From assembly GCF_002240415.1 (NCBI RefSeq), contig NZ_CP020028.1, forward strand, positions 3,187,501 to 3,251,500: a stretch of 64,000 bases of DNA, given 5' to 3'. Under the pieces are notes generated by a model that had not been told where the DNA came from, made no database searches, and worked only from the letters and a program-made list of their open reading frames with translations. This document shows positions 1 through 64,000 of the stretch, one piece after another. Positions within the stretch are counted from its first letter, which is position 1; every line of letters begins with the position of its first letter. Both the position numbers and the translations under genes were made by a program. The DNA is from Paenibacillus kribbensis. Lineage in GTDB: Bacteria; Bacillota; Bacilli; Paenibacillales; Paenibacillaceae.

Positions 1-483
1 CCATACATGAGGGTCCAGCACATGATCGTGATCATGGCCTTCCTCTGCGTGTGCTTCGCCTTCTTCCTCCTCAGCAGTACCTTCCATCAGGTTTAGCCCT
101 TTACTCGCTTCAACTACAACACGCTTGTCATTGGCTGCGCTGCTCAAAGCCTGCTCTGCCCAGCCTTCGACGATACCGTTATAGACAAATACGTTAGCGT
201 CCTTGATCTGTGCCATATCCTTGGCGCTCGGTTCCCAGTCATGGGGTTCCGCACCAGCAGGAATCAGGGCCGTTACGTTCGCATGGTCTCCGGCAACCTG
301 TCTTGTAAATTCATACATCGGATAAAAAGTGGTGACCACGTTCAGCTTGTTACCACTTTGTGCCGTACCCGGCTCGGTTGGGGAAGCATTTGTAGCTGTA
401 TGATCAGATTGGGCTCCACAGCCGGACAAAATAAGTGCCAGTCCCGCAGACAAAACAAATGATTTTTTGAACCATGCATTCAT
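1..483 (-). CDS. znuA: Zinc ABC transporter substrate-binding lipoprotein ZnuA/AdcA, 3' end outside window
   Basis: Only the first 161 codons are in the window. The protein begins with a lipoprotein signal ending in a lipobox (LILSGC), then the start of a cluster A-I metal-binding fold (VVTTFYPMYEFTRQVAGD, then IPAGAEPHDWEPS). Close to the window edge is an acidic and His-rich loop (EEEEGEAHAEEGHDHDH) followed by DPHVW, a pattern typical of zinc-specific receptors. It should capture Zn(II) outside the membrane and hand it to ZnuB. The ATG at 483 is chosen over the one at 489 because AGGAG lies 8 nt upstream of it. It is the last gene of znuC-znuB-znuA, 41 bp after znuB. Confidence 0.9.
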   Translation of the reverse strand, partial: MNAWFKKSFVLSAGLALILSGCGAQSDHTATNASPTEPGTAQSGNKLNVVTTFYPMYEFTRQVAGDHANVTALIPAGAEPHDWEPSAKDMAQIKDANVFVYNGIVEGWAEQALSSAANDKRVVVEASKGLNLMEGTAEEEEGEAHAEEGHDHDHVLDPHVW

Positions 484-524
484 GTTCATAACTCCTTTAT
501 CCCTGTATATTTTAGTTACTATTT

Positions 525-1382
525 TTAATTGCTCTCACTGCGTGCCGTATTTTTCCGCCCGGAAGCCTGCTGCTTGCTCAGCTTGCGAACCAGCTTATGA
601 ATACCAACTCCCAAGATCAGGAATAATAACAGCACCATGGCAATGGTCCCTCCTGGGGGCGTGCTCAGCTCATACGAGGCAGTTAACCCCATAAATACGC
701 CGATCAAGGCAGTTACCATAGATATCCAGATGGCTGCCGCGAAGCTCGGTGCAATTCGTATGGCCAGCGCAGCAGGGAGCACGATTAGTGAGGAGACAAG
801 CAGCACACCGACAATCGGCATGGCGGCAGCTACAATCATCCCTGTCAAAATACTAAACGCAAATGAAATGGACTTGACGGGAAGACCATTGGTTTTCGCT
901 GTTTCTTCATCAAAGGTAATTTGGTACAAGGGGCGCCGGAAGACGAAAAAGAAGATGCCTCCGATCACAGCCACTACGATCATCAACATCAATTCTGTCT
1001 GATTGACCGCTACTACCGAACCGAACAAATAAGCGGAAAACCCTTTATTAATGCTCTGATTCAGATTCATTAAAATAACAGCCGTCGATAAACCGCCGAC
1101 CATAATAATAGCCACAGAGATCTCACTATACGTTTTATAGGACCTGCGGACATATTCAACGATAATCGCGCCGATCACAGCTACAATAAAACCGGTAATC
1201 GTTGGGTTCATGCCCAAATAGGCACCCGCTGCCACCCCTGCCAGCGATACATGCGAAAGCATGTCCGCCATCAGAGCCTGACGCCGCAGCATCAGGTACA
1301 CTCCAAGCACCGAGGCCAGCAGCGCAATTACCCCACCGGCACAAAATGCCCGCTGCATGAAGTCGTAGTGCAGCATTTCCAT
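525..1382 (-). CDS. znuB: Zinc ABC transporter membrane permease ZnuB
   Basis: A 285-residue protein made almost wholly of hydrophobic helices, matching the ABC-3 family of manganese/zinc permeases (opens LHYDFMQRAFCAGGVIALLASVLG, with the conserved LMLRRQALMADMLSHVSLAG coupling segment near residues 30-50). It forms the membrane channel for Zn(II) with ZnuC as motor and ZnuA as receptor. The ATG at 1382 has AGGAAG 7 nt upstream; a second in-frame ATG lies 6 nt later. Its 5' end overlaps the 3' end of znuC by 55 nt in another frame, so translation is probably coupled. The C-terminal tail is short, basic and serine-rich. Regulation should be through the Zur box before znuC. Confidence 0.92.
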   Translation of the reverse strand: MEMLHYDFMQRAFCAGGVIALLASVLGVYLMLRRQALMADMLSHVSLAGVAAGAYLGMNPTITGFIVAVIGAIIVEYVRRSYKTYSEISVAIIMVGGLSTAVILMNLNQSINKGFSAYLFGSVVAVNQTELMLMIVVAVIGGIFFFVFRRPLYQITFDEETAKTNGLPVKSISFAFSILTGMIVAAAMPIVGVLLVSSLIVLPAALAIRIAPSFAAAIWISMVTALIGVFMGLTASYELSTPPGGTIAMVLLLFLILGVGIHKLVRKLSKQQASGRKNTARSESN

Positions 1383-2035
1383 CCGCCATCTTCCTTCCTC
1401 TCAAGCTCAATAATACGATCCAAATAATGTTGCACTTCCGATAGTCCATGCGTGACCATGACCACCGTTCTTCCATATTCCTTGACCTGCTGATTCATCA
1501 AGTCATAGAAATGATGGCGGCTTTCCTGATCCATACCTGTTGTAGGCTCATCCAAAATAAGCAAATCCGATTCCTGGGCGAGCGCGCGTGCAACACAAAT
1601 GCGCTGCTTCTGTCCACCGGACAATTCGCCAATCTTACGATGGCGCAAATCCCACATCCCTACCTGACGAAGCGCCTGCTCTGTCAAGGCATGATCCTCA
1701 GGCCGCATACGGCGCAGCCAGGAGCCATGCGTGTATCTTCCTGAACGGACAAATTCCAGAATCGTGCTTGGAAAACCACCATTGAAGGCAGCGATTTGTT
1801 GCGATACAAATCCAACAACGAGCTTCTTGCCTTCACCTGTGCGGTCAGACATAAACACCTTGCCCTGCCAAGGCTGAAGCAAACCCAGCAACAGCTTAAG
1901 CATGGTTGATTTGGAAGCACCATTCGGTCCGGTAATTGCCACAAATTCTCCGGAAAAAATTTCAACATTGGCATCCACCAAGTTAGGAACATCTCCGTAG
2001 CCAAAAGTGACTTGTTCCAATGAGGCCAATAACAT
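1328..2035 (-). CDS. znuC: Zinc ABC transporter ATPase ZnuC
   Basis: A 235-residue ABC ATPase powering zinc import. Visible motifs: a Walker A variant GPNGASKST (residues about 36-44), signature LSGGQ, Walker B LLILDEPTTG and a switch His (VTHG). The usual G before the Walker A lysine is Ser. I recall A or S here in some Gram-positive zinc ATPases (AdcC-like), so this need not mean loss of activity. The ATG at 2035 is preceded by GGGAG 9 nt away; the reading frame is open 18 codons further, but that extension has no ribosome site. It is the first gene of znuCBA, about 97 bp downstream of a Zur box. The last ~18 codons overlap znuB. Confidence 0.9.
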   Translation of the reverse strand: MLLASLEQVTFGYGDVPNLVDANVEIFSGEFVAITGPNGASKSTMLKLLLGLLQPWQGKVFMSDRTGEGKKLVVGFVSQQIAAFNGGFPSTILEFVRSGRYTHGSWLRRMRPEDHALTEQALRQVGMWDLRHRKIGELSGGQKQRICVARALAQESDLLILDEPTTGMDQESRHHFYDLMNQQVKEYGRTVVMVTHGLSEVQHYLDRIIELERKEDGGWKCCTTTSCSGHFVPVG

Positions 2036-2131
2036 GACGCAAATCTCCCTTTCCTTTAAAAAGCCTGGAGCCACCCAAGCAATCATCATTGCGCAGATTC
2101 TCCAGGTCGTTTATGATCATTAAACCATCTA

Positions 2132-2146
2132 CCGTAATTATTACGA
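2132..2146 (-). promoter_or_regulatory. Zur box upstream of znuCBA
   Basis: The 15-mer CCGTAATTATTACGA matches the Bacillus Zur operator (TCGTAAT-N-ATTACGA) at 14 of 15 positions and is an almost perfect 7-1-7 palindrome. It lies between the FecCD-type receptor gene and znuC, 97 bp upstream of the znuC start, so zinc-replete Zur would block transcription of znuCBA. Confidence 0.88.
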
Positions 2147-2251
2147 TTTGGTATTAAAAAAAGAAGCGCTCGATAAACGTAACCTTTACGCATTAGCAAG
2201 TTTAACAGTTTGGGCAAGGTTCGTCAATGCTTTGACAACTCTTTTGTTTGT

Positions 2252-3274
2252 TTACTTCACTTTGTCCGGGTACAGACCTGCAGCCAAGGTTCTCAATGCA
2301 ATCGGTGCGCGTATGCCTTCAGCCGCTGCAGACAGGGGCAGTACTATAAAACGTTTGTTTTTGATCGCTTCCACACCTGCCAGTGCAGGCTTGCTCAGAA
2401 GCAGCTTCTCCTTATCCTCCAGTGAAGTGTCTCCGTAGTCCAGAATGACAATGACGTCAGGGTTGCGGCTCACAACCTCTTCCCAGCTTACCTCTGCAAA
2501 ACTTTTGTTGACATCACCAAAAATATTTTTCGCCTTTACGCTTTTAATCAATGAAGTCAGATAATTATTGGCAGCCGTAAAAGGCTTATCTTCGCCGCTG
2601 TCATAGACAAACACCTTCGGTGCCTTCTCTACAGTACCAATTTGAGTCTGAATGGACTGCACTTGTTTACGAATGTCACCTACCAGCTTGTCTGCCCGGT
2701 CCTCAACCCGGAAAATGCGTCCAATATTTAGTATATCCAGATATACATCTTCTAACGTTGGGCCCGGCTTATTGGATGATTCCTGTACATAGGTCGCCAC
2801 TCCCTGCTCGGCAAGCTCCTCACGGGAACCAAGATTTTTATCATTAAAGGCGCTCTTCCAGCCCGCATAGGCAAAATCCGGCGCAGCAGCCATAAATACC
2901 TCTTTAGACGGATACTGCTTGGCCAGTACCGGGATTTTCTCATATTGAGCCTTATATTCCGGCAAAATCTGATCATCCAAATACGCAGTTCCTACCATAG
3001 AGGACTCCAGTCCAAGGGCCAGCATCACCTCTGTTGCGTGCTGGTTTAGTGTAACTGCACGTTTGGGGGCTTCGGGAAATATCATCTTGACCCCCATATT
3101 CTCGAGTTCTACCGACGCCTTACTGTTCTCCGATTGCAATGAGGCAGGCTGCTGTCCGTTTGTAACTGAATCGGTTGTTTGAGCTGTGTTTCCTGATCCA
3201 CAAGCAGATAGCAGCAGTACCGCCGCCAAAGCAAGCATCGTCAAGGATATTGCGCGCTTGCTATATTTTTTCAT
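2252..3274 (-). CDS. FecB/BtuF-type ABC transporter substrate-binding lipoprotein (candidate zinc or metal-chelate receptor)
   Basis: A 340-residue lipoprotein: signal peptide with lipobox LLLSAC (Cys about residue 25), a low-complexity Ser/Thr/Gln linker, then a periplasmic-binding domain of the FecB/BtuF (cluster A-II) type (RAVTLNQHATEVMLALGLESSMVGTA; later NPDVIVILDYGD and NKRFIVLPLS). The family binds ferric siderophores, haem, cobalamin or other metal chelates. The ATG at 3274 has GAGGGGA 8 nt upstream; seven upstream codons in frame are ignored. It is the last gene of an operon cobW-permease-ATPase-receptor that starts at a Zur-like box, so I infer a substrate tied to zinc shortage; iron siderophores or cobalamin remain possible. 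Downstream, 200 bp separate it from znuC. Confidence 0.8.
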   Translation of the reverse strand: MKKYSKRAISLTMLALAAVLLLSACGSGNTAQTTDSVTNGQQPASLQSENSKASVELENMGVKMIFPEAPKRAVTLNQHATEVMLALGLESSMVGTAYLDDQILPEYKAQYEKIPVLAKQYPSKEVFMAAAPDFAYAGWKSAFNDKNLGSREELAEQGVATYVQESSNKPGPTLEDVYLDILNIGRIFRVEDRADKLVGDIRKQVQSIQTQIGTVEKAPKVFVYDSGEDKPFTAANNYLTSLIKSVKAKNIFGDVNKSFAEVSWEEVVSRNPDVIVILDYGDTSLEDKEKLLLSKPALAGVEAIKNKRFIVLPLSAAAEGIRAPIALRTLAAGLYPDKVK

Positions 3275-3328
3275 ATGTACCGTCCCCTCTTTCATTTGCA
3301 GTTTATCTTACCTCATCGTATCGCCTTT

Positions 3329-4129
3329 TCAGTTAGCGTCATGGATGGCCTCCTCTCGCCTGAGAGAATCCGGTAAAAAGGTAATATTCGGCTTCCCGGT
3401 TTTCGGATGGATACAGACTTCCGTCTCCACTCCGAAGACACTGCGCAGCAGGTTCGGCTGAAGTATATCCTCTGTGATACCGGAAGCAACCACCTTGCCC
3501 TCTTGTAATACATACATTCGGTCACAATACAAAGCCGCCAAATTCAAATCATGCAACGCGGCGAGCGTAGTTACCTGAAGCGCTTTGACCAAATCAAGAA
3601 TTTGCAGCTGATACCGGATATCCAGATGATTCGTCGGCTCATCCAGCATGAGAAAATTCGCCTGTCCGGCCAGCGCTCTGGCAATCAGCACCCGTTGTTT
3701 TTCACCACCGGACAAGGTAGCAAAGCTCTGCTCGGCCTGAGTGTCCATACCTACCCGCTTCAATGCCTGTTCTACCAATTCATAATCGACAGCGGTATCC
3801 GCCTCCAGCAGCTTTTTATGTGGATGGCGGCCCATCAAGACGATGTCCCGTACTGAAAAATCAAACGTCTGAGGTGCATCCTGACTCACCACCGCCATTT
3901 GCCGGGCCGTTTCCTTGTACTTCATCCTCAGCATATCCCGGCCATCCAGTGTGATCCATCCGTTGTCAGGCTTTAGCACACGGTACATATTTTTGAGCAG
4001 CGTCGATTTGCCGCTGCCGTTCGGACCGATCAGACCGACCAGCTCTCCCTTTTGGACCTGAAGACAGATGTCATCGATCAACTGCTTATCGTGAATACTG
4101 AAGGTCACGTGCTTAACTTCTACATTCAT
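3329..4129 (-). CDS. FecE/BtuD-type ABC transporter ATPase
   Basis: A 266-residue ATPase of the siderophore/cobalamin importer family: Walker A GPNGSGKSTLLKNMYRVLKP (near residues 36-44), signature LSGGEKQRV, Walker B FLMLDEPTNHLD and the switch region LAALHDLNLAALYCDR typical of FecE/BtuD. It powers the permease encoded just upstream, with which it overlaps by 4 nt (ATGA), so translation is coupled. GGAGG lies 6 nt before the ATG. The receptor gene follows after 54 bp. The C-terminal part carries the usual regulatory segment (VVASGITEDILQPNLLRSVFGVETEVC). Confidence 0.9.
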   Translation of the reverse strand: MNVEVKHVTFSIHDKQLIDDICLQVQKGELVGLIGPNGSGKSTLLKNMYRVLKPDNGWITLDGRDMLRMKYKETARQMAVVSQDAPQTFDFSVRDIVLMGRHPHKKLLEADTAVDYELVEQALKRVGMDTQAEQSFATLSGGEKQRVLIARALAGQANFLMLDEPTNHLDIRYQLQILDLVKALQVTTLAALHDLNLAALYCDRMYVLQEGKVVASGITEDILQPNLLRSVFGVETEVCIHPKTGKPNITFLPDSLRREEAIHDAN

Positions 4130-5238
4130 TTTTCGCCTCCAAATGAATAGGAACTACGCCGCAGCAGCCACACAAAAAAGGGTCCTCCGCAAACGGCTGT
4201 CACAATGCCGATCGGCAGCTCTTGCGGAGCCAGCACGAGCCGAGCACATACGTCTGCCCATACCACAAAGATCGCTCCCGCCAACAGACTGACGGGCAAA
4301 ACACGTCGATGATCCGATCCCACCATCAGCCTGACGATATGCGGAATCATCAGCCCTACGAAGCCAATGGAGCCACTAACCGCTACAACCGCTCCGGTTA
4401 GAAGCGAGGCGACAATAACGAGAAGCACGCGAAACGTCTGTACGTTCACACCGAGCGTCACTGCTGCCTCTTCGCCTGTCAGCAAAGCATTCAGTGAGCG
4501 GTATTGAGTCAGCAGAACTATCGTTCCGGCAGCTATAATGAGGGTCGGAATAAGAAGCGTATCCCACTGCGCACCTGCCAGACTGCCCATCATCCAATAC
4601 ATCGCATCACGGATACCCTTTTCATTGGGAGCCATCGTAACGATAAAGCTGGTCACAGCCGACAGCATCATGGACACCGCTACGCCTGCCAGCAGTAATC
4701 GCGTCGTCGATATCCGTCCGGCCACACGGGCTAATCCGAACACCATAAGCATCGCTGCAAGCGAACCTAAAAAAGCAGACAAAGGCAGCGCAAACCGTCC
4801 AAGGATACCAAAGGCTCCAAACACAATAACCAGCGTCGCTGTAACAGAAGCCCCGGACGAGACTCCTAAAATATAGGGGTCTGCCAACGAATTGCGAATT
4901 AATGCCTGAATAGCCGCCCCTGTAACAGCTAACCCTCCCCCTACGATAACGCCCAGCAGCACGCGTGGAAAGCGGATTTCCCAGACGATATATTCCTCAG
5001 GCCTGGTCCATGTCACAGGTAACCACTGGTCCAGCCAGGGAAGATGCGACAGTGCAATTCGCCATACCGTTCCTGGCGCGACAGCCACAGGACCGAGCAT
5101 GACTGCAACTGTGACCGACAGCACCAGCCCGGCAGCCAGTAGCAGCAGAATGGTGGTAAATCCCAAAGCAGATTTTCCAGCTATATGGGTGCGAGAATTA
5201 TGTTTTGATGGATAAACGCTACTCGTTCCCGATGTCAT
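4126..5238 (-). CDS. FecCD/BtuC-family ABC transporter permease
   Basis: A 370-residue membrane protein of the FecCD family, with about ten hydrophobic helices after an unusually polar N-terminal tail of ~20 residues. Family marks include RFPRVLLGVIVGGGLAVTGAAIQ, NSLADPYILGVSSGAS, SLNALLTGEEAAVTLGVNV and GFVGLMIPHIVRLMVG. It forms the channel for the chelate delivered by the neighbouring receptor. The start ATG overlaps the stop of the upstream cobW gene (ATGA), and its own stop overlaps the ATPase start, so all three are one coupled transcript. No second permease gene is present, so the channel is probably a homodimer as in BtuC. Confidence 0.92.
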   Translation of the reverse strand: MTSGTSSVYPSKHNSRTHIAGKSALGFTTILLLLAAGLVLSVTVAVMLGPVAVAPGTVWRIALSHLPWLDQWLPVTWTRPEEYIVWEIRFPRVLLGVIVGGGLAVTGAAIQALIRNSLADPYILGVSSGASVTATLVIVFGAFGILGRFALPLSAFLGSLAAMLMVFGLARVAGRISTTRLLLAGVAVSMMLSAVTSFIVTMAPNEKGIRDAMYWMMGSLAGAQWDTLLIPTLIIAAGTIVLLTQYRSLNALLTGEEAAVTLGVNVQTFRVLLVIVASLLTGAVVAVSGSIGFVGLMIPHIVRLMVGSDHRRVLPVSLLAGAIFVVWADVCARLVLAPQELPIGIVTAVCGGPFFVWLLRRSSYSFGGEK

Positions 5239-6317
5239 AACCCAGTCAATGGCTTTCGGGCCAATTCCAGCGTTCTCAACCGTTCTTCAATCTCGGAAGC
5301 CGAGAAATTTTCACCCATAAGGACCGCAACATCGTTCACCGGCTTTTGCGGGCGAATCGGAATGATTTCCAGCTCCCGATAAGCAAACTGGAACATCATC
5401 TGACCCTCTGTTTCGAGAAAACGTACAATTCCTTTGGCGCGGTAAATTTCAGCAGGCAAGCTGCGGAACAGCTGTTCAAACCTGGAACGCGGCACAGATT
5501 GCCCGAAGAAATGCGTGTGAACGACAACATGGTCGTAGGAATGAACATGCCCCCCGTGTCCGTGATCATGATTGTGGTGGTGATCATGATGGTCATGGTC
5601 TGCAGGGTGATGGTCTGCAGGATCATCATGATCGTGCAGATGATTTTCCGAATGATGATCATTCCCGTTATCGGCTATGGGCTCTTTTGAACGCGAGACA
5701 TCCATGCGATCCTCTCCTTGAATGGAGAAAAAAGCATTCGTGTCCACGTCGCTCCGTTGCGTAGTTACAGTCAGCGCATAGGGATTTAATTCCTTGACGA
5801 GGGCTTGTACTTTCTGCAACTCACCCGCGGCCAGTAAATCGGTCTTGTTGATAATCAGCTTGGAAGCACAGCGAAGCTGATCCTGCATCAAACGAAGCGA
5901 CTTGCTTCTCTCGTTACCCGAGGCATAATCCAAAAATTGACGCGCGTCCATCACCGTAATAACGGATTGTAAAACCATAGCGGAATACATAGAAGCATCT
6001 GTCACGGCATCTACAATTTCCATCGGATTGGCTACTCCGGTACATTCGACGATAATCACGTCCGGCTTATATTCCTCGGCAAGATTCATCAATTCAACAC
6101 CCAGGTCCCCGCGAATGGTGCAGCATATACAACCACTGAGCATTTCCTTCATGGGAGCTTGACCGTTCACCACACTGCCGTCCAGATTCACATCGCCCAA
6201 CTCATTCATCAAAATAGCTGGCTTTAGGCCCTGCTCTTTATAATAAGCCAGTGCATGCTGAAGAAGAGTTGTTTTACCGCTGCCCAAAAACCCGGATAAA
6301 ACAACAATCGGTATCAT
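5235..6317 (-). CDS. COG0523 (CobW/ZNG1-type) GTPase with His-rich metal-binding region
   Basis: A 360-residue G3E GTPase. The P-loop GFLGSGKTT is at residues 9-17, the metal-binding CICC motif (SGCICC) at 63-66, ECTGVANP is the Walker B region and NKTD the base-recognition motif. Residues of about 205-255 form a very His/Asp-rich stretch, then a CobW C-terminal domain follows. COG0523 proteins act as metallochaperones or metal insertases; Zur-controlled members (for example Bacillus YciC/ZagA) deliver zinc under starvation. AAGGAGG lies 5 nt before the ATG at 6317. It leads the operon with the FecCD-type importer and its promoter contains a Zur-like box. The precise client protein cannot be seen. 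Confidence 0.9.
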   Translation of the reverse strand: MIPIVVLSGFLGSGKTTLLQHALAYYKEQGLKPAILMNELGDVNLDGSVVNGQAPMKEMLSGCICCTIRGDLGVELMNLAEEYKPDVIIVECTGVANPMEIVDAVTDASMYSAMVLQSVITVMDARQFLDYASGNERSKSLRLMQDQLRCASKLIINKTDLLAAGELQKVQALVKELNPYALTVTTQRSDVDTNAFFSIQGEDRMDVSRSKEPIADNGNDHHSENHLHDHDDPADHHPADHDHHDHHHNHDHGHGGHVHSYDHVVVHTHFFGQSVPRSRFEQLFRSLPAEIYRAKGIVRFLETEGQMMFQFAYRELEIIPIRPQKPVNDVAVLMGENFSASEIEERLRTLELARKPLTGL

Positions 6318-6398
6318 ATGATCCTCCTTGTCTTTACAACATTTAATATGGATCGTACCGTAAAAGTTTCCTTCTTGCAATCATTTATCGAATTTTAA

Positions 6399-6413
6399 TC
6401 GTAATAATTACTA
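6399..6413. promoter_or_regulatory. Zur-like box in the divergent cobW / permease promoter region
   Basis: TCGTAATAATTACTA matches the Bacillus Zur consensus TCGTAAT-N-ATTACGA at 14 of 15 positions. It lies 82 bp upstream of cobW (minus strand) and 138 bp upstream of the permease (plus strand), so one operator could silence both divergent operons when zinc is plentiful. Confidence 0.82.
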
Positions 6414-6427
6414 TTAACAAACATAAA

Positions 6428-6455
6428 TATATATGACCCGTCATTGACTTGTCAA
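6428..6455 (-). promoter_or_regulatory. Sigma-A-like promoter for the cobW/FecCD operon
   Basis: On the minus strand a consensus -35 TTGACA (6455-6450) is followed after 16 bp by TATATA (6433-6428). The Zur-like box at 6413-6399 begins about 14 bp after this -10, the place expected for a repressor that blocks initiation or escape. Confidence 0.6.
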
Positions 6456-6550
6456 CATAGGAGGTGATCCACACACTCTTCTGCAGGCATGTTTGTCCTG
6501 CAACAGACATAGGATGTAGACAACTACCCTTATTTTCGAGGAGACGTGTA

Positions 6551-7552
6551 ATGAAAAACAGTACGCTGTTGAAGATGCTGCCTTTTATGATTCCATTCGT
6601 CTTTCTGATCCCCGTGCTTGTTACGCTCTCTCCCCGGTGGCTTCGCTCATTGGATATGAGTCAGATGCAGTCGTTAAAAACGGTATTTATGGGTATTTTC
6701 CTGGAAGCCATGCCGTTTCTCCTTATTGGCGTCCTGGTCTCCTCCCTTTTACAATGGCTTGTGCCGGAAGCATGGATACGTAAAATGGTGCCTGCGCATC
6801 CTGTTCCGGGTGTTCTGCTGGCCTCCTTGCTGGGGCTGCTGTTTCCTATTTGTGAATGCGGCATGATTCCTGTCGTTCGCCAATTGATGCTCAAGGGAAT
6901 GCCTGCCTATATGGGCATCACCTTTATTTTAAGCGGGCCGATCATCAATCCCGTCGTGCTGGCTGCAACGATGATGGCTTTCCCTTCCCATCCAGAGGTC
7001 ACGGCCGTTCGCATGGGGCTGGCCTTTGCCGTTTCCGCAATGATTGGGCTGATCGTATATACCTTTGTGCGTGTGCATCCGCTAAAACGGTCGTTGCTGT
7101 CTTTTAACCAGCAGAAGCAGAGCGGCCAGACTCATCAGCATCATCGCACCATGCGAGGCTTTTTTGTACATGCTGGCGATGAATTTTTGGACATGAGTAA
7201 ATATCTCATTATTGGCGCATTATTGACGGCCTGTATTCAGACATTCATCCCGCGCGATGAAATGCTTTCGTTAAGCGGTGGAACAATCGGCTCATATGTC
7301 TTTATGATGGGCTTTGCCTATGTACTGTCGCTGTGCTCAACCTCCGATGCCTTTGTCGCTACCGCTTTTTCGCATACCTTTACATTAGGTCCGCTGGCAG
7401 CCTTTCTCGTGCTCGGTCCGATGCTGGATTTCAAAGGTACACTTATGCTGCTAAGCACCTTTCGTACCAAATTTGTCGCCGTCCTGTGCCTGCTCATTAT
7501 TTCGCTTGTGCTGGCGGGTTCTATAGCTGCTGAATGGTTATTAGGAAAGTGA
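6551..7552 (+). CDS. Predicted permease of the YraQ/YcgR (DUF318) family
   Basis: A 333-residue protein with roughly eight to ten membrane helices, of the DUF318/ArsP-like predicted permease family (FLIGVLVSSLLQWLVPEAW; PICECGMIPVVRQLMLKGMP; SGPIINPVVLAATMMAFP; CSTSDAFVATAFS). The ICECG motif with a paired Cys and the CSTSDAF segment are family marks and could bind metal or thiols. GAGGAG lies 7 nt before the ATG at 6551; the frame is open 29 codons further but without a ribosome site in place. It overlaps a possible upstream start of the next gene and is followed by a TIGR03943 protein, the usual partner (B. subtilis YcgR-YcgQ arrangement). Its cargo is not known; the Zur-box context suggests zinc economy. 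Confidence 0.85.
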   Translation: MKNSTLLKMLPFMIPFVFLIPVLVTLSPRWLRSLDMSQMQSLKTVFMGIFLEAMPFLLIGVLVSSLLQWLVPEAWIRKMVPAHPVPGVLLASLLGLLFPICECGMIPVVRQLMLKGMPAYMGITFILSGPIINPVVLAATMMAFPSHPEVTAVRMGLAFAVSAMIGLIVYTFVRVHPLKRSLLSFNQQKQSGQTHQHHRTMRGFFVHAGDEFLDMSKYLIIGALLTACIQTFIPRDEMLSLSGGTIGSYVFMMGFAYVLSLCSTSDAFVATAFSHTFTLGPLAAFLVLGPMLDFKGTLMLLSTFRTKFVAVLCLLIISLVLAGSIAAEWLLGK

Positions 7553-7584
7553 AAATTAGGAAGGTGAGAATTAAGGAGGTGAAT
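7540..7584 (+). repeat. Three tandem 15-nt repeats carrying graded ribosome-binding sequences
   Basis: Three adjacent 15-nt units ATTAGGAAAGTGAAA, ATTAGGAAGGTGAGA and ATTAAGGAGGTGAAT span the stop codon of the permease gene (7550-7552). Only the last unit holds a full AAGGAGG, which serves the GTG at 7591. The unit length is five codons, so the repeats are also in frame with the downstream gene. Confidence 0.85.
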
Positions 7585-7590
7585 ACTGGT

Positions 7591-8568
7591 GTGAATTCAG
7601 CCTTTAGCATCCGCTGGCAATATGGTATACGCTCCTTTCTTATGATTGGTTTGGCCCTGCTTATCATCCTATTGAGCCGCACAAACACACTTCATTACTA
7701 CTTGGCTCCACACATGCAAAAGCTGCTTCTGCTCTGCCCTGTACCCTTGCTATTCATTGCTTTCGCGATGGCATGGCATGGAATAGTCGGAGCGCGAGAC
7801 GGTGAGGATATGTGTGATTGCGAGCATCCTTTACCTCAAAGCTGGTTCAAAACAATGCTCGTATATGGAATGCTGCTCATTCCGCTGCTGTTCGGCGCTT
7901 TGCTGCCCAATCAGGCACTCGGCAGTGATATGGCGGCCAAAAAAGGCATGTCCTTCACCTATCCTAACCCGGATATTCGCCGCAAAACAGATATAAAGTC
8001 CGTCCCTGCACCTGGATCCCCTATTTTATCATCGGTGTCTCGTGGGGCAGCTTCGTCTCCACCCAAGGACAAATGGAGTCAGGAAACGCTGGATAAGCTG
8101 TTCGTTCCGCCTGACAAGTACAATACGGAATTCGCCGAGCTGGCAAAACGTCTGTATCAGCAGCCTATCATACAGATCAAGCCGGAAATTTTCTCTGAAA
8201 CCATCGGAGCCATCGAATTATACAAGCACGCTTTTGAAGGCAAAAAAGTACAGGTGACCGGCTTTGTCTATAAAGACAGCAGTCTGCTGGATAAAGGTTT
8301 ATTTGCGGTGGGCAGGTTCCTCGTCATGTGTTGCACTGCTGATGCCATGCCCTTCGGGGTCATCGTTCAATCCCACAAGCCCCCGTCCTTTGACAAGGAT
8401 ACCTGGGTGACCATTGAAGGAACATTGCATGCCACATATAAGAACAATGCTCCAATACTTGAAATTCGATCCGACAACATAACCGAAGTCGCGCAGCCAG
8501 AATCTCCTTATGTCTATACCCAAGCAGACTCGGTAGCCACCTTTGATCGCTTGAATGCAGCATACTAA
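7591..8568 (+). CDS. TIGR03943 family putative permease subunit (YcgQ-like)
   Basis: About 325 residues: four hydrophobic segments in the first ~130 residues, then a long soluble domain. Family features include CPVPLLFIAFAMAWHG, the CDCEHP pair of cysteines between helices 2 and 3, and the C-terminal domain with GFVYKD, GRFLVMCCTADAMPFG and WVTIEGTL. Members sit beside DUF318 permeases and are believed to act with them. I choose GTG 7591, with AAGGAGG 11 nt upstream; an ATG at 7534 in the same frame would add 19 residues coded by the tandem repeats and overlap the permease gene. It is followed after 18 bp by a second cobW gene. Confidence 0.82.
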   Translation: MNSAFSIRWQYGIRSFLMIGLALLIILLSRTNTLHYYLAPHMQKLLLLCPVPLLFIAFAMAWHGIVGARDGEDMCDCEHPLPQSWFKTMLVYGMLLIPLLFGALLPNQALGSDMAAKKGMSFTYPNPDIRRKTDIKSVPAPGSPILSSVSRGAASSPPKDKWSQETLDKLFVPPDKYNTEFAELAKRLYQQPIIQIKPEIFSETIGAIELYKHAFEGKKVQVTGFVYKDSSLLDKGLFAVGRFLVMCCTADAMPFGVIVQSHKPPSFDKDTWVTIEGTLHATYKNNAPILEIRSDNITEVAQPESPYVYTQADSVATFDRLNAAY

Positions 8569-8586
8569 TCCCGGCAAGGAGGATAC

Positions 8587-9696
8587 ATGATGAACAAGGT
8601 TCCAGTGATTTTAATCAGCGGTTTTCTCGGAAGCGGCAAAACGACTCTGCTTCTGCGCCTGCTGGCCCATACCCGTCAAATCCCGCTTCGCGCTGCTGTA
8701 TTAATGAATGAAATGGGTGAATATGACGTAGACGGTGCCATCATTTCAGAAGAAATGCCTGACGTAACTGTGGAAGGATTGCTGGAGGGCTGTATTTGCT
8801 GCAGCAAAAAAAGCGAGCTGGCAGGTGCTCTGCATACCCTCCTCAGTCAGGAGCCGGATTTGATTTTTATGGAAACGACAGGAGTAGCCAACCCTGAGCA
8901 AGTACTGGAAGAGCTTCGCTCCCCGCTGCTGGCAAACCGGCTCTATCTCGTTCATAGCATCAGTGTTGTGGACGCAGAGCTTTTTCATGAATACAACAGC
9001 CGCTTCACCGCTGACAAGGAGCTGGTTCGAACTCTGCACGGGCAGCTTCGCACCGCAGACTTCATTGTAGTGAACAAGACGGATGCCGCAAGTAGCCGTG
9101 AAGTGAAGAAGGTCGTCAAGAGCATTCGCAAGCATAACGATACGGCCAAACTGCAAACGACTGCATATAGCCAGGTTGATCTTGAGCCACTGCTGGAGCC
9201 TGTTCTGGCCCGTTTATCCGTCGCTGCCAATCCCGAGCAGGTGCCTCAACCCGCACCAGTACAGGCTCAACCAGCCGATGCAGTCGCAACGTCGATCCCC
9301 ACTACTGGCAAAGAGATCAGACGACCTGCCAGTATGTTCAGAAGTACGGCATTCAAAGTTATTTCTGCGCACAGCCATAGCTACAGTTACGATCCCAACC
9401 AGCCCGATTCGTTTTCCCGTCTGGAGAGCGTGACACTGCATCAATATTCTTCGCAACCATTGGAAAAACAGCGTTTGGAAAACTTTCTGACCGGACTCGG
9501 CTCCTCACTGCTTCGGGCGAAAGGCTATTGCGTGCTTCCACAGGAAGGTACAATGCTTTTGCAATTTTCGGGAAACCACTTCGAATGGCAGTCTACGGCC
9601 CTTCCGGTAAGTCAGGGATATGTCACGCTTATTGGGGAACAACTGGACAAGACATTTATTGCCGATCAATGGGAGCAGTGCTTCGTTTCGCTTTAA
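8587..9696 (+). CDS. Second COG0523 (CobW-type) GTPase
   Basis: A 369-residue G3E GTPase: P-loop SGFLGSGKTT (residues 11-20), metal site EGCICC (about 67-72), Walker B METTGVANP and NKTD. Unlike the first paralogue, the linker before the C-terminal domain is Pro/Ala/Gln-rich, with only a few His (SAHSHSYSYD) rather than a long His tract, so the two probably differ in metal handling or client. ATG codons at 8587 and 8590 share the upstream AAGGAGG (4 or 7 nt). It ends the permease/TIGR03943/cobW operon and is followed by a terminator. Confidence 0.9.
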   Translation: MMNKVPVILISGFLGSGKTTLLLRLLAHTRQIPLRAAVLMNEMGEYDVDGAIISEEMPDVTVEGLLEGCICCSKKSELAGALHTLLSQEPDLIFMETTGVANPEQVLEELRSPLLANRLYLVHSISVVDAELFHEYNSRFTADKELVRTLHGQLRTADFIVVNKTDAASSREVKKVVKSIRKHNDTAKLQTTAYSQVDLEPLLEPVLARLSVAANPEQVPQPAPVQAQPADAVATSIPTTGKEIRRPASMFRSTAFKVISAHSHSYSYDPNQPDSFSRLESVTLHQYSSQPLEKQRLENFLTGLGSSLLRAKGYCVLPQEGTMLLQFSGNHFEWQSTALPVSQGYVTLIGEQLDKTFIADQWEQCFVSL

Positions 9697-9717
9697 CCGA
9701 CAGATTGAGTTCGAGAT

Positions 9718-9768
9718 AAAAAAGGCTGTTCCTTTGACCTCTACAAGTCATGGAAGAGCCTTTTTCAA
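9718..9768 (+). terminator. Rho-independent terminator after the second cobW
   Basis: AAAAAGGCTgTTCC pairs with GGAAgAGCCTTTTT across a 20-nt loop, 22 bp after the stop codon, followed by a T-run. Confidence 0.85.
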
Positions 9769-9837
9769 CAACTATCCTGTACGTGGTATGTACCTCTATT
9801 TTAATGAGTTATTTGCAGAGGGTTTTATCTGTAGATA

Positions 9838-9893
9838 ATAAAAAAGCGTTGTTCGCGAATTATTGGCATAATCCACGAACATAACGCTCGACG
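9838..9893 (-). terminator. Rho-independent terminator after rpmE2
   Basis: On the minus strand AGCGTTaTGTTCG pairs with CGAACaACGCT and is followed by TTTTTT, just beyond the rpmE2 stop at 9898. Confidence 0.85.
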
Positions 9894-9897
9894 GGTC

Positions 9898-10143
9898 TTA
9901 CTTAAGGTTGTATTTTTTGTTAAAGCGATCCACACGACCACCGATATCCACGTTTCTTTGTTTACCTGTGAAGAACGGGTGAGAAGCGGAACTAGTATCT
10001 ACACGGATAACCGGGTATGTGTTGCCATCTTCCCATTCCATCGTTTCTTGCGAATGTTTAGTGGAAGCACTCAGGAAAGAGAATCCACAGCTAGGGTCCA
10101 AAAAGATAACTTTGTTCAAAGTTGGATGAAGATCTTTTTTCAT
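9898..10143 (-). CDS. rpmE2: Ribosomal protein L31 type B, zinc-independent (RpmE2/YtiA type)
   Basis: An 81-residue L31 with the type B signature ([69 protein letters not shown]). It has a single Cys and lacks the CxxC pairs of the zinc-binding form, so it can replace zinc-bound L31 and release zinc from ribosomes under starvation. The ATG at 10143 has AGGTG 6 nt upstream; the in-frame GTG at 10152 is too close to that site. It lies in a zinc island downstream of rpmG(C-) and a Zur-like box, on the same strand. Confidence 0.95.
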
Positions 10144-10160
10144 TTGTTTCACCTAAGCTT

Positions 10161-10433
10161 TCATGTCATTTTAGTTTCAAACTCAAACATACTGGCGCAA
10201 TACTCCATCAGTTGGCAAAAGGAACAGTTATTCCCCAGAAAAAAAGACGACAGATCGCAACGGTTGTGCTCAGACCCGTAAACGACAAGCAAACGATGCC
10301 ACATTTTTCGCATCGCCCATTGTACGAACGCCCCACATCTTTCGTCAGCCTTCATCGTTATATAAGCATATCGTGAATGGTCCTCCGGCTCGTCCCGAAT
10401 GCTGCCACCAGCACAGGAGAACTCGGCAACCAT
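10161..10433 (-). other. Uncertain 90-codon open frame between rpmG and rpmE2
   Basis: The 361-bp space between the two ribosomal protein genes holds an open frame of 90 codons rich in Cys (six), with CSFC. An overlapping frame on the same strand also contains CEKCG and continues CLSFTGLSTTV. Neither frame has a convincing ribosome site at its first ATG or GTG. I do not recognise either as a family. It may be a non-coding leader of rpmE2, a decayed gene with a frameshift, or a small metal-binding protein. Confidence 0.25.
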
Positions 10434-10504
10434 GCTCTGTCCGTTGGACTAATTCAGGTTTTCGCCGGTTCCATAATACAGGCCGCTATGTAGCCAGCCT
10501 CAAA

Positions 10505-10654
10505 TTATCTAGTTTCACGATGGATCGTATACTTTTTCAGACGCGGAGAATATTTTTTCATTTCAAGACGCTCCGGGTGATTTCTTTTGTTCTTGGTTGT
10601 TGTATAGTTGCGATCACCGGATTCGGTGCATGCCAAGGTAACAATTACGCGCAT
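10505..10654 (-). CDS. rpmG: Ribosomal protein L33, zinc-independent paralogue
   Basis: A 49-residue L33 (starts [20 protein letters not shown], ends [10 protein letters not shown]). At the positions where the zinc form has CxxC pairs (CTEC and YCPFC) this protein has CTES and YSPRL, so the zinc ribbon is lost. This is the C-minus form that substitutes for the zinc form in zinc shortage. TTAAGGAGGA lies 6-7 nt before the ATG. A Zur-like box lies 43 bp upstream and rpmE2 lies 361 bp downstream on the same strand. Confidence 0.95.
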
Positions 10655-10696
10655 TTCTCTTCCTCCTTAACTGGAATACATGGTATACAATTACAA

Positions 10697-10711
10697 TAGT
10701 AATTTTTACGA
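10697..10711 (-). promoter_or_regulatory. Zur-like box upstream of rpmG(C-)
   Basis: TAGTAATTTTTACGA matches the Bacillus Zur consensus TCGTAAT-N-ATTACGA at 13 of 15 positions. It sits in the 68-bp gap between the preceding gene and rpmG, 43 bp before the rpmG start. Confidence 0.7.
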
Positions 10712-10722
10712 TTAGTTTTATT

Positions 10723-11292
10723 CTATAATTCACGCTGCTCTTTGTCAACCTTAGTATGTCGGCTTATCGCTTCTTCTATCGTATTCCAGCGATTGTGATA
10801 CTGTGCGAGCTTCGGATGAAGCTCCAATGGTTCACTCGAAAGCACTAATCTGACGTTTCGGACCCATTCCTCAAACGATGCATAGGAAGCGCACAAATTT
10901 GCAATTTCAGGACTCATGTACAAAAAAAGCGGAGTCGTATATTTTTCCATCAAAAAACGGATGGCTGCTTCAATCGGCGTATATTTTTTACGCTTACCTT
11001 CCCAGCTTTCAATCACAACAGCGCTCAAAGCCTGTTCTCGCTGCCACTCCCCCAGCTCGTCCATCCGCTTGTAATAGGAGCGTATCGGCTGCTTCCACAT
11101 TCTTCTGGCTGTTTCTTCGTGTAGCGGATACAGCACCAGCTTTGTAAAAGATAATGCTGCCCCCGTTTCCGCAAAAAGCTCCAGCTCTCTCGCTGTAATC
11201 TGCTCAAACGTATCATAGTAGACCATGGTCCCTTTATGCGTCTCGATCGGAGGCTCATAGCCATAGGGTACATATTGAAGGTTTCTTGTCAT
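10723..11292 (-). CDS. Unrecognised cytoplasmic protein
   Basis: 189 residues, no signal peptide or membrane helix. I do not recognise the family. It is rich in aromatic residues and charged helices (YVPYGYEPPIETHKGTMVYY; YTTPLFLYMSPEIANLCASYASFEEWVRNVRLVLS) and ends with a basic/acidic tail. The ATG at 11292 has GGAG 8 nt upstream, whereas the open frame continues 21 codons further without a ribosome site. It lies 80 bp downstream of the MFS gene on the same strand and may be co-transcribed with it. Its stop is 12 bp before the Zur-like box of rpmG. Confidence 0.7.
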   Translation of the reverse strand: MTRNLQYVPYGYEPPIETHKGTMVYYDTFEQITARELELFAETGAALSFTKLVLYPLHEETARRMWKQPIRSYYKRMDELGEWQREQALSAVVIESWEGKRKKYTPIEAAIRFLMEKYTTPLFLYMSPEIANLCASYASFEEWVRNVRLVLSSEPLELHPKLAQYHNRWNTIEEAISRHTKVDKEQREL

Positions 11293-11372
11293 ACCGGACA
11301 CTCCGTCCTTCCATAGATGAACTTTTCCTTCTATATTATACCCTTGTTTTGGCATGAGTTTGCATCAAATGA

Positions 11373-12755
11373 TCATCCTTGTTCGACACTAGGTGTATTA
11401 CGACGTGAACCCCGCTGGAACTGCAACGCGTAAAGTCCCATCGTCACAAGCGCAATCAGTGCAAGAACCGTAAATATATTGCTAAAATTAAATACCTGCA
11501 CATTGGAAACGACAGGATTCAAATGAAAAGTAGATGAGCTATCGAGCGTTTTGCCCAAAATGCTGGTGGTCATCGCCCCGGAAATAAAGTTCAGCAGAGA
11601 CAACAGTCCCATGCCAACCCCTACCTGCTCCCTCGCCAAGGTACGGGAAATCGTGTTGGACATGGCGATTTGCATGAAGGTCTGACCTACATTTCCGAAA
11701 ATCAGCAAAAATAAAATCAGGTAAGGCGACGCACCTACAAACGTGGACAGGCTAATAAAACAGATAAATATCAGCGTAACCGCCGTGTAGACGAGGAATG
11801 AGTTGCCTTTGCTATCCGCCAAACGCCCACCACTTTTGCCGAGCAGTGCCGACGCAATCGCAGCCGGAAACATAATCAGTCCAATCGCGGCCGGCATAAG
11901 CTGATTGAGACTGTTCAAAAACTGCGGTGCCAGGTACGGTAGCCCGAAGCTGACCCCTGCCCCTAAAAAGGCGATAAGCAGACCGTAGGAATATTGCTTG
12001 TTACGGAACAGCTTCGGCTGGATGAATGGATCATTCGCAGTGTTAATGCGCCATATAAACAAGGCAAATAAAACAACGCCGAGCCCCAAAAATGTCATGT
12101 TCGCTTGCGAAATCGAAAGCAATAGGAAGGCTACTGTTCCGCCCAGCAATAATCCCCCAAGAAAATCGAACCTCTGATCCGCTCCACGCTGGTCGTCCAG
12201 GTATTTGCGGAAGAACGGCAAGGCGATAAGCGGCAGCATGGAAATAATGAACAAAAAGCGCCAGCTCGCAAAGCCTGTAATCAAACCGGAAATAATCGGA
12301 GCCAGTGCAGTACCTAGTGCCAGACCGATTGCCGTGACACCCAAGGCCTGTCCTCTTTTTGCAGCCGAGAAATAGCGGGCAGGCACGATCATAGCCGTTG
12401 CCGGAATGACAGCAGCCCCGGCAGCCTGAAGTAAGCGAGCTATAATGAGCATCCAAAATTGATGGGCCAACAGGCCTATTAGTGAGCCTAGCGCAAAAAA
12501 GATAATCCCAAACGTAAGCAAATCCTTGAGACGATATTTATCCGCCAGCTTGCCGTAGGTCACCGAGCCAACCGCATATACGATCATATAGCCGGTCAGT
12601 AGCCAGCTTACATCGGAAGCGCTAATATGAAATTCCTTGCGAATGACAGGCATAACTACATTAAACATAAAGGCGTTCATCACTGAAAAAACAAGTGTGA
12701 AGGCCAGTACACGCATAAGCTTATCCGCATTCGGATAAGTTTGCTCTTGGGTCAT
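11373..12755 (-). CDS. MFS drug-efflux transporter of the DHA2 (14-helix, TetL/QacA-like) type
   Basis: 460 residues with about 14 hydrophobic helices. DHA2 marks: NVVMPVIRKEFHISASDVSWLLTGYMIVYAVG, motif A YGKLADKYRLKDLL, and motif C-like GLALGTALAPIISGLI. It should export small lipophilic or cationic compounds by proton exchange; the substrate cannot be read from the sequence. GAGAGGAAG lies just before the ATG. A MarR-type gene 65 bp upstream in the same direction is its likely regulator, forming a typical repressor/pump operon. Confidence 0.88.
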   Translation of the reverse strand: MTQEQTYPNADKLMRVLAFTLVFSVMNAFMFNVVMPVIRKEFHISASDVSWLLTGYMIVYAVGSVTYGKLADKYRLKDLLTFGIIFFALGSLIGLLAHQFWMLIIARLLQAAGAAVIPATAMIVPARYFSAAKRGQALGVTAIGLALGTALAPIISGLITGFASWRFLFIISMLPLIALPFFRKYLDDQRGADQRFDFLGGLLLGGTVAFLLLSISQANMTFLGLGVVLFALFIWRINTANDPFIQPKLFRNKQYSYGLLIAFLGAGVSFGLPYLAPQFLNSLNQLMPAAIGLIMFPAAIASALLGKSGGRLADSKGNSFLVYTAVTLIFICFISLSTFVGASPYLILFLLIFGNVGQTFMQIAMSNTISRTLAREQVGVGMGLLSLLNFISGAMTTSILGKTLDSSSTFHLNPVVSNVQVFNFSNIFTVLALIALVTMGLYALQFQRGSRRNTPSVEQG

Positions 12756-12820
12756 ATGGTTTCTTCCTCTCCTGTAAAATACCCTCTATGCTGAAAAGAC
12801 TTAGCTCTCTATAGATCCAC

Positions 12821-13288
12821 TCAAACGCCTGTATTCACAGGACGATAGTCGTGAAGTATTTTTTTTAACAAACCGCGCAGTGTCTCCGATTCATCGACAG
12901 ATAGTGTTTCGCCTACCGAGCTTTTAATTTGCTCAATGGTGCGTTCCGCTGCCTTGTGAATTTTCAAGCCTTCCTCGGTCAAATATATTTGCTTCATTCG
13001 AGCATCCTCCGGGTGGCTTTGACGCACTGCCCAGTTTTTTGCAACCATCCCGTTGACCAGGCTGGTAACACTTGATTTATCAATAAGCAATAGCTTTTCT
13101 AAATCGGTGTTGGTCACTCCAGGCGACATCGCCAGTACATAGAGCGTCTGCGATTGCGAGGAGGTCAGACCCAAAGGGCGCAGTGCCGTTTCAATCTCGC
13201 GTCGGACAGTGGTAAAGATCCGCTTAATTAAATACATCGTGCTTTCTTCCTCCCAAGGAAGACAAACGGGATACACCTCACTTCCCAT
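12821..13288 (-). CDS. MarR-family transcriptional regulator
   Basis: About 155 residues with the winged-helix fold of MarR: LGLTSSQSQTLYVLAMSPGVTNTDLEKLLLIDKSSVTSLVNGMVAKNW (helices and recognition helix), then the wing HPEDARMKQIYLTEEG. Several starts are possible: TTG 13315, GTG 13306, ATG 13288 (AGGA 6 nt upstream) and ATG 13237 (GGAGGAAG upstream). I keep 13288. It probably represses itself and the MFS gene from an operator at 13323-13340; the ligand is unknown. Confidence 0.88.
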   Translation of the reverse strand: MGSEVYPVCLPWEEESTMYLIKRIFTTVRREIETALRPLGLTSSQSQTLYVLAMSPGVTNTDLEKLLLIDKSSVTSLVNGMVAKNWAVRQSHPEDARMKQIYLTEEGLKIHKAAERTIEQIKSSVGETLSVDESETLRGLLKKILHDYRPVNTGV

Positions 13289-13322
13289 CTCATTCCTAAC
13301 CTCCACATCCGCCAAATTTTAA

Positions 13323-13369
13323 TAGTTTGAATTCCAACTAATTTTAAACAGTCATCTGCCTCGTGTCAA
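13323..13369 (-). promoter_or_regulatory. marR/MFS promoter with overlapping palindromic operator
   Basis: On the minus strand a consensus -35 TTGACA (13369-13364) is spaced by 17 bp from TAAAAT (13346-13341). Directly after the -10, an 18-bp imperfect palindrome TAGTTtGAATTCcAACTA (13323-13340, 16 of 18 symmetric) covers the expected start site, as for MarR-type operators. Confidence 0.8.
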
Positions 13370-13405
13370 TACTTTTCGTAAGGTACTTTATTATTTAAAT
13401 ACATA

Positions 13406-13444
13406 GCAAAAAGACGAGCCTGTAAGGGAAGCTCATCTTTTTGC
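13406..13444 (-). terminator. Terminator of the seven-gene GTPase/tubulin/vWA operon (bidirectional stem)
   Basis: GCAAAAAGAcGAGC pairs with GCTCaTCTTTTTGC around an 11-nt loop, 24 bp past the last stop codon of the operon. A T-run occurs on both strands. Confidence 0.85.
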
Positions 13445-13467
13445 TTACACATAAAATATGTGGTTGC

Positions 13468-16400
13468 TTAATCCGCTGACTTCACTTGAACCAACGGGTA
13501 TTCTTTGCCATCGACCGTAACTGTGCCAGCATCGTCCAGCTCCAGCCGTTGCCAAATGGTCAGGAGTGTACGATAAGGATACTTTTCCAAATCATACTCC
13601 GTTGGCGCGTTAGCGTCTGTGTTGGCTCCATCGCCTGAACCTACCCCCTGGTTAGCCGTTGTTGCTGTAGTACCGGACGTTGTACTTCCTGTGGCTTGAT
13701 TGGCAGTTGCGCCGTTGCCCACTCCAGGAGTTGTCGAGTCACTACCTGCGGATTCTCCAGCCGGTGTCGTGCTTCCAACGGTACTGCCGGTTTTCGCGTC
13801 ACCCGACTGTCCTTTGCCGGTTTTATCGATTGCGGCCTTGTCGTTTTGCTCAGCAAGCGTAAAATTTTCGTATGAATGCTCCTGTTGATCCGCGCCGACA
13901 AGAACGAGCTTCTCAGGCTTAAACGCCGCCTGCTCCGCCGATGTTTGAAACGCAAACAACAGCTTGACCATTTTCGTAGTCGACTTGGTGTTAGGTATAT
14001 GGGTCACTATCATCGTCGGTTCCTCTTTTACAGGCACTGTAGGCTCTGCTACAGGCTGCTGCACAGGCTTAGGAGCCGCAGCAGGCGCAGTTGAATCACC
14101 AGATCCGATCACCCCGGCAGCTTTCAAGCCGCCCAGCGTACCTGCAATGACAATCAGCACGATCCCCGAAATGATGCCGCCTTTGCGAAAGCGGCGCAGC
14201 GTTTTGACCAAAGACGTATCCGTCTCGCGCTTCGCTGTCAGATAGAAATTTTTGAAGACCGGATTTGCAGGTTCAAAATATTGACGCCACAGTGCTTTTT
14301 TATGCAGCCCCTCGCGCCCTTCCTTTTGGAAAAACAACAGCAGCGCCCGTCGGTAGGCCGGTTCAAAACCACCCCGTGGTGTAGCAAATTCAGTCTGTCC
14401 CTCGGACCAGCGGATAAAGCGGTACATCGTATCGTTATCCTTCGCCCATTTGCGGACAGAGCTAACCAGGCGGGCAAAGTCCAATATGCCTTCGCCCGGA
14501 CCGTCAGAGCGGTAGAATGCGGGCAGCAGGCGGGCAAAATGGCCTTCCGTTAGCTGCTGGGGCAGCCATCCGTAAGCCCAGTCCTGCACCTTCTCTATTT
14601 CGCCCGGCTCCAGGCCGTCCAGCACCGACGGTTCCGGGTCCTCCGTGCTAAACCAATCATAAGCCGCGATCAAGCGCACTGCTTGTCCCTTGAGAGGAGC
14701 GGGCAGCTTGCCCACCCACTGTACCAAGTCAGGCCGCGTGAAGAACGGAATTTGTACGAGCTGATCAGGTGATATTTCTTTTAGCTCTACTTCGGTAAGC
14801 AAATACCGATCCGACGCCTCCTGCAAGCGCTCTGTCAATCCGGATTGCTCCAACGGGGAAAGCTTCCCGCCCGTTGAACTGCTATCCCATTGACGCAAGC
14901 GTTGATGAATGGCAGCCACAGTCTCTACCGGCTTTCTTTCGGCACGCAGTCTGCCCATCAATGCAGATTCAGCCAAAAGCTGAAAATCGGCATTCGCTGA
15001 TACCTCGATATATCGACTGCCCCATTCATGCACGACTGCCAGCAGGCCCTTTACATCCGTTGTTCTTTTCATCTGACTGTCCATGTAGGGAATGAACAGC
15101 ATTTTGGTAAGCGCCGGATTCCCCAGCACCTTTGTAAAATACGCCTTGCCTAATGACGGATTCTCTTCAATTGTATGATAGATATACGTCACAGCTTCCG
15201 TATTTCTGGCGGTATAAGCGTTATTCAGCGAGCGGATTAAATATTCCACCAGTCGATTTTCACTGGTGCGAGCATGAACTTTATAATAGTCCTTAAAGCA
15301 ATCGACCAGCCCCGCCTCTGGAATATATCCATCCTTCACCCGGTCAAATTCGTGATCAAAAAATGACAAAAACAAGTCATTCAACTGCATTTTACGTGAC
15401 AACGCATCAGGTGACGATAAATAATCAGTCAGGCTTCGCAGCACAGCAACTCGTCGTTCGTTGTATAATGCGCGCTCCCCCTGCTCAATTCTGTACAGTG
15501 TAATAAGCTCATGATAGCTAGCTAGCGTCAGATTACGCCCTGCCTCCATGCCTGTCAGCATTTGCTCGGCAAATTTGAAAAAATCGTCCGGCGTCCCGCC
15601 ACCAAGCAGCGTACGGACAATCCAGTCAAAATAAGGCTGTCTCACCTGCTCCGCATCCACATTAAGGATTCGACTATTGGCCGACAGGTCAAATACAAAA
15701 TCCTTATCCACGTTCCGATCACCAGGCCGGATACTGAAAGGCTCCACGAACATCAAGTGAATACCTTTTCTGCTGTTCGGCTCCAGCGCATATGTAAGAA
15801 ATCCGATCCTGTTACGATATGCATAAGGCAATGCCGCGTATAATACACCGAGCAGCAGCTTGGCTGAAGATGCCACCTCTTCTGCAGGAACATTCAGCGC
15901 AACATATACTTTTTTGCGGCCTGTGGCCGACATCATAACAGCGTATAGAAGCTGCTTGAACACTTCTTCGCTGAGCTTTAATTGAGTCAGCACCGCTGAC
16001 GGATCAACAGACGGAAATACGCTTCCACCCGGCAGTCGCTCCAATTCCGGCAGCTCCGTTCCCTGCTCAATATCATAGGCATCAACAAAGGATGTGTTCA
16101 GCCACTGCTTGTAATCAGACGGAGATTCACCATGTCCGGGCGGAATCACATAGTTATGCGTGAAAAAAGCGCTTCGCAGCCCGGTAAAATCCGTTGCTTT
16201 ATAGATACTCCGTCCCAGGACCACATCCCCGGACTCGGTCCGCACCAGATGTATGGCTTCAGGATAGACGCTCTCTTGCTTCTCGCCACGGGCTGTTAAG
16301 GCAGCAGGAGCATCATATACGCATAAAGGATGCAGTACCTTTTTTATAAAAGAAGCATCCAGCCCTTTGGAATTAGCCACCGTATCGAAACCTTCCGTGG

Positions 16401-16470
16401 AGCGGAAAATTCCACGCCGTTCCCGTGTGTACATCTGCTGCTGTATCAAATGAGAGGTTGAATGACTCAC
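13468..16470 (-). CDS. GAP1-type GTPase-associated membrane protein with Thr/Gly-rich C-terminal region
   Basis: 1000 residues. The N-terminal ~150 residues (QQQMYTRERRGIFRSTEGFDTVA; later FFTHNYVIP) resemble the GTPase-associated protein 1 N-terminal domain (GAP1-N2) as I remember it. A long helical middle part follows, with LPYAYRNRIGFLTYALEP near residue 210-235. One membrane helix is at about 762-785, preceded by a basic stretch (KTLRRFRKGG), so the last ~215 residues should be outside. That part contains a Thr/Gly/Ala-rich linker (about 885-955) and a small terminal domain. It starts at GTG, overlapping the GTPase stop by 4 nt (GTGA), so the two proteins are made together. Last gene of the operon; I infer it docks or regulates the GTPase at the membrane. 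Confidence 0.8.
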   Translation of the reverse strand: MSHSTSHLIQQQMYTRERRGIFRSTEGFDTVANSKGLDASFIKKVLHPLCVYDAPAALTARGEKQESVYPEAIHLVRTESGDVVLGRSIYKATDFTGLRSAFFTHNYVIPPGHGESPSDYKQWLNTSFVDAYDIEQGTELPELERLPGGSVFPSVDPSAVLTQLKLSEEVFKQLLYAVMMSATGRKKVYVALNVPAEEVASSAKLLLGVLYAALPYAYRNRIGFLTYALEPNSRKGIHLMFVEPFSIRPGDRNVDKDFVFDLSANSRILNVDAEQVRQPYFDWIVRTLLGGGTPDDFFKFAEQMLTGMEAGRNLTLASYHELITLYRIEQGERALYNERRVAVLRSLTDYLSSPDALSRKMQLNDLFLSFFDHEFDRVKDGYIPEAGLVDCFKDYYKVHARTSENRLVEYLIRSLNNAYTARNTEAVTYIYHTIEENPSLGKAYFTKVLGNPALTKMLFIPYMDSQMKRTTDVKGLLAVVHEWGSRYIEVSANADFQLLAESALMGRLRAERKPVETVAAIHQRLRQWDSSSTGGKLSPLEQSGLTERLQEASDRYLLTEVELKEISPDQLVQIPFFTRPDLVQWVGKLPAPLKGQAVRLIAAYDWFSTEDPEPSVLDGLEPGEIEKVQDWAYGWLPQQLTEGHFARLLPAFYRSDGPGEGILDFARLVSSVRKWAKDNDTMYRFIRWSEGQTEFATPRGGFEPAYRRALLLFFQKEGREGLHKKALWRQYFEPANPVFKNFYLTAKRETDTSLVKTLRRFRKGGIISGIVLIVIAGTLGGLKAAGVIGSGDSTAPAAAPKPVQQPVAEPTVPVKEEPTMIVTHIPNTKSTTKMVKLLFAFQTSAEQAAFKPEKLVLVGADQQEHSYENFTLAEQNDKAAIDKTGKGQSGDAKTGSTVGSTTPAGESAGSDSTTPGVGNGATANQATGSTTSGTTATTANQGVGSGDGANTDANAPTEYDLEKYPYRTLLTIWQRLELDDAGTVTVDGKEYPLVQVKSAD

Positions 16471-17732
16471 TGTGATTCTCTCCCCTCAATGTACTGCAAC
16501 TTATAGAGCAGCCAGATGAATGGCTCATCCACCCGGATCGGACTGACCAGCCCTTGCAGCTTTTGTTCGACCGGATTGCTACCCAGAGCGGAAACCGCGA
16601 AATAAGCCGTATCTGTAAAATACACATCCATCGTGCCCTTGAACGGCTTATCCACCTTCTCGATAAAGCGCCGGACTTCGCCATCAATGTTCGCGAACTC
16701 ATCCAGATCCATATACTTGCGGTGCTCCATCGGATTAAAAATGTTGCTGTTCGTCTTGATGTAGGTGCCTTCCTCATCTGCCAATGCAGTCAACATGTCA
16801 CTTTTGGTCAGGACGACTGCGGTCGGAATGTCCGTTTTTCCCTTATCCTGATATGCGATAAAATCACCGAACATCGTCAGTACGACATCACGCGGTTCAT
16901 CATATTGCGAAACCCATTCGCCCGGCTTGTCGCCAAGGTTGATCTTAATACGCTCCCGAATCGAGCGAATTTGCAGCGGATCGACCATAAACAGAATACC
17001 CGCCGAATTCTTAATATGCTGTCCATGCAGCCCCAGATAGTCCTGATCGACCATCCCCTCGCCGGCAACATCAAAAAATACCAGCGTCAGCGGCGGCTTT
17101 TCCTCATCTTTAAATACAAACTGGAAAATAAAAGGCTCCTGCATCTTTTCTTTTTGTGTGGATGTCAGCAGGTCGCCTCGCTCAAACAACGGTTCCTCAT
17201 ACATGCTGCGGAATTTACGGCTGATCTCTGCATTGAGCGGCATGCAAGCCGCATCAAAATGATCTGCCGTTACATGCTGCAGCGTGTGAATCAGGGAAGT
17301 CATATAAACTGATTTTCCTGCCTGCGAAGCCCCGATAATCGAAATGATATTGCTCGGCACCTTACCTGCAGTCACCGGCAGTTCGTTGTGGCAGTGCGGA
17401 CACAATCGGTGACGCGTCAGCTCACCATAACGATCCGTCAGACCTGTCAGTACATGATCCGAATATAATCTGTGCTCTTCCGGAACATCGTGGGGATGAA
17501 GAATCGCCTCCATATCATGCACGCTATCCAAACCAAAGCGTTCCCGATATTTGTTCAACAGCTCATCTTCACCCAAAGCGTAATCCTCGTCATCTTCGCG
17601 GTGGTGGGAAGCACGGAATACCACTTCTTCCGGGGAAAATTTACTAAAGCAATACGGGCACACAATATCATAAAATAATGGCCTTGGCGCTGCCTGCGGC
17701 TTTCTTCTGAATAAATTGCTAAGAAAACTCAT
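16467..17732 (-). CDS. Zinc-ribbon P-loop GTPase (TRAFAC, DO-GTPase-like)
   Basis: 421 residues. A zinc ribbon is made by CPYC (25-28) and CPHC (111-114), split by a 80-residue acidic insert. The GTPase part has P-loop GASQAGKS (134-141), G3 DVAGEG (221-226) and G4 TKSD (309-312). The DxAGEG and TKSD motifs and the neighbouring GAP1 gene fit the double-GTPase-associated (DO-GTPase) families of predicted conflict or signalling systems. No membrane helix; likely cytoplasmic and tethered through its partner. AAAGGAGG lies 9 nt before the ATG. It is 16 bp after the small beta-rich gene and overlaps the GAP1 gene. Confidence 0.85.
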   Translation of the reverse strand: MSFLSNLFRRKPQAAPRPLFYDIVCPYCFSKFSPEEVVFRASHHREDDEDYALGEDELLNKYRERFGLDSVHDMEAILHPHDVPEEHRLYSDHVLTGLTDRYGELTRHRLCPHCHNELPVTAGKVPSNIISIIGASQAGKSVYMTSLIHTLQHVTADHFDAACMPLNAEISRKFRSMYEEPLFERGDLLTSTQKEKMQEPFIFQFVFKDEEKPPLTLVFFDVAGEGMVDQDYLGLHGQHIKNSAGILFMVDPLQIRSIRERIKINLGDKPGEWVSQYDEPRDVVLTMFGDFIAYQDKGKTDIPTAVVLTKSDMLTALADEEGTYIKTNSNIFNPMEHRKYMDLDEFANIDGEVRRFIEKVDKPFKGTMDVYFTDTAYFAVSALGSNPVEQKLQGLVSPIRVDEPFIWLLYKLQYIEGRESQ

Positions 17733-17748
17733 GGGTTGCGGCCTCCTT

Positions 17749-18402
17749 TCATTCAGGAACTAATTCATATATCGTGCCATATTTCTGACCGTCCGTAAAA
17801 AATAACCGCACATATTCATCTCCGCCCACTTCAATTGTGGGCAACACATTCCGTCCCGCGGCAAAGGGTGCCGTGAACGGGTACAAGGTTCCATCCTCAC
17901 GGTCGGCCGGGTAACCTCCACGTTTCTTCACGTAGCAAAGTGCCTCCTGCGGAACAGGAACCTCAGCTCTCACCTGAATCTGAACTGTTTTGCGGCTGCG
18001 AAACCAGCCTTTTTTATGTTGAACTGCATATCTGATTTTAGCTCTACCTGTACTCAGCTCCAGTTGGTTGGCTCGGTCTTGTTGACAAATCACAAGAGTG
18101 TCGCCATCCTCACGCACAGCCGGATACACGGTATAGCGCACGCGTCCAAACCCTTCAATCCGGTCACGGTAGCTGCCTGCTGCCTTATATTCCTCACGCG
18201 TAAATAGCTTTAGGCTTGAAAAAGGCGGTAAACCTCTACCCTCATTCTGCTCTCCGGCACTCGGATCAGATGATTCCTTCGCAATATATACCACGGCCGC
18301 GCCTTCAGGCCACTGCCAGCGAAGCACAACCCGGTTGTCGTCGATTTTATAGCTCAGCTCCGAAATGACAGGATCACCGGGCTGTGCATCCCTATACTGC
18401 AT
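17749..18402 (-). CDS. Small beta-rich protein of the GTPase/tubulin/vWA operon
   Basis: 217 residues, no signal peptide or membrane helix. The sequence alternates polar and hydrophobic residues in a way that suggests two beta-sandwich domains. The first resembles a fibronectin-III-like strand order (LSYKIDDNRVVLRWQWPEGAAVVYIAK, then RDRIEGFGRVRYTVYPAV). The second contains IRYAVQHKKGWFRSRKTVQIQV. I do not recognise a named family. GGGGG lies 9 nt before the ATG. Its place between the membrane vWA gene and the GTPase suggests an adaptor in the complex; this is inference from context only. Confidence 0.75.
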   Translation of the reverse strand: MQYRDAQPGDPVISELSYKIDDNRVVLRWQWPEGAAVVYIAKESSDPSAGEQNEGRGLPPFSSLKLFTREEYKAAGSYRDRIEGFGRVRYTVYPAVREDGDTLVICQQDRANQLELSTGRAKIRYAVQHKKGWFRSRKTVQIQVRAEVPVPQEALCYVKKRGGYPADREDGTLYPFTAPFAAGRNVLPTIEVGGDEYVRLFFTDGQKYGTIYELVPE

Positions 18403-18419
18403 AAATTTCAGCCCCCGTT

Positions 18420-19709
18420 CTAAAATCCACTGCTGCGTCGATTGCGCTGCGGGCCTTCCGGTGCACCCCTTCGTCGACCTGACGGCCCACCCGGGCTTCC
18501 TCCACCAGAAGAACGACGCGTATTTTCCCCAATCGGAAGAACAAGCGAAAAGACAGCAATGAGCGCCGCCAGTACGAGCGCTGCCACCAAACGAATCATC
18601 AGATCACCGATCGACGAGCCCGACAGCCCCTTTTCCAAAATGAAACCGGCAAGCAATCCGGCAGGGACTCCGCCAATCGCAAAATTCCGTGCCAGAAAGC
18701 GATTATCGAACATCAGTCCAAGAGCCAATCCCAGCAGTGCTCCGATAATGACCAGAGCCGTTACGCGATAAATGGCAAAATACAGACTGTCCGCATATTC
18801 ACCTGTCCGCTCCGTTACTAGTGTACGATCACCAATTTTATCATAAATTTTACCAAACGCTTGAGCAAGACCCTGAGCGTTGGCTACATTCGAATAAGTT
18901 CCACCTGTCAGACTGGCGATATTTTGCAATAATGCTATCCCTTTCGATTCAGCCAGCTTGAGTCCGATGGTATTAATCGGAATCTGGCGGGCGATAAAAG
19001 GAGCTAATGCTGTCTGGGTATCCAGCTCGCTAAAGCCGTCAGACAGCATAATAACGAGCGAACCTTTATTGGCATTGCCCTGGTTTTCAATCTCCTTGAT
19101 CGTCTCGTCCAATGCAAGTCTAATTTCTGTGCTGGCGGACTTTATGGTATGCATACTATCAATTTTGGCATAAACCGCCTGCTTCTCTGCCTCCGTCCCA
19201 ATTGGAGTAAACGGCTGAACCAATTGCGCAGTAGATTCAAAGGAAACAATGGCTACCCGTTTGTCTCCATCCATTTGTCCAATCAGGCTCTTGGCAGCCG
19301 ACAGCCGTTCATTACCAGGATCTGTATCCTGCATACTCCCGGAATTATCAATCACAAGCACAAGGTCCTGGACACTTTTGCGACCTTCCGGGTTTACCTG
19401 ATAGCCCAGCTCCAGCAGCAGGCCTGCCACGAACAGCATCACCAGTGTAGCAGGCACCAGCAGCTTCCAGGACAGTCCTGAGTAGCGTTGTCGCCACGAA
19501 TGGCCGTTTAATTGTGGTGAAATCCATTCGCCGATAAGACATCCCAGACCAATGCATAGCGCCAAGATGCCAAAATACAGCCCAATCACAATAATATGCG
19601 GCCAGTGTCCTATCCATTTGTGAAGAATAATCTCTCCTACAATGAAGCCCACTACAGCGCCCAGCAAGCCGAACAGCAGCAGGAGAACATTAAATTTACG
19701 CTGCTTCAT
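18420..19709 (-). CDS. Membrane-anchored vWA-domain protein
   Basis: 429 residues: three hydrophobic helices in the first 105 residues, a von Willebrand A domain from about 112 to 300 with an intact MIDAS (DNSGS at 121-125, then conserved T in SASTEI and D in LSDGFSE), then three more helices (about 315-395) and an Arg/Gly/Ser-rich tail of ~36 residues. The MIDAS binds Mg(II)/Mn(II) and partner proteins. With three helices before the domain, its side of the membrane is ambiguous; the positive-inside rule applied to KQRK at the N-terminus and the basic C-tail favours a vWA domain outside. GGAAGG lies upstream of the ATG. It is 46 bp downstream of the 788-residue protein gene. Confidence 0.85.
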   Translation of the reverse strand: MKQRKFNVLLLLFGLLGAVVGFIVGEIILHKWIGHWPHIIVIGLYFGILALCIGLGCLIGEWISPQLNGHSWRQRYSGLSWKLLVPATLVMLFVAGLLLELGYQVNPEGRKSVQDLVLVIDNSGSMQDTDPGNERLSAAKSLIGQMDGDKRVAIVSFESTAQLVQPFTPIGTEAEKQAVYAKIDSMHTIKSASTEIRLALDETIKEIENQGNANKGSLVIMLSDGFSELDTQTALAPFIARQIPINTIGLKLAESKGIALLQNIASLTGGTYSNVANAQGLAQAFGKIYDKIGDRTLVTERTGEYADSLYFAIYRVTALVIIGALLGLALGLMFDNRFLARNFAIGGVPAGLLAGFILEKGLSGSSIGDLMIRLVAALVLAALIAVFSLVLPIGENTRRSSGGGSPGGPSGRRRGAPEGPQRNRRSSGF

Positions 19710-19755
19710 AAGAATCGTTGCTTCCTTCCATCATTAAAGTAGGATTAACAAGTGG

Positions 19756-22122
19756 CTACCGCAATTCCGGCAACCGATCCGCGGCGATTCCGTGAAACTC
19801 AAAACCGTTCGCGGTATATGTCTCATAATACGTCTTGCCGTTGCGATACACCATCAGATCCTCCAGATGGAAGCCGCCCATCAAATGCAGCTTTTCCACC
19901 CCGCTGCTGCGACGTTCATGCACAAACCCCAGCTTGTAAATACGCGAGGTAATGTCCACATCCATCGCATAAGGAAGAAATTCGCCTTCATAGTCGCCAA
20001 AGAAATACTTTTCTTCATACCGATGCTCATGGGTATAATCCAGCAAGCGCACGTTAATTCCGCCATGCTCCTCTAATGTTTGGTACAGCTTTTTAAACAG
20101 CTCATCCTTTGGAACGACCAGCCGATTTTCATATGCAGCGGCTACATTGGCACGCCGTAGCAACTCCTCTTCGAATGTCTGATTAAACGGCTGTGAGCTG
20201 AGAATCATGGTACGGCAGGTCTGTGTAAGTCGATCCACCAGTAGGGACAGACCTCCGTCCAGCAATCCGGACACAGGCCCCATATGACGGGTATCAAAGA
20301 ATACAGATTTCCCCCGTTTGGTTTCCAGCTCGTGCATGACATCCTCTGTTACCCGCTCGTAATACTCGAACAGGTTTTGACCCGTGTAGCTGTCAGCCTG
20401 GCGAATACTGTCCGCTGCGGCTTGATGCAGTTCACGCTCCAGGCTGGCAAGCTGTACCGTAATATGCTTTGCCTGTGCATGCCATTTTTCAAGCGCCAGC
20501 TCATAGTGGCGCAATAGCTCCAAATCCGCTTGAATCCGCAGCATATGCAGCTTATGCCCGTAGACTGTCTCCGTCAGATACCGGATCAGGCTGCGCACAT
20601 TATGCTTATCCATGAGCGGCAGCCGTTGAAAGGGCTGATCCTCCACTCGGCCGCTATAGAGGGTATCCAGCTCAGCAGCACTAACCTGCAAATCATTGGA
20701 CGTATCACGAATCATTCCCCGAATAGCCGTAAGCACATTTCCCGGTTTATTTTCATCTGTCCAGTCTGCCAGCTCGAATAGGCCGATTTCGGGATGCTCC
20801 TTGGCAGCTGTGTTCACAGCTGTCTGCAAACGTAATTCCGCCTGAAAATCGCCCAGCCGTTTGTGTACGATCCGTTCACAGTTATCGCGGAAAAAGGTTT
20901 CGCAGCCTTGACCAAACAAGGCTTCCTCTGCCTCACGTAATGACATCCGCTTCAACGAGCCATAACTGGCTCCACTCGTCATCAGCGCACCCATGTCTGT
21001 AATCGCATCATTCCCAGGCACAAGATCATTTCGCGTACGCCCGCGCTCGGCAGCATCCAAGCCAAAATAAGTCAGCTTATCGCGTACGTCCCATTCCCTC
21101 TCCGTTCTCATACGTGTCAGCAGCTTCACATAAAAGTGATACAGTACCGTAAGCGCGATCGACTGGTTGGGGCGCTTGACCCGGGAAAATCCGGCCGACA
21201 CATAGCCCTGCCGCCCGGATTCCGTCATAATATTGTTCTTAAACGATGTATTGTTGTAGCCCCCATCCTGTGACCGATAGGAATCTCCTGCCTGATAACG
21301 GTTTTTGAGGAGCTGAATGTGACAAATGATGTCGCAGCTCTCGCGCAGGCTATTAGGCACCGTTATGCCGCGCTCGTTCTTGTCGGACAGCACATAAACA
21401 AGATCAAACAACGGCGATGGAGCATGGAATACCGGGATGGTCAATTTGTCCTCGGTCATATGGAGCGGCGCCGTAAACGTATACTCCGGGCTCTGGATAT
21501 AGTCCAGTTCCCGCATAAAAGCAACGGACGTTGCACTACGGTAGCCGAATTGGGCAGCCTGATCGCCTTCACTCACCAGCACATACAAATCCATCTGTAC
21601 GGACTTGAAGGACTGCGCAAAAATATATTCCGCCAACAGCGTAATCTCGGGAACCAATACATTCATCGGATCATCGGCTGTCGTCAAGATCGACAAATGG
21701 ACACGCTCGAACGAGGAATACAACCGGCCGTAATCCGCCAAGTGCCCACTTGCACGGCGCAATGCGGTGTTAAGTTCAATCAACTGCGATTCATGTGTAT
21801 AAAAAGCCTGATGCAAATCACGGCGTATCGTTTGGTGGCTGCTATCCTCCGGTACGGCTACCGTATGCAGGATAGTATCTACAGAACGGTTTACACCCGT
21901 CTGCTCATCCTGTGAGCGAATCTGAATATAGGTTACCCCTGTGCTGTTATCCCACTTGGTCCGGTTGATATCTGCAATGGTGTTTATCACCGATCCCATA
22001 CCGTCACCGATAAAAAGAAACACGGACGGGAAATGGATGCTGCTGCGTCCATCCCCGCTTCCGATTAATTGGTCCTCTGCGGCTGCATAGTCAGCCGCAT
22101 AACGCAACAGCTGCTCTCTCAT
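19756..22122 (-). CDS. Large cytoplasmic protein, possible degenerate tubulin-like partner
   Basis: 788 residues without signal or membrane helix. The N-terminus reads as a Rossmann-like strand-loop-helix (VFLFIGDGMGSVINTIADIN, residues 34-53) that parallels the T1 loop of the neighbouring tubulin-like protein, followed by strand YIQIRS (65-70) and strand LYVLVSEGDQAAQFGY (179-194) where an intact protein would carry the Gly-rich T4 loop. No GGTGSG motif is present. The C-terminal half is helical. I infer a non-hydrolysing paralogue or partner of the tubulin-like protein, but this needs structure comparison. It starts 3 bp after the tubulin stop, without a strong ribosome site, so translation is probably coupled. 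Confidence 0.65.
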   Translation of the reverse strand: MREQLLRYAADYAAAEDQLIGSGDGRSSIHFPSVFLFIGDGMGSVINTIADINRTKWDNSTGVTYIQIRSQDEQTGVNRSVDTILHTVAVPEDSSHQTIRRDLHQAFYTHESQLIELNTALRRASGHLADYGRLYSSFERVHLSILTTADDPMNVLVPEITLLAEYIFAQSFKSVQMDLYVLVSEGDQAAQFGYRSATSVAFMRELDYIQSPEYTFTAPLHMTEDKLTIPVFHAPSPLFDLVYVLSDKNERGITVPNSLRESCDIICHIQLLKNRYQAGDSYRSQDGGYNNTSFKNNIMTESGRQGYVSAGFSRVKRPNQSIALTVLYHFYVKLLTRMRTEREWDVRDKLTYFGLDAAERGRTRNDLVPGNDAITDMGALMTSGASYGSLKRMSLREAEEALFGQGCETFFRDNCERIVHKRLGDFQAELRLQTAVNTAAKEHPEIGLFELADWTDENKPGNVLTAIRGMIRDTSNDLQVSAAELDTLYSGRVEDQPFQRLPLMDKHNVRSLIRYLTETVYGHKLHMLRIQADLELLRHYELALEKWHAQAKHITVQLASLERELHQAAADSIRQADSYTGQNLFEYYERVTEDVMHELETKRGKSVFFDTRHMGPVSGLLDGGLSLLVDRLTQTCRTMILSSQPFNQTFEEELLRRANVAAAYENRLVVPKDELFKKLYQTLEEHGGINVRLLDYTHEHRYEEKYFFGDYEGEFLPYAMDVDITSRIYKLGFVHERRSSGVEKLHLMGGFHLEDLMVYRNGKTYYETYTANGFEFHGIAADRLPELR

Positions 22123-22125
22123 ACT

Positions 22126-25100
22126 TTACTTCAACTTTCTGCGAATGTCGTTTAATTTACCGGCCATTTGAGCATAAAACGCATAAAGCTCAGCTCCATT
22201 AGCCAGCTCCACCTTTTCATACTCCAATTGATTACGGGCTTCTGTAAAGGTCGCAGCGAGTCCATCCAGCTTTGTCAGCAATGGTGTAATATCCTCCGAC
22301 GAAGTCAACACAGCATCACGGCGATCCGCTTTACGCATCAGGGCTGCAAGTTTCTTCTCTTCCAGACCACGGAAGTTTGTAAACACTTCAAACTCCACAT
22401 AATTACGACTCTTCATAACGTTGGCGAACGGCTCCCAAGCCTCTTCCTCTTCGTCACGATCATAGACGTACAAAGCGCCTTTCTTCGAAATCGTGTCGGT
22501 ATAGAGGACCTGGATGAATTGATCCAGCCATTTTTCCTCATCCTGATATTTGCCCAGCAAAGCCTCCAATTCCGCAGCCTTTGCTTCGATTTCAGTATAT
22601 TTCGCCAGTTCTTCACGAACCACCTGCGTAAGCTCCGGTGAACGGATCAGGTTTTCCTTGGCCATGTCTTCATTGATGCTGCCAAAGATGTCTTTGCTTC
22701 CCGTCTGATCCAATCCTTCAGCCAGTAGACGTTTCAGCTCAGACCATGCTCTCTTCACCTCACCCAGATTTGGCTTGGATTCCTGCAAACGCATATCGTA
22801 GCCTGCCAACAGCGCATTCAGATCCAGCGCACGTGAACGCAGCACGGTAAAGCGGCTGCTCGTATTCTGATCGACATCCTTCTCACGGATAACACCAAGT
22901 GACTTCGCATGGTCGAAGTCATTTCGGATACGGGCATTGTAAGCCTGCACACGCGGATTGACATAGGTTTCGCCCCATGATTTTTCAGGAATTGGCGAAG
23001 GCAGATTGGTCCAGTTATTCTGACCTGTCTGTACCAAATGGCGGCCAATACCTTCGCGGTCAAGAATCGTTTTTTCATAGCTTTCTTCATACACTTTGAG
23101 TGGCGTATATACAAACAGCGGGACGCCATTGCGCGTATTGAGCCAGAAAATACGGTTACGGACTTCACTCTCTTTAATCGTAAAGTGCGATTTGCCAATC
23201 GCATTATTTTGATAATTGCGAACACCCTTCAAAATGTTAGGTGACTGCACAGGTACCGATACAAATCCCCATGACGGGAAGTACAAATTACCAGAGCTGT
23301 TGCTCAGATGGAAGACAGGTACAGCCTCCTCATCCAGCTTGCTCGCAATGTAGCGCTCCACGAATTTTTCAATTGCTTCATCCTGCCCGTATTTCATGAC
23401 CAGGAAATCCTCCATGGAACGGGTAATGAGATCACCGAACTTTTCGGTCAAGAAATTGGAGATGGAGCTGATGATGTCCATATCCTGATCTTTCACCCAT
23501 TGATCTGAATTTTCCAGCAATTCCTGGGCAAAATCACGAATCAAATCATCACCGTTACGCTTATCCAGCAGCTTGGTCACGACTTCGGAAATATCCGGGA
23601 CGCTTACCAGATTCCAATAGTACGTTTTGTTGCCTTTATGATCGGACTGTTCCTCGCCATTGATCAGCAAATCGCCATTCTTTTCGAAAATGGCACTCAG
23701 TGCGTTCAAAATTTCAGTAAATACATTATAAATGCGGTTGTTTTCCTTATTTAGCAAGTCATACAGGTCTTCATAAAATTCAATAAGCTGCTCTGTACGC
23801 TCCACATCGGCCCGAAGCCAATATTCATTGATTTTTGCTTCAATATATGCATTTTTCTTTTTATCCTTGGACACAAACGCGCTCTTGGCATCGCCCAGCT
23901 TCTCATTCGCCTGCTCCCGCGCCCATTCAATATCCGTAGGAATACGGTGCAGGGATTCTCTCAACACCTCAATATAAGAAAGCAGCATTTTCAGCAAGCT
24001 GAATCCTTTTTCCGTATAAATCATACGGGATACATAGAACGGTCCTTGCTCGGGATGCAGGAACATCCGGCGGATCTGATCTGTAAACTGCCCCGTAATC
24101 TCGCCTGGAAGCTGTTTCTTTGCTTTGATATATTCTTCACGGGCACGTGTCAGGAACGTCTGCTCCAGCTCAGTGTCCATATTGACAACTTGCATTTTCA
24201 CAACATTGCTATAGCTGAGTCGTTCACTATTTTCAAATCCCGGCAGTGGCTCTGGTACACGTGATTCAAAGTTTTTGATCATGCTGTCCAGATCCACGCC
24301 GAGCTTGCGGGCAAACTTCTCTACGTCCTCCTGATTCGGCGCCTGCTCGAACATTTTGGACATTTTACCAAACATCCGGTAAGCCAGATACGTGGTCATT
24401 TCCTCCATCGGCAGCACTGCCGAGGAAGCCCCGATAATATTGTAATCGTAGTTTGCCGGGTAGGTCTTATTCATTTGTGCAATGTTCGTACGAATGTTGC
24501 TGATATAGTCATGGATGGCGAACTCTTCGCCCGACTGTTTTTCCTCACTCGCCATAAAGTTGGTGATGTTCTCGGCGGTGACATTCATGCAATAATCATA
24601 AGCATTTTCCAGCAGCTTGCCTTCCGTATTCGTGGCCGAAATAAGGTGACACAGATTAAACGGCGGCAACGGCGAGTTTACGGTCAAAATGTTACCGTAC
24701 TGCTGCTTAAAGCGTTCACCGCGACTATCCACATTCATCCAGTAGTCCAGCTCTTTTAGTGCGGCATAGCCGTTCTTTTTTATATATTCACGTGTATGCT
24801 CGCTCAGGCTCTTGTTGGCCAGGTTAATATCCGGTGTAAACAGATAACCTAATGTATTCACACGGTCTACACCTGCGGAGCCGTAGTCACGTTCAATAAT
24901 TCCCCGGACGATATAGGAGATATCGAGGAAGGTGCCGCTTCCTGTACCGCCGGACAAACCGGACAGCAGGAACACCATCAGCTTCTTGTTGGTGCCTTCC
25001 GACAGGGTTTTGATTTTTTTGTCAATGCTTTGTACGACCTGATTGATTTTGGTGAACAGCAGCAGGCGTCCAGCCTGACGTACCCCTGCGGCTCCGTTCA

Positions 25101-25515
25101 TTCCATCCGTAATGCTCAGTTCGGGAGACAGCCAGTCAGTAATGTACGGCTCCAGAATGCTGCGATTTTGCAGCAATCCGCCGATTTCAGCATTGGACAG
25201 CAGTACAAACTCATTGATCGGGTCCAGCCCAATGCCCTTGTATTTTTTGTTGCGATCCTGCTCATTCGTTTCAAAAGCGAGAAATTCCACATTGTCCGGC
25301 TTTTCGCTCTTTTTCTTGGAAATTGGATCTGCCGGCAGCTTGAATCTGCGGTTAATTTGATATTTCAAGCGAAGGAGGGCATCGATCCCCGTACCTCCAA
25401 GTCCGATAATTAATATAGGATTATCAATGGTATCTACTCTGATCTTGTCGCTTACGATTCCCCCACCGAGTGATACGTCTAATTGTTGAATATGCTCTCT
25501 AACTACGGGTTTCAT
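22126..25515 (-). CDS. Large tubulin/FtsZ-like GTPase (Tubulin_2-like)
   Basis: 1129 residues. The N-terminal ~450 residues look like a tubulin/FtsZ fold: Gly-rich T1 loop IIGLGGTG (36-43), NGAAGVRQAGR (140-150) and the tubulin signature loop SGLSGGTGSG (185-194) after the strand LMVFLL. The rest, about 650 residues, is mainly helical and acidic, with possible coiled segments, and has no membrane helix. The family (Pfam Tubulin_2, as I remember it) is found in large, poorly studied gene clusters with vWA and GTPase proteins. It should bind GTP and may polymerise. AGGAGG lies 8 nt before the ATG. It sits between a secreted vWA gene (24 bp upstream) and its possible partner (3 bp downstream). 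Confidence 0.88.
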   Translation of the reverse strand: MKPVVREHIQQLDVSLGGGIVSDKIRVDTIDNPILIIGLGGTGIDALLRLKYQINRRFKLPADPISKKKSEKPDNVEFLAFETNEQDRNKKYKGIGLDPINEFVLLSNAEIGGLLQNRSILEPYITDWLSPELSITDGMNGAAGVRQAGRLLLFTKINQVVQSIDKKIKTLSEGTNKKLMVFLLSGLSGGTGSGTFLDISYIVRGIIERDYGSAGVDRVNTLGYLFTPDINLANKSLSEHTREYIKKNGYAALKELDYWMNVDSRGERFKQQYGNILTVNSPLPPFNLCHLISATNTEGKLLENAYDYCMNVTAENITNFMASEEKQSGEEFAIHDYISNIRTNIAQMNKTYPANYDYNIIGASSAVLPMEEMTTYLAYRMFGKMSKMFEQAPNQEDVEKFARKLGVDLDSMIKNFESRVPEPLPGFENSERLSYSNVVKMQVVNMDTELEQTFLTRAREEYIKAKKQLPGEITGQFTDQIRRMFLHPEQGPFYVSRMIYTEKGFSLLKMLLSYIEVLRESLHRIPTDIEWAREQANEKLGDAKSAFVSKDKKKNAYIEAKINEYWLRADVERTEQLIEFYEDLYDLLNKENNRIYNVFTEILNALSAIFEKNGDLLINGEEQSDHKGNKTYYWNLVSVPDISEVVTKLLDKRNGDDLIRDFAQELLENSDQWVKDQDMDIISSISNFLTEKFGDLITRSMEDFLVMKYGQDEAIEKFVERYIASKLDEEAVPVFHLSNSSGNLYFPSWGFVSVPVQSPNILKGVRNYQNNAIGKSHFTIKESEVRNRIFWLNTRNGVPLFVYTPLKVYEESYEKTILDREGIGRHLVQTGQNNWTNLPSPIPEKSWGETYVNPRVQAYNARIRNDFDHAKSLGVIREKDVDQNTSSRFTVLRSRALDLNALLAGYDMRLQESKPNLGEVKRAWSELKRLLAEGLDQTGSKDIFGSINEDMAKENLIRSPELTQVVREELAKYTEIEAKAAELEALLGKYQDEEKWLDQFIQVLYTDTISKKGALYVYDRDEEEEAWEPFANVMKSRNYVEFEVFTNFRGLEEKKLAALMRKADRRDAVLTSSEDITPLLTKLDGLAATFTEARNQLEYEKVELANGAELYAFYAQMAGKLNDIRRKLK

Positions 25516-25539
25516 AGATTTGACCTCCTAAGGGTTCGT

Positions 25540-27342
25540 TTAGCTGTTCACTGAAATGAATTCCAGCAAAATGGTTTTGTCCACACTAGCCAGCGGGATC
25601 GTCAGACGATCACCGTTTTTCAGTTCAAGACCGCTGCCTGTGTCTACAGCGCGTCCGGATTTTTCAATCGTAATCTCCGGGGTGCTGCGCACCATGATTC
25701 GATCCTGATTGGCTGGCGTGAACACCACCTTGTCGGTTCCGGAAAATTCCGGTGCCAGTTGCAGCAACTGGTGCAGATTGAATTTGCCCCGGAAGGTGTT
25801 CAGCTTCTTGTATTGCGGATACGTTTTTTCACCGGTATTTTCATCCCGGATTTCCAGTACAATTTGGCCGACAAAACCACGATTGGCTTTTTTGACAGCC
25901 TTCCAGATGAAAAATGCGGCAATCAGCAGAACAAGCAATCCCAGTCCTGCAAGAATGAGTGGCAGCAGGTTGGACTTTTCGGCAGGTGCTGCCGTTTGAG
26001 TTGTACCTGTATTCGTGCCACTGCCCGCTCCTGCTTTAGCACTGATGGTTATCGGCTGGGTTTCACGGTAAAAGCTCTTCTCTTCTGCTCTGACACTTAG
26101 TTCATAGTCATGCTCATCCGGAATCGTGTAAGAGCCGGTAAAAGCATCGCCTGCATTGGTTAGCGACACCTCATTCGTTGTCCCGGAATCCAGGTCCTTG
26201 ACCTTCAGAACAGCATTCATATTCGCATATAATTCCTGATCCTGAAACTGCTGGTTATTACTCGTCAGATAGGAACGAATTTGAACCGAGTCACCTTTTT
26301 TGTACGATTGGGCAGGCGGTGCGTCCAGCTTCAATTCCAAATCATAGTTAAATACCAGATTAATATCGATCTGATCCTGCCGGACTCCCTTGACCTGGAG
26401 CTTCCAGTCGCCAGCTACAGGCTTGAGCAGTTTGATCAGCGAGTAGCTTTTCGACTTGGACAACAGTACATCGCTTGAAGGAATCGGCTTGGTGTTGCCC
26501 GACGGATCTATCAGTCTTGCATCCACCGGTTTCGAGGACATAATCGAAATGTTGGCCTCCAGCACGCTATCGTTCGGTACGGTTACCGTAACATCCTGAT
26601 AGTTGCCGTTCGCCGTAATGGACTGCAAGGGCACAACCTTCAATTTCAAATTGCTGGCGAAAATTTCACTCAAAATGTTCGGCAGATCATCCGCCGAGCT
26701 TGTAATAAAGGACTTGCCGCTCGTTTGCTGCGCAATGTCGGCGAGTTTGTTTTTATTCAGCTTTCCGTCTGCATTGAGACCGATGGTATAGATCGGAACA
26801 CCGCTATTTTTAGCTTCGGCTACAGCCTTCGCCATATCCTGTTCGGACTGGCTTTCGGTTCTGCCTGTCGTTTTATTAAAATCGTTGTTGCCATCAGCCA
26901 GCATAACGATCATAGGCGCATGTCCGGCTGTTTTGCCATCCTGCAAAATGCGGATCGCTTCCTTGACGCCTACGGAGGTGTCAGTATACGCCCCCCGGTT
27001 CAGCCCGTCAATAAATGCCTTCAATTCCTGCTTATCCGCTTCAGACGTGATATTAAGCAAGGCTTTTTCGCGCTGTACAACATCCGTATATGCTACGATC
27101 CCAACCTTGTCGTTTTGCGTCGACAGCATATCAATAAACATTTTCATGGCTTCATTGCCAATTTTCCCAGGATCACTGGTGTTCATAGAATTACTTACAT
27201 CGACAACCAGCACCGCATCTACCTTGGAGGCAGAGGGTGAAGCGGCATTCGCCGTCTGTGGCTGCCATGCCGAAATCGAAGTCATGATCATTGCACATAT
27301 GATTCCGATGACCAAAAACCATTTTCTGTCTCTACTCAACAT
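25540..27342 (-). CDS. Secreted, membrane-anchored vWA-domain protein
   Basis: 600 residues: a signal peptide (about 1-33, ending TANAA), a vWA domain (about 40-230) with MIDAS DVSNS at 48-52, AYTDTS and LADGNND, then one or two beta-sandwich domains (about 235-440), a Gly/Thr linker, one membrane helix (about 456-481) and a cytoplasmic tail of ~120 residues that starts with a basic patch (KAVKKANRG). The tail is beta-rich (FHA- or ubiquitin-like in look, not identified). The vWA part is therefore outside and the tail inside. It is the first gene of the operon; GGGG lies 9 nt before the ATG. It may sense or hold extracellular partners and signal to the internal tubulin/GTPase machinery. Confidence 0.85.
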   Translation of the reverse strand: MLSRDRKWFLVIGIICAMIMTSISAWQPQTANAASPSASKVDAVLVVDVSNSMNTSDPGKIGNEAMKMFIDMLSTQNDKVGIVAYTDVVQREKALLNITSEADKQELKAFIDGLNRGAYTDTSVGVKEAIRILQDGKTAGHAPMIVMLADGNNDFNKTTGRTESQSEQDMAKAVAEAKNSGVPIYTIGLNADGKLNKNKLADIAQQTSGKSFITSSADDLPNILSEIFASNLKLKVVPLQSITANGNYQDVTVTVPNDSVLEANISIMSSKPVDARLIDPSGNTKPIPSSDVLLSKSKSYSLIKLLKPVAGDWKLQVKGVRQDQIDINLVFNYDLELKLDAPPAQSYKKGDSVQIRSYLTSNNQQFQDQELYANMNAVLKVKDLDSGTTNEVSLTNAGDAFTGSYTIPDEHDYELSVRAEEKSFYRETQPITISAKAGAGSGTNTGTTQTAAPAEKSNLLPLILAGLGLLVLLIAAFFIWKAVKKANRGFVGQIVLEIRDENTGEKTYPQYKKLNTFRGKFNLHQLLQLAPEFSGTDKVVFTPANQDRIMVRSTPEITIEKSGRAVDTGSGLELKNGDRLTIPLASVDKTILLEFISVNS

Positions 27343-27423
27343 CGCTTGTACCCCTTTGCCGGTTTAATTCTCATTTCTAGAAACTTTTCACTCTAAATTA
27401 CAGTTGTACTCCCCTACTATTAA

Positions 27424-27429
27424 ATTATA
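27424..27429 (-). promoter_or_regulatory. Possible -10 element of the seven-gene operon
   Basis: A TATAAT on the minus strand lies 82 bp upstream of the first gene, but I find no good -35 at 16-18 bp. The rest of the 318-bp divergent gap (27343-27660) shows no other gene or clear repeat. Confidence 0.35.
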
Positions 27430-27530
27430 ATGAGTTTTACATGAGTGCCAGCTGAAAATACTGCCTGAATGGTCATAATACCGCCAAAAAGCCTGTTATA
27501 CCGCGAGATTTTACCAATATCCTGCAGTAA

Positions 27531-27539
27531 TGATATAAT
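27531..27539 (+). promoter_or_regulatory. Extended -10 promoter for the divergent pair
   Basis: TGATATAAT is an extended -10 (TGn plus consensus TATAAT) about 120 bp before the first plus-strand gene. No strong -35 is visible, as is common for extended -10 promoters. Confidence 0.5.
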
Positions 27540-27660
27540 TATACCCCAACCAGGGCAATCGGGCACCAGCCTTCTCCTTTATACGACAAAAATGACAGCA
27601 GTGAAACCTGCCCATGTAAAATATCAAAGTCAAAATCCAAGCAGAAAGAGGAAGTACACT

Positions 27661-27813
27661 ATGATCTCATACGGATGTCTGGCGATTTTGTTTCTTTTTG
27701 TCGCCATTAAATTAATCATTTACTATATACATAAAAAACGTGCTCCGTTGATTACGCAAATCGACACCGAGCTGCTGGCACTGCTGAACCGGAGAAGTGA
27801 ACGCAATGAATAG
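27661..27813 (+). CDS. 50-residue single-span membrane peptide
   Basis: A short protein with one N-terminal membrane helix (LAILFLFVAIKLIIYYI) followed by a basic and then acidic cytoplasmic tail (HKKRAPLITQIDTELLALLNRRSERNE). GAGGAAG lies 6 nt before the ATG. It overlaps the next gene by 8 nt, so the two are coupled. The function is unknown; the position divergent from the vWA/tubulin operon suggests a role in the same system. Confidence 0.6.
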   Translation: MISYGCLAILFLFVAIKLIIYYIHKKRAPLITQIDTELLALLNRRSERNE

Positions 27814-28723
27814 CTCCAAACAGGCTGTACAATTCCGTCCATTCACCCGCACGGAGCATGCCTTCCAAAAGCTGAGAATCTGCAGGCATTGCGGACAATT
27901 CACCGCCCTCTGGGAAGAAAAATGTACATCCTGCGATCGGGATACGCTGGTTCCTGTAGAGCAATACGCCAAGCTCAGTGCCAGACGTTATTTCCGTAAA
28001 GACCTCGCCGTTGGCATCATGCTGTTGGCCGCTGCTGTCTTTTTTGGTCACTCAACACAGCAAATGCTTCTGAGCGGTGTTGTCGGTGCACTCCTCCTGC
28101 TGCCGTTGGTGCTTCTGCAGCAGCGTATTTATCCTTTTGAAAAGCGCAGACAGCTTATACGCCTGTTCAGAGGACGCATTTCACAGATCCATGAGGGACT
28201 GGGCGTCAATCATCAAAACGCGGTTGCCCTGCGACAGCTCAGTGAGCGTGTCTCCTATGAGATGCTGCGTGAGATTGCTGTTCTCATTCACAACGACCGG
28301 ATAAGGCTCCAGCAGGTTGCCCTGCTGCAATCCTTTGTTCTGCGCAAAGATATGGAGTTGATCCTCGATCCTCTCCTGATCAAAAGCTTTGAACCGCTTA
28401 TGGTCAGATATATCGGAGAAATTGCTAGATTAAATCGTGAGCTGATCAAGGATCGAACATTCCGATATGTCACCTTTTATGAGCGTCGCATTCTGGAAAT
28501 GGCAGGAGGCGAGGATATTCTCGTCCGCGTAGCCAATGCGGCTGTCCGCAAAAAGCGTTACGTAGTCACCCATGCCGCATTTATTTCCAGATATGTACGC
28601 AAGCTACCCAAGGAAAGAGTCCAACGATTATATCATATCATTCAGGAAAATCCGTTAGAACCCTTCGGAGATTTGGCCGATGAGGTGAAGATCATGTACC
28701 TGATGGAGCAATATAAAAGCTAA
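27806..28723 (+). CDS. Zinc-ribbon, two-helix membrane protein with long helical tail
   Basis: About 305 residues. An N-terminal zinc ribbon is formed by CRHC (26-29) and CTSC (40-43), followed by two membrane helices (about 66-105) and ~190 residues of charged helices with no enzyme motif I recognise. Both soluble parts should be inside. The ATG at 27806 has GGAG 11 nt upstream; a GTG at 27797 lies too close to that site. It overlaps the 50-residue gene and ends at a strong terminator. The zinc ribbon recalls that of the GTPase across the divergent promoter. Confidence 0.7.
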   Translation: MNSSKQAVQFRPFTRTEHAFQKLRICRHCGQFTALWEEKCTSCDRDTLVPVEQYAKLSARRYFRKDLAVGIMLLAAAVFFGHSTQQMLLSGVVGALLLLPLVLLQQRIYPFEKRRQLIRLFRGRISQIHEGLGVNHQNAVALRQLSERVSYEMLREIAVLIHNDRIRLQQVALLQSFVLRKDMELILDPLLIKSFEPLMVRYIGEIARLNRELIKDRTFRYVTFYERRILEMAGGEDILVRVANAAVRKKRYVVTHAAFISRYVRKLPKERVQRLYHIIQENPLEPFGDLADEVKIMYLMEQYKS

Positions 28724-28786
28724 CCTGCTACAACGCCCTTTTATATATGACGTCATATCGATTGCAAATCACTGCAATAAATCAGA

Positions 28787-28831
28787 AAAAAACCGTCAGG
28801 ATCACCAACGTGCCTCCAGACGGTTTTAATT
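28787..28831. terminator. Bidirectional terminator between convergent genes
   Basis: AAAACCGTC (28789-28797) pairs with GACGGTTTT (28819-28827) across 21 nt, with T-runs on both strands. It ends the plus-strand pair and the minus-strand hydrolase gene is on its other side (its stop is at 28840). Confidence 0.85.
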
Positions 28832-28839
28832 TTGGAATT

Positions 28840-31590
28840 TTATAGGATATATGTGTCATGCTGATTGGATATAAAATTAAAAGCACGCACACCCTTACTG
28901 TCATATACAATAATTTCCTTATTCAAATACGGGTGCAAACCGTTAAAATAGCCGGGCATGATCAGCTTGCGCATAAACAGGTTTTTGCCTAGCATCCGTG
29001 GTGAATTGGTCGCTACGACAAGCATTTGTCGGTGTGCAGACCAAGGACTAGGCTGAATATATGACAGACAATATTCCCCTGCTATAAAATCACCGCCCAG
29101 CGTATACCCTTCCTCCGTACATACGAATTGCAAATCTTCCTGGTATCGTTGAAGCAGCTCATGTCTGGTCAAGCCCGAAGCGATACAAATCACGTTACTG
29201 TCAGCCAGCTCTTCCTCCGAAATGTCATGAGCAGACACAACAGGATAATGGACACCAATATAGGGATTCCAAGTCGCTGTCCGCGGACTGGCCAAGGCGT
29301 TCGCTGTCCGTTTCATCGCCTGCTCTTCCTCCGGTGTAGCATAGCTGGATGGAAGGACAATATGAAGACGATCCATATAAACGTCAAGCACGCCCATACC
29401 GTGGCTCCGAGCATTTCTTCCTGCGCTTTTTATCCCACTTGTTCCCTGCTCGGTCTCTGTTTCTATTGCAGAGCTTACATCGCTTCCTCTCCCCCGTTCA
29501 GCAATTAAACGGTATTCGGGCGAGGGGCGCTTCTGTGACTCCATTCTAACAAAGCGAAAGCGACTGTATTCCAGCAGATCCAAAACGAAAATACGAGCTC
29601 CGATACGTACCTGGACCAGTTCCAAAGCCATGACTTCATGAGAAAGATGAATGATAAATTCGTCAGCATGAACGGCCGTAATGTCCAATTCGCCTGTTGT
29701 GCTCATTTCACCGTGCAGCTCAGCATATTCCTCGTGTTCATCCATTTTCGCCAGTTCCAGCCAATAGGCACGATTATGTCTGCCCCGTTCTGTCCGGTAG
29801 GCTATACGCTGAGGTGCGACATCTCTTTTCCATTGCATAAGCCAGCCCATCACACCGTCCAGAAGCCTCAGCTCATGTGTGTCCCAGTGATTAGAGCAAT
29901 GCTCCACTACACCTTTGAAATGGCTGGATGCAAGCTCAGTTGCAGGAGCCGTATACGCCTGGTCAAACAGATAATCCTGCTCGCCAACGATGTTCAATAT
30001 AGGCAAATTTGACAGATTCATTAGCTGCTTTGGATGCGGCGCACCTGCGATTACAGCAATAGCTGCAAAACGCGAAGGATACGCCTGTGCCATCGCCCAG
30101 GCCGCATAAGCGCCGTTAGAATAACCTGTCAGATAAATTCGGTCTTCGTCCACCGGGTACGATTGCAGAATGACATCCAACGCCTCCAGGAAAGCGGCTT
30201 CGCCAATATAACTGCCCAACGTTACGCCACGACACGAAAAAGTAACAAATATCGCCTCTTCCTCCCAGCCCCGCCCAAAATCACGTTGCTGGAAATCAGG
30301 CAGACCCAGCTCATACCGCTTGCCCGGCATCAGGACAATCAAGGGGTACTGTCGTTCTGGCGAGAAGCTTCTTGGAAGCTGTATGGTATAGCGCTGTAAG
30401 CTGTTATCCAAGCGGGAGACAAAAAAGCCTTCGCCAATCCCGTCAGGAGATACAAAGATGTCTTGCTCCTGAAGTGAGAATGAATGCTGAGACTGTTCGG
30501 CACATCCATATGTGAAAATTTGTTTTAATAGCTTGATATATTCACGCACAACCCGATAGTCCCAGATTTCAAAAGGATCTTCCGGCAAAGCCGTTAACCT
30601 TTTTAGTTCCTCCAGCAGACCTTCTATCTGTATTTTTCGTGCAGCATTGAGATTGAGAGCATCCCTGACGTGAGCCTGCTTGTAGTGGTCATACTCTTCC
30701 TGCAAACCCTGCACAACGGCAGACAAAGGACGTACAAGTACCGAGTACACAAAATGGTGCTCTCCTGCCTCATGATCGTGATATGCAACCGTAAAATGCA
30801 GCATCCCTGTGTTCCCGGTCATTTCCTCATCCCAGGCATACCTTTGCTCCTGCTCCCAGGTCGCTTGAAACCGATCCAGCTTCGTTCCTGCATCATTCGT
30901 TACCTCGATCCATACCGTTTGATCTGCAGGCAGATCTACGCGATCCTTACGCAGCAAATAAAACGAGATCGGACTTTTTTCCCCCTCCCTCTCCGCACTT
31001 TTCTCAACCTCTAGCCAAGCCATATGAAAACGTATATTGCGCTCTACAAATTCACGCTGCAGCTCTGCCACATCTGGATGATCGCATATCTGATTTCCGC
31101 TAATACGAATAGAACGGGCTTCATCGGGAATAAACGCTGCGATGATGATCACTGTGTGATCGCCTTCCTCCAGATGCAAGCGAAAAGGACCGGATTCCGC
31201 ATATAACAGCATGCCGTCTATCCAAATTTGTCCTGTCCCTTCAAACGGTCTGATAACGACTTCCTGTGCTGTCATACAACGAAGGTTGGAAACCAGCAAA
31301 AGCCTTTCTTGCTCGGCCAAAGGTGGGAAAACCCCTAAATTCAGTTCCGCGTTCCGGGGGTCCAGTTCGGTTAATAATCGGCAGGCTGCCCTTCCCCCGG
31401 CTGAAAGCTCCAGTCCCTCTTCACATGCCCTTTCCAAATTCCAGTCTTCATGGGTGAAATAATTCGACCATTCCCTGCCCACACCGCAATTTTCCGGCAG
31501 CTCGACCGGACCGATTGCATAAGCAGACGTCAAACGAACCGGATGATCCGACAGCACAGTTGTTGCTTTTTCCAGATGCGTGAACCTCAT
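28840..31590 (-). CDS. Large alpha/beta-hydrolase (PHB depolymerase/S9-like esterase) with extra domains
   Basis: 916 residues, no signal peptide. Residues ~1-330 look like beta-sandwich domains (IWIDGMLLYAESGPFRLHLEEGDHTVIIIAAF). The middle carries an alpha/beta-hydrolase domain (about 390-600) with YPLIVLMPG, nucleophile elbow GYSNG (Ser about 489), a later NIVGEQDYLFD with the likely acid and HWDTH with the likely His. The C-terminal ~300 residues are of unknown fold. The build resembles multi-domain esterases or peptidases that act on polymers or peptides, but the lack of a signal suggests an intracellular substrate. CTGGAGGGGGA lies before the ATG. It is a single-gene unit; its natural substrate cannot be told. 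Confidence 0.75.
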   Translation of the reverse strand: MRFTHLEKATTVLSDHPVRLTSAYAIGPVELPENCGVGREWSNYFTHEDWNLERACEEGLELSAGGRAACRLLTELDPRNAELNLGVFPPLAEQERLLLVSNLRCMTAQEVVIRPFEGTGQIWIDGMLLYAESGPFRLHLEEGDHTVIIIAAFIPDEARSIRISGNQICDHPDVAELQREFVERNIRFHMAWLEVEKSAEREGEKSPISFYLLRKDRVDLPADQTVWIEVTNDAGTKLDRFQATWEQEQRYAWDEEMTGNTGMLHFTVAYHDHEAGEHHFVYSVLVRPLSAVVQGLQEEYDHYKQAHVRDALNLNAARKIQIEGLLEELKRLTALPEDPFEIWDYRVVREYIKLLKQIFTYGCAEQSQHSFSLQEQDIFVSPDGIGEGFFVSRLDNSLQRYTIQLPRSFSPERQYPLIVLMPGKRYELGLPDFQQRDFGRGWEEEAIFVTFSCRGVTLGSYIGEAAFLEALDVILQSYPVDEDRIYLTGYSNGAYAAWAMAQAYPSRFAAIAVIAGAPHPKQLMNLSNLPILNIVGEQDYLFDQAYTAPATELASSHFKGVVEHCSNHWDTHELRLLDGVMGWLMQWKRDVAPQRIAYRTERGRHNRAYWLELAKMDEHEEYAELHGEMSTTGELDITAVHADEFIIHLSHEVMALELVQVRIGARIFVLDLLEYSRFRFVRMESQKRPSPEYRLIAERGRGSDVSSAIETETEQGTSGIKSAGRNARSHGMGVLDVYMDRLHIVLPSSYATPEEEQAMKRTANALASPRTATWNPYIGVHYPVVSAHDISEEELADSNVICIASGLTRHELLQRYQEDLQFVCTEEGYTLGGDFIAGEYCLSYIQPSPWSAHRQMLVVATNSPRMLGKNLFMRKLIMPGYFNGLHPYLNKEIIVYDSKGVRAFNFISNQHDTYIL

Positions 31591-31743
31591 AACATTCCCC
31601 CTCCAGGTTTTTGTTTCCTCGAAAGACGTAGCCGCGATATTCTTCCGGAAATTTTTCCGTTAACACTTAAAACAACTATATAAAACTATTCGTTATCATC
31701 TCTGTTTACTCCTCTGTTTTTTCCAAAAAAAGAAGCGGTGTAT

Positions 31744-31783
31744 AAACCAAAAAACGAAGAAAGCAGCGTGCTTCACTTCGTTA
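31744..31783 (-). terminator. Terminator after the 112-residue gene
   Basis: On the minus strand AACGAAG and CTTCGTT close a hairpin followed by TTTTTTGG, 57 bp after the stop at 31840. Confidence 0.75.
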
Positions 31784-31839
31784 TTAAAATTTCTATATTT
31801 AGTTGACTTTTGTCTGCTCATAACCTTCTATGCTGATGT

Positions 31840-32178
31840 TTATAAATGTGAATAGCTCGCTTGTATTTGCTTTTCCAACTTGATTTGCTCCAATTTCAGC
31901 TCCCAAATTTGTTCGCTCCACGAGTTTCGCTCCGCCGCGTTTTTACTATTTCGTAAAAGATCAAATAGCTCCAGCAGCCTGTCGTTAATCTGGTCAAAAT
32001 GCCGCCATAGCGCGTTAATTTTAGAATCCTTAGTCTCCTTGCCGTTTTCCTGCAAATGATGCTGCAAGGCTTCCTTGAGCTCTTGTTGCCACTTTATATC
32101 ATGTAATTGTTTCGCATAATTAAGAAGATCCAAATAGTCATCTACCTGCAGGTAACTGTGTGTTTTTGCCCGTCGCAT
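31840..32178 (-). CDS. Small helical protein of unknown function
   Basis: 112 residues, almost wholly charged amphipathic helix with coiled-coil character in the second half (RLLELFDLLRNSKNAAERN, then ELKLEQIKLEKQIQ). I do not recognise the family. The ATG at 32178 has AAGGAGAG upstream; the frame is open 33 codons further, but those codons cover the promoter and have no ribosome site. Single gene between two terminators. A perfect 17-bp palindrome spans its -10 region, so it is probably under tight repressor control. Confidence 0.7.
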   Translation of the reverse strand: MRRAKTHSYLQVDDYLDLLNYAKQLHDIKWQQELKEALQHHLQENGKETKDSKINALWRHFDQINDRLLELFDLLRNSKNAAERNSWSEQIWELKLEQIKLEKQIQASYSHL

Positions 32179-32209
32179 CTGCTCTCTCTCCTTATGATAT
32201 ATTCTATTA

Positions 32210-32243
32210 CCGAGTATTATACTCGGTTTTTGAGGGAAAGCAA
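32210..32243 (-). promoter_or_regulatory. Promoter whose -10 lies inside a perfect 17-bp palindrome
   Basis: On the minus strand TTGCTT (32243-32238), 16 bp, then TATAAT (32221-32216). The -10 is the centre of CCGAGTATAATACTCGG (32210-32226), an exact 8-1-8 palindrome that looks like an operator. Confidence 0.65.
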
Positions 32244-32258
32244 CGTTTTTGGACAAAA

Positions 32259-32288
32259 AAGAGGCAGCCTCAGCCACCTCTCTTAATC
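32259..32288 (-). terminator. Terminator of mccAB
   Basis: On the minus strand AGAGGtGGC pairs with GCtGCCTCT across a tiny loop and is followed by TTTTTT, 17-45 bp past the mccB stop. Confidence 0.75.
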
Positions 32289-32304
32289 TTTACGTTTTTT
32301 GGCC

Positions 32305-34360
<2,056 letters not shown>

Positions 34361-34522
34361 AATTTTCAAGCTCCTTTTAATGGCGAATCCTAAATAAACC
34401 AATGGTAAAAAAATAGCAGGGTATTGCCGGAAAAGTTTACTTCTTTTCCCGGAAAACAAAGTAATACGGTGTGTATTTGTGCAATAAGATTTTATGTGTA
34501 ATCGGAGCATTTGTCAATCTTC

Positions 34523-34636
34523 TCAGGCCTGCAAATGCTGCGCCAAGACACGCTTGATGGCGTTCAGGTCAAGCAGATTCGGTATGGCCGCTACCTGACG
34601 TGTTCCATCATCCAGTTGGCCTACAATATCCCCCAC
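34523..34636 (-). pseudogene. Remnant: C-terminal piece of an unidentified protein
   Basis: A frame of ~38 codons reads VGDIVGQLDDGTRQVAAI, then PNLLDLNAIKRVLAQHLQA and a stop. It has the look of a real protein C-terminus, but an in-frame TAA lies just upstream (34646-34648 region) and no start codon with a ribosome site precedes it. It lies between mccA and the als terminator. I cannot name the parent family. Confidence 0.4.
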
Positions 34637-34663
34637 ACTTCTTTATGCAAAGATTGAACTAAT

Positions 34664-34723
34664 AAAAGAAAAAAGAGGGCTATTTGCCAGTCTGGTCAGA
34701 CCAGCGGAATAGACCTCTTCGTA
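34664..34723 (-). terminator. Terminator of the als operon
   Basis: On the minus strand AGAGGtCTATT pairs with AATAGcCCTCT, with an inner GGTCTGACC palindrome, then TTTTTT; it begins 4 bp after the alsK stop. Confidence 0.85.
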
Positions 34724-34726
34724 ATA

Positions 34727-35662
34727 TCACTTTATAAGCGCCGGGGAATTCCCCCGCCAGGCGCGGTAACCGGCGCCGATGACTCCGGCCTCCTGGTTGT
34801 CCTTAGCATAAATATAGTTCAGTCCCTCAGCGGGAAAGGGCTTGCGGGCGTGGCTGTATATTTTCGCCTCAAGCTCTTTTTTCGGAAATCCCGACATATG
34901 CAGTACGCCGCCGCCCAACACAATGTAATCCGGGTCCAGTATATTGATTTCTGTGGCTATCACCACCGCCACCGCTTCGAGAAAATCCTGGATAATCTCA
35001 TGGCTTCCATACTTCACGAAAATATCCTCAAACGGAGTTCCGGCAAAATGAAGCTCATGCAGCTCGCGCAGCCGCTTGCCCGAGGCATACTGCTCTATGC
35101 AGCCCGGATTGCCGCAGCTGCACAAATCCTGCCGCCCCAGCACAGGAACATGTCCCAGCTCTGCTGCCGATCCATGCTTGCCGGCAATGAAGTGATCCTC
35201 GTAATAAATCGAGTTGCCGAAGCCTGTACCAAGATAAAAGCCTACTACAATGCCTCGCCGTTCCAGCTTGTGCGCGACGATCTCGGTCAGCAGCAGAAAA
35301 TTCACATCATTATCCAGATAAACAGGGATGGCCAGCGCCGACTCCAGCGGATCAACGACATTCACCTGATTGAAGCCTTCAATATTCGGCGTCGAATATA
35401 CGGTCTTCTTGTCTTTGCTGACCACGGATGGAAAGCCGATGCCGATCCCCTTAATCTCTGCCTCCGGATGCTTTTGAATATAAGAAGTAATATAGTTCCG
35501 CAGATTATCCTGGGGCTCCCCTTCTGCATATAACAAACGGCTGCTCTCGATATGAAAATGGCGCAGCTCCCCCATCTCGGACAATAGTCCGATACGAAAA
35601 TTCGTTCCGCCAATATCGATTCCGATGGTGTATCCCCCTTGTATACGTTCATTGCTGTCCAT
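34727..35662 (-). CDS. alsK: D-allose kinase (ROK family)
   Basis: 311 residues of the ROK sugar kinases: phosphate loop IGIDIGGTNFRIG (13-25), GFPSVVSKDKKTVYSTPN, catalytic Asp in LDNDVN, second phosphate loop LGTGFG, and the zinc motif CSCGNPGCIEQ. The SKDK-STPN stretch and LDPDYIVLGGGV match E. coli AlsK as I remember it. It phosphorylates D-allose to D-allose 6-phosphate. It is the last gene of the als operon, 120 bp after the PRD regulator gene. No gene for allose-6-phosphate isomerase (rpiB/alsI) is seen here, so that step must be coded elsewhere. Confidence 0.88.
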   Translation of the reverse strand: MDSNERIQGGYTIGIDIGGTNFRIGLLSEMGELRHFHIESSRLLYAEGEPQDNLRNYITSYIQKHPEAEIKGIGIGFPSVVSKDKKTVYSTPNIEGFNQVNVVDPLESALAIPVYLDNDVNFLLLTEIVAHKLERRGIVVGFYLGTGFGNSIYYEDHFIAGKHGSAAELGHVPVLGRQDLCSCGNPGCIEQYASGKRLRELHELHFAGTPFEDIFVKYGSHEIIQDFLEAVAVVIATEINILDPDYIVLGGGVLHMSGFPKKELEAKIYSHARKPFPAEGLNYIYAKDNQEAGVIGAGYRAWRGNSPALIK

Positions 35663-35782
35663 ACGCTAGCATCTCCCATCCGAATTGCCTTGAAACGCTG
35701 CGAGGTCTCTCCCGATCGCTCTCATACAAATGGCTCCTGTCTCTCTTGATAGTAACTTGAATAGTATCTTAATTTGCTCTTT

Positions 35783-37897
35783 CTATACGGAATACCGCAG
35801 GATGATCTCCATAATCTCCTCAGTGGATTGCGAGCGGAACAGCTTCTCAATGTTGCCTTCGTCGGTCAACAGAGAGGTGAGCTGGGACAAGGCTCTAAGA
35901 TGGGTTTCATTATTCATCGCGGCCAGTGTAAAGATGAGCCGCACCTCGTGCTCCGGCTGTTCTGAAAAGGCTATTCCCTCCTTCAATACCAGAAGGCTGA
36001 TCCCCGTTTTATGAACGCCGGACAGGGGATTGGCATGTGGAACCGCTACTAGCGGCGCAATAATGATATACGGCCCCCGCTGCTTCACGTTCTCAACCAT
36101 TGCCTCGATATAGGAATCAGCAATGGCCCCCTCCTTCAGCAAGGGCCAGGCCGCGGCAGCAACCCCGTCTTCCCAGCTGCCCACGCGATCCATCCGTTGA
36201 ATCCGGCTCGGCGTCAACAGCTCGTTCAGCATCGGACGCGGCGCCTGGTCGATTCGAATCCAGTCTTGGCGGGCCATATAATCCCGCAATTGCCCGTACA
36301 ACTGTTCTTCATTGCGGATAAGGGCATGTTTGCGGATGATCTTGATCAATCCCTCAATGGATTGGCCTACATGGTCATAAGCCCCTAATTTGGCATAGAT
36401 TCTCTTAAGTAGGTTGATCTTTTCAACTTCGCTCAAAATCGGGCTTACGAGAAACACCTCATTGCCGCCGCTTCTAAGCGGTGAAGTGCTGAATACAAAA
36501 TCCACCTGTGGCATAGCCGTCTCATAATCGCAGATGGCCATCGTTTCTATAAAGTCGATCATCGGAAAAAGCTCCTGTAGCTGCTTTTTCAGCATTTGCG
36601 ACGTTCCAATACCGCTGGCGCAAACGACAACTGCCGTGATCCGCGACAGAAACAGGATGCCCTCTCTTTTCATCCATCCACCGAAATGCATCGCAATAAA
36701 GGCTACCGCATCTTCATCAAGATGTACGCCCGCTTCGATTTCAAAATGATGCACTACTTTTAAGGTGAATACATAAACATCCTTATATTTCTCCTGAATC
36801 ATTTCTTTCAAGGGATTAGGAGCATCCAGATTATACTGAATCCGGTGATAAGCGGATTGAAGATGTACGGTCAATCCCTCCTCCAGCCCTGCGCGCTCCT
36901 GAAACACGATACAGGCCTGCTGCTGAAAGTCATCAATCATCCGCCTCGCGATATCCCTGATTTTCTCATAGGAAGAGGAGTCTCTGCGGGATTGCTTCAT
37001 TTCATGCAATTTTGCATCCCGCAGATGCATCGTTAAATAAAAGATTTCATCACTGGGAACTGGCAGATCCGACAGGCGCTCCAGTGCAGGAACAACCGTC
37101 TTGCTGGCGGCGCTGAACGCAGCCGAATCCTTGAGTGTTTCTTTGAGCTGAGTGTCCACCTTAACGTTTCGCCGCCGCAGCATTCTTCTAAGAAAATAAA
37201 ATAGTTGAATGCTCAGATTCCGCAGCGTGTCATCTGCAAACCGGATCTTGAGGGTACGCTCGTACAATGTCAATGATTGATAAATGCTTTTCACCTGCTC
37301 GATCTCGAACAATCCGTAAGCAGGCTGCCGGTCCAGCTGAATGTCATCCGCGCTGAACAAGCTCTTGCTCCATTCCAGATCAACCGTTAACTGGGAAAGG
37401 TAATGAGTAAGCGCCTTGCGAATATTTTCTTCTGAGCCCTTCATGTAATAGCCCGTATGCCGTTCACACAACAGCGTAGTCTGAAAATCCTGCAGCTCGC
37501 TTCTCAGCAGCTTGAGGTCCTCAATTGCCGTATTGCGACTGACCCGCGTGCGGTTGATAAGATCCTCCAGTTGCACCCGCTTTTCTCGTCCGATAATATA
37601 GACCGCGATCAGCGCTTTGCGCTCCTTCTGTGAATACTCATAATTCCATTGCTGGATATTGCTGAACTTGTCCGGTGCTTTTTTTCTTGTATCCTCATCG
37701 AGATGAAATCCTGCCGAGCGCACATAATAAACGGGAGAAAGCTTGTTGTCCTTCAACCAATCATTGATTTTCTCGATGTCATAATATATCGTGCGTTTGG
37801 ATACCTGAAAAGCAGAGGTAAGCTCATTTATGGAAATATGGGAGCTGGAACCAAGCAGCTTGGTCAATATATTGGAACTGCGCTCATCCAATGACAT
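35783..37897 (-). CDS. PRD-domain transcriptional regulator (BglG/LicR/MtlR type)
   Basis: 704 residues. Domains in order: HTH (LTSAFQVSKRTIYYDIEKIN, residues ~27-46), second HTH (INRTRVSRNTAIEDLKLLR, ~112-131), two PTS-regulation domains (~190-400; the second has VVHHFEIEAGVHLDEDAVAFIAMHF), an EIIB-like domain (AVVVCASGIGTSQMLKKQL, ~415-500) and an EIIA-like domain with the phosphorylated-type His in AVPHANPLSGVHKTG. Phosphorylation by PTS proteins normally controls such activators. No PTS sugar transporter gene is present; the operon uses an ABC importer, so the input is probably HPr/general PTS state. Ribosome site AAGGGAG before the ATG. Confidence 0.88.
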   Translation of the reverse strand: MSLDERSSNILTKLLGSSSHISINELTSAFQVSKRTIYYDIEKINDWLKDNKLSPVYYVRSAGFHLDEDTRKKAPDKFSNIQQWNYEYSQKERKALIAVYIIGREKRVQLEDLINRTRVSRNTAIEDLKLLRSELQDFQTTLLCERHTGYYMKGSEENIRKALTHYLSQLTVDLEWSKSLFSADDIQLDRQPAYGLFEIEQVKSIYQSLTLYERTLKIRFADDTLRNLSIQLFYFLRRMLRRRNVKVDTQLKETLKDSAAFSAASKTVVPALERLSDLPVPSDEIFYLTMHLRDAKLHEMKQSRRDSSSYEKIRDIARRMIDDFQQQACIVFQERAGLEEGLTVHLQSAYHRIQYNLDAPNPLKEMIQEKYKDVYVFTLKVVHHFEIEAGVHLDEDAVAFIAMHFGGWMKREGILFLSRITAVVVCASGIGTSQMLKKQLQELFPMIDFIETMAICDYETAMPQVDFVFSTSPLRSGGNEVFLVSPILSEVEKINLLKRIYAKLGAYDHVGQSIEGLIKIIRKHALIRNEEQLYGQLRDYMARQDWIRIDQAPRPMLNELLTPSRIQRMDRVGSWEDGVAAAAWPLLKEGAIADSYIEAMVENVKQRGPYIIIAPLVAVPHANPLSGVHKTGISLLVLKEGIAFSEQPEHEVRLIFTLAAMNNETHLRALSQLTSLLTDEGNIEKLFRSQSTEEIMEIILRYSV

Positions 37898-37921
37898 TTA
37901 ACCACTCCCTTTACTAGGTAT

Positions 37922-38608
37922 TCAGACTTCGGCGTTCACTTGGGAATTGAAATGCTCCATCATTTGGTCCCATGCCTTGTTCAGGTCGCTATCGAGGTTG
38001 AACAGGCCCGATGTTCCAACGATAAACACTTCGACTCCCGCCTCTTCCAGTATCTTAAATGTTTTTTCATTGCAGGAGCCGTCGATTTCAATCAGATAGT
38101 TATAGCCATGCTTTTCCTTGAGCGCCCTCGCTTCACGAATCTTGTCAAGAACCTCCGGAATGAACTTCTGTCCGGCAAATCCCGGATCAACCGACATGAA
38201 GGTGATTTTGTCCAAATGGTGAATGTAATGCTGGATGTGGCTGAGCGGTGTTGCCGGATTAAGCGCGATTCCCGCCTTGCAACCGGCACTCTTGATCGTA
38301 TCAATCATACGGAAGGCTTCACTATTTATGACCTCGGCGTGCGGACTGATGTAAGTGGCACCTGCATCAATAATCATTTTGATAAATTCGGAGGGCTTTT
38401 CGACCATTAAATGCACGTCCATCGGTATCGTTAAAGACTCGCGGATCTGCTCCATAAAATAGGGGGAAAGCGTAATATTCTTGACATAGTGACCGTCCAT
38501 AATGTCTATGTGCACCATATCCGCTCTTTGGTTCAACACCTTGAGCTGGTTTTCAATATCCATCAGGTTCATACACATTAGGGATGGGGAAAATAAATGC
38601 TTTTTCAT
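37922..38608 (-). CDS. alsE: D-allulose-6-phosphate 3-epimerase (AlsE)
   Basis: 228 residues of the ribulose-phosphate-epimerase TIM-barrel family. Metal and catalytic residues are visible: HIDIMDGHY, DVHLMV, MSVDPGFAGQKF and EIDGS; VFIVGTSGLF is the phosphate site. SPSLMCMNL, ITLSPYF and VEVFIVGTSGLFN are much closer to E. coli AlsE than to Rpe as I remember them. It converts D-allulose 6-phosphate to D-fructose 6-phosphate. The ATG at 38608 is preferred (AGGAG 11 nt upstream); the GTG at 38620 overlaps that site. 21 bp after alsC and 24 bp before the PRD gene. Confidence 0.9.
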   Translation of the reverse strand: MKKHLFSPSLMCMNLMDIENQLKVLNQRADMVHIDIMDGHYVKNITLSPYFMEQIRESLTIPMDVHLMVEKPSEFIKMIIDAGATYISPHAEVINSEAFRMIDTIKSAGCKAGIALNPATPLSHIQHYIHHLDKITFMSVDPGFAGQKFIPEVLDKIREARALKEKHGYNYLIEIDGSCNEKTFKILEEAGVEVFIVGTSGLFNLDSDLNKAWDQMMEHFNSQVNAEV

Positions 38609-38629
38609 CGTTTTTTTCACTCCTGTCTG

Positions 38630-39580
38630 TTAGGCTGCCAGTTTTTTACTTCCGAAGAGACGGTCTAGGAACACCGCTAGGATAATCAGACCGCCCATGA
38701 CGATTTGCTGATAGTAGGTCGGTACACTCAAAATGTTCAGTCCGTTATTAATCACACCGATGATCAGTCCGCCCATGACGACCCCGATGACTCGGCCCTT
38801 TCCTCCGAAAAAGCTGGTGCCTCCGATAATGGCCGCAGCTATCGCTTGCGTCTCATAGCCCGTGCCGGCCAGCGGTTCCGCTGCCCCCAGGCGAGCGGTC
38901 AATACAACGCCTGCAATGCCGGCGCAAATTCCGGAAATGACGAATACGATCAGCGTATGGCGTTTGATGTTGATTCCCGAGAACCAGGCTGCCTGGCTGT
39001 TGCCGCCCAGTGCATAAATGTTGCGGCCAAGTTTGGTTTTAACCGTAATAAAGATGAATACAAGAGCTACGATCAAGGCAATCAATACCGGAATCGGAAC
39101 AGGTCCGAGCCAGCCGGCAATGCCGCTCTTAAAGCCCTGGGGAAGCCCGAACACCGGCGCCGCCTCCGAGATGATCAGGGTTAGCCCGCGATAAATCGCC
39201 AGGGTCCCCAGTGTAATGATAAAAGGGTGCAGACCTGTTTTATTCACCAGAAATCCGTTGAAGCAGCCCAAAGTCCCGCCGACCACAACGCCGCCGATGA
39301 GGATCGCAACTGGCCACGGCACGCCCGCAATCATCATTTTGGCGGAGATCATACCTGTAAGCGCCATGATAGAGCCTACAGAAAGATCAATTCCAGCGAT
39401 TAGAATAGTGAAAAATTCGCCAACGCCAATCAAAATGGTAACCGCACTCTGCAGCAGCACCTGGGTCAGATTGCTCGTTGTCAAAAAGTACTGGGGAGAG
39501 CCGATGCCCAAGCCCAGTGTAATCAGCAGCAGGATGCCGAAAGTTCCGTACTTTTCCCAAATCAGGTTGAATTTTTGCAT
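38630..39580 (-). CDS. alsC: D-allose ABC transporter permease (AlsC)
   Basis: 316 residues, RbsC/BPD_transp_2 family with eight to ten membrane helices. Family marks: GIDLSVGSIMALTGMISA, GCFNGFLVNKTGLHPFIITLGTLAIYRGL and TSFFGGKGRVIGVVMG. It forms the homodimeric channel for the sugar bound by AlsB. AAGGAG lies 9 nt before the ATG; 17 bp after alsA. Confidence 0.9.
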   Translation of the reverse strand: MQKFNLIWEKYGTFGILLLITLGLGIGSPQYFLTTSNLTQVLLQSAVTILIGVGEFFTILIAGIDLSVGSIMALTGMISAKMMIAGVPWPVAILIGGVVVGGTLGCFNGFLVNKTGLHPFIITLGTLAIYRGLTLIISEAAPVFGLPQGFKSGIAGWLGPVPIPVLIALIVALVFIFITVKTKLGRNIYALGGNSQAAWFSGINIKRHTLIVFVISGICAGIAGVVLTARLGAAEPLAGTGYETQAIAAAIIGGTSFFGGKGRVIGVVMGGLIIGVINNGLNILSVPTYYQQIVMGGLIILAVFLDRLFGSKKLAA

Positions 39581-39597
39581 AGATATTTGCTCCTTGA

Positions 39598-41112
39598 CTA
39601 TGATGTAGCGGCCAGCATGATTTTTTCTTCCGTGGCCTCTTCATTCAGTAGAGTTTTGTTAATGGTGCCTTCCCGGAATACGGCGATTCGATCACATACC
39701 GACAACAGCTCCGGCATTTCCGACGAAACGACGATGACGCCCACACCAGACTCCGCCAGATCGCGCATGATCTTGTAAATCTCGCCTCTGGCTCCGATAT
39801 CGATTCCCTTGGTCGGCTCGTCAAAAATAATTAAGCGTGAGCCGGCGGCCAGCCATTTGGCGATCAACACCTTCTGCTGGTTGCCGCCTGACAACTCGGT
39901 TATGTTCTGCTCTACACTGGAGCATTTAATATTGACTGTCTGCTTGAATTGTTCAGCCAATTTGATTTCCGCTTTGTGGTCTACGAGTCCCCAGGTCCCT
40001 CCGGCGGTTGACTCCTTCAGCAGCTTGGAGATCGAGATGTTTTTCCAGATTTCGAAGTTTTTCAAAAAGCCCGTCTCTTTACGTGCCTCCGTTACGTGTC
40101 CGATGCCCAGCTTGATGGCATGATATGGATCCTTGACCTTGATTTCTTTGCCGAACAGTTCTATTCGCCCTTTTTGTATTGGTGCCGCTCCGTAAATGGC
40201 ATTCATGAGCTCCGTTCTTCCGGAGCCGATCAAGCCGGCAAAGCCGAGAATTTCCCCTTTATGCAGCTCGAAGCTGACATCGTTCACCCGTTTGTCTTTT
40301 CGGGTCAGATGCTCCACCTTCAAAATCACTTCCGAATTTTTGTGCTGACTGTCCTCCGATTTCAGGTGGCGTTCGCTGACTGCACGCCCCACCATCATCG
40401 TAATCAAATCCTCACGCGTAACGTCCTTGATATCCCGTGTGCCTACATACTTGCCGTCCTTCAATACGCTGACTCTGTCCCCGATTTCCAGCAATTCTTC
40501 AAGCTTGTGGGAAATATAGATAATGCCTACGCCATAGCTTTGCAGTTGGCGGATGATTGCGAACAGCTTGTTCGTCTCGTCAATCGTAAGCGAGGAGGTC
40601 GGCTCATCCATGATAATGACCTTGGCGCGCGCTGCAATTGCCTTTGCAATTTCAACCTGCTGCTTCTCCGAAATGGATAGCGTCTCCACCATTCGGGTAG
40701 CCGGACATATCAGACCAACTCTTTCAATCATCATTTGTGCAAGCGCATGCATCGTCTTGTGGTCAACGACCGGGATGCCGAACTTTTTGATCATGGGCAG
40801 CTTGCCCACAAAGATATTTTCCGCGATGGACAACTCGTCGATCATACTCAGCTCCTGATAAATAACGCTGATCCCCTGTTCGGTCGATTCCTTCGGCGTC
40901 AGCTTTTTAAATTCGCTGCCGTTAATGACGATCTGGCCCTCGGTCGGTTCATATACGCCCGACAAAATTTTGATCAGCGTCGACTTGCCCGCTCCATTCT
41001 CTCCAAGCAGTACATGAACTTCGCCTGGCTTCAGTGTCAACGACACATCCTGCAAAGCCTTTACGGCTCCGAAATGCTTTGCGATATTTTTCATCTCCAC
41101 AAGATATTCCAC
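39598..41112 (-). CDS. alsA: D-allose ABC transporter double ATPase (AlsA)
   Basis: 504 residues with two ABC domains, as in RbsA/AlsA. The first has Walker A GENGAGKST (37-45), LSISEKQQVEIAKA and VIIMDEPTSSL; the second has the degenerate GLIGSGRTE and LSGGNQQKVLIAKWLA, LIIFDEPTKGID. It powers sugar import. It begins with GTG at 41112 (AAGGAG 8 nt upstream). A 106-bp gap with two strong stem-loops separates it from alsB, while alsC follows after 17 bp. Confidence 0.92.
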   Translation of the reverse strand: MEYLVEMKNIAKHFGAVKALQDVSLTLKPGEVHVLLGENGAGKSTLIKILSGVYEPTEGQIVINGSEFKKLTPKESTEQGISVIYQELSMIDELSIAENIFVGKLPMIKKFGIPVVDHKTMHALAQMMIERVGLICPATRMVETLSISEKQQVEIAKAIAARAKVIIMDEPTSSLTIDETNKLFAIIRQLQSYGVGIIYISHKLEELLEIGDRVSVLKDGKYVGTRDIKDVTREDLITMMVGRAVSERHLKSEDSQHKNSEVILKVEHLTRKDKRVNDVSFELHKGEILGFAGLIGSGRTELMNAIYGAAPIQKGRIELFGKEIKVKDPYHAIKLGIGHVTEARKETGFLKNFEIWKNISISKLLKESTAGGTWGLVDHKAEIKLAEQFKQTVNIKCSSVEQNITELSGGNQQKVLIAKWLAAGSRLIIFDEPTKGIDIGARGEIYKIMRDLAESGVGVIVVSSEMPELLSVCDRIAVFREGTINKTLLNEEATEEKIMLAATS

Positions 41113-41132
41113 TTCGGTTTCTCCTTCCTGGA

Positions 41133-41202
41133 GCGGTGTTCCCCAGGGAACTCCGCCAGATTGGTCCGGTACCGGAATATCAGCTTCGCTCCGGCACCGT
41201 CC
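41133..41202 (-). promoter_or_regulatory. Two tandem stem-loops between alsB and alsA
   Basis: GCGGtGTTCCC and GGGAACtCCGC (41133-41156) form one hairpin and GGTCCGGTaCCGGA with TCCGGcACCGtCC (41163-41202) a second. There is no T-run. Such structures commonly protect the upstream mRNA or attenuate read-through so that the receptor is made in excess. Confidence 0.7.
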
Positions 41203-41218
41203 TTTTCTCTGTACAGTT

Positions 41219-42241
41219 TTACTTCTTCGTGATCAGCTGAGCGTCAATCCAGACGGTTTCCGGTTCAGCATCAACACTGCCTTGCTTCTTTGTGTTAATC
41301 GCATCGATAAGTTTGTTAAGGGAAGTGATTCCGATTTGGGCAGGGTCCTGGGCGATTGTCGCATACAGGCTGCCGGCTGCGACGGAATCCCGGGCTTCCT
41401 GATCGCCATCCGTTCCCACTACCACTACCTGATCTTTTTTGCCTGCATTCTCAACAGCTTGCTGCGCCGCCAGAGCCATCGTGTCGTTAGCCGCATAGAT
41501 GCCCTTCAGGTTCGGATAACGCTGAAGCAGGTTAGCCGCTACGTCCAGCGCTTTTTGACGGTCCCAATCAGCCGGCTGGCTGTCGACAAGCTTGATTTGG
41601 GAAGCCGCTGCAAAAGCGGATTCTGCGCCCTTCTTGCGGCTTTCTCCCGATGCGTTGCCTGCTTTTCCTTCGATGATTGCCACTTCGCCGCCTTGTTTAC
41701 CCAGCGCATCTACAATAGCCTTACCGCCTTGCGCCCCGATTTTCTCATTGTCGGAGGTAGCGAATGCCAGAACATATCCGCCGGCATTTTTCAGCTCATT
41801 CATATTGATCTTCTCATCAATGTTAACGACATAAATCCCCTTTTTATTGGCTTGAACGATGGAAGGAATCATGTTGACCGGAGTCAAAGGCGCCACAGCC
41901 ACGCCGTCAAAGTCTTTGCTCAGAATGTCTTCAAATATTTTTACTTGACCCTGCAAATCGGTTTCGTCCTGGGCAGCGAAAATTTCGACATCAAAGCCCT
42001 TTTCGTCCGCTTCTTTCTTGATTCCGTCTCTCATCTGGGTCCAGAACGGAGAGTTAAGCGTTTTCAAAATGACGGCTATCTTAGGTTTCCCTGTTTTTGT
42101 GTCCGATGCTCCTTCATTTGCCGGAGCCGTGCTTCCGTTCCCCGTCTTCGTAGTGGAAGTTGCGGTGCCGCCATTGCCGCAGGCCGCCAAAATCATTGTC
42201 AGTGCAAATACAGTAAGTAATAATACAGTTAGTTTTTTCAT
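41219..42241 (-). CDS. alsB: D-allose-binding lipoprotein (AlsB)
   Basis: 340 residues: lipoprotein signal with lipobox MILAAC (Cys about 21), a Thr/Gly/Asn-rich linker (25-50), then a RbsB-type sugar-binding domain. The segments VILKTLNSPFW, GIYVVNIDEKINM, GEVAIIEGKAGNASGESRK and QIKLVDSQPADWDRQKALDVA are very close to E. coli AlsB as I remember it, which supports D-allose (or ribose/allulose) as ligand. AGGGGGAT lies 8 nt before the ATG. First gene of alsB-A-C-E-PRD-alsK. Its 226-bp leader region carries a long inverted repeat. Confidence 0.92.
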   Translation of the reverse strand: MKKLTVLLLTVFALTMILAACGNGGTATSTTKTGNGSTAPANEGASDTKTGKPKIAVILKTLNSPFWTQMRDGIKKEADEKGFDVEIFAAQDETDLQGQVKIFEDILSKDFDGVAVAPLTPVNMIPSIVQANKKGIYVVNIDEKINMNELKNAGGYVLAFATSDNEKIGAQGGKAIVDALGKQGGEVAIIEGKAGNASGESRKKGAESAFAAASQIKLVDSQPADWDRQKALDVAANLLQRYPNLKGIYAANDTMALAAQQAVENAGKKDQVVVVGTDGDQEARDSVAAGSLYATIAQDPAQIGITSLNKLIDAINTKKQGSVDAEPETVWIDAQLITKK

Positions 42242-42304
42242 CGTTTATAATCCCCCTAGAGATCATATTATTTTGAATAGCTCTGACACCAGGCTGCTTC
42301 TGTG

Positions 42305-42418
42305 CGATCCTCACCTCCCTGAGAGCATTGCCCGCAGTAACAACTGAGCTGCTTCAGCCATTTCACCGTTTGGCTCGGGGCTGACCTTGCTTAAACACAG
42401 TGTAGTGGGTGAGGATCG
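42305..42418 (-). promoter_or_regulatory. Possible structured 5' leader of the als operon, closed by an 11-bp inverted repeat
   Basis: CGATCCTCACC (42305-42315) and GGTGAGGATCG (42408-42418) are perfect inverted copies 92 nt apart. Between them smaller pairings can be drawn (CCCcGAG with CTCaGGG, GAGCC with GGCT, and ACACtGTGT). It ends 64 bp before the alsB start. It does not match a riboswitch class I can recall and has no T-run. It may be a leader RNA, a terminator-less attenuator or a looping operator. Confidence 0.5.
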
Positions 42419-42467
42419 AAAATTTAAGTCCAAATGACGCAACATGTTTTGTGCAATTATAGACCGC

Positions 42468-43523
42468 TCAGGGCAGACCTGTAGTGCTGCTTCTTGCGAG
42501 GAGTTTTACATCCAGCTGCTTCAACTGGATCGGACTGCTCTTGTCCTCAATCTGGTGAATAAGCTGATATACCGCTTGTTCACCCATTTCATAGATCGGC
42601 TGAGCAATGGTGCTAATCTCCGGTTCGGTAAGCCCGGTCATCTCAATGCCGTCAAATCCGATCAGCGCCACATCTTCCGGCACCTTGCGCCCTGATCGAA
42701 GGAGCGCTTTTAAAGACCCGATAGCCATAAGGTCAATGGTGGCGAAAATACCGTCAATCTCCGGGTGACGCGCGAGCAAATCCTGCGTCAGCTTAAATCC
42801 GCTCTCCATCGTGAAATCACCTTCCACGATATACGAAGGGGTAAAGCGCCCGTACCGGGTCAGCGTGTCGATATATCCCTGCAGACGGTCTTTAGCGGGA
42901 ATGACAATTCCCGGTCCGCTTATGTGAGCGATATTTTTGCAGCCCACCGATAACAGATGCTCAACAGCCATCACTGCCCCTTTATAGTGATTGACCTGAA
43001 GCATGGATATGTTGTGCACCGCCTGTTCAGAGGATGCACGGTCAATCGAGACAATCGGGATTTTGGCCCCCAGCAGCTCATTAATTTCGTTCGTGGCAAG
43101 CATTTGTGTGGCAAAAATAATGCCGTCCACATGTCTTTTCTTCAAAGCCTCAATGTAACGAATCTCTTTCAAACTGTTTCTGTCGGAGTTCGCCAGCAAT
43201 GTCGTATACCCGAGTTTGGTCGCCGTATCCTCGACCGCTTTTGCCAAGGCAGAGAAAAACGGATTCGATATTTCTGAAACGATCAGGGCAATGGTATTGG
43301 TCTTATATCCCGCCAAACCTCTGGCCATCGTATTGGGTGAGTAATTTAACTTACCGACCGCGTCCTTAATTCGATCCTCTGCATCCTTACTGATATATCC
43401 ATTCTGATTAAGATATCTGGACACCGTCGCTACGGACACATTCGCCAGTTTGGCAACATCCCGAATGGTAGCGATAACAATCCCCCCTGCGTGAATATGA
43501 TGTGTAACCGTTAACACATTCAT
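42468..43523 (-). CDS. LacI-family transcriptional regulator (start uncertain, possibly non-AUG)
   Basis: About 335-351 residues. LacI HTH IRDVAKLANVSVATVSRYLN, hinge NTMARGLAGYKTNTIALIVSEI, then a sugar-binding-type effector domain ending GEQAVYQLIHQI. It probably represses sugar genes; the als operon directly downstream is the obvious candidate. Typical members begin M-A-T-I-[KR]-D-V-A. Here that position is ATC (43475) with AGGGGGG exactly 6 nt upstream, whereas the first in-frame ATG (43523) has no proper ribosome site and its extra 16 codons run through an operator-like palindrome. I give the ATG but think ATC or ATT initiation is likely. Confidence 0.85.
   Translation of the reverse strand: MNVLTVTHHIHAGGIVIATIRDVAKLANVSVATVSRYLNQNGYISKDAEDRIKDAVGKLNYSPNTMARGLAGYKTNTIALIVSEISNPFFSALAKAVEDTATKLGYTTLLANSDRNSLKEIRYIEALKKRHVDGIIFATQMLATNEINELLGAKIPIVSIDRASSEQAVHNISMLQVNHYKGAVMAVEHLLSVGCKNIAHISGPGIVIPAKDRLQGYIDTLTRYGRFTPSYIVEGDFTMESGFKLTQDLLARHPEIDGIFATIDLMAIGSLKALLRSGRKVPEDVALIGFDGIEMTGLTEPEISTIAQPIYEMGEQAVYQLIHQIEDKSSPIQLKQLDVKLLARSSTTGLP
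43501..43518. promoter_or_regulatory. LacI/cre-type operator 1 upstream of the LacI gene
   Basis: TGTGTAACCGTTAACACA is an imperfect palindrome. Its core TGTAACCGTTAACA fits the cre consensus TGWAANCGNTNWCA fully, and also the ACCGTT centre of many LacI operators. Confidence 0.65.
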
Positions 43524-43621
43524 ATCATTAAAATGGCACCTACTTATCGATATTTTCCAAAAATCGCCTATATACAAAGAAATTCAAGGTTAAAATCTTA
43601 TAAAATGAATCCAATCAATAG

Positions 43622-43639
43622 TGTGGTATCGGTTACACA
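43622..43639. promoter_or_regulatory. LacI/cre-type operator 2 upstream of the LacI gene
   Basis: TGTGTAACCGATACCACA on the minus strand shares the first ten bases with operator 1, in opposite orientation and 121 bp away. Its core matches cre at 13 of 14 positions. The pair suggests autoregulation with looping or dual control by CcpA. Confidence 0.55.
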
Positions 43640-43732
43640 TTCATAGTAATTGAATGCGCTTTCTTTTTCAAGCATGAAATTCAAATTTTATATTCACAAA
43701 ATCACTACAACTTACATGCTCCCGCGTATTGC

Positions 43733-43769
43733 ATAAAAAAAAGGAGTCTGGTCAAACCAGAGCTCCTTT
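43733..43769 (-). terminator. Terminator after the helicase/YheE-like unit
   Basis: On the minus strand AAGGAGcTCTGGT pairs with ACCAGAcTCCTT and is followed by eight T residues, 60 bp beyond the stop at 43828. Confidence 0.88.
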
Positions 43770-43827
43770 ACCTATCCCGTTATTTTGGGGCTATACGCTG
43801 ACGATCACCATCAGCAGCCACAGCGTT

Positions 43828-44127
43828 TTATTCACCTGTTGTGTCCTGTACATGCTCTTTGCAAAAGTTCTCAACGGCCTGCAGCTCATCTTCTTCGAGT
43901 TCAAGATCAATGTAACGATTCGTTACTTTTTCAATCAACTCATATTTCAGCAATCCCGTCTTTTCTTCGTCTACCAAATAAAGGGCGCGGATATGCAGTC
44001 CGTTTTCGGTGTATAGCTCGTCGTCCTCCTCAACTTCCACCTCAATAATAAATTCATACCGCTGCCCGCTCAAAATACCAAAAGCGTCTTTAATCTGTTC
44101 CATCGTGTACGATGTAAAATTTAACAT
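43828..44127 (-). CDS. YheE/DUF6509-like small protein
   Basis: 99 residues, strongly acidic, no membrane helix. MLNFTSYTMEQIKDAFGILSGQRYEF and DDELYTENGLHIRALYLVDEE resemble the B. subtilis YheE family (I believe DUF6509) whose function is not known. GGAGGG lies 9 nt before the ATG. Its first codons overlap the end of the helicase gene by 7 nt in another frame, so the two are translated in a coupled way. Confidence 0.7.
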   Translation of the reverse strand: MLNFTSYTMEQIKDAFGILSGQRYEFIIEVEVEEDDELYTENGLHIRALYLVDEEKTGLLKYELIEKVTNRYIDLELEEDELQAVENFCKEHVQDTTGE

Positions 44128-46088
44128 ATCTTCATTCCCTCCGGTTTTCCAGCAATTACTGTGCATTCTACGCCCGCAGGCAGTAGCTGCTCAACTTGAG
44201 TGCGTACTTCTTGACGATTCAAATCCTGGCCCAGGATAGAAATCCAGCCCCGATCATTGCGTGAGCGAATTAAACGTCCTATGCCCTGTCTAAGTCGAAG
44301 TGCCATATGAGGCATATCGATCTGCATAAATGGTTCCGCCGCATCCTTGCGTAAAGACGTAAACACAGGATCGTTCGGAGGAAACGGCAGCGACCAGATG
44401 ATGACATGCGACAGAGACGGCCCGGGAATATCCAGGCCTTCCCATAAGGTAACAGCACACAAGACGCTTTCCTCATCATTCTGAAAAGCCGAGATCAGAT
44501 GGCTGATTTCCGCCGAGCCTTCATACAGAAAACGATAGGCAGATGCCTCCCGATAAGCGGCGAGGCCTGTTTGGAAGACAGCCAGCTCCTCCTGTGAAGG
44601 AAATAAAATAAGCGCTCTGCCTTGTGATTTCTCCAGCAGTGCCAGCACTCTCTCGATTGGCTGATGCTCCGGCTGCAATGGATACAAAGTCGCTTGCATC
44701 TGATCAGCATAGTCATAAGGTGAAGCGACGGAAAATGTCAGCGGATTTTCAATTCCGAGACTGTGAGCCATGTAATCAAATGAGTTCTCCACGGAAAGGG
44801 TAGCTGACGAGAATACGATTGGCATATGCTGGGCAAATACTCGTTCCTTGAGAATCTCCTTTACCATTTTGGGCATAACCACGAGCGTTAATCCGTCCTG
44901 ATCCTCAATTACCCACGAAATCAACAGCTCAGGGCGTTTAAACAAGGCCAAGGCCGTCTGGATCATTTCAAGATGCTCTTCCACGATCTTGAGCTGATAT
45001 TCATCCAACGAAAATAACCCGCTTTCAAATACAAGCTCTTCTTCGATGGTCCCGATCAGGTCGCTAAAACGGTTCACCTCTCGAAGCAGCGACTCATTCA
45101 GATTAAATTCCTTGCGGTCAGAACCTTGTACAGGTTGACTGTTCTTTTGAAGCGCAGCAAACAAAGCCTCACTTTGGGAGATTGCATCTTCAATCGTCAT
45201 GGCAAGAGATTCCCGTACTTCCCCCTCCAGCAGACGAGTGATAATCGCCTCAAATTGTGTATGCTTCAGTTTGTAGGTGAGCGCATTCTGTGCCGCCGTC
45301 TCCAGCAAATGTCCTTCGTCAAAGACAACAGAGCTGTGCTCCGGCAGCAACGGCAGCTGACCCTCACGCTTTCTTGCTTCATAGGTCCATACATGCTCCA
45401 TATAAAAATCATGCGAGCAGATGACCAAATCCGCCGCTCTGCGGTAATGATCACGGGACAACGTCTGCCCACATCGATGGCGCTGATGACAAACGAGACA
45501 GTCTTGAAAAACGTCCCAGCCCAGTCTGCTCCATTGTCCATCCGTCAGCTCGGGATATTCCTTGCGGTTCCCGTAAGGGGTAAAGGACTGCAAGGTGTCT
45601 GGAAAATGGACGAAATCCGGCAAGTCCTGATAAATATCACGAAAGACATCCGCATCCTCATCCAGCCCGCTACGGGCCTCGTCCAGCTTGTTTAGGCAGA
45701 TATACTGATCCGGCGACTTACCCAGTCTGGCATCAATCGTCAAATTCAAATGCCGTGCCAGCTTGGCGATATCCCCTTCCGGCTTTACCAGTTGTTCGAT
45801 CAGTGACTCGTCCGCACAGGCGATAATCGCAGGTTTCCTCATGTACCGGGCATATGCAATGGCGTACAGCAGGTACACCAGCGTTTTGCCCGTGCCCACA
45901 CCTGCCTCCGCAAATATCGTCTTTTTCTCCTTATAGGCACGCTCCAGCTGAAATGCCATATAAATTTGTTCATCCCGAACCTCAAAGCCGACTTCAGGCA
46001 AAACTTCATAAAATACATCCGCAATCCAGTCACTTGCCTGCTCAATAAACGGCTTGGACGGATCAAAGGCAAAAGGGTAAGTACTCAA
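44121..46088 (-). CDS. DinG/XPD-family ATP-dependent DNA helicase (YpvA-like) with Fe-S cysteines
   Basis: 655 residues. Walker A AGVGTGKT (62-69), Walker B box VVFDEGH, and C-terminal helicase motifs FSSATLSVENSFDYMAHSLG, WEGLDIPG and RLRQGIGRLIRS. Cysteines in YICLNK, DCLVCHQRHRCG fit the 4Fe-4S cluster of the XPD/DinG group. It should unwind DNA 5' to 3', probably in repair or replication of structured templates. It begins with TTG at 46088, with GGAGG 10 nt upstream; the TTG overlaps the stop codon of a 9-codon leader. B. subtilis YpvA is the closest named relative I can recall. Confidence 0.88.
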   Translation of the reverse strand: MSTYPFAFDPSKPFIEQASDWIADVFYEVLPEVGFEVRDEQIYMAFQLERAYKEKKTIFAEAGVGTGKTLVYLLYAIAYARYMRKPAIIACADESLIEQLVKPEGDIAKLARHLNLTIDARLGKSPDQYICLNKLDEARSGLDEDADVFRDIYQDLPDFVHFPDTLQSFTPYGNRKEYPELTDGQWSRLGWDVFQDCLVCHQRHRCGQTLSRDHYRRAADLVICSHDFYMEHVWTYEARKREGQLPLLPEHSSVVFDEGHLLETAAQNALTYKLKHTQFEAIITRLLEGEVRESLAMTIEDAISQSEALFAALQKNSQPVQGSDRKEFNLNESLLREVNRFSDLIGTIEEELVFESGLFSLDEYQLKIVEEHLEMIQTALALFKRPELLISWVIEDQDGLTLVVMPKMVKEILKERVFAQHMPIVFSSATLSVENSFDYMAHSLGIENPLTFSVASPYDYADQMQATLYPLQPEHQPIERVLALLEKSQGRALILFPSQEELAVFQTGLAAYREASAYRFLYEGSAEISHLISAFQNDEESVLCAVTLWEGLDIPGPSLSHVIIWSLPFPPNDPVFTSLRKDAAEPFMQIDMPHMALRLRQGIGRLIRSRNDRGWISILGQDLNRQEVRTQVEQLLPAGVECTVIAGKPEGMKIC

Positions 46089-46114
46089 TCGGGCTGTGCC
46101 TCCAATTCGTTCAT
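46085..46114 (-). CDS. Nine-residue leader peptide overlapping the helicase start
   Basis: ATG AAC GAA TTG GAG GCA CAG CCC GAT TGA codes MNELEAQPD. AAAGGA lies 8 nt before its ATG, better placed than anything for the helicase, and its stop overlaps the helicase TTG (TTGA). The ribosome site of the helicase lies inside the leader. It probably couples translation. Confidence 0.45.
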   Translation of the reverse strand: MNELEAQPD

Positions 46115-46279
46115 AATGTGCATCCTTTCATTATAACGCAAAACAAGCTAAAAGGAATATGTAAACTGTAAGAGCAGCTTATATTTTTTATGTTGGTATA
46201 AAGACTCCTTTGAGACTCCTTGAAAATAAAGGCACATGCTTTCGTCTGAATGAGACGCTCCGTGTAGTATTTGATCCTA

Positions 46280-46362
46280 CGATCGCTGTTGCCCCGGGAT
46301 TCTCAGATTTTTATAAACCTTTTCAAGGTTAGAATCCCGTGGCAAAGGCGAACGCTTTGCTT
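46280..46362. repeat. Intergenic inverted-repeat element (possible repeat family or small RNA)
   Basis: TTGCC-c-CGGGATTCT (46289-46303) pairs with AGAATCCCG-t-GGCAA (46331-46345); within the loop AACCTT pairs with AAGGTT. Directly after it GCAAAG-7 nt-CTTTGC forms another hairpin. The 60-codon frame crossing it lacks a ribosome site. Build and position (469-bp gene-free gap, 46089-46557) suggest a mobile repeat or structured RNA. Confidence 0.5.
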
Positions 46363-46461
46363 CTCCAGATTCCAATCCTCCACTACGCTGCACACCACCG
46401 TTATATTGGTATTTTACAAATAAAAAATTTAATTTTATAACAAAAAAATAAATAGTCATAA

Positions 46462-46517
46462 CAAAATTAAAAAAACAAGAAACCAGCTAATCTATTGCAG
46501 GCATTAGCTGGTTTCTT
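46462..46517 (-). terminator. Terminator after the lipoprotein gene
   Basis: A perfect 15-bp inverted repeat AAGAAACCAGCTAAT / ATTAGCTGGTTTCTT (46477-46517), followed on the minus strand by TGTTTTTTTAATTTT. Confidence 0.9.
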
Positions 46518-46557
46518 ATGGATTGAAGAATATGCATTAATTAGAAGCTCGTTCCCC

Positions 46558-47277
46558 TTAACTCATGTTCAAAATTCGCCAATTAGATCCGATTTTCCCC
46601 ACGCTTATTAATACATGGTTCTGTTCTTCTCCATCTATATAAAGCTTAACTTCAAGCACCTGTATTTCTTGAATACTCATACTTTGCTCCATAACATTTT
46701 TATTCTTTTCACTATGAATCGCAACTATTTCAGGCTTGGAATATGTGCTACTCACCTTCATTTCCTTGATTTTCTTCAGTTCCGTAGCGGCGTTGGCTTC
46801 GCCCATGACGACACGTTTGCCCATGATATCCGGGTTTGAATTAAGGAACAGCAGCATATAAAATTTCTCCCAATACTGTTCATATCCCAAAAAGTTTTTG
46901 AAAAAGTTATGGCTTTCAAAAGAAGTAATAGGAGCGTCCGCCTGAAGCTCATAGGTATGGAGCAGGCTGAAATGATTATCTACCGTATTCGCATGATACT
47001 TTTCCATAATAGGGAAACATTTCAACGCGCTGTCGAGATCATGATCATTTACAGCTTCAAAAAAGGCTTCTACCACCAATTCGGGCGTGGAAAATTGCCC
47101 CACAGTGGGTTGTGGCAGATCTGCCTGCAAGTTCTCCAAAAAAGTGCTTCCAGGCTGATCTTTTCTAGCATCTCCAGAGCTGATCTCCCCAGAGCGTCCT
47201 TGATTCGTACAACCCGCAACCGCTACGAACAGCAGCAGGACTACAACTAAACAAAACATCCATTTTCGTTGTTGCAT
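46558..47277 (-). CDS. Predicted lipoprotein of unknown function
   Basis: 239 residues with a lipoprotein signal ending VAVAGC (Cys about 22), a polar linker, and a domain from ~55 on that looks like an SnoaL/NTF2-type alpha+beta barrel (STPELVVEAFFEAVNDHDLDSALKCFPI is typical of the first helices). The C-terminus is beta-rich (VLEVKLYIDGEEQNHVLISVGKIGSNWRILNM). ATG 47277 has GGGGGA 10 nt upstream; other in-frame ATGs at 47295 and 47310 lack one. The RDD gene lies 51 bp upstream in the same direction; both may form a unit. Role not known. Confidence 0.7.
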   Translation of the reverse strand: MQQRKWMFCLVVVLLLFVAVAGCTNQGRSGEISSGDARKDQPGSTFLENLQADLPQPTVGQFSTPELVVEAFFEAVNDHDLDSALKCFPIMEKYHANTVDNHFSLLHTYELQADAPITSFESHNFFKNFLGYEQYWEKFYMLLFLNSNPDIMGKRVVMGEANAATELKKIKEMKVSSTYSKPEIVAIHSEKNKNVMEQSMSIQEIQVLEVKLYIDGEEQNHVLISVGKIGSNWRILNMS

Positions 47278-47328
47278 GAATTCATGTTCCCCCATTATTT
47301 TGAAAATCAAAGACTACTTAAGTTTTCC

Positions 47329-47847
47329 TTACAAATTGGTGATATCCGTTGATACTGGAAGAAAAGACGATTGCTGCTCATTTCGCTGTAACTCTTTTTT
47401 ATTTACAACCAGGGTATTGGCACAAAGATCGTGAACTCCCTGTTTTTTCGCAGTAAAAGCAACCACGATGTAAATAATATGAACAATCATAAAAGAAATA
47501 ACTTTAATCCAATAACGCCCGGAAGCGTGCCAGAATGCAAGCCGCTTTCCTTCCTTGTCTACAACAATTAGAGAAAACACAAGCTTTCCTGGTGTTGCTT
47601 TGACCTTCGATGACTCCCAAAACACACAATACAGCCATGGCACTATGAGCCACAAGATCAGCGGCAACCACATCATTAACACTTTTATGAAACCAGTCTC
47701 CTCTATGCCCAGAAGGAGTGGAATACTAAATGCTCCTCCTATTAAAAGAACAAGTACAAAGACAATGAACAGATCCATCACAAACGCTGCTGTTCTTATC
47801 CAAAATCCTCCGTATATTCGTCTTGCATTATCACTTGCTGCTGTCAT
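47329..47847 (-). CDS. RDD-family membrane protein
   Basis: 172 residues, three membrane helices. The RDD mark is visible as RTAAFVMDLFIVFVLVL (Arg-Asp in helix 1), plus ATPGKLVFSLIVVDKEGKRLAFWHASGRYWIKVISF, the usual loop and helix 3, and HDLCANTLVV near the end. RDD proteins are thought to be transporters or exporters of small solutes; some act in Na+/compatible-solute transport. AAAGGAG lies 13 nt before the ATG. Followed by a lipoprotein gene. Confidence 0.88.
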   Translation of the reverse strand: MTAASDNARRIYGGFWIRTAAFVMDLFIVFVLVLLIGGAFSIPLLLGIEETGFIKVLMMWLPLILWLIVPWLYCVFWESSKVKATPGKLVFSLIVVDKEGKRLAFWHASGRYWIKVISFMIVHIIYIVVAFTAKKQGVHDLCANTLVVNKKELQRNEQQSSFLPVSTDITNL

Positions 47848-47987
47848 GATGATGTATAACTCCTTTTGCCTATGAGATTCAAATTGCCTATGTAATTTAA
47901 AATCCAGTTTATTCCTGTATCCAAAAAGATATCATACGGCTACCCGCCTATATTTGTCAATTTGCGAATAAAATTCAGCCTTTTCGT

Positions 47988-48040
47988 GCATAAAAAAACA
48001 GCGTATATGTAATGTAAATGAGATTACATACACGCTGCCT
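47988..48040 (-). terminator. Terminator of the polysaccharide-degradation operon
   Basis: CAGCGTgTATGTAAT pairs with ATTACATaTACGCTG on the minus strand, followed by TTTTTTTATG, 13 bp after the GH88 stop. Confidence 0.88.
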
Positions 48041-48050
48041 CACAGTTCAT

Positions 48051-49175
48051 TTAGCAAACACTAAACAAGCCTTCCTCCCCGCGTAGCTTTGCCAAAGCCT
48101 CTACAAAGAAATAATCGCCGTAAATAATGGGAACGTTGATGTATTTTTGCTCAGGATAATGTACGGTTCCGTTCATCAGCAAGCCCTCGTGCTCCTCGCC
48201 CCACGCTGTGCATGTGTGATGCAAGCCCATAAGGATGGATTCTGCCCTTTGGGTGAAATGCTCCGCACGCGTCGAATATTTGGCCAGCTCCAACAAACCG
48301 CTTGCTGCAATGGCCGCAGCAGATGAATCCCATGCTCCGCGATGTCCCTCTGGTGCTCTAAAATCCCACACAGGCAGACAAGCATCTCCCAGTTGGGACA
48401 GGAAAAAGTCTGCTGTGTTTTCGGCTACCTTCAAATAACGCGCATCGTGCGTGTACCCGTACGAAAGCGTAAAGCCGTACAAAGCCCATGACGTGCCACG
48501 TGCCCAGGCGGAGCCGGGAGCGAACCCCTGCCCACCATGCTCGGCGACCTTTTTTCCGATCTCCGGATCAAATTCGACCACATGTGCGATGGAGCTGTCC
48601 GCACGGACAAATTCACGCGCCACGGTATCCGCATGCTGCACAGCCAGAGCAGCAAAACGAGGATCTCCGCTTTCCTCCGAGGCCCAATAAAGCAAAGGAA
48701 GATTCATCATACTGTCTATAATCGCGACGCCCCGTGTATCCATGTCCTTCGAATGAAAGTTCCACGCACGAATAAAACGGCCATTCACGTTAAAACGGGC
48801 GGCCAGCAGATTAGCAGCCAGCAGTCCCCGTCTTCTGGACTCAGCATCCCCCGTCGACCGATAAGCGGCAACACCGCTGAGCAACCAAATAAAACCGAGA
48901 TCGTGGTCTACCGCTTCGCTGTTATAGAGCACGTTTTCCAAACGACTCTCGCACCGCTGCGCAATCCCGGCGGCTCCGCTGTCAGGGCGGGCCCGATTTG
49001 CCAGCCATAGCAGCCCTGGATAAAAGCCTGCTGTCCACCACGCTTCCTCACGATTGTCATAGCGTCCACCCTCCGCAACATGTGGAAAAGCGTCTCCCAG
49101 TCTTGCCGCCAAGGCAAGCGTTTTGTCCAAAGCCAGCTCCCACGATTGCTCCAGCCATGCTTCTGTTTTCGTCAT
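48051..49175 (-). CDS. Unsaturated glucuronyl hydrolase, GH88
   Basis: 374 residues with the six-hairpin (alpha/alpha) toroid of GH88/GH105. Catalytic Asp residues are expected in SEAVDHDLGF and in IIDSMMNLPLLYWA, matching the two essential Asp of Bacillus UGL. Also RAWNFHSKD and WARGTSWALYGFTLSY are family marks. It hydrates and opens the unsaturated uronic acid left by polysaccharide lyases. No signal peptide, so it acts in the cytoplasm on imported oligosaccharides. ATG 49175 has AGGGAGAG upstream. It is the last gene of an operon with a heparinase-like lyase and an unidentified protein. Confidence 0.9.
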   Translation of the reverse strand: MTKTEAWLEQSWELALDKTLALAARLGDAFPHVAEGGRYDNREEAWWTAGFYPGLLWLANRARPDSGAAGIAQRCESRLENVLYNSEAVDHDLGFIWLLSGVAAYRSTGDAESRRRGLLAANLLAARFNVNGRFIRAWNFHSKDMDTRGVAIIDSMMNLPLLYWASEESGDPRFAALAVQHADTVAREFVRADSSIAHVVEFDPEIGKKVAEHGGQGFAPGSAWARGTSWALYGFTLSYGYTHDARYLKVAENTADFFLSQLGDACLPVWDFRAPEGHRGAWDSSAAAIAASGLLELAKYSTRAEHFTQRAESILMGLHHTCTAWGEEHEGLLMNGTVHYPEQKYINVPIIYGDYFFVEALAKLRGEEGLFSVC

Positions 49176-49231
49176 TTCTTTTACTCTCCCTTTCTCCAAC
49201 ACTTCGAAAACGCCTATAACTACAGCCCTAA

Positions 49232-51142
49232 TTATTCAGGCAGCCGAATGATAAAGGAAATACGACTGCCTGTGCATTCCAGACGCGCTCCCTTGAGCAA
49301 GCCGTTCCGGCAGGCTACGGAAGTCAATTCCTCCGGCCATACCACGTTCGTTCCTTCCGTTGTCGGGATGACTTCAAGACTGGCGCCTGCGTATTCCACC
49401 CGTATGCTTTCCGTTTCTTCCCCGGCTGACATCACATGATGAATTACGCTGCGCTCCCGACCGTCATACGCCATTAAGGGAATTAGCGCTCCCACATGCT
49501 GAATATTGCCTTGAAGCTCATACTCCACCTCAATTTTTCCACGCATCTGACGATAATGTGTGCGGATTTCCCTCACCCCCGGAAAGGGTCCTCTCCATAG
49601 CAATGTAAAATCCGTTGCTCCGTCAGATGCCGAGCTTTGCTCCACCTGTACGGACCCTCCACCATCCTGCGGATCAATCCCTCCGTCCCGGTCGAATTCC
49701 AGCGTTCCGGGGATGCCTTCCGACAGGCTGTGCCACTTTCCGTCCTCCGTTTGCCAGGCTGGAGAATAGCTTAGCGGGAAAATATCTCCTTCCGCAAAGC
49801 CTGTAAAGCCGCGGTCTGCATGCCCTGCTGAGGACGGACCCATCAGTGACGGCAGCGAGGTCTGCTGAATACGCACAATGCCGGGAATATTGTACGGGTC
49901 ATTGACCGACGTCTGCACAAGCATTTGCTGGCCGTCTACAGTTGCAATGACCGTCTGGAACCAGCCGTCCGTTTCCAGCACTCGGCTGCCAATCTCCGCC
50001 GGTATAGAAGCTGGAGCAATACGCTCTATCCCTTCCCCGTACAGCAGGGTATGAGCCAGCACAGCCGCCGTCCACAGACTGTAGCAGGTGTGGTTCGAGT
50101 ACACCTCGAAGCCATGCCGTGCCTCGGACGAATAATGATTGCGGACAATATGCAGCTTGCCATTGTCGATTTGCCAGCGGCTAATCGCTTGCCAGCACAG
50201 GTCTGCTGCCCGCCGGAACGCACCCGCAAGCCCGCGCTCGCCTGCTGTATAAGCCTGCTGCGCATGGGTCGTGAAGACGAAGGCTGCCGCCGCTTCGTTC
50301 CACTGATGCTGCGCGCTTCGACCGCGCGGCGGAATTTCTCCGTGCGGGGATAACGCCAGCAATGAGCTGAGCGCCCCTCTGCGAAGATGGTCACGCAGTT
50401 CAAGAGCGCTGCCGCCATCATATCCGTTCTCCAGCATCACGCCCAGATGAAAGCGAGTGACGATATCGTAGGCGAACGGGCTATTGGGTCGGTCCAGCGG
50501 ACCGTCCTGATACAGTCCCAAGCCGGTAAAGCGTGGCAAATGGTAGCTGCGGATATACGCCTCCATCCACTTGGCATCGGCTGCAAGCCCTTCGGCGGCA
50601 CGCAAAAACTCGCCGGACATCATAATCGCGTTCCAGTTGATCATCCGGTTCGGATTTTTCATTTTGCTCATCGTAAAAATGTAGGTCTGCTCCGGCTCAA
50701 TCCTGCTCAACTGCTGCTTCCAAGCTGTAGCTTGCTCTGGCAGCAAATGTTTCAGGAGCCGGTACGCTCCCATCATCATGATGGGAAAAAAGTCCGGGTG
50801 CTGATCCGGCGCTTTTTCCTCCACTACACAAGCGATGCTGTGCGTCAAAGCCGCAGCCGCAGATTCGAGTAAATCATGCCGACCTTCTTTGACCAGTACC
50901 GCTGCAGCCAGCGCATAGGATGGAGTAGAGTAATACCGTTCACTTTCAGAATGGGGGTCAATGATAGCTCCGGTTTCATCCTGATGCAGAGTATATGCAC
51001 GAACGAGCTTTTCCAGCATGGTAAGCTTGCGTTGGCGTGTCCAGCTGTCCTCCACTCGATTCCGTGTGATCTCCAACTGCTCTAAAAATCTCTCCAGCTC
51101 CGTCTGCCAAGGATACACGCTACCTGTATGCAGCTTATTCAT
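49232..51142 (-). CDS. Unidentified large protein, probable (alpha/alpha)-toroid carbohydrate enzyme
   Basis: 636 residues, no signal peptide. The first ~370 residues are helical with the spacing of an (alpha/alpha)-toroid (AAAALTHSIACVVEE; NPNRMINWNAIMMSGEFLRAAEG; FGVYSN-like HGFEVYSNHTCYSLWTAAVLA). The last ~260 residues are beta-rich and look like a beta-sandwich. This layout is that of polysaccharide lyases (PL8, PL12, PL21-like), but I cannot place it in a named family. Its position between a heparinase-like gene and a GH88 gene supports a role in breaking acidic polysaccharide. It starts 16 bp after the upstream stop. Confidence 0.7.
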   Translation of the reverse strand: MNKLHTGSVYPWQTELERFLEQLEITRNRVEDSWTRQRKLTMLEKLVRAYTLHQDETGAIIDPHSESERYYSTPSYALAAAVLVKEGRHDLLESAAAALTHSIACVVEEKAPDQHPDFFPIMMMGAYRLLKHLLPEQATAWKQQLSRIEPEQTYIFTMSKMKNPNRMINWNAIMMSGEFLRAAEGLAADAKWMEAYIRSYHLPRFTGLGLYQDGPLDRPNSPFAYDIVTRFHLGVMLENGYDGGSALELRDHLRRGALSSLLALSPHGEIPPRGRSAQHQWNEAAAAFVFTTHAQQAYTAGERGLAGAFRRAADLCWQAISRWQIDNGKLHIVRNHYSSEARHGFEVYSNHTCYSLWTAAVLAHTLLYGEGIERIAPASIPAEIGSRVLETDGWFQTVIATVDGQQMLVQTSVNDPYNIPGIVRIQQTSLPSLMGPSSAGHADRGFTGFAEGDIFPLSYSPAWQTEDGKWHSLSEGIPGTLEFDRDGGIDPQDGGGSVQVEQSSASDGATDFTLLWRGPFPGVREIRTHYRQMRGKIEVEYELQGNIQHVGALIPLMAYDGRERSVIHHVMSAGEETESIRVEYAGASLEVIPTTEGTNVVWPEELTSVACRNGLLKGARLECTGSRISFIIRLPE

Positions 51143-51158
51143 CCTGTCTGCCTCCCAT

Positions 51159-53087
51159 TCAACATGAAGATTGATTGATGATAAAAAACAGATTGCAATC
51201 TACGCTTGCAGAATCATTCCAGCGATCTGAGGCCAATTTCAGTGATGTTTTATAAAACACAAAGGGTACTCCATCATGATCCAGATGCTTCACAGCCTCC
51301 ACCCTCGGTTGCACCACACTGGCATCATAATCCAGCCTGACCACAGCCTTCGTTCCTTGCCATTCCACGAAGCCCATTCCTGTTCTAGGCTGAATACGGC
51401 TGATCAAAAGCTCCTCCACATCCCATGGCTTCATACTCACGCCGGACGGTTCAAACTCAAAATGATCTGTGACAGTAAGCCTCGCTCCCTCGTTTTCCTC
51501 CAGCGCAGTCCATGCAAAGGAGCGGGTGAAAACCGTTAATTCCTCTACCGGATACGCAGATGTCAAATCAAGTTTTAGCCTTGTGCCCGTCCGTGTCTCC
51601 TCCTGCTCATCCACAGCAATATCCAGTACAACCGCCTTTGCCCTTGCACCCGATTGCTGCATGGTCCCATTGATTATGGGCACAGAATGGCCACCGGAGG
51701 AAATGTTGATGATCGACTCTCGTCCCGGTGAAAAATAGGCTTTCGTATACAAACCTGCTCCCAGATCACACAGCAGATTTTCACCACCGCCATGAAGGAT
51801 AAAATGTCCAAGATCGTTATGATTGTGCGGTTCATTGTTATGCCCACCCTTGGCTGAAAATGCAAGCATTGCGTCTAGTTCAGGCTTTTGTCTTCCAGCT
51901 CTGCCATGACTGGAACTATGCCTAAAACTACGGCTACGGCACATCAGCCATCCTAGCTGTGGCAAATAATCGACTCCAGCCGGATCGCTTCCAAATGCCA
52001 AAGGATTCGCCCATACCAGGTTGCGCAATACGTGTGCCCAGCGACGACAAGGGTCCTCCAGCAGACCAGGTACGTGAAAAGGGAGTGACGAGTGGCCTTC
52101 CTGCAAAGAATTCAAATACGAGATGAGTCCAGAGGGCAAGCGTTCAGTTTCACTGCTGTCTGAATAATTGGCGAAAATACCATCCGACAGATGCACCCGC
52201 TCCGCAAAGGCGGCGATTTGTCTCACCTTTTCCGAGTTCAGAATATCTACGGCTTCCCCGGTAAACGCACGCAGCATATCGGTAAAATACATGAAATAAC
52301 CAAAGCCGTACACCCAGTAGCCGACGCCCTCAGGGCACCCTCCGTCCTCCTTGTAACCTGCAAGAAAACAATCCAGCGCACCGAGCATTTTCTCGATGGC
52401 CTCGGCTTTGCCCAGACTGTCTTCCACCAGCAGCAATGCAGCAATTCCGCAACCGGAAGCGCATACGGCTGCCCAGTTATGGTCCGCTGTCTCCCATTCA
52501 AAATGTCGAGGCTGCCAAAACACAGGCTCCAGCACACGGCGCCCGACCTCTTGGCGCACCTGAGCGACCACATGTCCATCCAACTGCTCGCCTAGCAGCA
52601 ATAAAATTTCAGCCAGCATCTGCACTGTTTCAGACGCGAATAAATCCACCTGCTGCCAAGGTGGTGTCACCGTGTCCTCTTCCCTGACATGTGCAGGAAG
52701 CGCCCATGTGTACTCGCGGCATATTTCCAGCAGGCCGCTTTCCACCTCTTTCATCCTCCAGGGCTCCGAATCGGCAACAGCTGCCAGCACCAAAGCAACC
52801 AGTCGTCCACGCCGTTCAAAGTACACATCCTCATACGGCTTGCGCTCTCCCGTAAGTGCAAATTGTCGAAACAGTGTCAACGGAAGCTCAGGCCATGGTG
52901 TTTCCCGATTAGCGTTGCAGACACGTTCGATGTCCATCCAAAGCTCGGCGTATACCGGTTCAGCAACAGTCGCCCGCAGCCTTTTTGTCCATTCACTCCT
53001 TACACTTTGCCTTGCTGTGTCCTGCACCCCGTCAGACAGCACCTTAACGAGCCGCGAAGCAGGCCAAGCCTCCTTCAAAAGACTCAT
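51159..53087 (-). CDS. Heparinase II/III-family protein
   Basis: 642 residues. An (alpha/alpha)-toroid N-terminal part (FEWETADHNWAAVCASGCGIAALLL; GGCPEGVGYWVYGFGYFMYF) and a heparinase II/III beta-sandwich part with HNNEPHNHNDLGHFIL, GENLLCDLGAGLYTKAYF and GHSVPIING. The His/Asn/Tyr set matches catalytic residues of the family. No signal peptide is seen, so it may cut imported oligosaccharides. The ATG at 53087 has GGAGG 8 nt upstream; the frame is open 44 codons further over the promoter, so those are excluded. First gene of the operon, behind a sigma-A promoter with a cre site. Confidence 0.85.
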   Translation of the reverse strand: MSLLKEAWPASRLVKVLSDGVQDTARQSVRSEWTKRLRATVAEPVYAELWMDIERVCNANRETPWPELPLTLFRQFALTGERKPYEDVYFERRGRLVALVLAAVADSEPWRMKEVESGLLEICREYTWALPAHVREEDTVTPPWQQVDLFASETVQMLAEILLLLGEQLDGHVVAQVRQEVGRRVLEPVFWQPRHFEWETADHNWAAVCASGCGIAALLLVEDSLGKAEAIEKMLGALDCFLAGYKEDGGCPEGVGYWVYGFGYFMYFTDMLRAFTGEAVDILNSEKVRQIAAFAERVHLSDGIFANYSDSSETERLPSGLISYLNSLQEGHSSLPFHVPGLLEDPCRRWAHVLRNLVWANPLAFGSDPAGVDYLPQLGWLMCRSRSFRHSSSHGRAGRQKPELDAMLAFSAKGGHNNEPHNHNDLGHFILHGGGENLLCDLGAGLYTKAYFSPGRESIINISSGGHSVPIINGTMQQSGARAKAVVLDIAVDEQEETRTGTRLKLDLTSAYPVEELTVFTRSFAWTALEENEGARLTVTDHFEFEPSGVSMKPWDVEELLISRIQPRTGMGFVEWQGTKAVVRLDYDASVVQPRVEAVKHLDHDGVPFVFYKTSLKLASDRWNDSASVDCNLFFIINQSSC

Positions 53088-53131
53088 TCGCTTTTCCTCC
53101 CCATAAGAAGCATTCATTTCACCTTCTTTTT

Positions 53132-53173
53132 TGTTAACGCTTTCATTGTATCTAACAATGAGCCTAAATTCAA
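53132..53173 (-). promoter_or_regulatory. Promoter with cre site for the polysaccharide operon
   Basis: TTGAAT (53173-53168), 17 bp, TACAAT (53150-53145) on the minus strand. Just after it TGAAAGCGTTAACA (53145-53132) is a full match to the cre consensus TGWAANCGNTNWCA. CcpA bound there would block initiation in the presence of preferred sugars. Confidence 0.82.
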
Positions 53174-53196
53174 AGGGGTAGCCCCACCATTTGGAA

Positions 53197-53247
53197 AAAT
53201 AAAAGAACCTCCACGCCACGTTTCCGTGGTCATGGAAGTTCTTGATT
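53197..53247 (-). terminator. Terminator after the CDF gene
   Basis: AAGAACtTCCaTGaCCACG pairs with CGTGGcGTGGAgGTTCTT, followed by TTATTTTTCC on the minus strand. Confidence 0.85.
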
Positions 53248-53284
53248 AGCGTTCCTGCCAGACTCCGTCCAGGTTTAATTGAAT

Positions 53285-54286
53285 CTATCGTTTCTGGCCT
53301 TGAGAGGCCTCCTGCTTCCAGTTTTTAACCCCATCATCTTCCAGAATACCTAAGGCAGCATCCGAAATATGAGGATCACGCAGCAAAGCATCCTCGACTC
53401 TGAACTTGATATCATCCGCATCTGCCAGCGTCATTCCCGGTGTAAGCTCAATCAGCCCTTCCACGTGATAATAGCGTCCTTCCTGCAAGATACGCATTTG
53501 ATAAATATCCGTTACATGCGTATCGGCAAGAATAATAGAAGCCACACGTTCTTCAATATCCGGGGGAGCCGATACACCAATCAAGCCCACCATATTATCG
53601 TAGCCGACCCGAAACGCAACGCCGACCATCAGACAACCGATAAGAATACTCGAAATCCCGTCCAACAGCTTAAAATCTGTCAGCGATGTGACCACGACAG
53701 CCAGCAAGGCAAGCACACCACCCGTTGTTGCGACCAAATCCTCATAAAATACCAGACGGGTCGGCGGTGCAGCACGTCCCACATGACGGAACGCAGACGT
53801 AAAAATGCCGAATCCCTTGGCTTCTACTCTAGATTCATGCAGCACTTCTTTCATTGCTTTGCTCCAGACAAATCCGTCAACCACCAGTGACAAAACAAGC
53901 ACCACTACATTAATCCAAAATCCCTGTGCTGATTCAGCCGGGTGCTGCAGCAAATGAATGCCTTCCAAAGCTGTTTCATAAGCCATAATCGTTACGACAA
54001 TAACGGCAACCATGCAAAACAGGTTAATCACGCGGCCAAAGCCGGTGGGAAAGCGTTTGGTCGGCTTTTTCTCTGCCAGTACACTGCCTGCAAATACAAA
54101 CATTTGGTTCACTGCATCTGCAATGGAATGCATCATCGTGGCAAACATGGAACCGCTGCCTGTCAAGGCAAAAGCAATTCCTTTAACCAGAGCAATGCCA
54201 GTATTACCTAACGCCGCCGAGCCCGAGGATTTATTCCCCTTTTTTACTAGACTCCAAAAGGAGTCCTCTCTCTGTTTCTCTTCCAT
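53285..54286 (-). CDS. Cation diffusion facilitator family transporter
   Basis: 333 residues, about six membrane helices. CDF features: GIALVKGIAFALTGSGSMFATMMHSIADAVNQ (helix 2 with HxxxD), a second pair in helix 5 (DLVATTGG region is DLVA rather than HxxxD) and a C-terminal cytoplasmic alpha/beta domain ending in DPHISDAALGILEDDG. The first metal site HSIAD is intact, while in helix 5 the His is replaced (FYEDLVATTGG), so substrate and efficiency may differ from ZitB/CzcD. It exports divalent metals such as Zn, Mn or Fe. ATG 54286 has AGGAAG 7 nt upstream; 15 in-frame codons upstream lack one. Confidence 0.85.
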   Translation of the reverse strand: MEEKQREDSFWSLVKKGNKSSGSAALGNTGIALVKGIAFALTGSGSMFATMMHSIADAVNQMFVFAGSVLAEKKPTKRFPTGFGRVINLFCMVAVIVVTIMAYETALEGIHLLQHPAESAQGFWINVVVLVLSLVVDGFVWSKAMKEVLHESRVEAKGFGIFTSAFRHVGRAAPPTRLVFYEDLVATTGGVLALLAVVVTSLTDFKLLDGISSILIGCLMVGVAFRVGYDNMVGLIGVSAPPDIEERVASIILADTHVTDIYQMRILQEGRYYHVEGLIELTPGMTLADADDIKFRVEDALLRDPHISDAALGILEDDGVKNWKQEASQGQKR

Positions 54287-54433
54287 CCCGTAGCTTCCTC
54301 CTGAGGTATACATAATCTGATAGTGCCACATTATGTAATCATTTGCTATGTATTATTTTCAACCCGTCCATATTTTACCTAACCATCTGTGGAGAATCAA
54401 TACAAACTATAATATATATCACATGAAAAACAG

Positions 54434-54475
54434 CTAAAAAAACATGTTCCTCAGAATCTGGAGCATGTTTTTCTT
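54434..54475 (-). terminator. Terminator after the response-regulator unit
   Basis: AACATGcTCC pairs with GGAaCATGTT on the minus strand, followed by TTTTTTT; the stop codon of the small membrane gene is at 54481. Confidence 0.85.
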
Positions 54476-54480
54476 TAGTA

Positions 54481-54681
54481 TTATTTTTTTCTTTTATTCA
54501 ACCATATGTATGAGAGCCAAAACAAAGATATCAGTATGCCGGCGACCACTGTTAATTTCAGCATGATTCCAAAATAGGATAACATCGGATTTGGTGCATA
54601 CGCGGTTGCTGACATGATCATACAGGACAAGCCGACGAAGATTATCGAAACAGCAATTGTCCAATCCGATTTATTCATCAT
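54481..54681 (-). CDS. Small two-helix membrane protein
   Basis: 66 residues with two hydrophobic helices (IAVSIIFVGLSCMIMSATAYA; LTVVAGILISLFWLSYIWL) and a basic tail. No family recognised. It begins 6 bp after the response-regulator stop with GAGGTGA before the ATG pair, so it is in the same transcript. It may act in the metal or envelope response controlled by that regulator. Confidence 0.65.
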   Translation of the reverse strand: MMNKSDWTIAVSIIFVGLSCMIMSATAYAPNPMLSYFGIMLKLTVVAGILISLFWLSYIWLNKRKK

Positions 54682-54687
54682 TCACCT

Positions 54688-55404
54688 CTATACTTTAAGC
54701 GAGTAATAAGACGAATCATCCCATTTGTAGCCTATTCCCCAAACCGTTTTTATAGGGTTATAAGATAGTCCAGCAAGTTGCAATTTTTCTCGAATGTTTT
54801 TGATATGAGTATCAATGACTCGATTTTCTCCCAAAAAATCGTTCCCCCATAAGCGTTCAACGATAGCGTCCCGTTCGAACGTTCGTTGCGGGTGCTGGGC
54901 TAATAATTGTAAAATATCATACTCCTTTTGGGTTAAGTCGATGTTTTCGTTCATCACCACTACCTGCCGCCGTTCCGGATATATGGTTAAATCCGGGAAT
55001 GTAAGCTTCTGCTCCCTGACCACAGCATGGGCTTGATGGCTGGAGCGTCGCAACAATGCATAAATTCGGGCAATAAGTTCTTCCGGGTCGACAGGCTTCA
55101 CGACATAATCATCCGCCCCTATGCCAAGTCCCAGTACCTTGTCCTTAACCTCACCTCGAGCGGTTAGCATGAGTATTGGAACAGGCGCAATTTCTCGCAT
55201 TTTCTTGCAAACCTGCCATCCGTCCATGTCCGGCATCATAACGTCTAATAAAACAACGTCATGCGTTTGGCTCCTAAAAGCTTTCAAACCTTCACTTCCG
55301 TTAGATGATTCGGTTACGTGGAATCCTTCGTTACTTAAATAAATTCGAAGAAGATTACGCATATTCCATTCGTCATCGATCACAAGTACTCTTAACTGAC
55401 TCAC
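54688..55404 (-). CDS. OmpR/PhoB-family response regulator
   Basis: 238 residues: receiver domain with acidic pair DDE (10-12), phospho-acceptor D54 in LLDVMMPD, T in MLTARG and K in DDYVVKPVDPEELIAR; then a winged-helix DNA-binding domain (LTQKEYDILQLLAQHPQRTFERDAIVERLWG and VDTHIKNIREKL). GTG start at 55404 with GGGG 7 nt upstream. The likely partner kinase gene is 2.5 kb away, on the same strand, with three other genes between. The targets are probably the adjacent multicopper oxidase and Met/His-rich genes, which is inference from position. Confidence 0.9.
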   Translation of the reverse strand: MSQLRVLVIDDEWNMRNLLRIYLSNEGFHVTESSNGSEGLKAFRSQTHDVVLLDVMMPDMDGWQVCKKMREIAPVPILMLTARGEVKDKVLGLGIGADDYVVKPVDPEELIARIYALLRRSSHQAHAVVREQKLTFPDLTIYPERRQVVVMNENIDLTQKEYDILQLLAQHPQRTFERDAIVERLWGNDFLGENRVIDTHIKNIREKLQLAGLSYNPIKTVWGIGYKWDDSSYYSLKV

Positions 55405-55479
55405 GCCTATTCCCCTACCTTAGTGAAGTCGTTGTCCCTACATCAGCATAACAAACATGAGAACAAGATGCATTTGAGG

Positions 55480-55818
55480 TTATATTCCTGATTTTGCATT
55501 TTTAGATGACTTTAAAGCTTCTTGACACTGCTTCAACATTTCCGAGCCTTCCTTACCTTCCATCATTTTTTGCATATTCTTCTGATGATCCATCATCCCC
55601 TCCATGTCCATATCTTTACTCATAGATGCGTGCATACCTCTATTTTCATTCATCATACTCATCGTAACGTTTGACATATGGCCATGGTCGGCTGCTTGAT
55701 CAGACTTAAGCGACTGTTCACTACCTTTAGCTTGACTGATGTTCCATTGACTCACCAGATTAAATCCAACTATTGGCAATACGATCATTGCCGCAAGCAA
55801 CCAGTATTTCTTTTTCAT
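55480..55818 (-). CDS. Exported Met/His-rich protein, likely metal-binding
   Basis: 112 residues: N-terminal signal or anchor helix (KKKYWLLAAMIVLPIVGFNLV) and a polar domain with many Met and some His (HGHMSNVTMSMMNE; GMHASMSKDMDMEGMMDHQKNMQKMME). Such Met/His clusters bind Cu(I)/Cu(II) or Ag(I) in periplasmic copper proteins. No named family. GGAG lies 10 nt before the ATG. Next to a 66-residue membrane protein and the multicopper oxidase; I infer a copper store or chaperone at the cell surface. Confidence 0.7.
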   Translation of the reverse strand: MKKKYWLLAAMIVLPIVGFNLVSQWNISQAKGSEQSLKSDQAADHGHMSNVTMSMMNENRGMHASMSKDMDMEGMMDHQKNMQKMMEGKEGSEMLKQCQEALKSSKNAKSGI

Positions 55819-55866
55819 CTGTTATTCGCTCCATTTCGTCTCTTTTTTTCATTTATCTAAAAGTTA

Positions 55867-56067
55867 TCATCCATGAACCTTCTCATGTATCTGATTTAAT
55901 TGCTTCTGTATTGCCTGGTTTTCCTTAACAAGAGCTTCATACTCTGATCGGCTTACCGCATCTTGTTCTTCCTTTCTTTTACCATGACCATGATGTCCTT
56001 TCATGCCAAACATCATAAAAATCATCATGATAGGGCATGCAAGCACAAGCAGCCAACTCCAATCCAT
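55867..56067 (-). CDS. Small membrane protein with His-rich loop (DUF2933-like)
   Basis: 66 residues: one N-terminal helix (WSWLLVLACPIMMIFMMFGM), then GHHGHGK and a charged coiled-coil tail. This looks like the DUF2933 group often found with copper-resistance genes (recognised by eye only). GAGGAGGGAT lies before the ATG. It is divergent from the multicopper oxidase gene, with a 155-bp shared promoter region, and is followed by the Met/His-rich gene 48 bp on. Confidence 0.65.
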   Translation of the reverse strand: MDWSWLLVLACPIMMIFMMFGMKGHHGHGKRKEEQDAVSRSEYEALVKENQAIQKQLNQIHEKVHG

Positions 56068-56182
56068 GCTGATCCCTCCTCTCTGGGCGTCTTGAGTATA
56101 GCCCTTAATTGTGTGGTTTTTATGAGGAAATTCTTATAATTAAAATTTGTGCTAACTTCATACTTTCCACAAGATTGTGACC

Positions 56183-56188
56183 TATAAT
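56183..56188 (+). promoter_or_regulatory. Candidate -10 element for the multicopper oxidase
   Basis: TATAAT lies 34 bp before the oxidase ATG. A good -35 at 16-18 bp is not seen, which would suit an activator-dependent promoter, for example the nearby response regulator. Confidence 0.45.
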
Positions 56189-56222
56189 GCGTCTTATTAA
56201 TAATAGAAGGAGGGAATACGTC

Positions 56223-57806
56223 ATGAATAAAGCTTTGCTTGGAAAGACAATCCTGGGTATATTTGTGCTCGGTAGCATCTTGGCTGGTTGTTCAACAGCT
56301 AAAGACGTTAAATCTACAGCAGCTTTATCTAAAGAAACCGCGTCCACAGCCGTATCATTAAAACAAACGGTTAAGCCCACTGAATTAAATGGTGAACTGG
56401 TAACCTTGACGGCCGAGGCCAGCAACCTGGAAGTAGAAAAAGGAACGTCCCTCCCGGTTTGGACGTTCAATAACTCAGTGCCAGGCCCGCAAATCCGGAT
56501 TAAAAAAGGAAAAACCGTAAACATTACCGTGAAAAATCAGTTAACAGTGCCCCTCTCCTTGCATATCCATGGATACCCTTTACCTTTTAAAATGGATGGT
56601 GTTCCGGGGATCACGCAAAATGCGATTGCTCCAGGCAAGAGCTTTACTTATACCTTTCAAGCGACGGTTCCCGGCACGTACTGGTATCATTCTCATCAAG
56701 ACAGCGTCAATCAGATCGATAAGGGGCTTTATGGTTCCTTTGTTGTAGAAGATGATCTGGTGAAAGCGGATCGGGATTATACGTTAATGCTAGATGAATG
56801 GATGAGTTCAAGCTCGGAAAGTGGTCATGAAGGCATGATGAACATGAGCATGGACATGCCCGGCATGGATCATTCCTCAACCACAACCGACTCAAGTGGC
56901 CAAAGTGAACAACATACCTCTACTCAGCCGGGACATGATATGAGTATGTATGATCTCTATACGATAAACGGCCAAACTTATAATAACTTGCAGCCGCTGC
57001 AAGTCACCCAAGGAGACACCGTTCGTCTACGCTTGATTAACGCCGGGTATTTGAGTCATTCGCTTCATTTGCATGGACATCGTTACCGTATCATTGCTAC
57101 CGATGGCAATCCTGTCTCTGATCCGAAGTGGGTTAAGGACAAGCTTCTTTCGATTGCCCCCGGTGAACGGGTGGATATTGAATTTCAGGCCGATAACCCG
57201 GGAACGTGGTACCTGGAAGAGCACGGTTCCAGCCCAAGGATTTCGAACATGAAGCAGCGTATTCAATACACCAATGAGCAGGGAACAAATGATCAACCCG
57301 ATCCATTAACGAAACTGCCTACAGTAGATCTGACAAACTACGGAAAATCGCAAAAAGGACGGTTTTCGTTGAATGATGTGTATGATGTAAGTTATACCAT
57401 GAACCTGGGAACCCGTGTACAGCAGGGAAAACAGGAATATACGATCAATAACAAGGTGTATCCCGACACGGAGCCGCTTTCTGTACAAACTGGAGATAAG
57501 GTGAAAGTTCGTTTTGTAAATACATCTGCCAACGATGACCATCCTATGCATCTGCACGGTCACACGTTTCAAGTCCTAAGCAAAAACGGAATTCCACTTA
57601 AAGGTTCCCCCGTATATAAGGACACTTTAAATGTTAAACCTGGAGAAGAATATATCGTAGCGTTTACAGCCAATAACCCCGGTGATTGGATGTTTCACTG
57701 TCACGACTTGCATCATGCCTCTGCTGGTATGGTGACGGACCTGAAATATAATGATTTTCAAAATACGTTCCAACCTGATCCGAACTTGAACAACACTCCT
57801 GAATAA
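56223..57806 (+). CDS. Multicopper oxidase lipoprotein
   Basis: 527 residues: lipoprotein signal with lipobox ILAGC (Cys about 22), then three cupredoxin-like domains. Copper motifs: HIHG and WYHSH (domain 1), HSLHLHGH, and in domain 3 HPMHLHGH and HCHDLHHASAGM, i.e. the T1, T2 and T3 sites are complete. A Met/His-rich insert (about 205-245: GMMNMSMDMPGMDH) resembles the cuprous-oxidase Met-rich region of CueO. It should oxidise Cu(I), Fe(II) or Mn(II) at the outer face of the membrane, detoxifying copper. GGAGGG lies 8 nt before the ATG at 56223. It lies on the opposite strand to all neighbours, between the kinase and regulator genes. Confidence 0.92.
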   Translation: MNKALLGKTILGIFVLGSILAGCSTAKDVKSTAALSKETASTAVSLKQTVKPTELNGELVTLTAEASNLEVEKGTSLPVWTFNNSVPGPQIRIKKGKTVNITVKNQLTVPLSLHIHGYPLPFKMDGVPGITQNAIAPGKSFTYTFQATVPGTYWYHSHQDSVNQIDKGLYGSFVVEDDLVKADRDYTLMLDEWMSSSSESGHEGMMNMSMDMPGMDHSSTTTDSSGQSEQHTSTQPGHDMSMYDLYTINGQTYNNLQPLQVTQGDTVRLRLINAGYLSHSLHLHGHRYRIIATDGNPVSDPKWVKDKLLSIAPGERVDIEFQADNPGTWYLEEHGSSPRISNMKQRIQYTNEQGTNDQPDPLTKLPTVDLTNYGKSQKGRFSLNDVYDVSYTMNLGTRVQQGKQEYTINNKVYPDTEPLSVQTGDKVKVRFVNTSANDDHPMHLHGHTFQVLSKNGIPLKGSPVYKDTLNVKPGEEYIVAFTANNPGDWMFHCHDLHHASAGMVTDLKYNDFQNTFQPDPNLNNTPE

Positions 57807-57826
57807 AACAAATATTGGTCCAGTAC

Positions 57827-57863
57827 AAAAGCCAGACTTCCTTATTCAGGAAATCTGGCTTTT
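57827..57863. terminator. Bidirectional terminator between the oxidase and the histidine kinase
   Basis: AAAAGCCAGAcTTCC pairs with GGAAaTCTGGCTTTT around a 7-nt loop, between convergent stop codons at 57806 and 57897. Confidence 0.9.
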
Positions 57864-57896
57864 CATTCAGGCAGCTTTTTTCTATATCATTCCTGT

Positions 57897-59267
57897 TTAT
57901 GCCAAAGGAAAGGACAAACGAAAGACGGTCCCTTGTCCCATTGCACTCTCTACCTCAATCGTCCCTCCTTGCAACTGCACTAATTTTTGGACAATGGCAA
58001 GGCCAAGCCCCGTACCTCCAAGCTCCCGCGAACGGGACTTTTCCACCCTGTAGAACCGCTCGAAAATGTAAGGAAGCTCATCTGGAGGAATTCCTGACCC
58101 TGAATCGGAAATCATAATAACCCCGAATCCATTCTCTTGCTGTAAAGCAAGTTTGATCGTCCCCTCTCTTGTATAACGTATGGCATTATCAAGCAAGTTT
58201 AAAAGCACCTGTTCCAAGCGGACAGGGTCGACAAGACATCGTGGTATCGTTTCCAGAGCGGATACCAATTGTAATCCCTTTTGCTCCGCTTTTATTCTTA
58301 CCTTATTTACCGACTTTTCAATAGCTCGCCTGACATCAACGGATTCCAAATGGAATGTAATTTTCCCTTCTTCCATTTTGGCAAGCTCAAACAAATCGTT
58401 AATGATCACCGTTAATCGATGAGCCTCATCAGCTATAATGTGTAAATATTGTTGTTTTTCTTCTTCATGATCCACGAGTCCATTGGCCAAGACATTCGCA
58501 TATCCCTTCAAATAAGTGACAGGAGTTCGAAGCTCGTGAGAGACATTCGCAAAAAATTCTGAGCGTGTATCACGATATCGCTTGAGTTCCATGGCCAAGT
58601 CATTAATCGCGCCGGACAATGAGCCTACTTCGTCATGGGAACGGACGGGAAGACGTACTTCCAATTCTCCTTTGGCTATGTTACGAGTAGCCGCTTCCAT
58701 CTCTACTAATGGAGCAGACAGCTTTTTGGCAAGGATAAAAATACAGCCGAGCGCCAGCAGCAGTGTACCAAAGCCTGCAAAGCCGATAAGATAACGAACA
58801 GAACGGATCGATTCTATCATATGTTCTAATGAACTCACGACATAAATCCCCTTGATCGCAGGATTTTCCGAACGGTTAACCGGGTTACCATGCAATAAAT
58901 ACAGCTGATCGCCTGCAGTAAACTCCTTTTCAATTCGCTTCCCCTGAAGCAATCGTGTATTTTCCCACACATTCGGCCATTCCTGAATCTTTTTCTGTTT
59001 TGTAGAAGACATGTCAAGAAATTGACCCTGCCCATTCACTAGATAAATGTTAGCCTCAGAGAACTCGGCCATCGTTTCCACAGCATAGATTCGATCACGA
59101 AGCATAACGGATAAGTGCAAAGCCAGCTCATTTGCTTCCTCATGTGCTTTTTTCGTATAAAAGTTGCTGAATAGCTGGTTGATAACCATACTAAGCAAGA
59201 CCAGAATCACAAGAAACAAACTAAACATGGTGAGACTGAGTTTTAAATAAACCTTATTCCATTTCAT
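57897..59267 (-). CDS. Sensor histidine kinase (HisKA/HATPase_c)
   Basis: 456 residues: two membrane helices (about 10-32 and 160-182) flanking an extracellular sensor domain of ~125 residues, a HAMP domain (LSAPLVEMEAATRNIAKGELEVRLP), the phospho-His box FFANVSHELRTPVTYLKGY, N box LLNLLDNAIRYT and G boxes ISDSGSGIPP and GGTGLGLAIV. AAGGAGG lies 5 nt before the ATG at 59267. It likely phosphorylates the OmpR-type regulator at 54688, the only one in reach, to control the copper genes. The sensor domain shows no obvious His/Met metal site. Confidence 0.9.
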   Translation of the reverse strand: MKWNKVYLKLSLTMFSLFLVILVLLSMVINQLFSNFYTKKAHEEANELALHLSVMLRDRIYAVETMAEFSEANIYLVNGQGQFLDMSSTKQKKIQEWPNVWENTRLLQGKRIEKEFTAGDQLYLLHGNPVNRSENPAIKGIYVVSSLEHMIESIRSVRYLIGFAGFGTLLLALGCIFILAKKLSAPLVEMEAATRNIAKGELEVRLPVRSHDEVGSLSGAINDLAMELKRYRDTRSEFFANVSHELRTPVTYLKGYANVLANGLVDHEEEKQQYLHIIADEAHRLTVIINDLFELAKMEEGKITFHLESVDVRRAIEKSVNKVRIKAEQKGLQLVSALETIPRCLVDPVRLEQVLLNLLDNAIRYTREGTIKLALQQENGFGVIMISDSGSGIPPDELPYIFERFYRVEKSRSRELGGTGLGLAIVQKLVQLQGGTIEVESAMGQGTVFRLSFPLA

Positions 59268-59659
59268 GCGATCCTCCTTATCCTGCATTCACAAATTGAC
59301 CACAAAAAACACATGGTTTCTCTATAATTTTTCGTTACTTTAATAATAAGCTTCAACATAATGTTGTCTATCCTTCTATTCTTTTCGAAATCTTTATGAC
59401 ACCCAAAACAAACATCCTGGTACAAAAATCAGTTAATAACCAGATTCAATTTAAAGACAGTCAGATTATTCAGGAACAGGCCATGATTAAAAGGATAGAC
59501 TTGATCGTTTACCCTAACTTGAAAAGCGCAAGAAACATCCTGCCAGATTCTCTTTTTCAATCCGTTGCAGCGACTTTATCGCTCCAAAATCCAACAAGTG
59601 TCCGGCCAGCATTGGATGAAATGTTTTGTCAAGAGCTGTAACACCAAAGCAATTATGCT
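59268..59659. other. Gene-free stretch between the kinase and the polyferredoxin gene
   Basis: About 390 bp upstream of the kinase. It contains an 81-codon plus-strand frame (59396-59641) without a ribosome site or recognisable product. AT-rich 59330-59400 may hold the kinase promoter, but I cannot point to a clear -10/-35 pair. Confidence 0.4.
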
Positions 59660-59712
59660 TGGTAAACAAAGCAGCCAGCCGCCCCATGGTACGAGGAAGA
59701 CTGGCTGTTGCG
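59660..59712 (-). terminator. Terminator after the polyferredoxin gene
   Basis: AACAGCCAG pairs with CTGGCTGCT on the minus strand across 22 nt, then TTTGTTT. Confidence 0.7.
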
Positions 59713-59722
59713 TTATCAGGAG

Positions 59723-61099
59723 CTATACCCGGTGGTCCATCGGCAAAGAGAACAAGTATATATTGATTACTGCCAACAAAATCATTAGCGCATAATAAGG
59801 CAGCAGCTTTTTCCAGGAAGCCCTATTCCCTATGCGATAAACGGTATAAGCTGAACCGACAAGACCCAGTACAATAACAAGATACTGCATAAGCTGTACA
59901 GTACCCACAGAAGCCAATGCCAGGTCTCCGGTTAATGTATAGCCAAACAAATTACCCGTATTGAACCAAATGGCTTTTCCCTCCGTGAACATGTGGAAAA
60001 GGTTATGCGCCAAGTGACCAGCCAAGTCAAGCGGAATAACGGCGTAACCAAAACGCACGAAATTCTCTTTTACTTTCTCGGATGTTCCTTTGCGGGCAGT
60101 TAATTTCGCTGTCCCCCACAGCATGGCGATTGGAATCATCATGGAAACCACAAAAGCAACCGTAAAATTCACCGGGTAGTAGGTAGTTTGCGTAATCTTG
60201 CTAATGACTTTTAAAATATCTTGCCAAATTCCTAACATCGTAAGATTTTGTACAAAAACGATTCCCATAATAACCGCTGCCAAAAATGCATGTTCGGCTT
60301 TTGGTTTTTTGATTCCCCACAGCTCTGCAGTCGGCGTTCTCGGGGTAATACGGATGGAATTGTTGGGGCATGACTTCACGCAGTTTCCACAAAGGTTACA
60401 ATCCGCACTGTCATCCATTGTCCGGACAAATTGAAACATGGGACATCCTTCTGTCTTGCTATCACCTTTAAAACAGGATTGTGTCTTGCAGGTTTTGCAA
60501 ACGTCAGGTGTTCCCCGAAGCTCCAGCATACCTGAACGGGAATAGTTGCCCGCCAATCCTCCGAGAAAGCAAAGTGTTTTACAAAAGGTCCTTCTTTCGA
60601 AAAATACGGAAGTACCGACAACCATCGTCGTCAGAACAAGAAGCAGATATCCGGAACCGCGCGGCGATTCAATGATCCCCCAAATGTGATCGGACCATGT
60701 AATCATGATGAAAAAAATATCAATCATCCATATTCCATATTTCTTTAAAAACTTCGGCATCGGCCTTTCGCTGCCAACCAGCTTTCGAACAATGTCACTG
60801 ATTTTACCGAAAGGGCAGACTGCGCACCAGAAACGACCCAATACCAGAAAAATAATGGGGATGGCCGGCCACCACAGCACCCACGTTAATGAAGTTCCAA
60901 AATTTCGACTGGGGTTGACCGTACCGGCAACCAGCTCATATACAATCACAGAAAATACGATCATAGCCGCCCACTGGAATATTCCGGGATACCATCGGCT
61001 CTTAATAAAGGCTTTTACCAACGGAATATCCAACAAATTATATTTCTTTTTTTCAGGTGGGATGCTCACCTGCTGCGTTTTACTTGCCGGGTTGATCAT
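59723..61099 (-). CDS. Membrane polyferredoxin (NapH/RnfE/CcoG-like 4Fe-4S protein)
   Basis: 458 residues with about eight or nine membrane helices. A NapH-type core carries CAVCPFG near residue 90 and FCKTLCFLGG; a cytoplasmic loop then has VCKTC-x3-CFKG, EGCP and CNLCGNCVKSCP, enough Cys for two 4Fe-4S clusters. C-terminal helices contain several His (DLAGHLAHNLFHMF). It should pass electrons across or along the membrane to a partner reductase. The start ATG overlaps the stop of the Met/His-rich gene (ATGA). The two together suggest a role in metal redox (copper or iron reduction) or in maturation of a metalloenzyme; no such enzyme is next to it. Confidence 0.82.
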   Translation of the reverse strand: MINPASKTQQVSIPPEKKKYNLLDIPLVKAFIKSRWYPGIFQWAAMIVFSVIVYELVAGTVNPSRNFGTSLTWVLWWPAIPIIFLVLGRFWCAVCPFGKISDIVRKLVGSERPMPKFLKKYGIWMIDIFFIMITWSDHIWGIIESPRGSGYLLLVLTTMVVGTSVFFERRTFCKTLCFLGGLAGNYSRSGMLELRGTPDVCKTCKTQSCFKGDSKTEGCPMFQFVRTMDDSADCNLCGNCVKSCPNNSIRITPRTPTAELWGIKKPKAEHAFLAAVIMGIVFVQNLTMLGIWQDILKVISKITQTTYYPVNFTVAFVVSMMIPIAMLWGTAKLTARKGTSEKVKENFVRFGYAVIPLDLAGHLAHNLFHMFTEGKAIWFNTGNLFGYTLTGDLALASVGTVQLMQYLVIVLGLVGSAYTVYRIGNRASWKKLLPYYALMILLAVINIYLFSLPMDHRV

Positions 61100-61518
61100 G
61101 CTTGAGCACGTCCCTTCTTCAGTAACCATTTACGACAGGCTCCATAGAGAATAAATCCCGCCATTATGCCTGCAAATATGCTTAATACCGGAATATTTGG
61201 AGGTGTCTCTACTACTTCCTCGCCATGTCCACCATGTCCGCCGTGTCCACCACTTTCCGCAGATTGATTAGGGTCAACTGAATCTTTACTGGTGCCCATA
61301 TCCATGTTGTGGTGTTCCTCCATGGTCATACTGTGGGAATGGGTATCATCCATCTGCATATCAGAAGTCATTTCTTCTTTTATCGGGTTCTGTAGCTCTT
61401 GTACCGCTTCGTGCCCTGCTTGTCCATGCTCATCGTGTTTTGTCGCCTCATCTGCCAAGGCTGTGCTGACAAACGAGAGGAGTCCAATAAGCACAACGAT
61501 GATTCCGCATCTTTTCAT
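61096..61518 (-). CDS. Exported His/Met-rich protein with C-terminal membrane anchor
   Basis: 140 residues: cleaved signal peptide (about 1-22, ending TALA), then a long His/Met/Asp-rich region (KHDEHGQAGHE; DMQMDDTHSHSMTMEEHHNMDM; GGHGGHGGHGEE) and one C-terminal helix (PVLSIFAGIMAGFILYGACRKWLL) with a basic inside tail. It should bind Cu, Ni or Zn outside the membrane. AAGGAAGGGAAG lies before the ATG. First gene of a two-gene unit with the polyferredoxin, coupled by ATGA. The use of two transmembrane anchors differs from soluble periplasmic chaperones. Confidence 0.75.
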   Translation of the reverse strand: MKRCGIIVVLIGLLSFVSTALADEATKHDEHGQAGHEAVQELQNPIKEEMTSDMQMDDTHSHSMTMEEHHNMDMGTSKDSVDPNQSAESGGHGGHGGHGEEVVETPPNIPVLSIFAGIMAGFILYGACRKWLLKKGRAQA

Positions 61519-61663
61519 TCATCTCTTCCTTCCTTTACGAGTGCTTTAATCTGAGTTATTGTAAAAAGAAAGTGTGTAGAAACTGTGTAGAAATTGCGAG
61601 AATTACACGAAAACCCAAAAAAAGATGATATTTCAATACATATTCGAATTCCTCTGGCCACAT

Positions 61664-61726
61664 CAAAAAGCCGTCGAACCAGCAGAACCGTTTCATTGTG
61701 ATGAACGGTCTGCCGTTTCAACGGCT
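61664..61726 (-). terminator. Terminator after oppF
   Basis: On the minus strand an outer stem AGCCGT/ACGGCT encloses a long hairpin (GCAGaCCGTT...AACGGTtCTGC), then TTTTT; 26 bp beyond the stop at 61752. Confidence 0.8.
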
Positions 61727-61751
61727 TCCAATTTTGCTGATTCAACGTTGT

Positions 61752-62720
61752 TTATTCAACCAAATGGCAAGCTACCCAGTGATCTGGACGAGCCTCTCGA
61801 TAGAGCGGAACCTCTTGGGAGCAACGACCGATCGCAAAGGGACAGCGGGTATGGAACTTGCAGCCTGAAGGAGGGTTAACCGGACTCGGGATATCCCCTT
61901 TGAGCAAAATGCGTTCTCTTTTCAGCTTCGGCACCGGAATAGGCACAGCGGACAGCAGCGCCTTCGTATACGGATGCAGCGGATTTCCGAACAGTTCATC
62001 ACGCGAAGCTGTTTCGACCATAGAACCCAGATACATCACTCCAATGCGGGAACACAGATGCTCTACCACACTCAAGTCATGCGAGATAAAAAGATATGTC
62101 AACCCCCGCTCGGCCTGCAATTTGGCAAATAGGTTAATAATTTGCGCCTGGATGGACACATCCAGCGCCGATACCGGCTCATCTGCGATGATCAGATCCG
62201 GCTGAAGTGCCAGCGCCCGGGCAATGCCAATCCGCTGACGCTGGCCTCCCGAGAATTCATGTGGAAAACGGTCGATATGATACTCCGACAAGCCGCACAG
62301 CTTGAGCACGTCGAGTACAATGGACCGGACCTCCTCCTTCGTCGCTAGTCCATGATCCAGCAGCGCCTCACCAATCGCGTCGCCGATCCGCACCCGCGGA
62401 TTCAGGGAGCTGTACGGGTCCTGAAAGATCAGCTGGATTTTGGGACGCAGCTCCTGCATCCCTTTGGCGGACAAGCTGTGCAGGTCGACCCCTTTGTATT
62501 TCACGGTACCGTCCGTTTTGTCCGTCAATCTGACAATCGTGCGGCCCACCGTGCTTTTGCCGCTCCCCGACTCGCCCACCAGGCCAAAGGTTTCTCCTTG
62601 ACGGATGGTAAAGCTGATATCGTCCACCGCCCGTACATGCCCTGAAGTACGATTCATCAACCCGGATTTGACCGGAAAGTACGTTTTTAAGCGGTCAATT
62701 TCCAACAATGGCTCAGCCAT
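61752..62720 (-). CDS. oppF: Oligopeptide/dipeptide ABC transporter ATPase OppF/DppF
   Basis: 322 residues. Walker A GESGSGKST, signature FSGGQRQRIGIARAL, Walker B DLIIADEPVSALD and switch His (ISHD). The C-terminal oligopeptide-specific extension has GDIPSPVNPPSGCKFHTRCPFA with its conserved Cys pair plus CSQEVP, as in OppF/DppF. It powers peptide uptake with OppD. ATG 62720 has GAGGAGG 9 nt upstream; it overlaps the oppD stop by 8 nt. Last gene of the cluster in this orientation. Confidence 0.92.
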   Translation of the reverse strand: MAEPLLEIDRLKTYFPVKSGLMNRTSGHVRAVDDISFTIRQGETFGLVGESGSGKSTVGRTIVRLTDKTDGTVKYKGVDLHSLSAKGMQELRPKIQLIFQDPYSSLNPRVRIGDAIGEALLDHGLATKEEVRSIVLDVLKLCGLSEYHIDRFPHEFSGGQRQRIGIARALALQPDLIIADEPVSALDVSIQAQIINLFAKLQAERGLTYLFISHDLSVVEHLCSRIGVMYLGSMVETASRDELFGNPLHPYTKALLSAVPIPVPKLKRERILLKGDIPSPVNPPSGCKFHTRCPFAIGRCSQEVPLYREARPDHWVACHLVE

Positions 62721-63696
62721 GCACAACCGCCTCCTCATATAACCAGCAGGCTGCCTTCTGCTGAGCTGAAACTTCTTTTAATGCAGGCTCCTTCACGCGG
62801 CAAATGTCCATACACTGCGCGCAGCGGTCATGAAAGTAGCAGGAAGCCGTCAGTTCCAGCGGATTTGGCACCTGTCCGGGGATGGAATACAGCTCCTTTT
62901 GGCGCTGATTCAGCACTGGCTTGGATTTGAGCAAGCCTTGTGTGTAAGGATGCTGGGGGTGATTGAACAGCTGCACCACTTCGCCTTCCTCGACAATCTT
63001 ACCCGCATACATCACAATGACGTAATCAGCCATTTCTGCGACAACACCCAGATCATGAGTGATTAGCATGAGCGACATATGGGATCGGGCTTTCAATTCA
63101 CGCAGCATATCAAGAATTTGCGCTTGTATCGTTACATCCAGCGCCGTGGTTGGCTCATCTGCGATTAGCAGCTTGGGGCCGCAGGACACAGCAATAGCGA
63201 TCATGATGCGCTGCAGCATTCCTCCGCTCAGCTCATGCGGATAGCTTTTCAAAATCTGCTCCGGCCGGGACATGCCGACCTGCTCGATCAGCTCCAGTGC
63301 CCGCTTGCGTGCTTCCTTGCGCCCCAGCTTCAAATGCTCCATTAGTGGCTCGCACAATTGTTCACCTATCGTCAAGACCGGATTCAATGAAGACATCGGC
63401 TCCTGAAAAATCATAGATATGTCATGCCCGCGAATCGTGCGCATCTCATTTCTGCCAAGCTCCAACAAATCAGTCCCCTCAAAACGGATGCTTCCGCCTG
63501 CCACCTTACCACCTGGACTCTGGATCAAGCCCATGATCGACATCGCCGTAATGCTTTTGCCACAGCCCGATTCACCGACAATGCACACCGTTTCCCCCGG
63601 CTTCACGCGAAAGCTGATATCATCCACCGCCTTAACGGTTCCTTCTTCTGTATAAAAATGAGTGCTTAAATGCTCAATCGAAAGTAAATTGTTCAT
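62713..63696 (-). CDS. oppD: Oligopeptide/dipeptide ABC transporter ATPase OppD/DppD
   Basis: 327 residues. Walker [10 protein letters not shown], signature [15 protein letters not shown], Walker [13 protein letters not shown] and ITHDLGV. The C-terminal extension has [22 protein letters not shown] and CRVKEPAL, the family's Cys-rich segment. It pairs with OppF as the asymmetric motor. AGGTG lies 11-13 nt before the ATG. It starts 13 bp after the permease stop. Confidence 0.92.
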
Positions 63697-63709
63697 GGTG
63701 TATGATCAC

Positions 63710-64000
63710 CTACCTCTTATGTTTCGGGTCAAGTACATCCCGCAGCCCGTCACCAAAAATATTAATAGCGATGACTGTAGCAAAAATCGACAAGCCTGGC
63801 GGTATCCACAGCCACGGACGCTGCTGAAAATCCAGCACATTGTTGGCCGCATCAATCATATTGCCCCAGGTCGGTGTCGTGGGCAGCACGCCAAGCCCAA
63901 AGAAGCTGAGCACAGATTCACTCAGGATGGCTCCGCCGATGTTCAATGTAGCGATCACGATCAGCAACGGCAAAATATTGGGCAGTAGATGCTTGAACAG
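63710..64000 (-). CDS. Oligopeptide/dipeptide ABC transporter permease (OppC/DppC type), 5' part outside window
   Basis: The last 96 codons are present, in frame to the window edge. They show the BPD_transp_1 segment: ILPLLIVIATLNIGGAILSESVLSFFGLGV, then PTTPTWGNMI and the final helix LWIPPGLSIFATVIAINIFGDGLRDVLDPK. The FGDGLRDVLDPKHKR ending is typical of the C-type permease. It forms the channel with a B-type permease that should lie further upstream. Confidence 0.88.
   Translation of the reverse strand: MFKHLLPNILPLLIVIATLNIGGAILSESVLSFFGLGVLPTTPTWGNMIDAANNVLDFQQRPWLWIPPGLSIFATVIAINIFGDGLRDVLDPKHKR

Follow-up and report, generated by a model that had tools for sequence, protein, structure and literature searches.

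We analysed a 64,000-nucleotide stretch of the Paenibacillus kribbensis genome (the window; contig NZ_CP020028.1, positions 3,187,501 to 3,251,500), in which seven genes lie close together on the minus strand (13468-27342) and two divergent genes overlap each other (27661-28723); all nine are present (Table 1). From the promoter outward, the minus-strand genes are separated by gaps of 24, 3, 46, 17 and 16 bp and lastly by a 4-bp overlap between the GTPase and GAP1 genes, in agreement with a preliminary description of seven co-directional genes with gaps of 3-46 bp or overlaps. The family memberships also held in profile searches, where GAP1-N2, GAP1-M, DO-GTPase2, VWA (twice) and, in the 1129-aa protein, Tubulin_2 all scored above cut-off. 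BETA (217 aa), FW1 and FW2 gave no Pfam match above cut-off, the scan having used FW1 as a 114-aa and FW2 as a 308-aa reading frame. The listed FW1 frame, from 27469, starts too early, and 27661 is the better start; FW2 is 305 aa long from its ATG, and the listed GTG at 27797 yields 308 aa.

Table 1. Features of the nine-gene locus, with the minus-strand genes listed from the promoter outward.
Feature	Position	Strand	Evidence
VWA, secreted/type I membrane vWA protein, 600 aa	25540-27342	-	Pfam VWA, 60.7 bits
TubA, tubulin superfamily (Tubulin_2/FtsZl1), 1129 aa	22126-25515	-	Tubulin_2, 256.7 bits
TubB, predicted tubulin fold without GTP loop, 788 aa	19756-22122	-	Model and fold search
VWB, multi-spanning membrane vWA protein, 429 aa	18420-19709	-	Pfam VWA, 58.8 bits
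BETA, probably beta-rich, without TM segment, 217 aa	17749-18402	-	Inference from sequence
DO-GTPase with N-terminal zinc-ribbon cysteine pairs, 421 aa	16467-17732	-	DO-GTPase2, 34 bits
GAP1, 1000 aa	13468-16470	-	GAP1-N2, 156.6 bits; GAP1-M, 89.5 bits
Shared divergent promoter region	27343-27660	.	Extended -10 motif
FW1, single-TM protein, 50 aa	27661-27813	+	Hydrophobic segment, tblastn homologues
FW2, zinc ribbon, hydrophobic segment(s) and helical-looking domain, 305 aa	27806-28723	+	Motif, presence counts

The promoter region contains an extended -10 element (TGATATAAT, 27531-27539) and TTTACC (27510-27515), oriented for the plus-strand genes. Of 159 intergenic regions from related loci, 73 had TGnTATAAT on the strand of the plus genes and 2 had it on the opposite strand, while mononucleotide shuffles gave a mean of 2.4; the counts are not independent because the loci are related and partly duplicated. 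Sporulation and other sigma motifs were sought by eye, and only this sigma-A-like element was recognised.

Against four close relatives, eight genes had dN/dS values of 0.014-0.14, and the ninth, FW1, had 0.06-0.43. TubA and the GTPase lay at 0.014-0.030 (TubA alone, 0.020-0.026), and their mean identity was 78%, compared to 87% for FtsZ and far lower values for the other cassette parts. BETA, the GAP1 tail, TubB and FW2 evolve fast.

Tubulins, GTPase and GAP1

The Tubulin_2 match of TubA covers aa 35-385 (cut-off 27), and its GTP loop (GGTGSG, aa 189-194, ~24934-24951) is intact and was kept in 160 of 160 loci. TubB scored 18.9 bits, under this cut-off, and the GGxG[ST]G loop is missing from TubB in 159 of 160 loci. 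A predicted structure model and fold search gave TubB a tubulin fold and a long helical part with a helix at aa 505-575; the assignment rests on this model because hhalign of TubA against TubB (E 3.8e-4) reached a probability of only 36%. The protein had earlier been described as a large partner. The model, fold search and motif count support it being itself a tubulin-fold protein without a GTP-binding loop. TubA and TubB differ from the BtubA/BtubB and Asgard AtubA/B pairs in that TubB has no GTP loop and carries the long helical part, and no microtubule is known for them. Members of the tubulin superfamily usually assemble. Makarova & Koonin (2010, PMC2875224) also hold this view.

In the GTPase (DO-GTPase2 cut-off 27), all 160 loci keep Walker A, DxAGE and two CPxC pairs, and 139 of them keep TKSD; DO-GTPases belong to the TRAFAC clade (Kaur et al., 2020, PMC7159879). 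In GAP1, GAP1-N2 lies at 16036-16446 and GAP1-M at 15682-15990 (cut-off 24). An AF2 model (pLDDT 79.4) placed, in order, a longin-DENN-like head, a HEAT/ARM-like solenoid (aa ~334-760), a TM segment (aa ~761-779) and a polar tail, predicted to lie outside, with a small beta domain and a polar linker of low confidence. A TM segment past residue 600 was found in 141 of 143 distinct loci, followed by 19-364 residues (median 231). The profile matches, the CPxC pairs and the TM segment bear out the zinc-ribbon GTPase and GAP1-like membrane protein of the preliminary description. Near-identical sequences were removed before the TubB and GAP1 alignments (A5, A6), as was the GAP1 fragment of L250 before A6.

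Longin-DENN modules are eukaryotic GTPase regulators. The predicted fold of GAP1 aa 5-330 resembled such modules (DENND1A/B, DENND10, FLCN) and bacterial TagF (Foldseek/VIA), in fold, in two-domain order and in having a GTPase partner. Unlike these proteins, to which GAP1 has no detectable sequence similarity, the GAP1 module continues into the solenoid, TM segment and outside tail, and its partner is a DO-GTPase, not Rab or Rag. This likeness of the modelled N2-M region is suggestive, not proven, and a longin-DENN-like cytoplasmic head is more weakly supported than the tubulin fold of TubB. Sequence-based routes from GAP1 to DENN/longin yielded no link; one search listed Multicystatin (53 residues, E 1.8e-5) and eS10 (E 0.007), both taken as chance. 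A viral fold library gave no GAP1 match at E 0.001, and PDB-sequence profile searches with TubA, TubB, GAP1 and FW2 gave nothing under E 0.02. We found no literature joining TagF with the DENN domain, a module regarded as a eukaryotic invention (Zhang et al., 2012).

vWA, BETA and divergent proteins

VWA has a signal peptide-like start, hydrophobic segments at aa 8-26 and 462-480 (the latter a predicted TM segment), a vWA domain (aa 42-224, cut-off 23.8) with the MIDAS motif DVSNS at aa 48-52, a stalk that reads as beta-rich and a conserved, predicted cytoplasmic tail. Two hydrophobic segments were present in 142 of 145 distinct loci, and DxSxS in 160 of 160 unflagged reading frames. VWB carries its vWA domain at aa 115-283 (cut-off 23.8) with the metal-site motif DNSGS, kept as DxSxS in 156 of 157 loci, the sole miss being a truncated frame. 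A simple scan gave VWB five hydrophobic segments (five or six in 137 of 142 distinct loci), and its vWA domain is predicted to lie outside because it falls between the third and fourth. Metal-site motifs are kept in two vWA domains that are both predicted to be extracellular, and the proposed arrangement, with vWA modules outside and GTPase and tubulin parts inside, is supported as a prediction from hydrophobic segments. Frames with internal stops, five in the first set and three in the second, were removed before motif counts.

BETA, probably beta-rich, has invariant W29 and W31 and an invariant C-terminal LCYVKK...FFTDG block. It occupies the position of the FNIII component of Kaur et al., an assignment by inference, and none of 27 members matched fn3.

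FW2 contains a CxxC...CxxC zinc ribbon, one or two hydrophobic segments and a helical-looking domain; the four cysteines were present in 156 of 157 loci, the miss being a short frame (FW2 of L071 and L117 was excluded before alignment A4). At E 0.001 it had 193 relatives, and among the best 120 of 193 none had a Pfam domain and nearly all named ones were Paenibacillus. FW1 homologues were detected by tblastn in 55 of 80 TubA-bearing loci and 76 of 80 named loci, and a loose scan found a small TM reading frame ahead of FW2 in 157 of 159. The two genes had been described as a coupled pair facing the other seven, which stands; locus surveys and the FW2 presence pattern make them regular members of the unit.

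Conservation and inheritance of the cassette

The set had been taken as undescribed, which does not hold. Kaur, Burroughs, Iyer & Aravind (2020, PMC7159879) report a firmicute tubulin-type GAP1-N2/DO-GTPase neighbourhood with GAP1-N2, a zinc-ribbon DO-GTPase, a pair of tubulin genes whose products carry a C-terminal coiled coil, two genes for vWA proteins (one a multi-TM protein whose vWA domain is extracellular, the other fused to YtkA), an FNIII-repeat protein and a highly polar C-terminal extension on GAP1. The present locus shares GAP1-N2 with GAP1-M, the GTPase gene just upstream of GAP1, two tubulin-domain genes (TubA by Pfam, TubB by model), two vWA genes, one multi-TM, and the polar extension; its GTPase has the Walker B glutamate (DxAGE) and adjoins GAP1, as that class requires. 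It differs in that no variable effectors were seen, TubB has no GTP loop, FW1 and FW2 (not mentioned in the accessible part of that paper) are regular members, BETA does not match fn3, and VWA does not match YtkA, giving weak Hemicentin/MG2 matches only. Among the literature matches listed, judged by titles and the starts of abstracts, no experiment on the system was found.

Gene content, order and orientation were constant: 79 loci agreed out of 81 in one set, as did 79 out of 80 in an overlapping set of named loci, and the exceptions were incomplete stretches (L110, cut by its contig; L274, cut; L109, which ends ~1 kb past VWA). Together with the low dN/dS values, this recurrence goes far beyond chance. 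The 160 TubA-bearing loci comprised 145 distinct TubA-GAP1 pairs. Within the genus, GAP1-N2 and Tubulin_2 were found in an identical 66 of 75 genomes; in the class, 61 of 398 had GAP1-N2, and these were also the 61 with full-length Tubulin_2. A group of 30 genomes was hand-picked to hold all 9 genus absentees and 3 listed family absentees, so its share of absentees (12 of 30) does not estimate how often the cassette is missing. In this group the GTPase, FW2 and TubB each occurred in all 18 genomes with the cassette and in none of the 12 without it. Co-absence was scored on GAP1, TubA, GTPase, FW2 and TubB. On the rpoB tree of these genomes, cassette absence required three changes (0 of 500 shuffles were that low); among 18 genus members it required two, compared to five for Cas1 and seven for HsdR. 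With its order fixed and the five tested genes missing jointly, the proposal of one co-inherited transmembrane device is supported by the neighbourhood survey.

Kaur et al. read the whole GAP1-N2 class as phage or competitor conflict systems, in which FNIII/vWA proteins act as invader sensors, DO-GTPase-GAP1 supplies the threshold and a large assembly of the tubulins is the effector. The fast-evolving parts and the existence of genomes without the cassette, which is hence dispensable, fit this reading, but of the 145 distinct loci, L109 alone has a convincing extra gene among the seven co-directional genes. Effector genes varying between close relatives, and so the effector exchange that is the hallmark of the published reading, were therefore not seen in this lineage. 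The cassette is also near-universal in the genus and lost by clade, not patchily, whereas Cas1 and HsdR each occur in 29 of the 75 genomes. TubA was not found in 72,556 plasmid and 50,697 phage records, which speaks against a mobile element; the GTPase query found two distant Rhodococcus plasmid places (31%). PADLOC 2023 models matched 0 of 9 cassette proteins at E 0.01 and nothing credible in nine flanking genes, where the lone match was a 20-bit CARF to a 145-aa frame, and no NCBIfam match named a function. We consider a conflict role unlikely.

Possible functions of the cassette

The genomic comparisons establish a fixed gene set, co-loss of the tested genes and intact nucleotide motifs in the GTPase and TubA, and hydrophobic, putative membrane segments are present in VWA, VWB, GAP1, FW1 and FW2. 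Since the make-up is remarkably fixed, the data suggest a standing cell-surface job over phage defence. We tentatively favour, at somewhat short of even confidence, a vertically inherited nine-protein transmembrane envelope machine of the tubulin-type GAP1-N2/DO-GTPase class, whose output would be structural or homeostatic and not a variable toxic effector. VWA and VWB would bind cell-wall or surface ligands outside through their metal-site vWA domains, and the bound state may cross the membrane to GAP1 via the conserved VWA tail and the TM segment and outside tail of GAP1. The longin-DENN-like head would set the nucleotide state of the zinc-ribbon GTPase, which would gate assembly of TubA in fixed partnership with GTP-dead TubB; the pair may form a polymer or cap attached to the membrane, which would position or remodel the envelope. 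FW1 and FW2 would serve for membrane docking, with BETA acting as an adaptor.

Makarova & Koonin (2010, PMC2875224) described the tubulin family FtsZl1 (Tubulin_2, PF13809) in vWA/GTPase/FtsZl1 operons and predicted general membrane remodelling or vesicle formation on an FtsZl1 polymer, with vWA proteins as structural partners, not sensors. The likeness is close (a GTP-loop tubulin-like protein with coiled-coil/helical C-terminus, metal-site vWA proteins and a divergent GTPase in one operon), and the Tubulin_2 match of TubA and the modelled fold of TubB agree with it, whereas a second, GTP-dead tubulin and GAP1 go unnamed in the accessible part of their paper. The reviewer Jekely objected that cytoplasmic FtsZl1 and outside proteins occupy different compartments, which VWA, VWB and GAP1 could bridge; nothing points to bending or vesicles, and we hold this reading to be somewhat less probable still than a conflict role. 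Least probable is a gate without polymer, also raised by Jekely, in which TubA and TubB would form a soluble heterodimer that senses GTP and controls a channel in the membrane (VWB/FW2), as the missing loop of TubB and the five or six segments of VWB would allow, but no transporter or effector domain was found (Pfam, NCBIfam) and the usual assembly of tubulins speaks against it.

The envelope machine that we favour may be specified further, in a form that we regard as doubtful: GAP1 would be a bacterial longin-DENN regulator that drives a TRAFAC GTPase and thereby controls the tubulin and its pseudo-tubulin partner, all subject to two vWA receptors whose metal sites face outward. The cassette would then be an integrin-like cytoskeletal complex for adhesion or envelope sensing in Gram-positive bacteria, gated by the GTPase, and the DENN GTPase-regulator fold might have its root in prokaryotes.

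What is new here is the constancy of gene content and order, the probable pseudo-tubulin TubB, the suggestive DENN/TagF likeness of GAP1, and the predicted membrane anchoring of GAP1 together with the vWA metal sites. Most sampled genomes of the genus, and a second large family within the class, keep this nine-protein unit of no known job in a fixed form, and this fixed make-up argues against classing the firmicute tubulin branch as variable conflict systems. The putative pseudo-tubulin partner and DENN-like GTPase regulator are concrete structural targets. If the DENN link is true, it would bear on the origin of the GTPase-regulator fold of eukaryotic membrane traffic.

Layout and promoter region of the cassette

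On a chromosome of 5.78 Mb, the seven minus-strand genes are arranged from the promoter in the order VWA, TubA (a Tubulin_2/FtsZl1 protein with a GTP loop), TubB (a tubulin-fold protein lacking that loop), VWB, BETA, DO-GTPase and GAP1, which carries a GAP1-N2 and GAP1-M head, a solenoid, a TM segment and a predicted outside tail. They are spaced by 3-46 bp with one 4-bp overlap, confirming the tight packing proposed in the preliminary description. The two coupled divergent genes, FW1 and FW2, begin from the same 318-bp intergenic region as the other group, again in agreement with that description. Searches of the cassette proteins against NCBIfam and PADLOC gave no match that indicates a function.

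Features of the cassette and its flank in the window
Feature	Position	Strand	Description
Seven co-directional genes	13468-27342	-	VWA to GAP1
VWA	promoter-proximal	-	signal peptide-like start, vWA, TM, cytoplasmic tail
VWB	between TubB and BETA	-	multi-TM vWA protein
TGATATAAT	27531-27539	+	sigma-A-like extended -10, upstream of FW1
FW1	27661-27813	+	50-aa TM protein; overlaps FW2
FW2	27806-28723	+	zinc ribbon, one or two hydrophobic segments, helical-looking domain
916-aa protein adjoining cassette	28840-31590	-	weak alpha/beta-hydrolase match
145-aa ORF	31840-32277	-	weak PADLOC match CARF2--CARF_HEPN, 20 bits, E 7e-5

The locations of all cassette proteins are predictions from hydrophobic segments. 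The DxSxS metal-site pattern was present in 160/160 VWA and 156/157 VWB sequences, and the VWA tail beyond the TM ranks among the better conserved regions of that protein, as expected if it communicates with the cell interior.

TGnTATAAT was found on the FW1-side strand of 73 of 159 related intergenic regions and was missing from 86; the other strand gave 2, and mononucleotide shuffles a mean of 2.4. Since these regions are related and partly duplicated, the counts indicate conservation in some clades and not independence. Signals for sporulation or stress sigma factors were not noticed on inspection of the promoter region by eye. In the flank, the CARF2--CARF_HEPN match is probably due to chance, and the 916-aa protein was matched in the nearest relatives only (10/80 loci, and 4/80 of the best 80 of 287 named loci).

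Conservation of gene order and content

The order GAP1-GTPase-BETA-VWB-TubB-TubA-VWA with divergent FW2 was retained in 79 of 81 loci (the window and 80 further genomic loci). The remaining two are incomplete: one is cut by a contig end, and the stretch of the other (L109) stops ~1 kb beyond VWA, so that its FW2 cannot be judged. A second set, comprising the best 80 of 287 matching named stretches, showed the identical order in 79, the single exception being a truncated locus. Separation of the genes across neighbourhoods, which would have argued against a single system, was therefore not seen. Within these best 80 of 287, all loci are from Paenibacillus except three labelled Bacillus sp., and the nearest cassettes are those of Paenibacillus sp. 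BJ-4, P. brasilensis, P. maysiensis and P. ottowii. FW1 was detected by tblastn in 55/80 TubA-bearing loci of the first set and in 76/80 of the named set; a loose ORF scan found a small TM ORF near the FW2 start in 157/159 loci of both sets, some of them poor (e.g. L239).

The two sets overlap, with 160 TubA-bearing loci representing 145 distinct TubA and GAP1 pairs. In these 145 loci we surveyed every gap >200 bp that separates members of the co-directional seven, and only L109 contained a convincing extra gene. This encodes 473 aa between VWB and BETA, and on inspection its product resembles an oxidoreductase of the NAD(P)/FAD type. In the remaining long gaps (<=1.6 kb) the reading frames are short or repetitive. 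A 172-aa frame in L085 was rejected as an extra gene, being the beginning of that locus's own broken VWB. In five loci (L104, L108, L246, L249 and L257), gaps of several hundred bases are filled by short repeat units with repetitive translations, perhaps minisatellites or small repeat elements.

Distribution, loss and rates of evolution

GAP1-N2 was present in 66 of 75 genus genomes, and Tubulin_2 in exactly the same 66. GAP1-N2 occurs once per positive genome except in G054, where GAP1 is represented by two pieces of a broken gene; TubA is broken into separate frames in G054 and G037. Either sequencing error or decay may account for these breaks. At class level, 61 of 398 genomes carried GAP1-N2 and the same 61 a full-length Tubulin_2 (>200 bits), while six more gave weak Tubulin_2 matches alone (<=31 bits). 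Positives belong to four families, namely that of the window, a sister family within the order, another large family (f23), and f12, which contributes one genome from an assembly that is 8% contaminated.

An rpoB tree was built from 30 genomes, 18 with the cassette and 12 without, picked to contain all nine genus genomes that lack it and three such genomes from the family. On this tree its absence required three changes (a clade of eight genomes, another of three and one lone genome), a value reached in 0/500 shuffles (mean 9.7); the starred branches taken alone force only one change. GTPase, FW2 and TubB were each found in 18/18 cassette-positive and 0/12 cassette-negative genomes, indicating that the five of the nine genes checked (GAP1, TubA, GTPase, FW2 and TubB) are absent jointly. 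Among the 18 genus members of the tree, the cassette required two changes, compared to five for Cas1 and seven for HsdR, each of which occurs in 29/75 genus genomes.

Mean pairwise identity across 18 genomes was 0.91 for RpoB, 0.87 for FtsZ, 0.78 for GTPase and TubA, 0.59 for VWA, 0.50 for VWB and BETA, 0.48 for TubB, 0.41 for FW2 and 0.37 for GAP1, within which it ranged from 0.59 (N2) to 0.21 (outside tail). When the window was compared with four close relatives, GTPase and TubA gave dN/dS values of 0.014-0.030 and the other long cassette genes values of 0.05-0.14; in FW1, a very short gene, the range was 0.06-0.43. Cassette gene trees shared 8-12 of 15 splits with the RpoB tree. Slow evolution of the enzymatic core and fast evolution of the surface and adaptor parts could reflect either the tuning of a machine to an envelope that changes or an arms race; the constant gene content favours the former.

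Relation to published systems and likely role

The cassette is real and conserved, but the type of system is not new. The preliminary description had regarded only pieces of the set as known, whereas Kaur et al. (2020; PMC7159879) give the same neighbourhood type nearly part for part, and Makarova & Koonin (2010; PMC2875224) describe the FtsZl1/vWA/GTPase core; the cassette thus belongs to a class already known as a prediction. FW1 and FW2, regular members here, do not appear in the available text of Kaur et al. A 2023 survey (PMC9871819) leaves the Tubulin_2 proteins to one side, treating them as FtsZ-like outgroups of sparse occurrence. No published experiment on this system was found among the matches listed in literature searches.

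In its modelled fold, the GAP1 head resembles DENN proteins as well as TagF (PDB 9t0n), an accessory protein of bacterial type VI systems, hinting that TagF may share the fold seen in DENN proteins. A profile of the head matched plant Multicystatin (4lzi; E 1.8e-5, 53 residues) at aa 140-192 of GAP1, probably by chance. Two Rhodococcus megaplasmids (NZ_CP113952.1 and NZ_CP110470.1) encode a relative of the GTPase (~31% identity over ~72% of the query), suggesting that the class may occur on actinobacterial plasmids.

The biological-conflict role proposed by Kaur et al. for GAP1-N2 systems is weakened for this lineage, as the effector exchange typical of conflict systems was not seen across the 145 distinct loci. 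An envelope role agrees mildly with a 2024 paper on phage-shock systems (PMC11237479), which mentions a DO-GTPase tied to membrane stress in a different context. Our analysis adds constant content with clade-wise loss, the membership of FW1 and FW2, a GTP-dead tubulin and a DENN lead. Judged from sequence and structural models, the cassette would most likely form a complex of the envelope or cell surface that is built on tubulins and gated by the GTPase.
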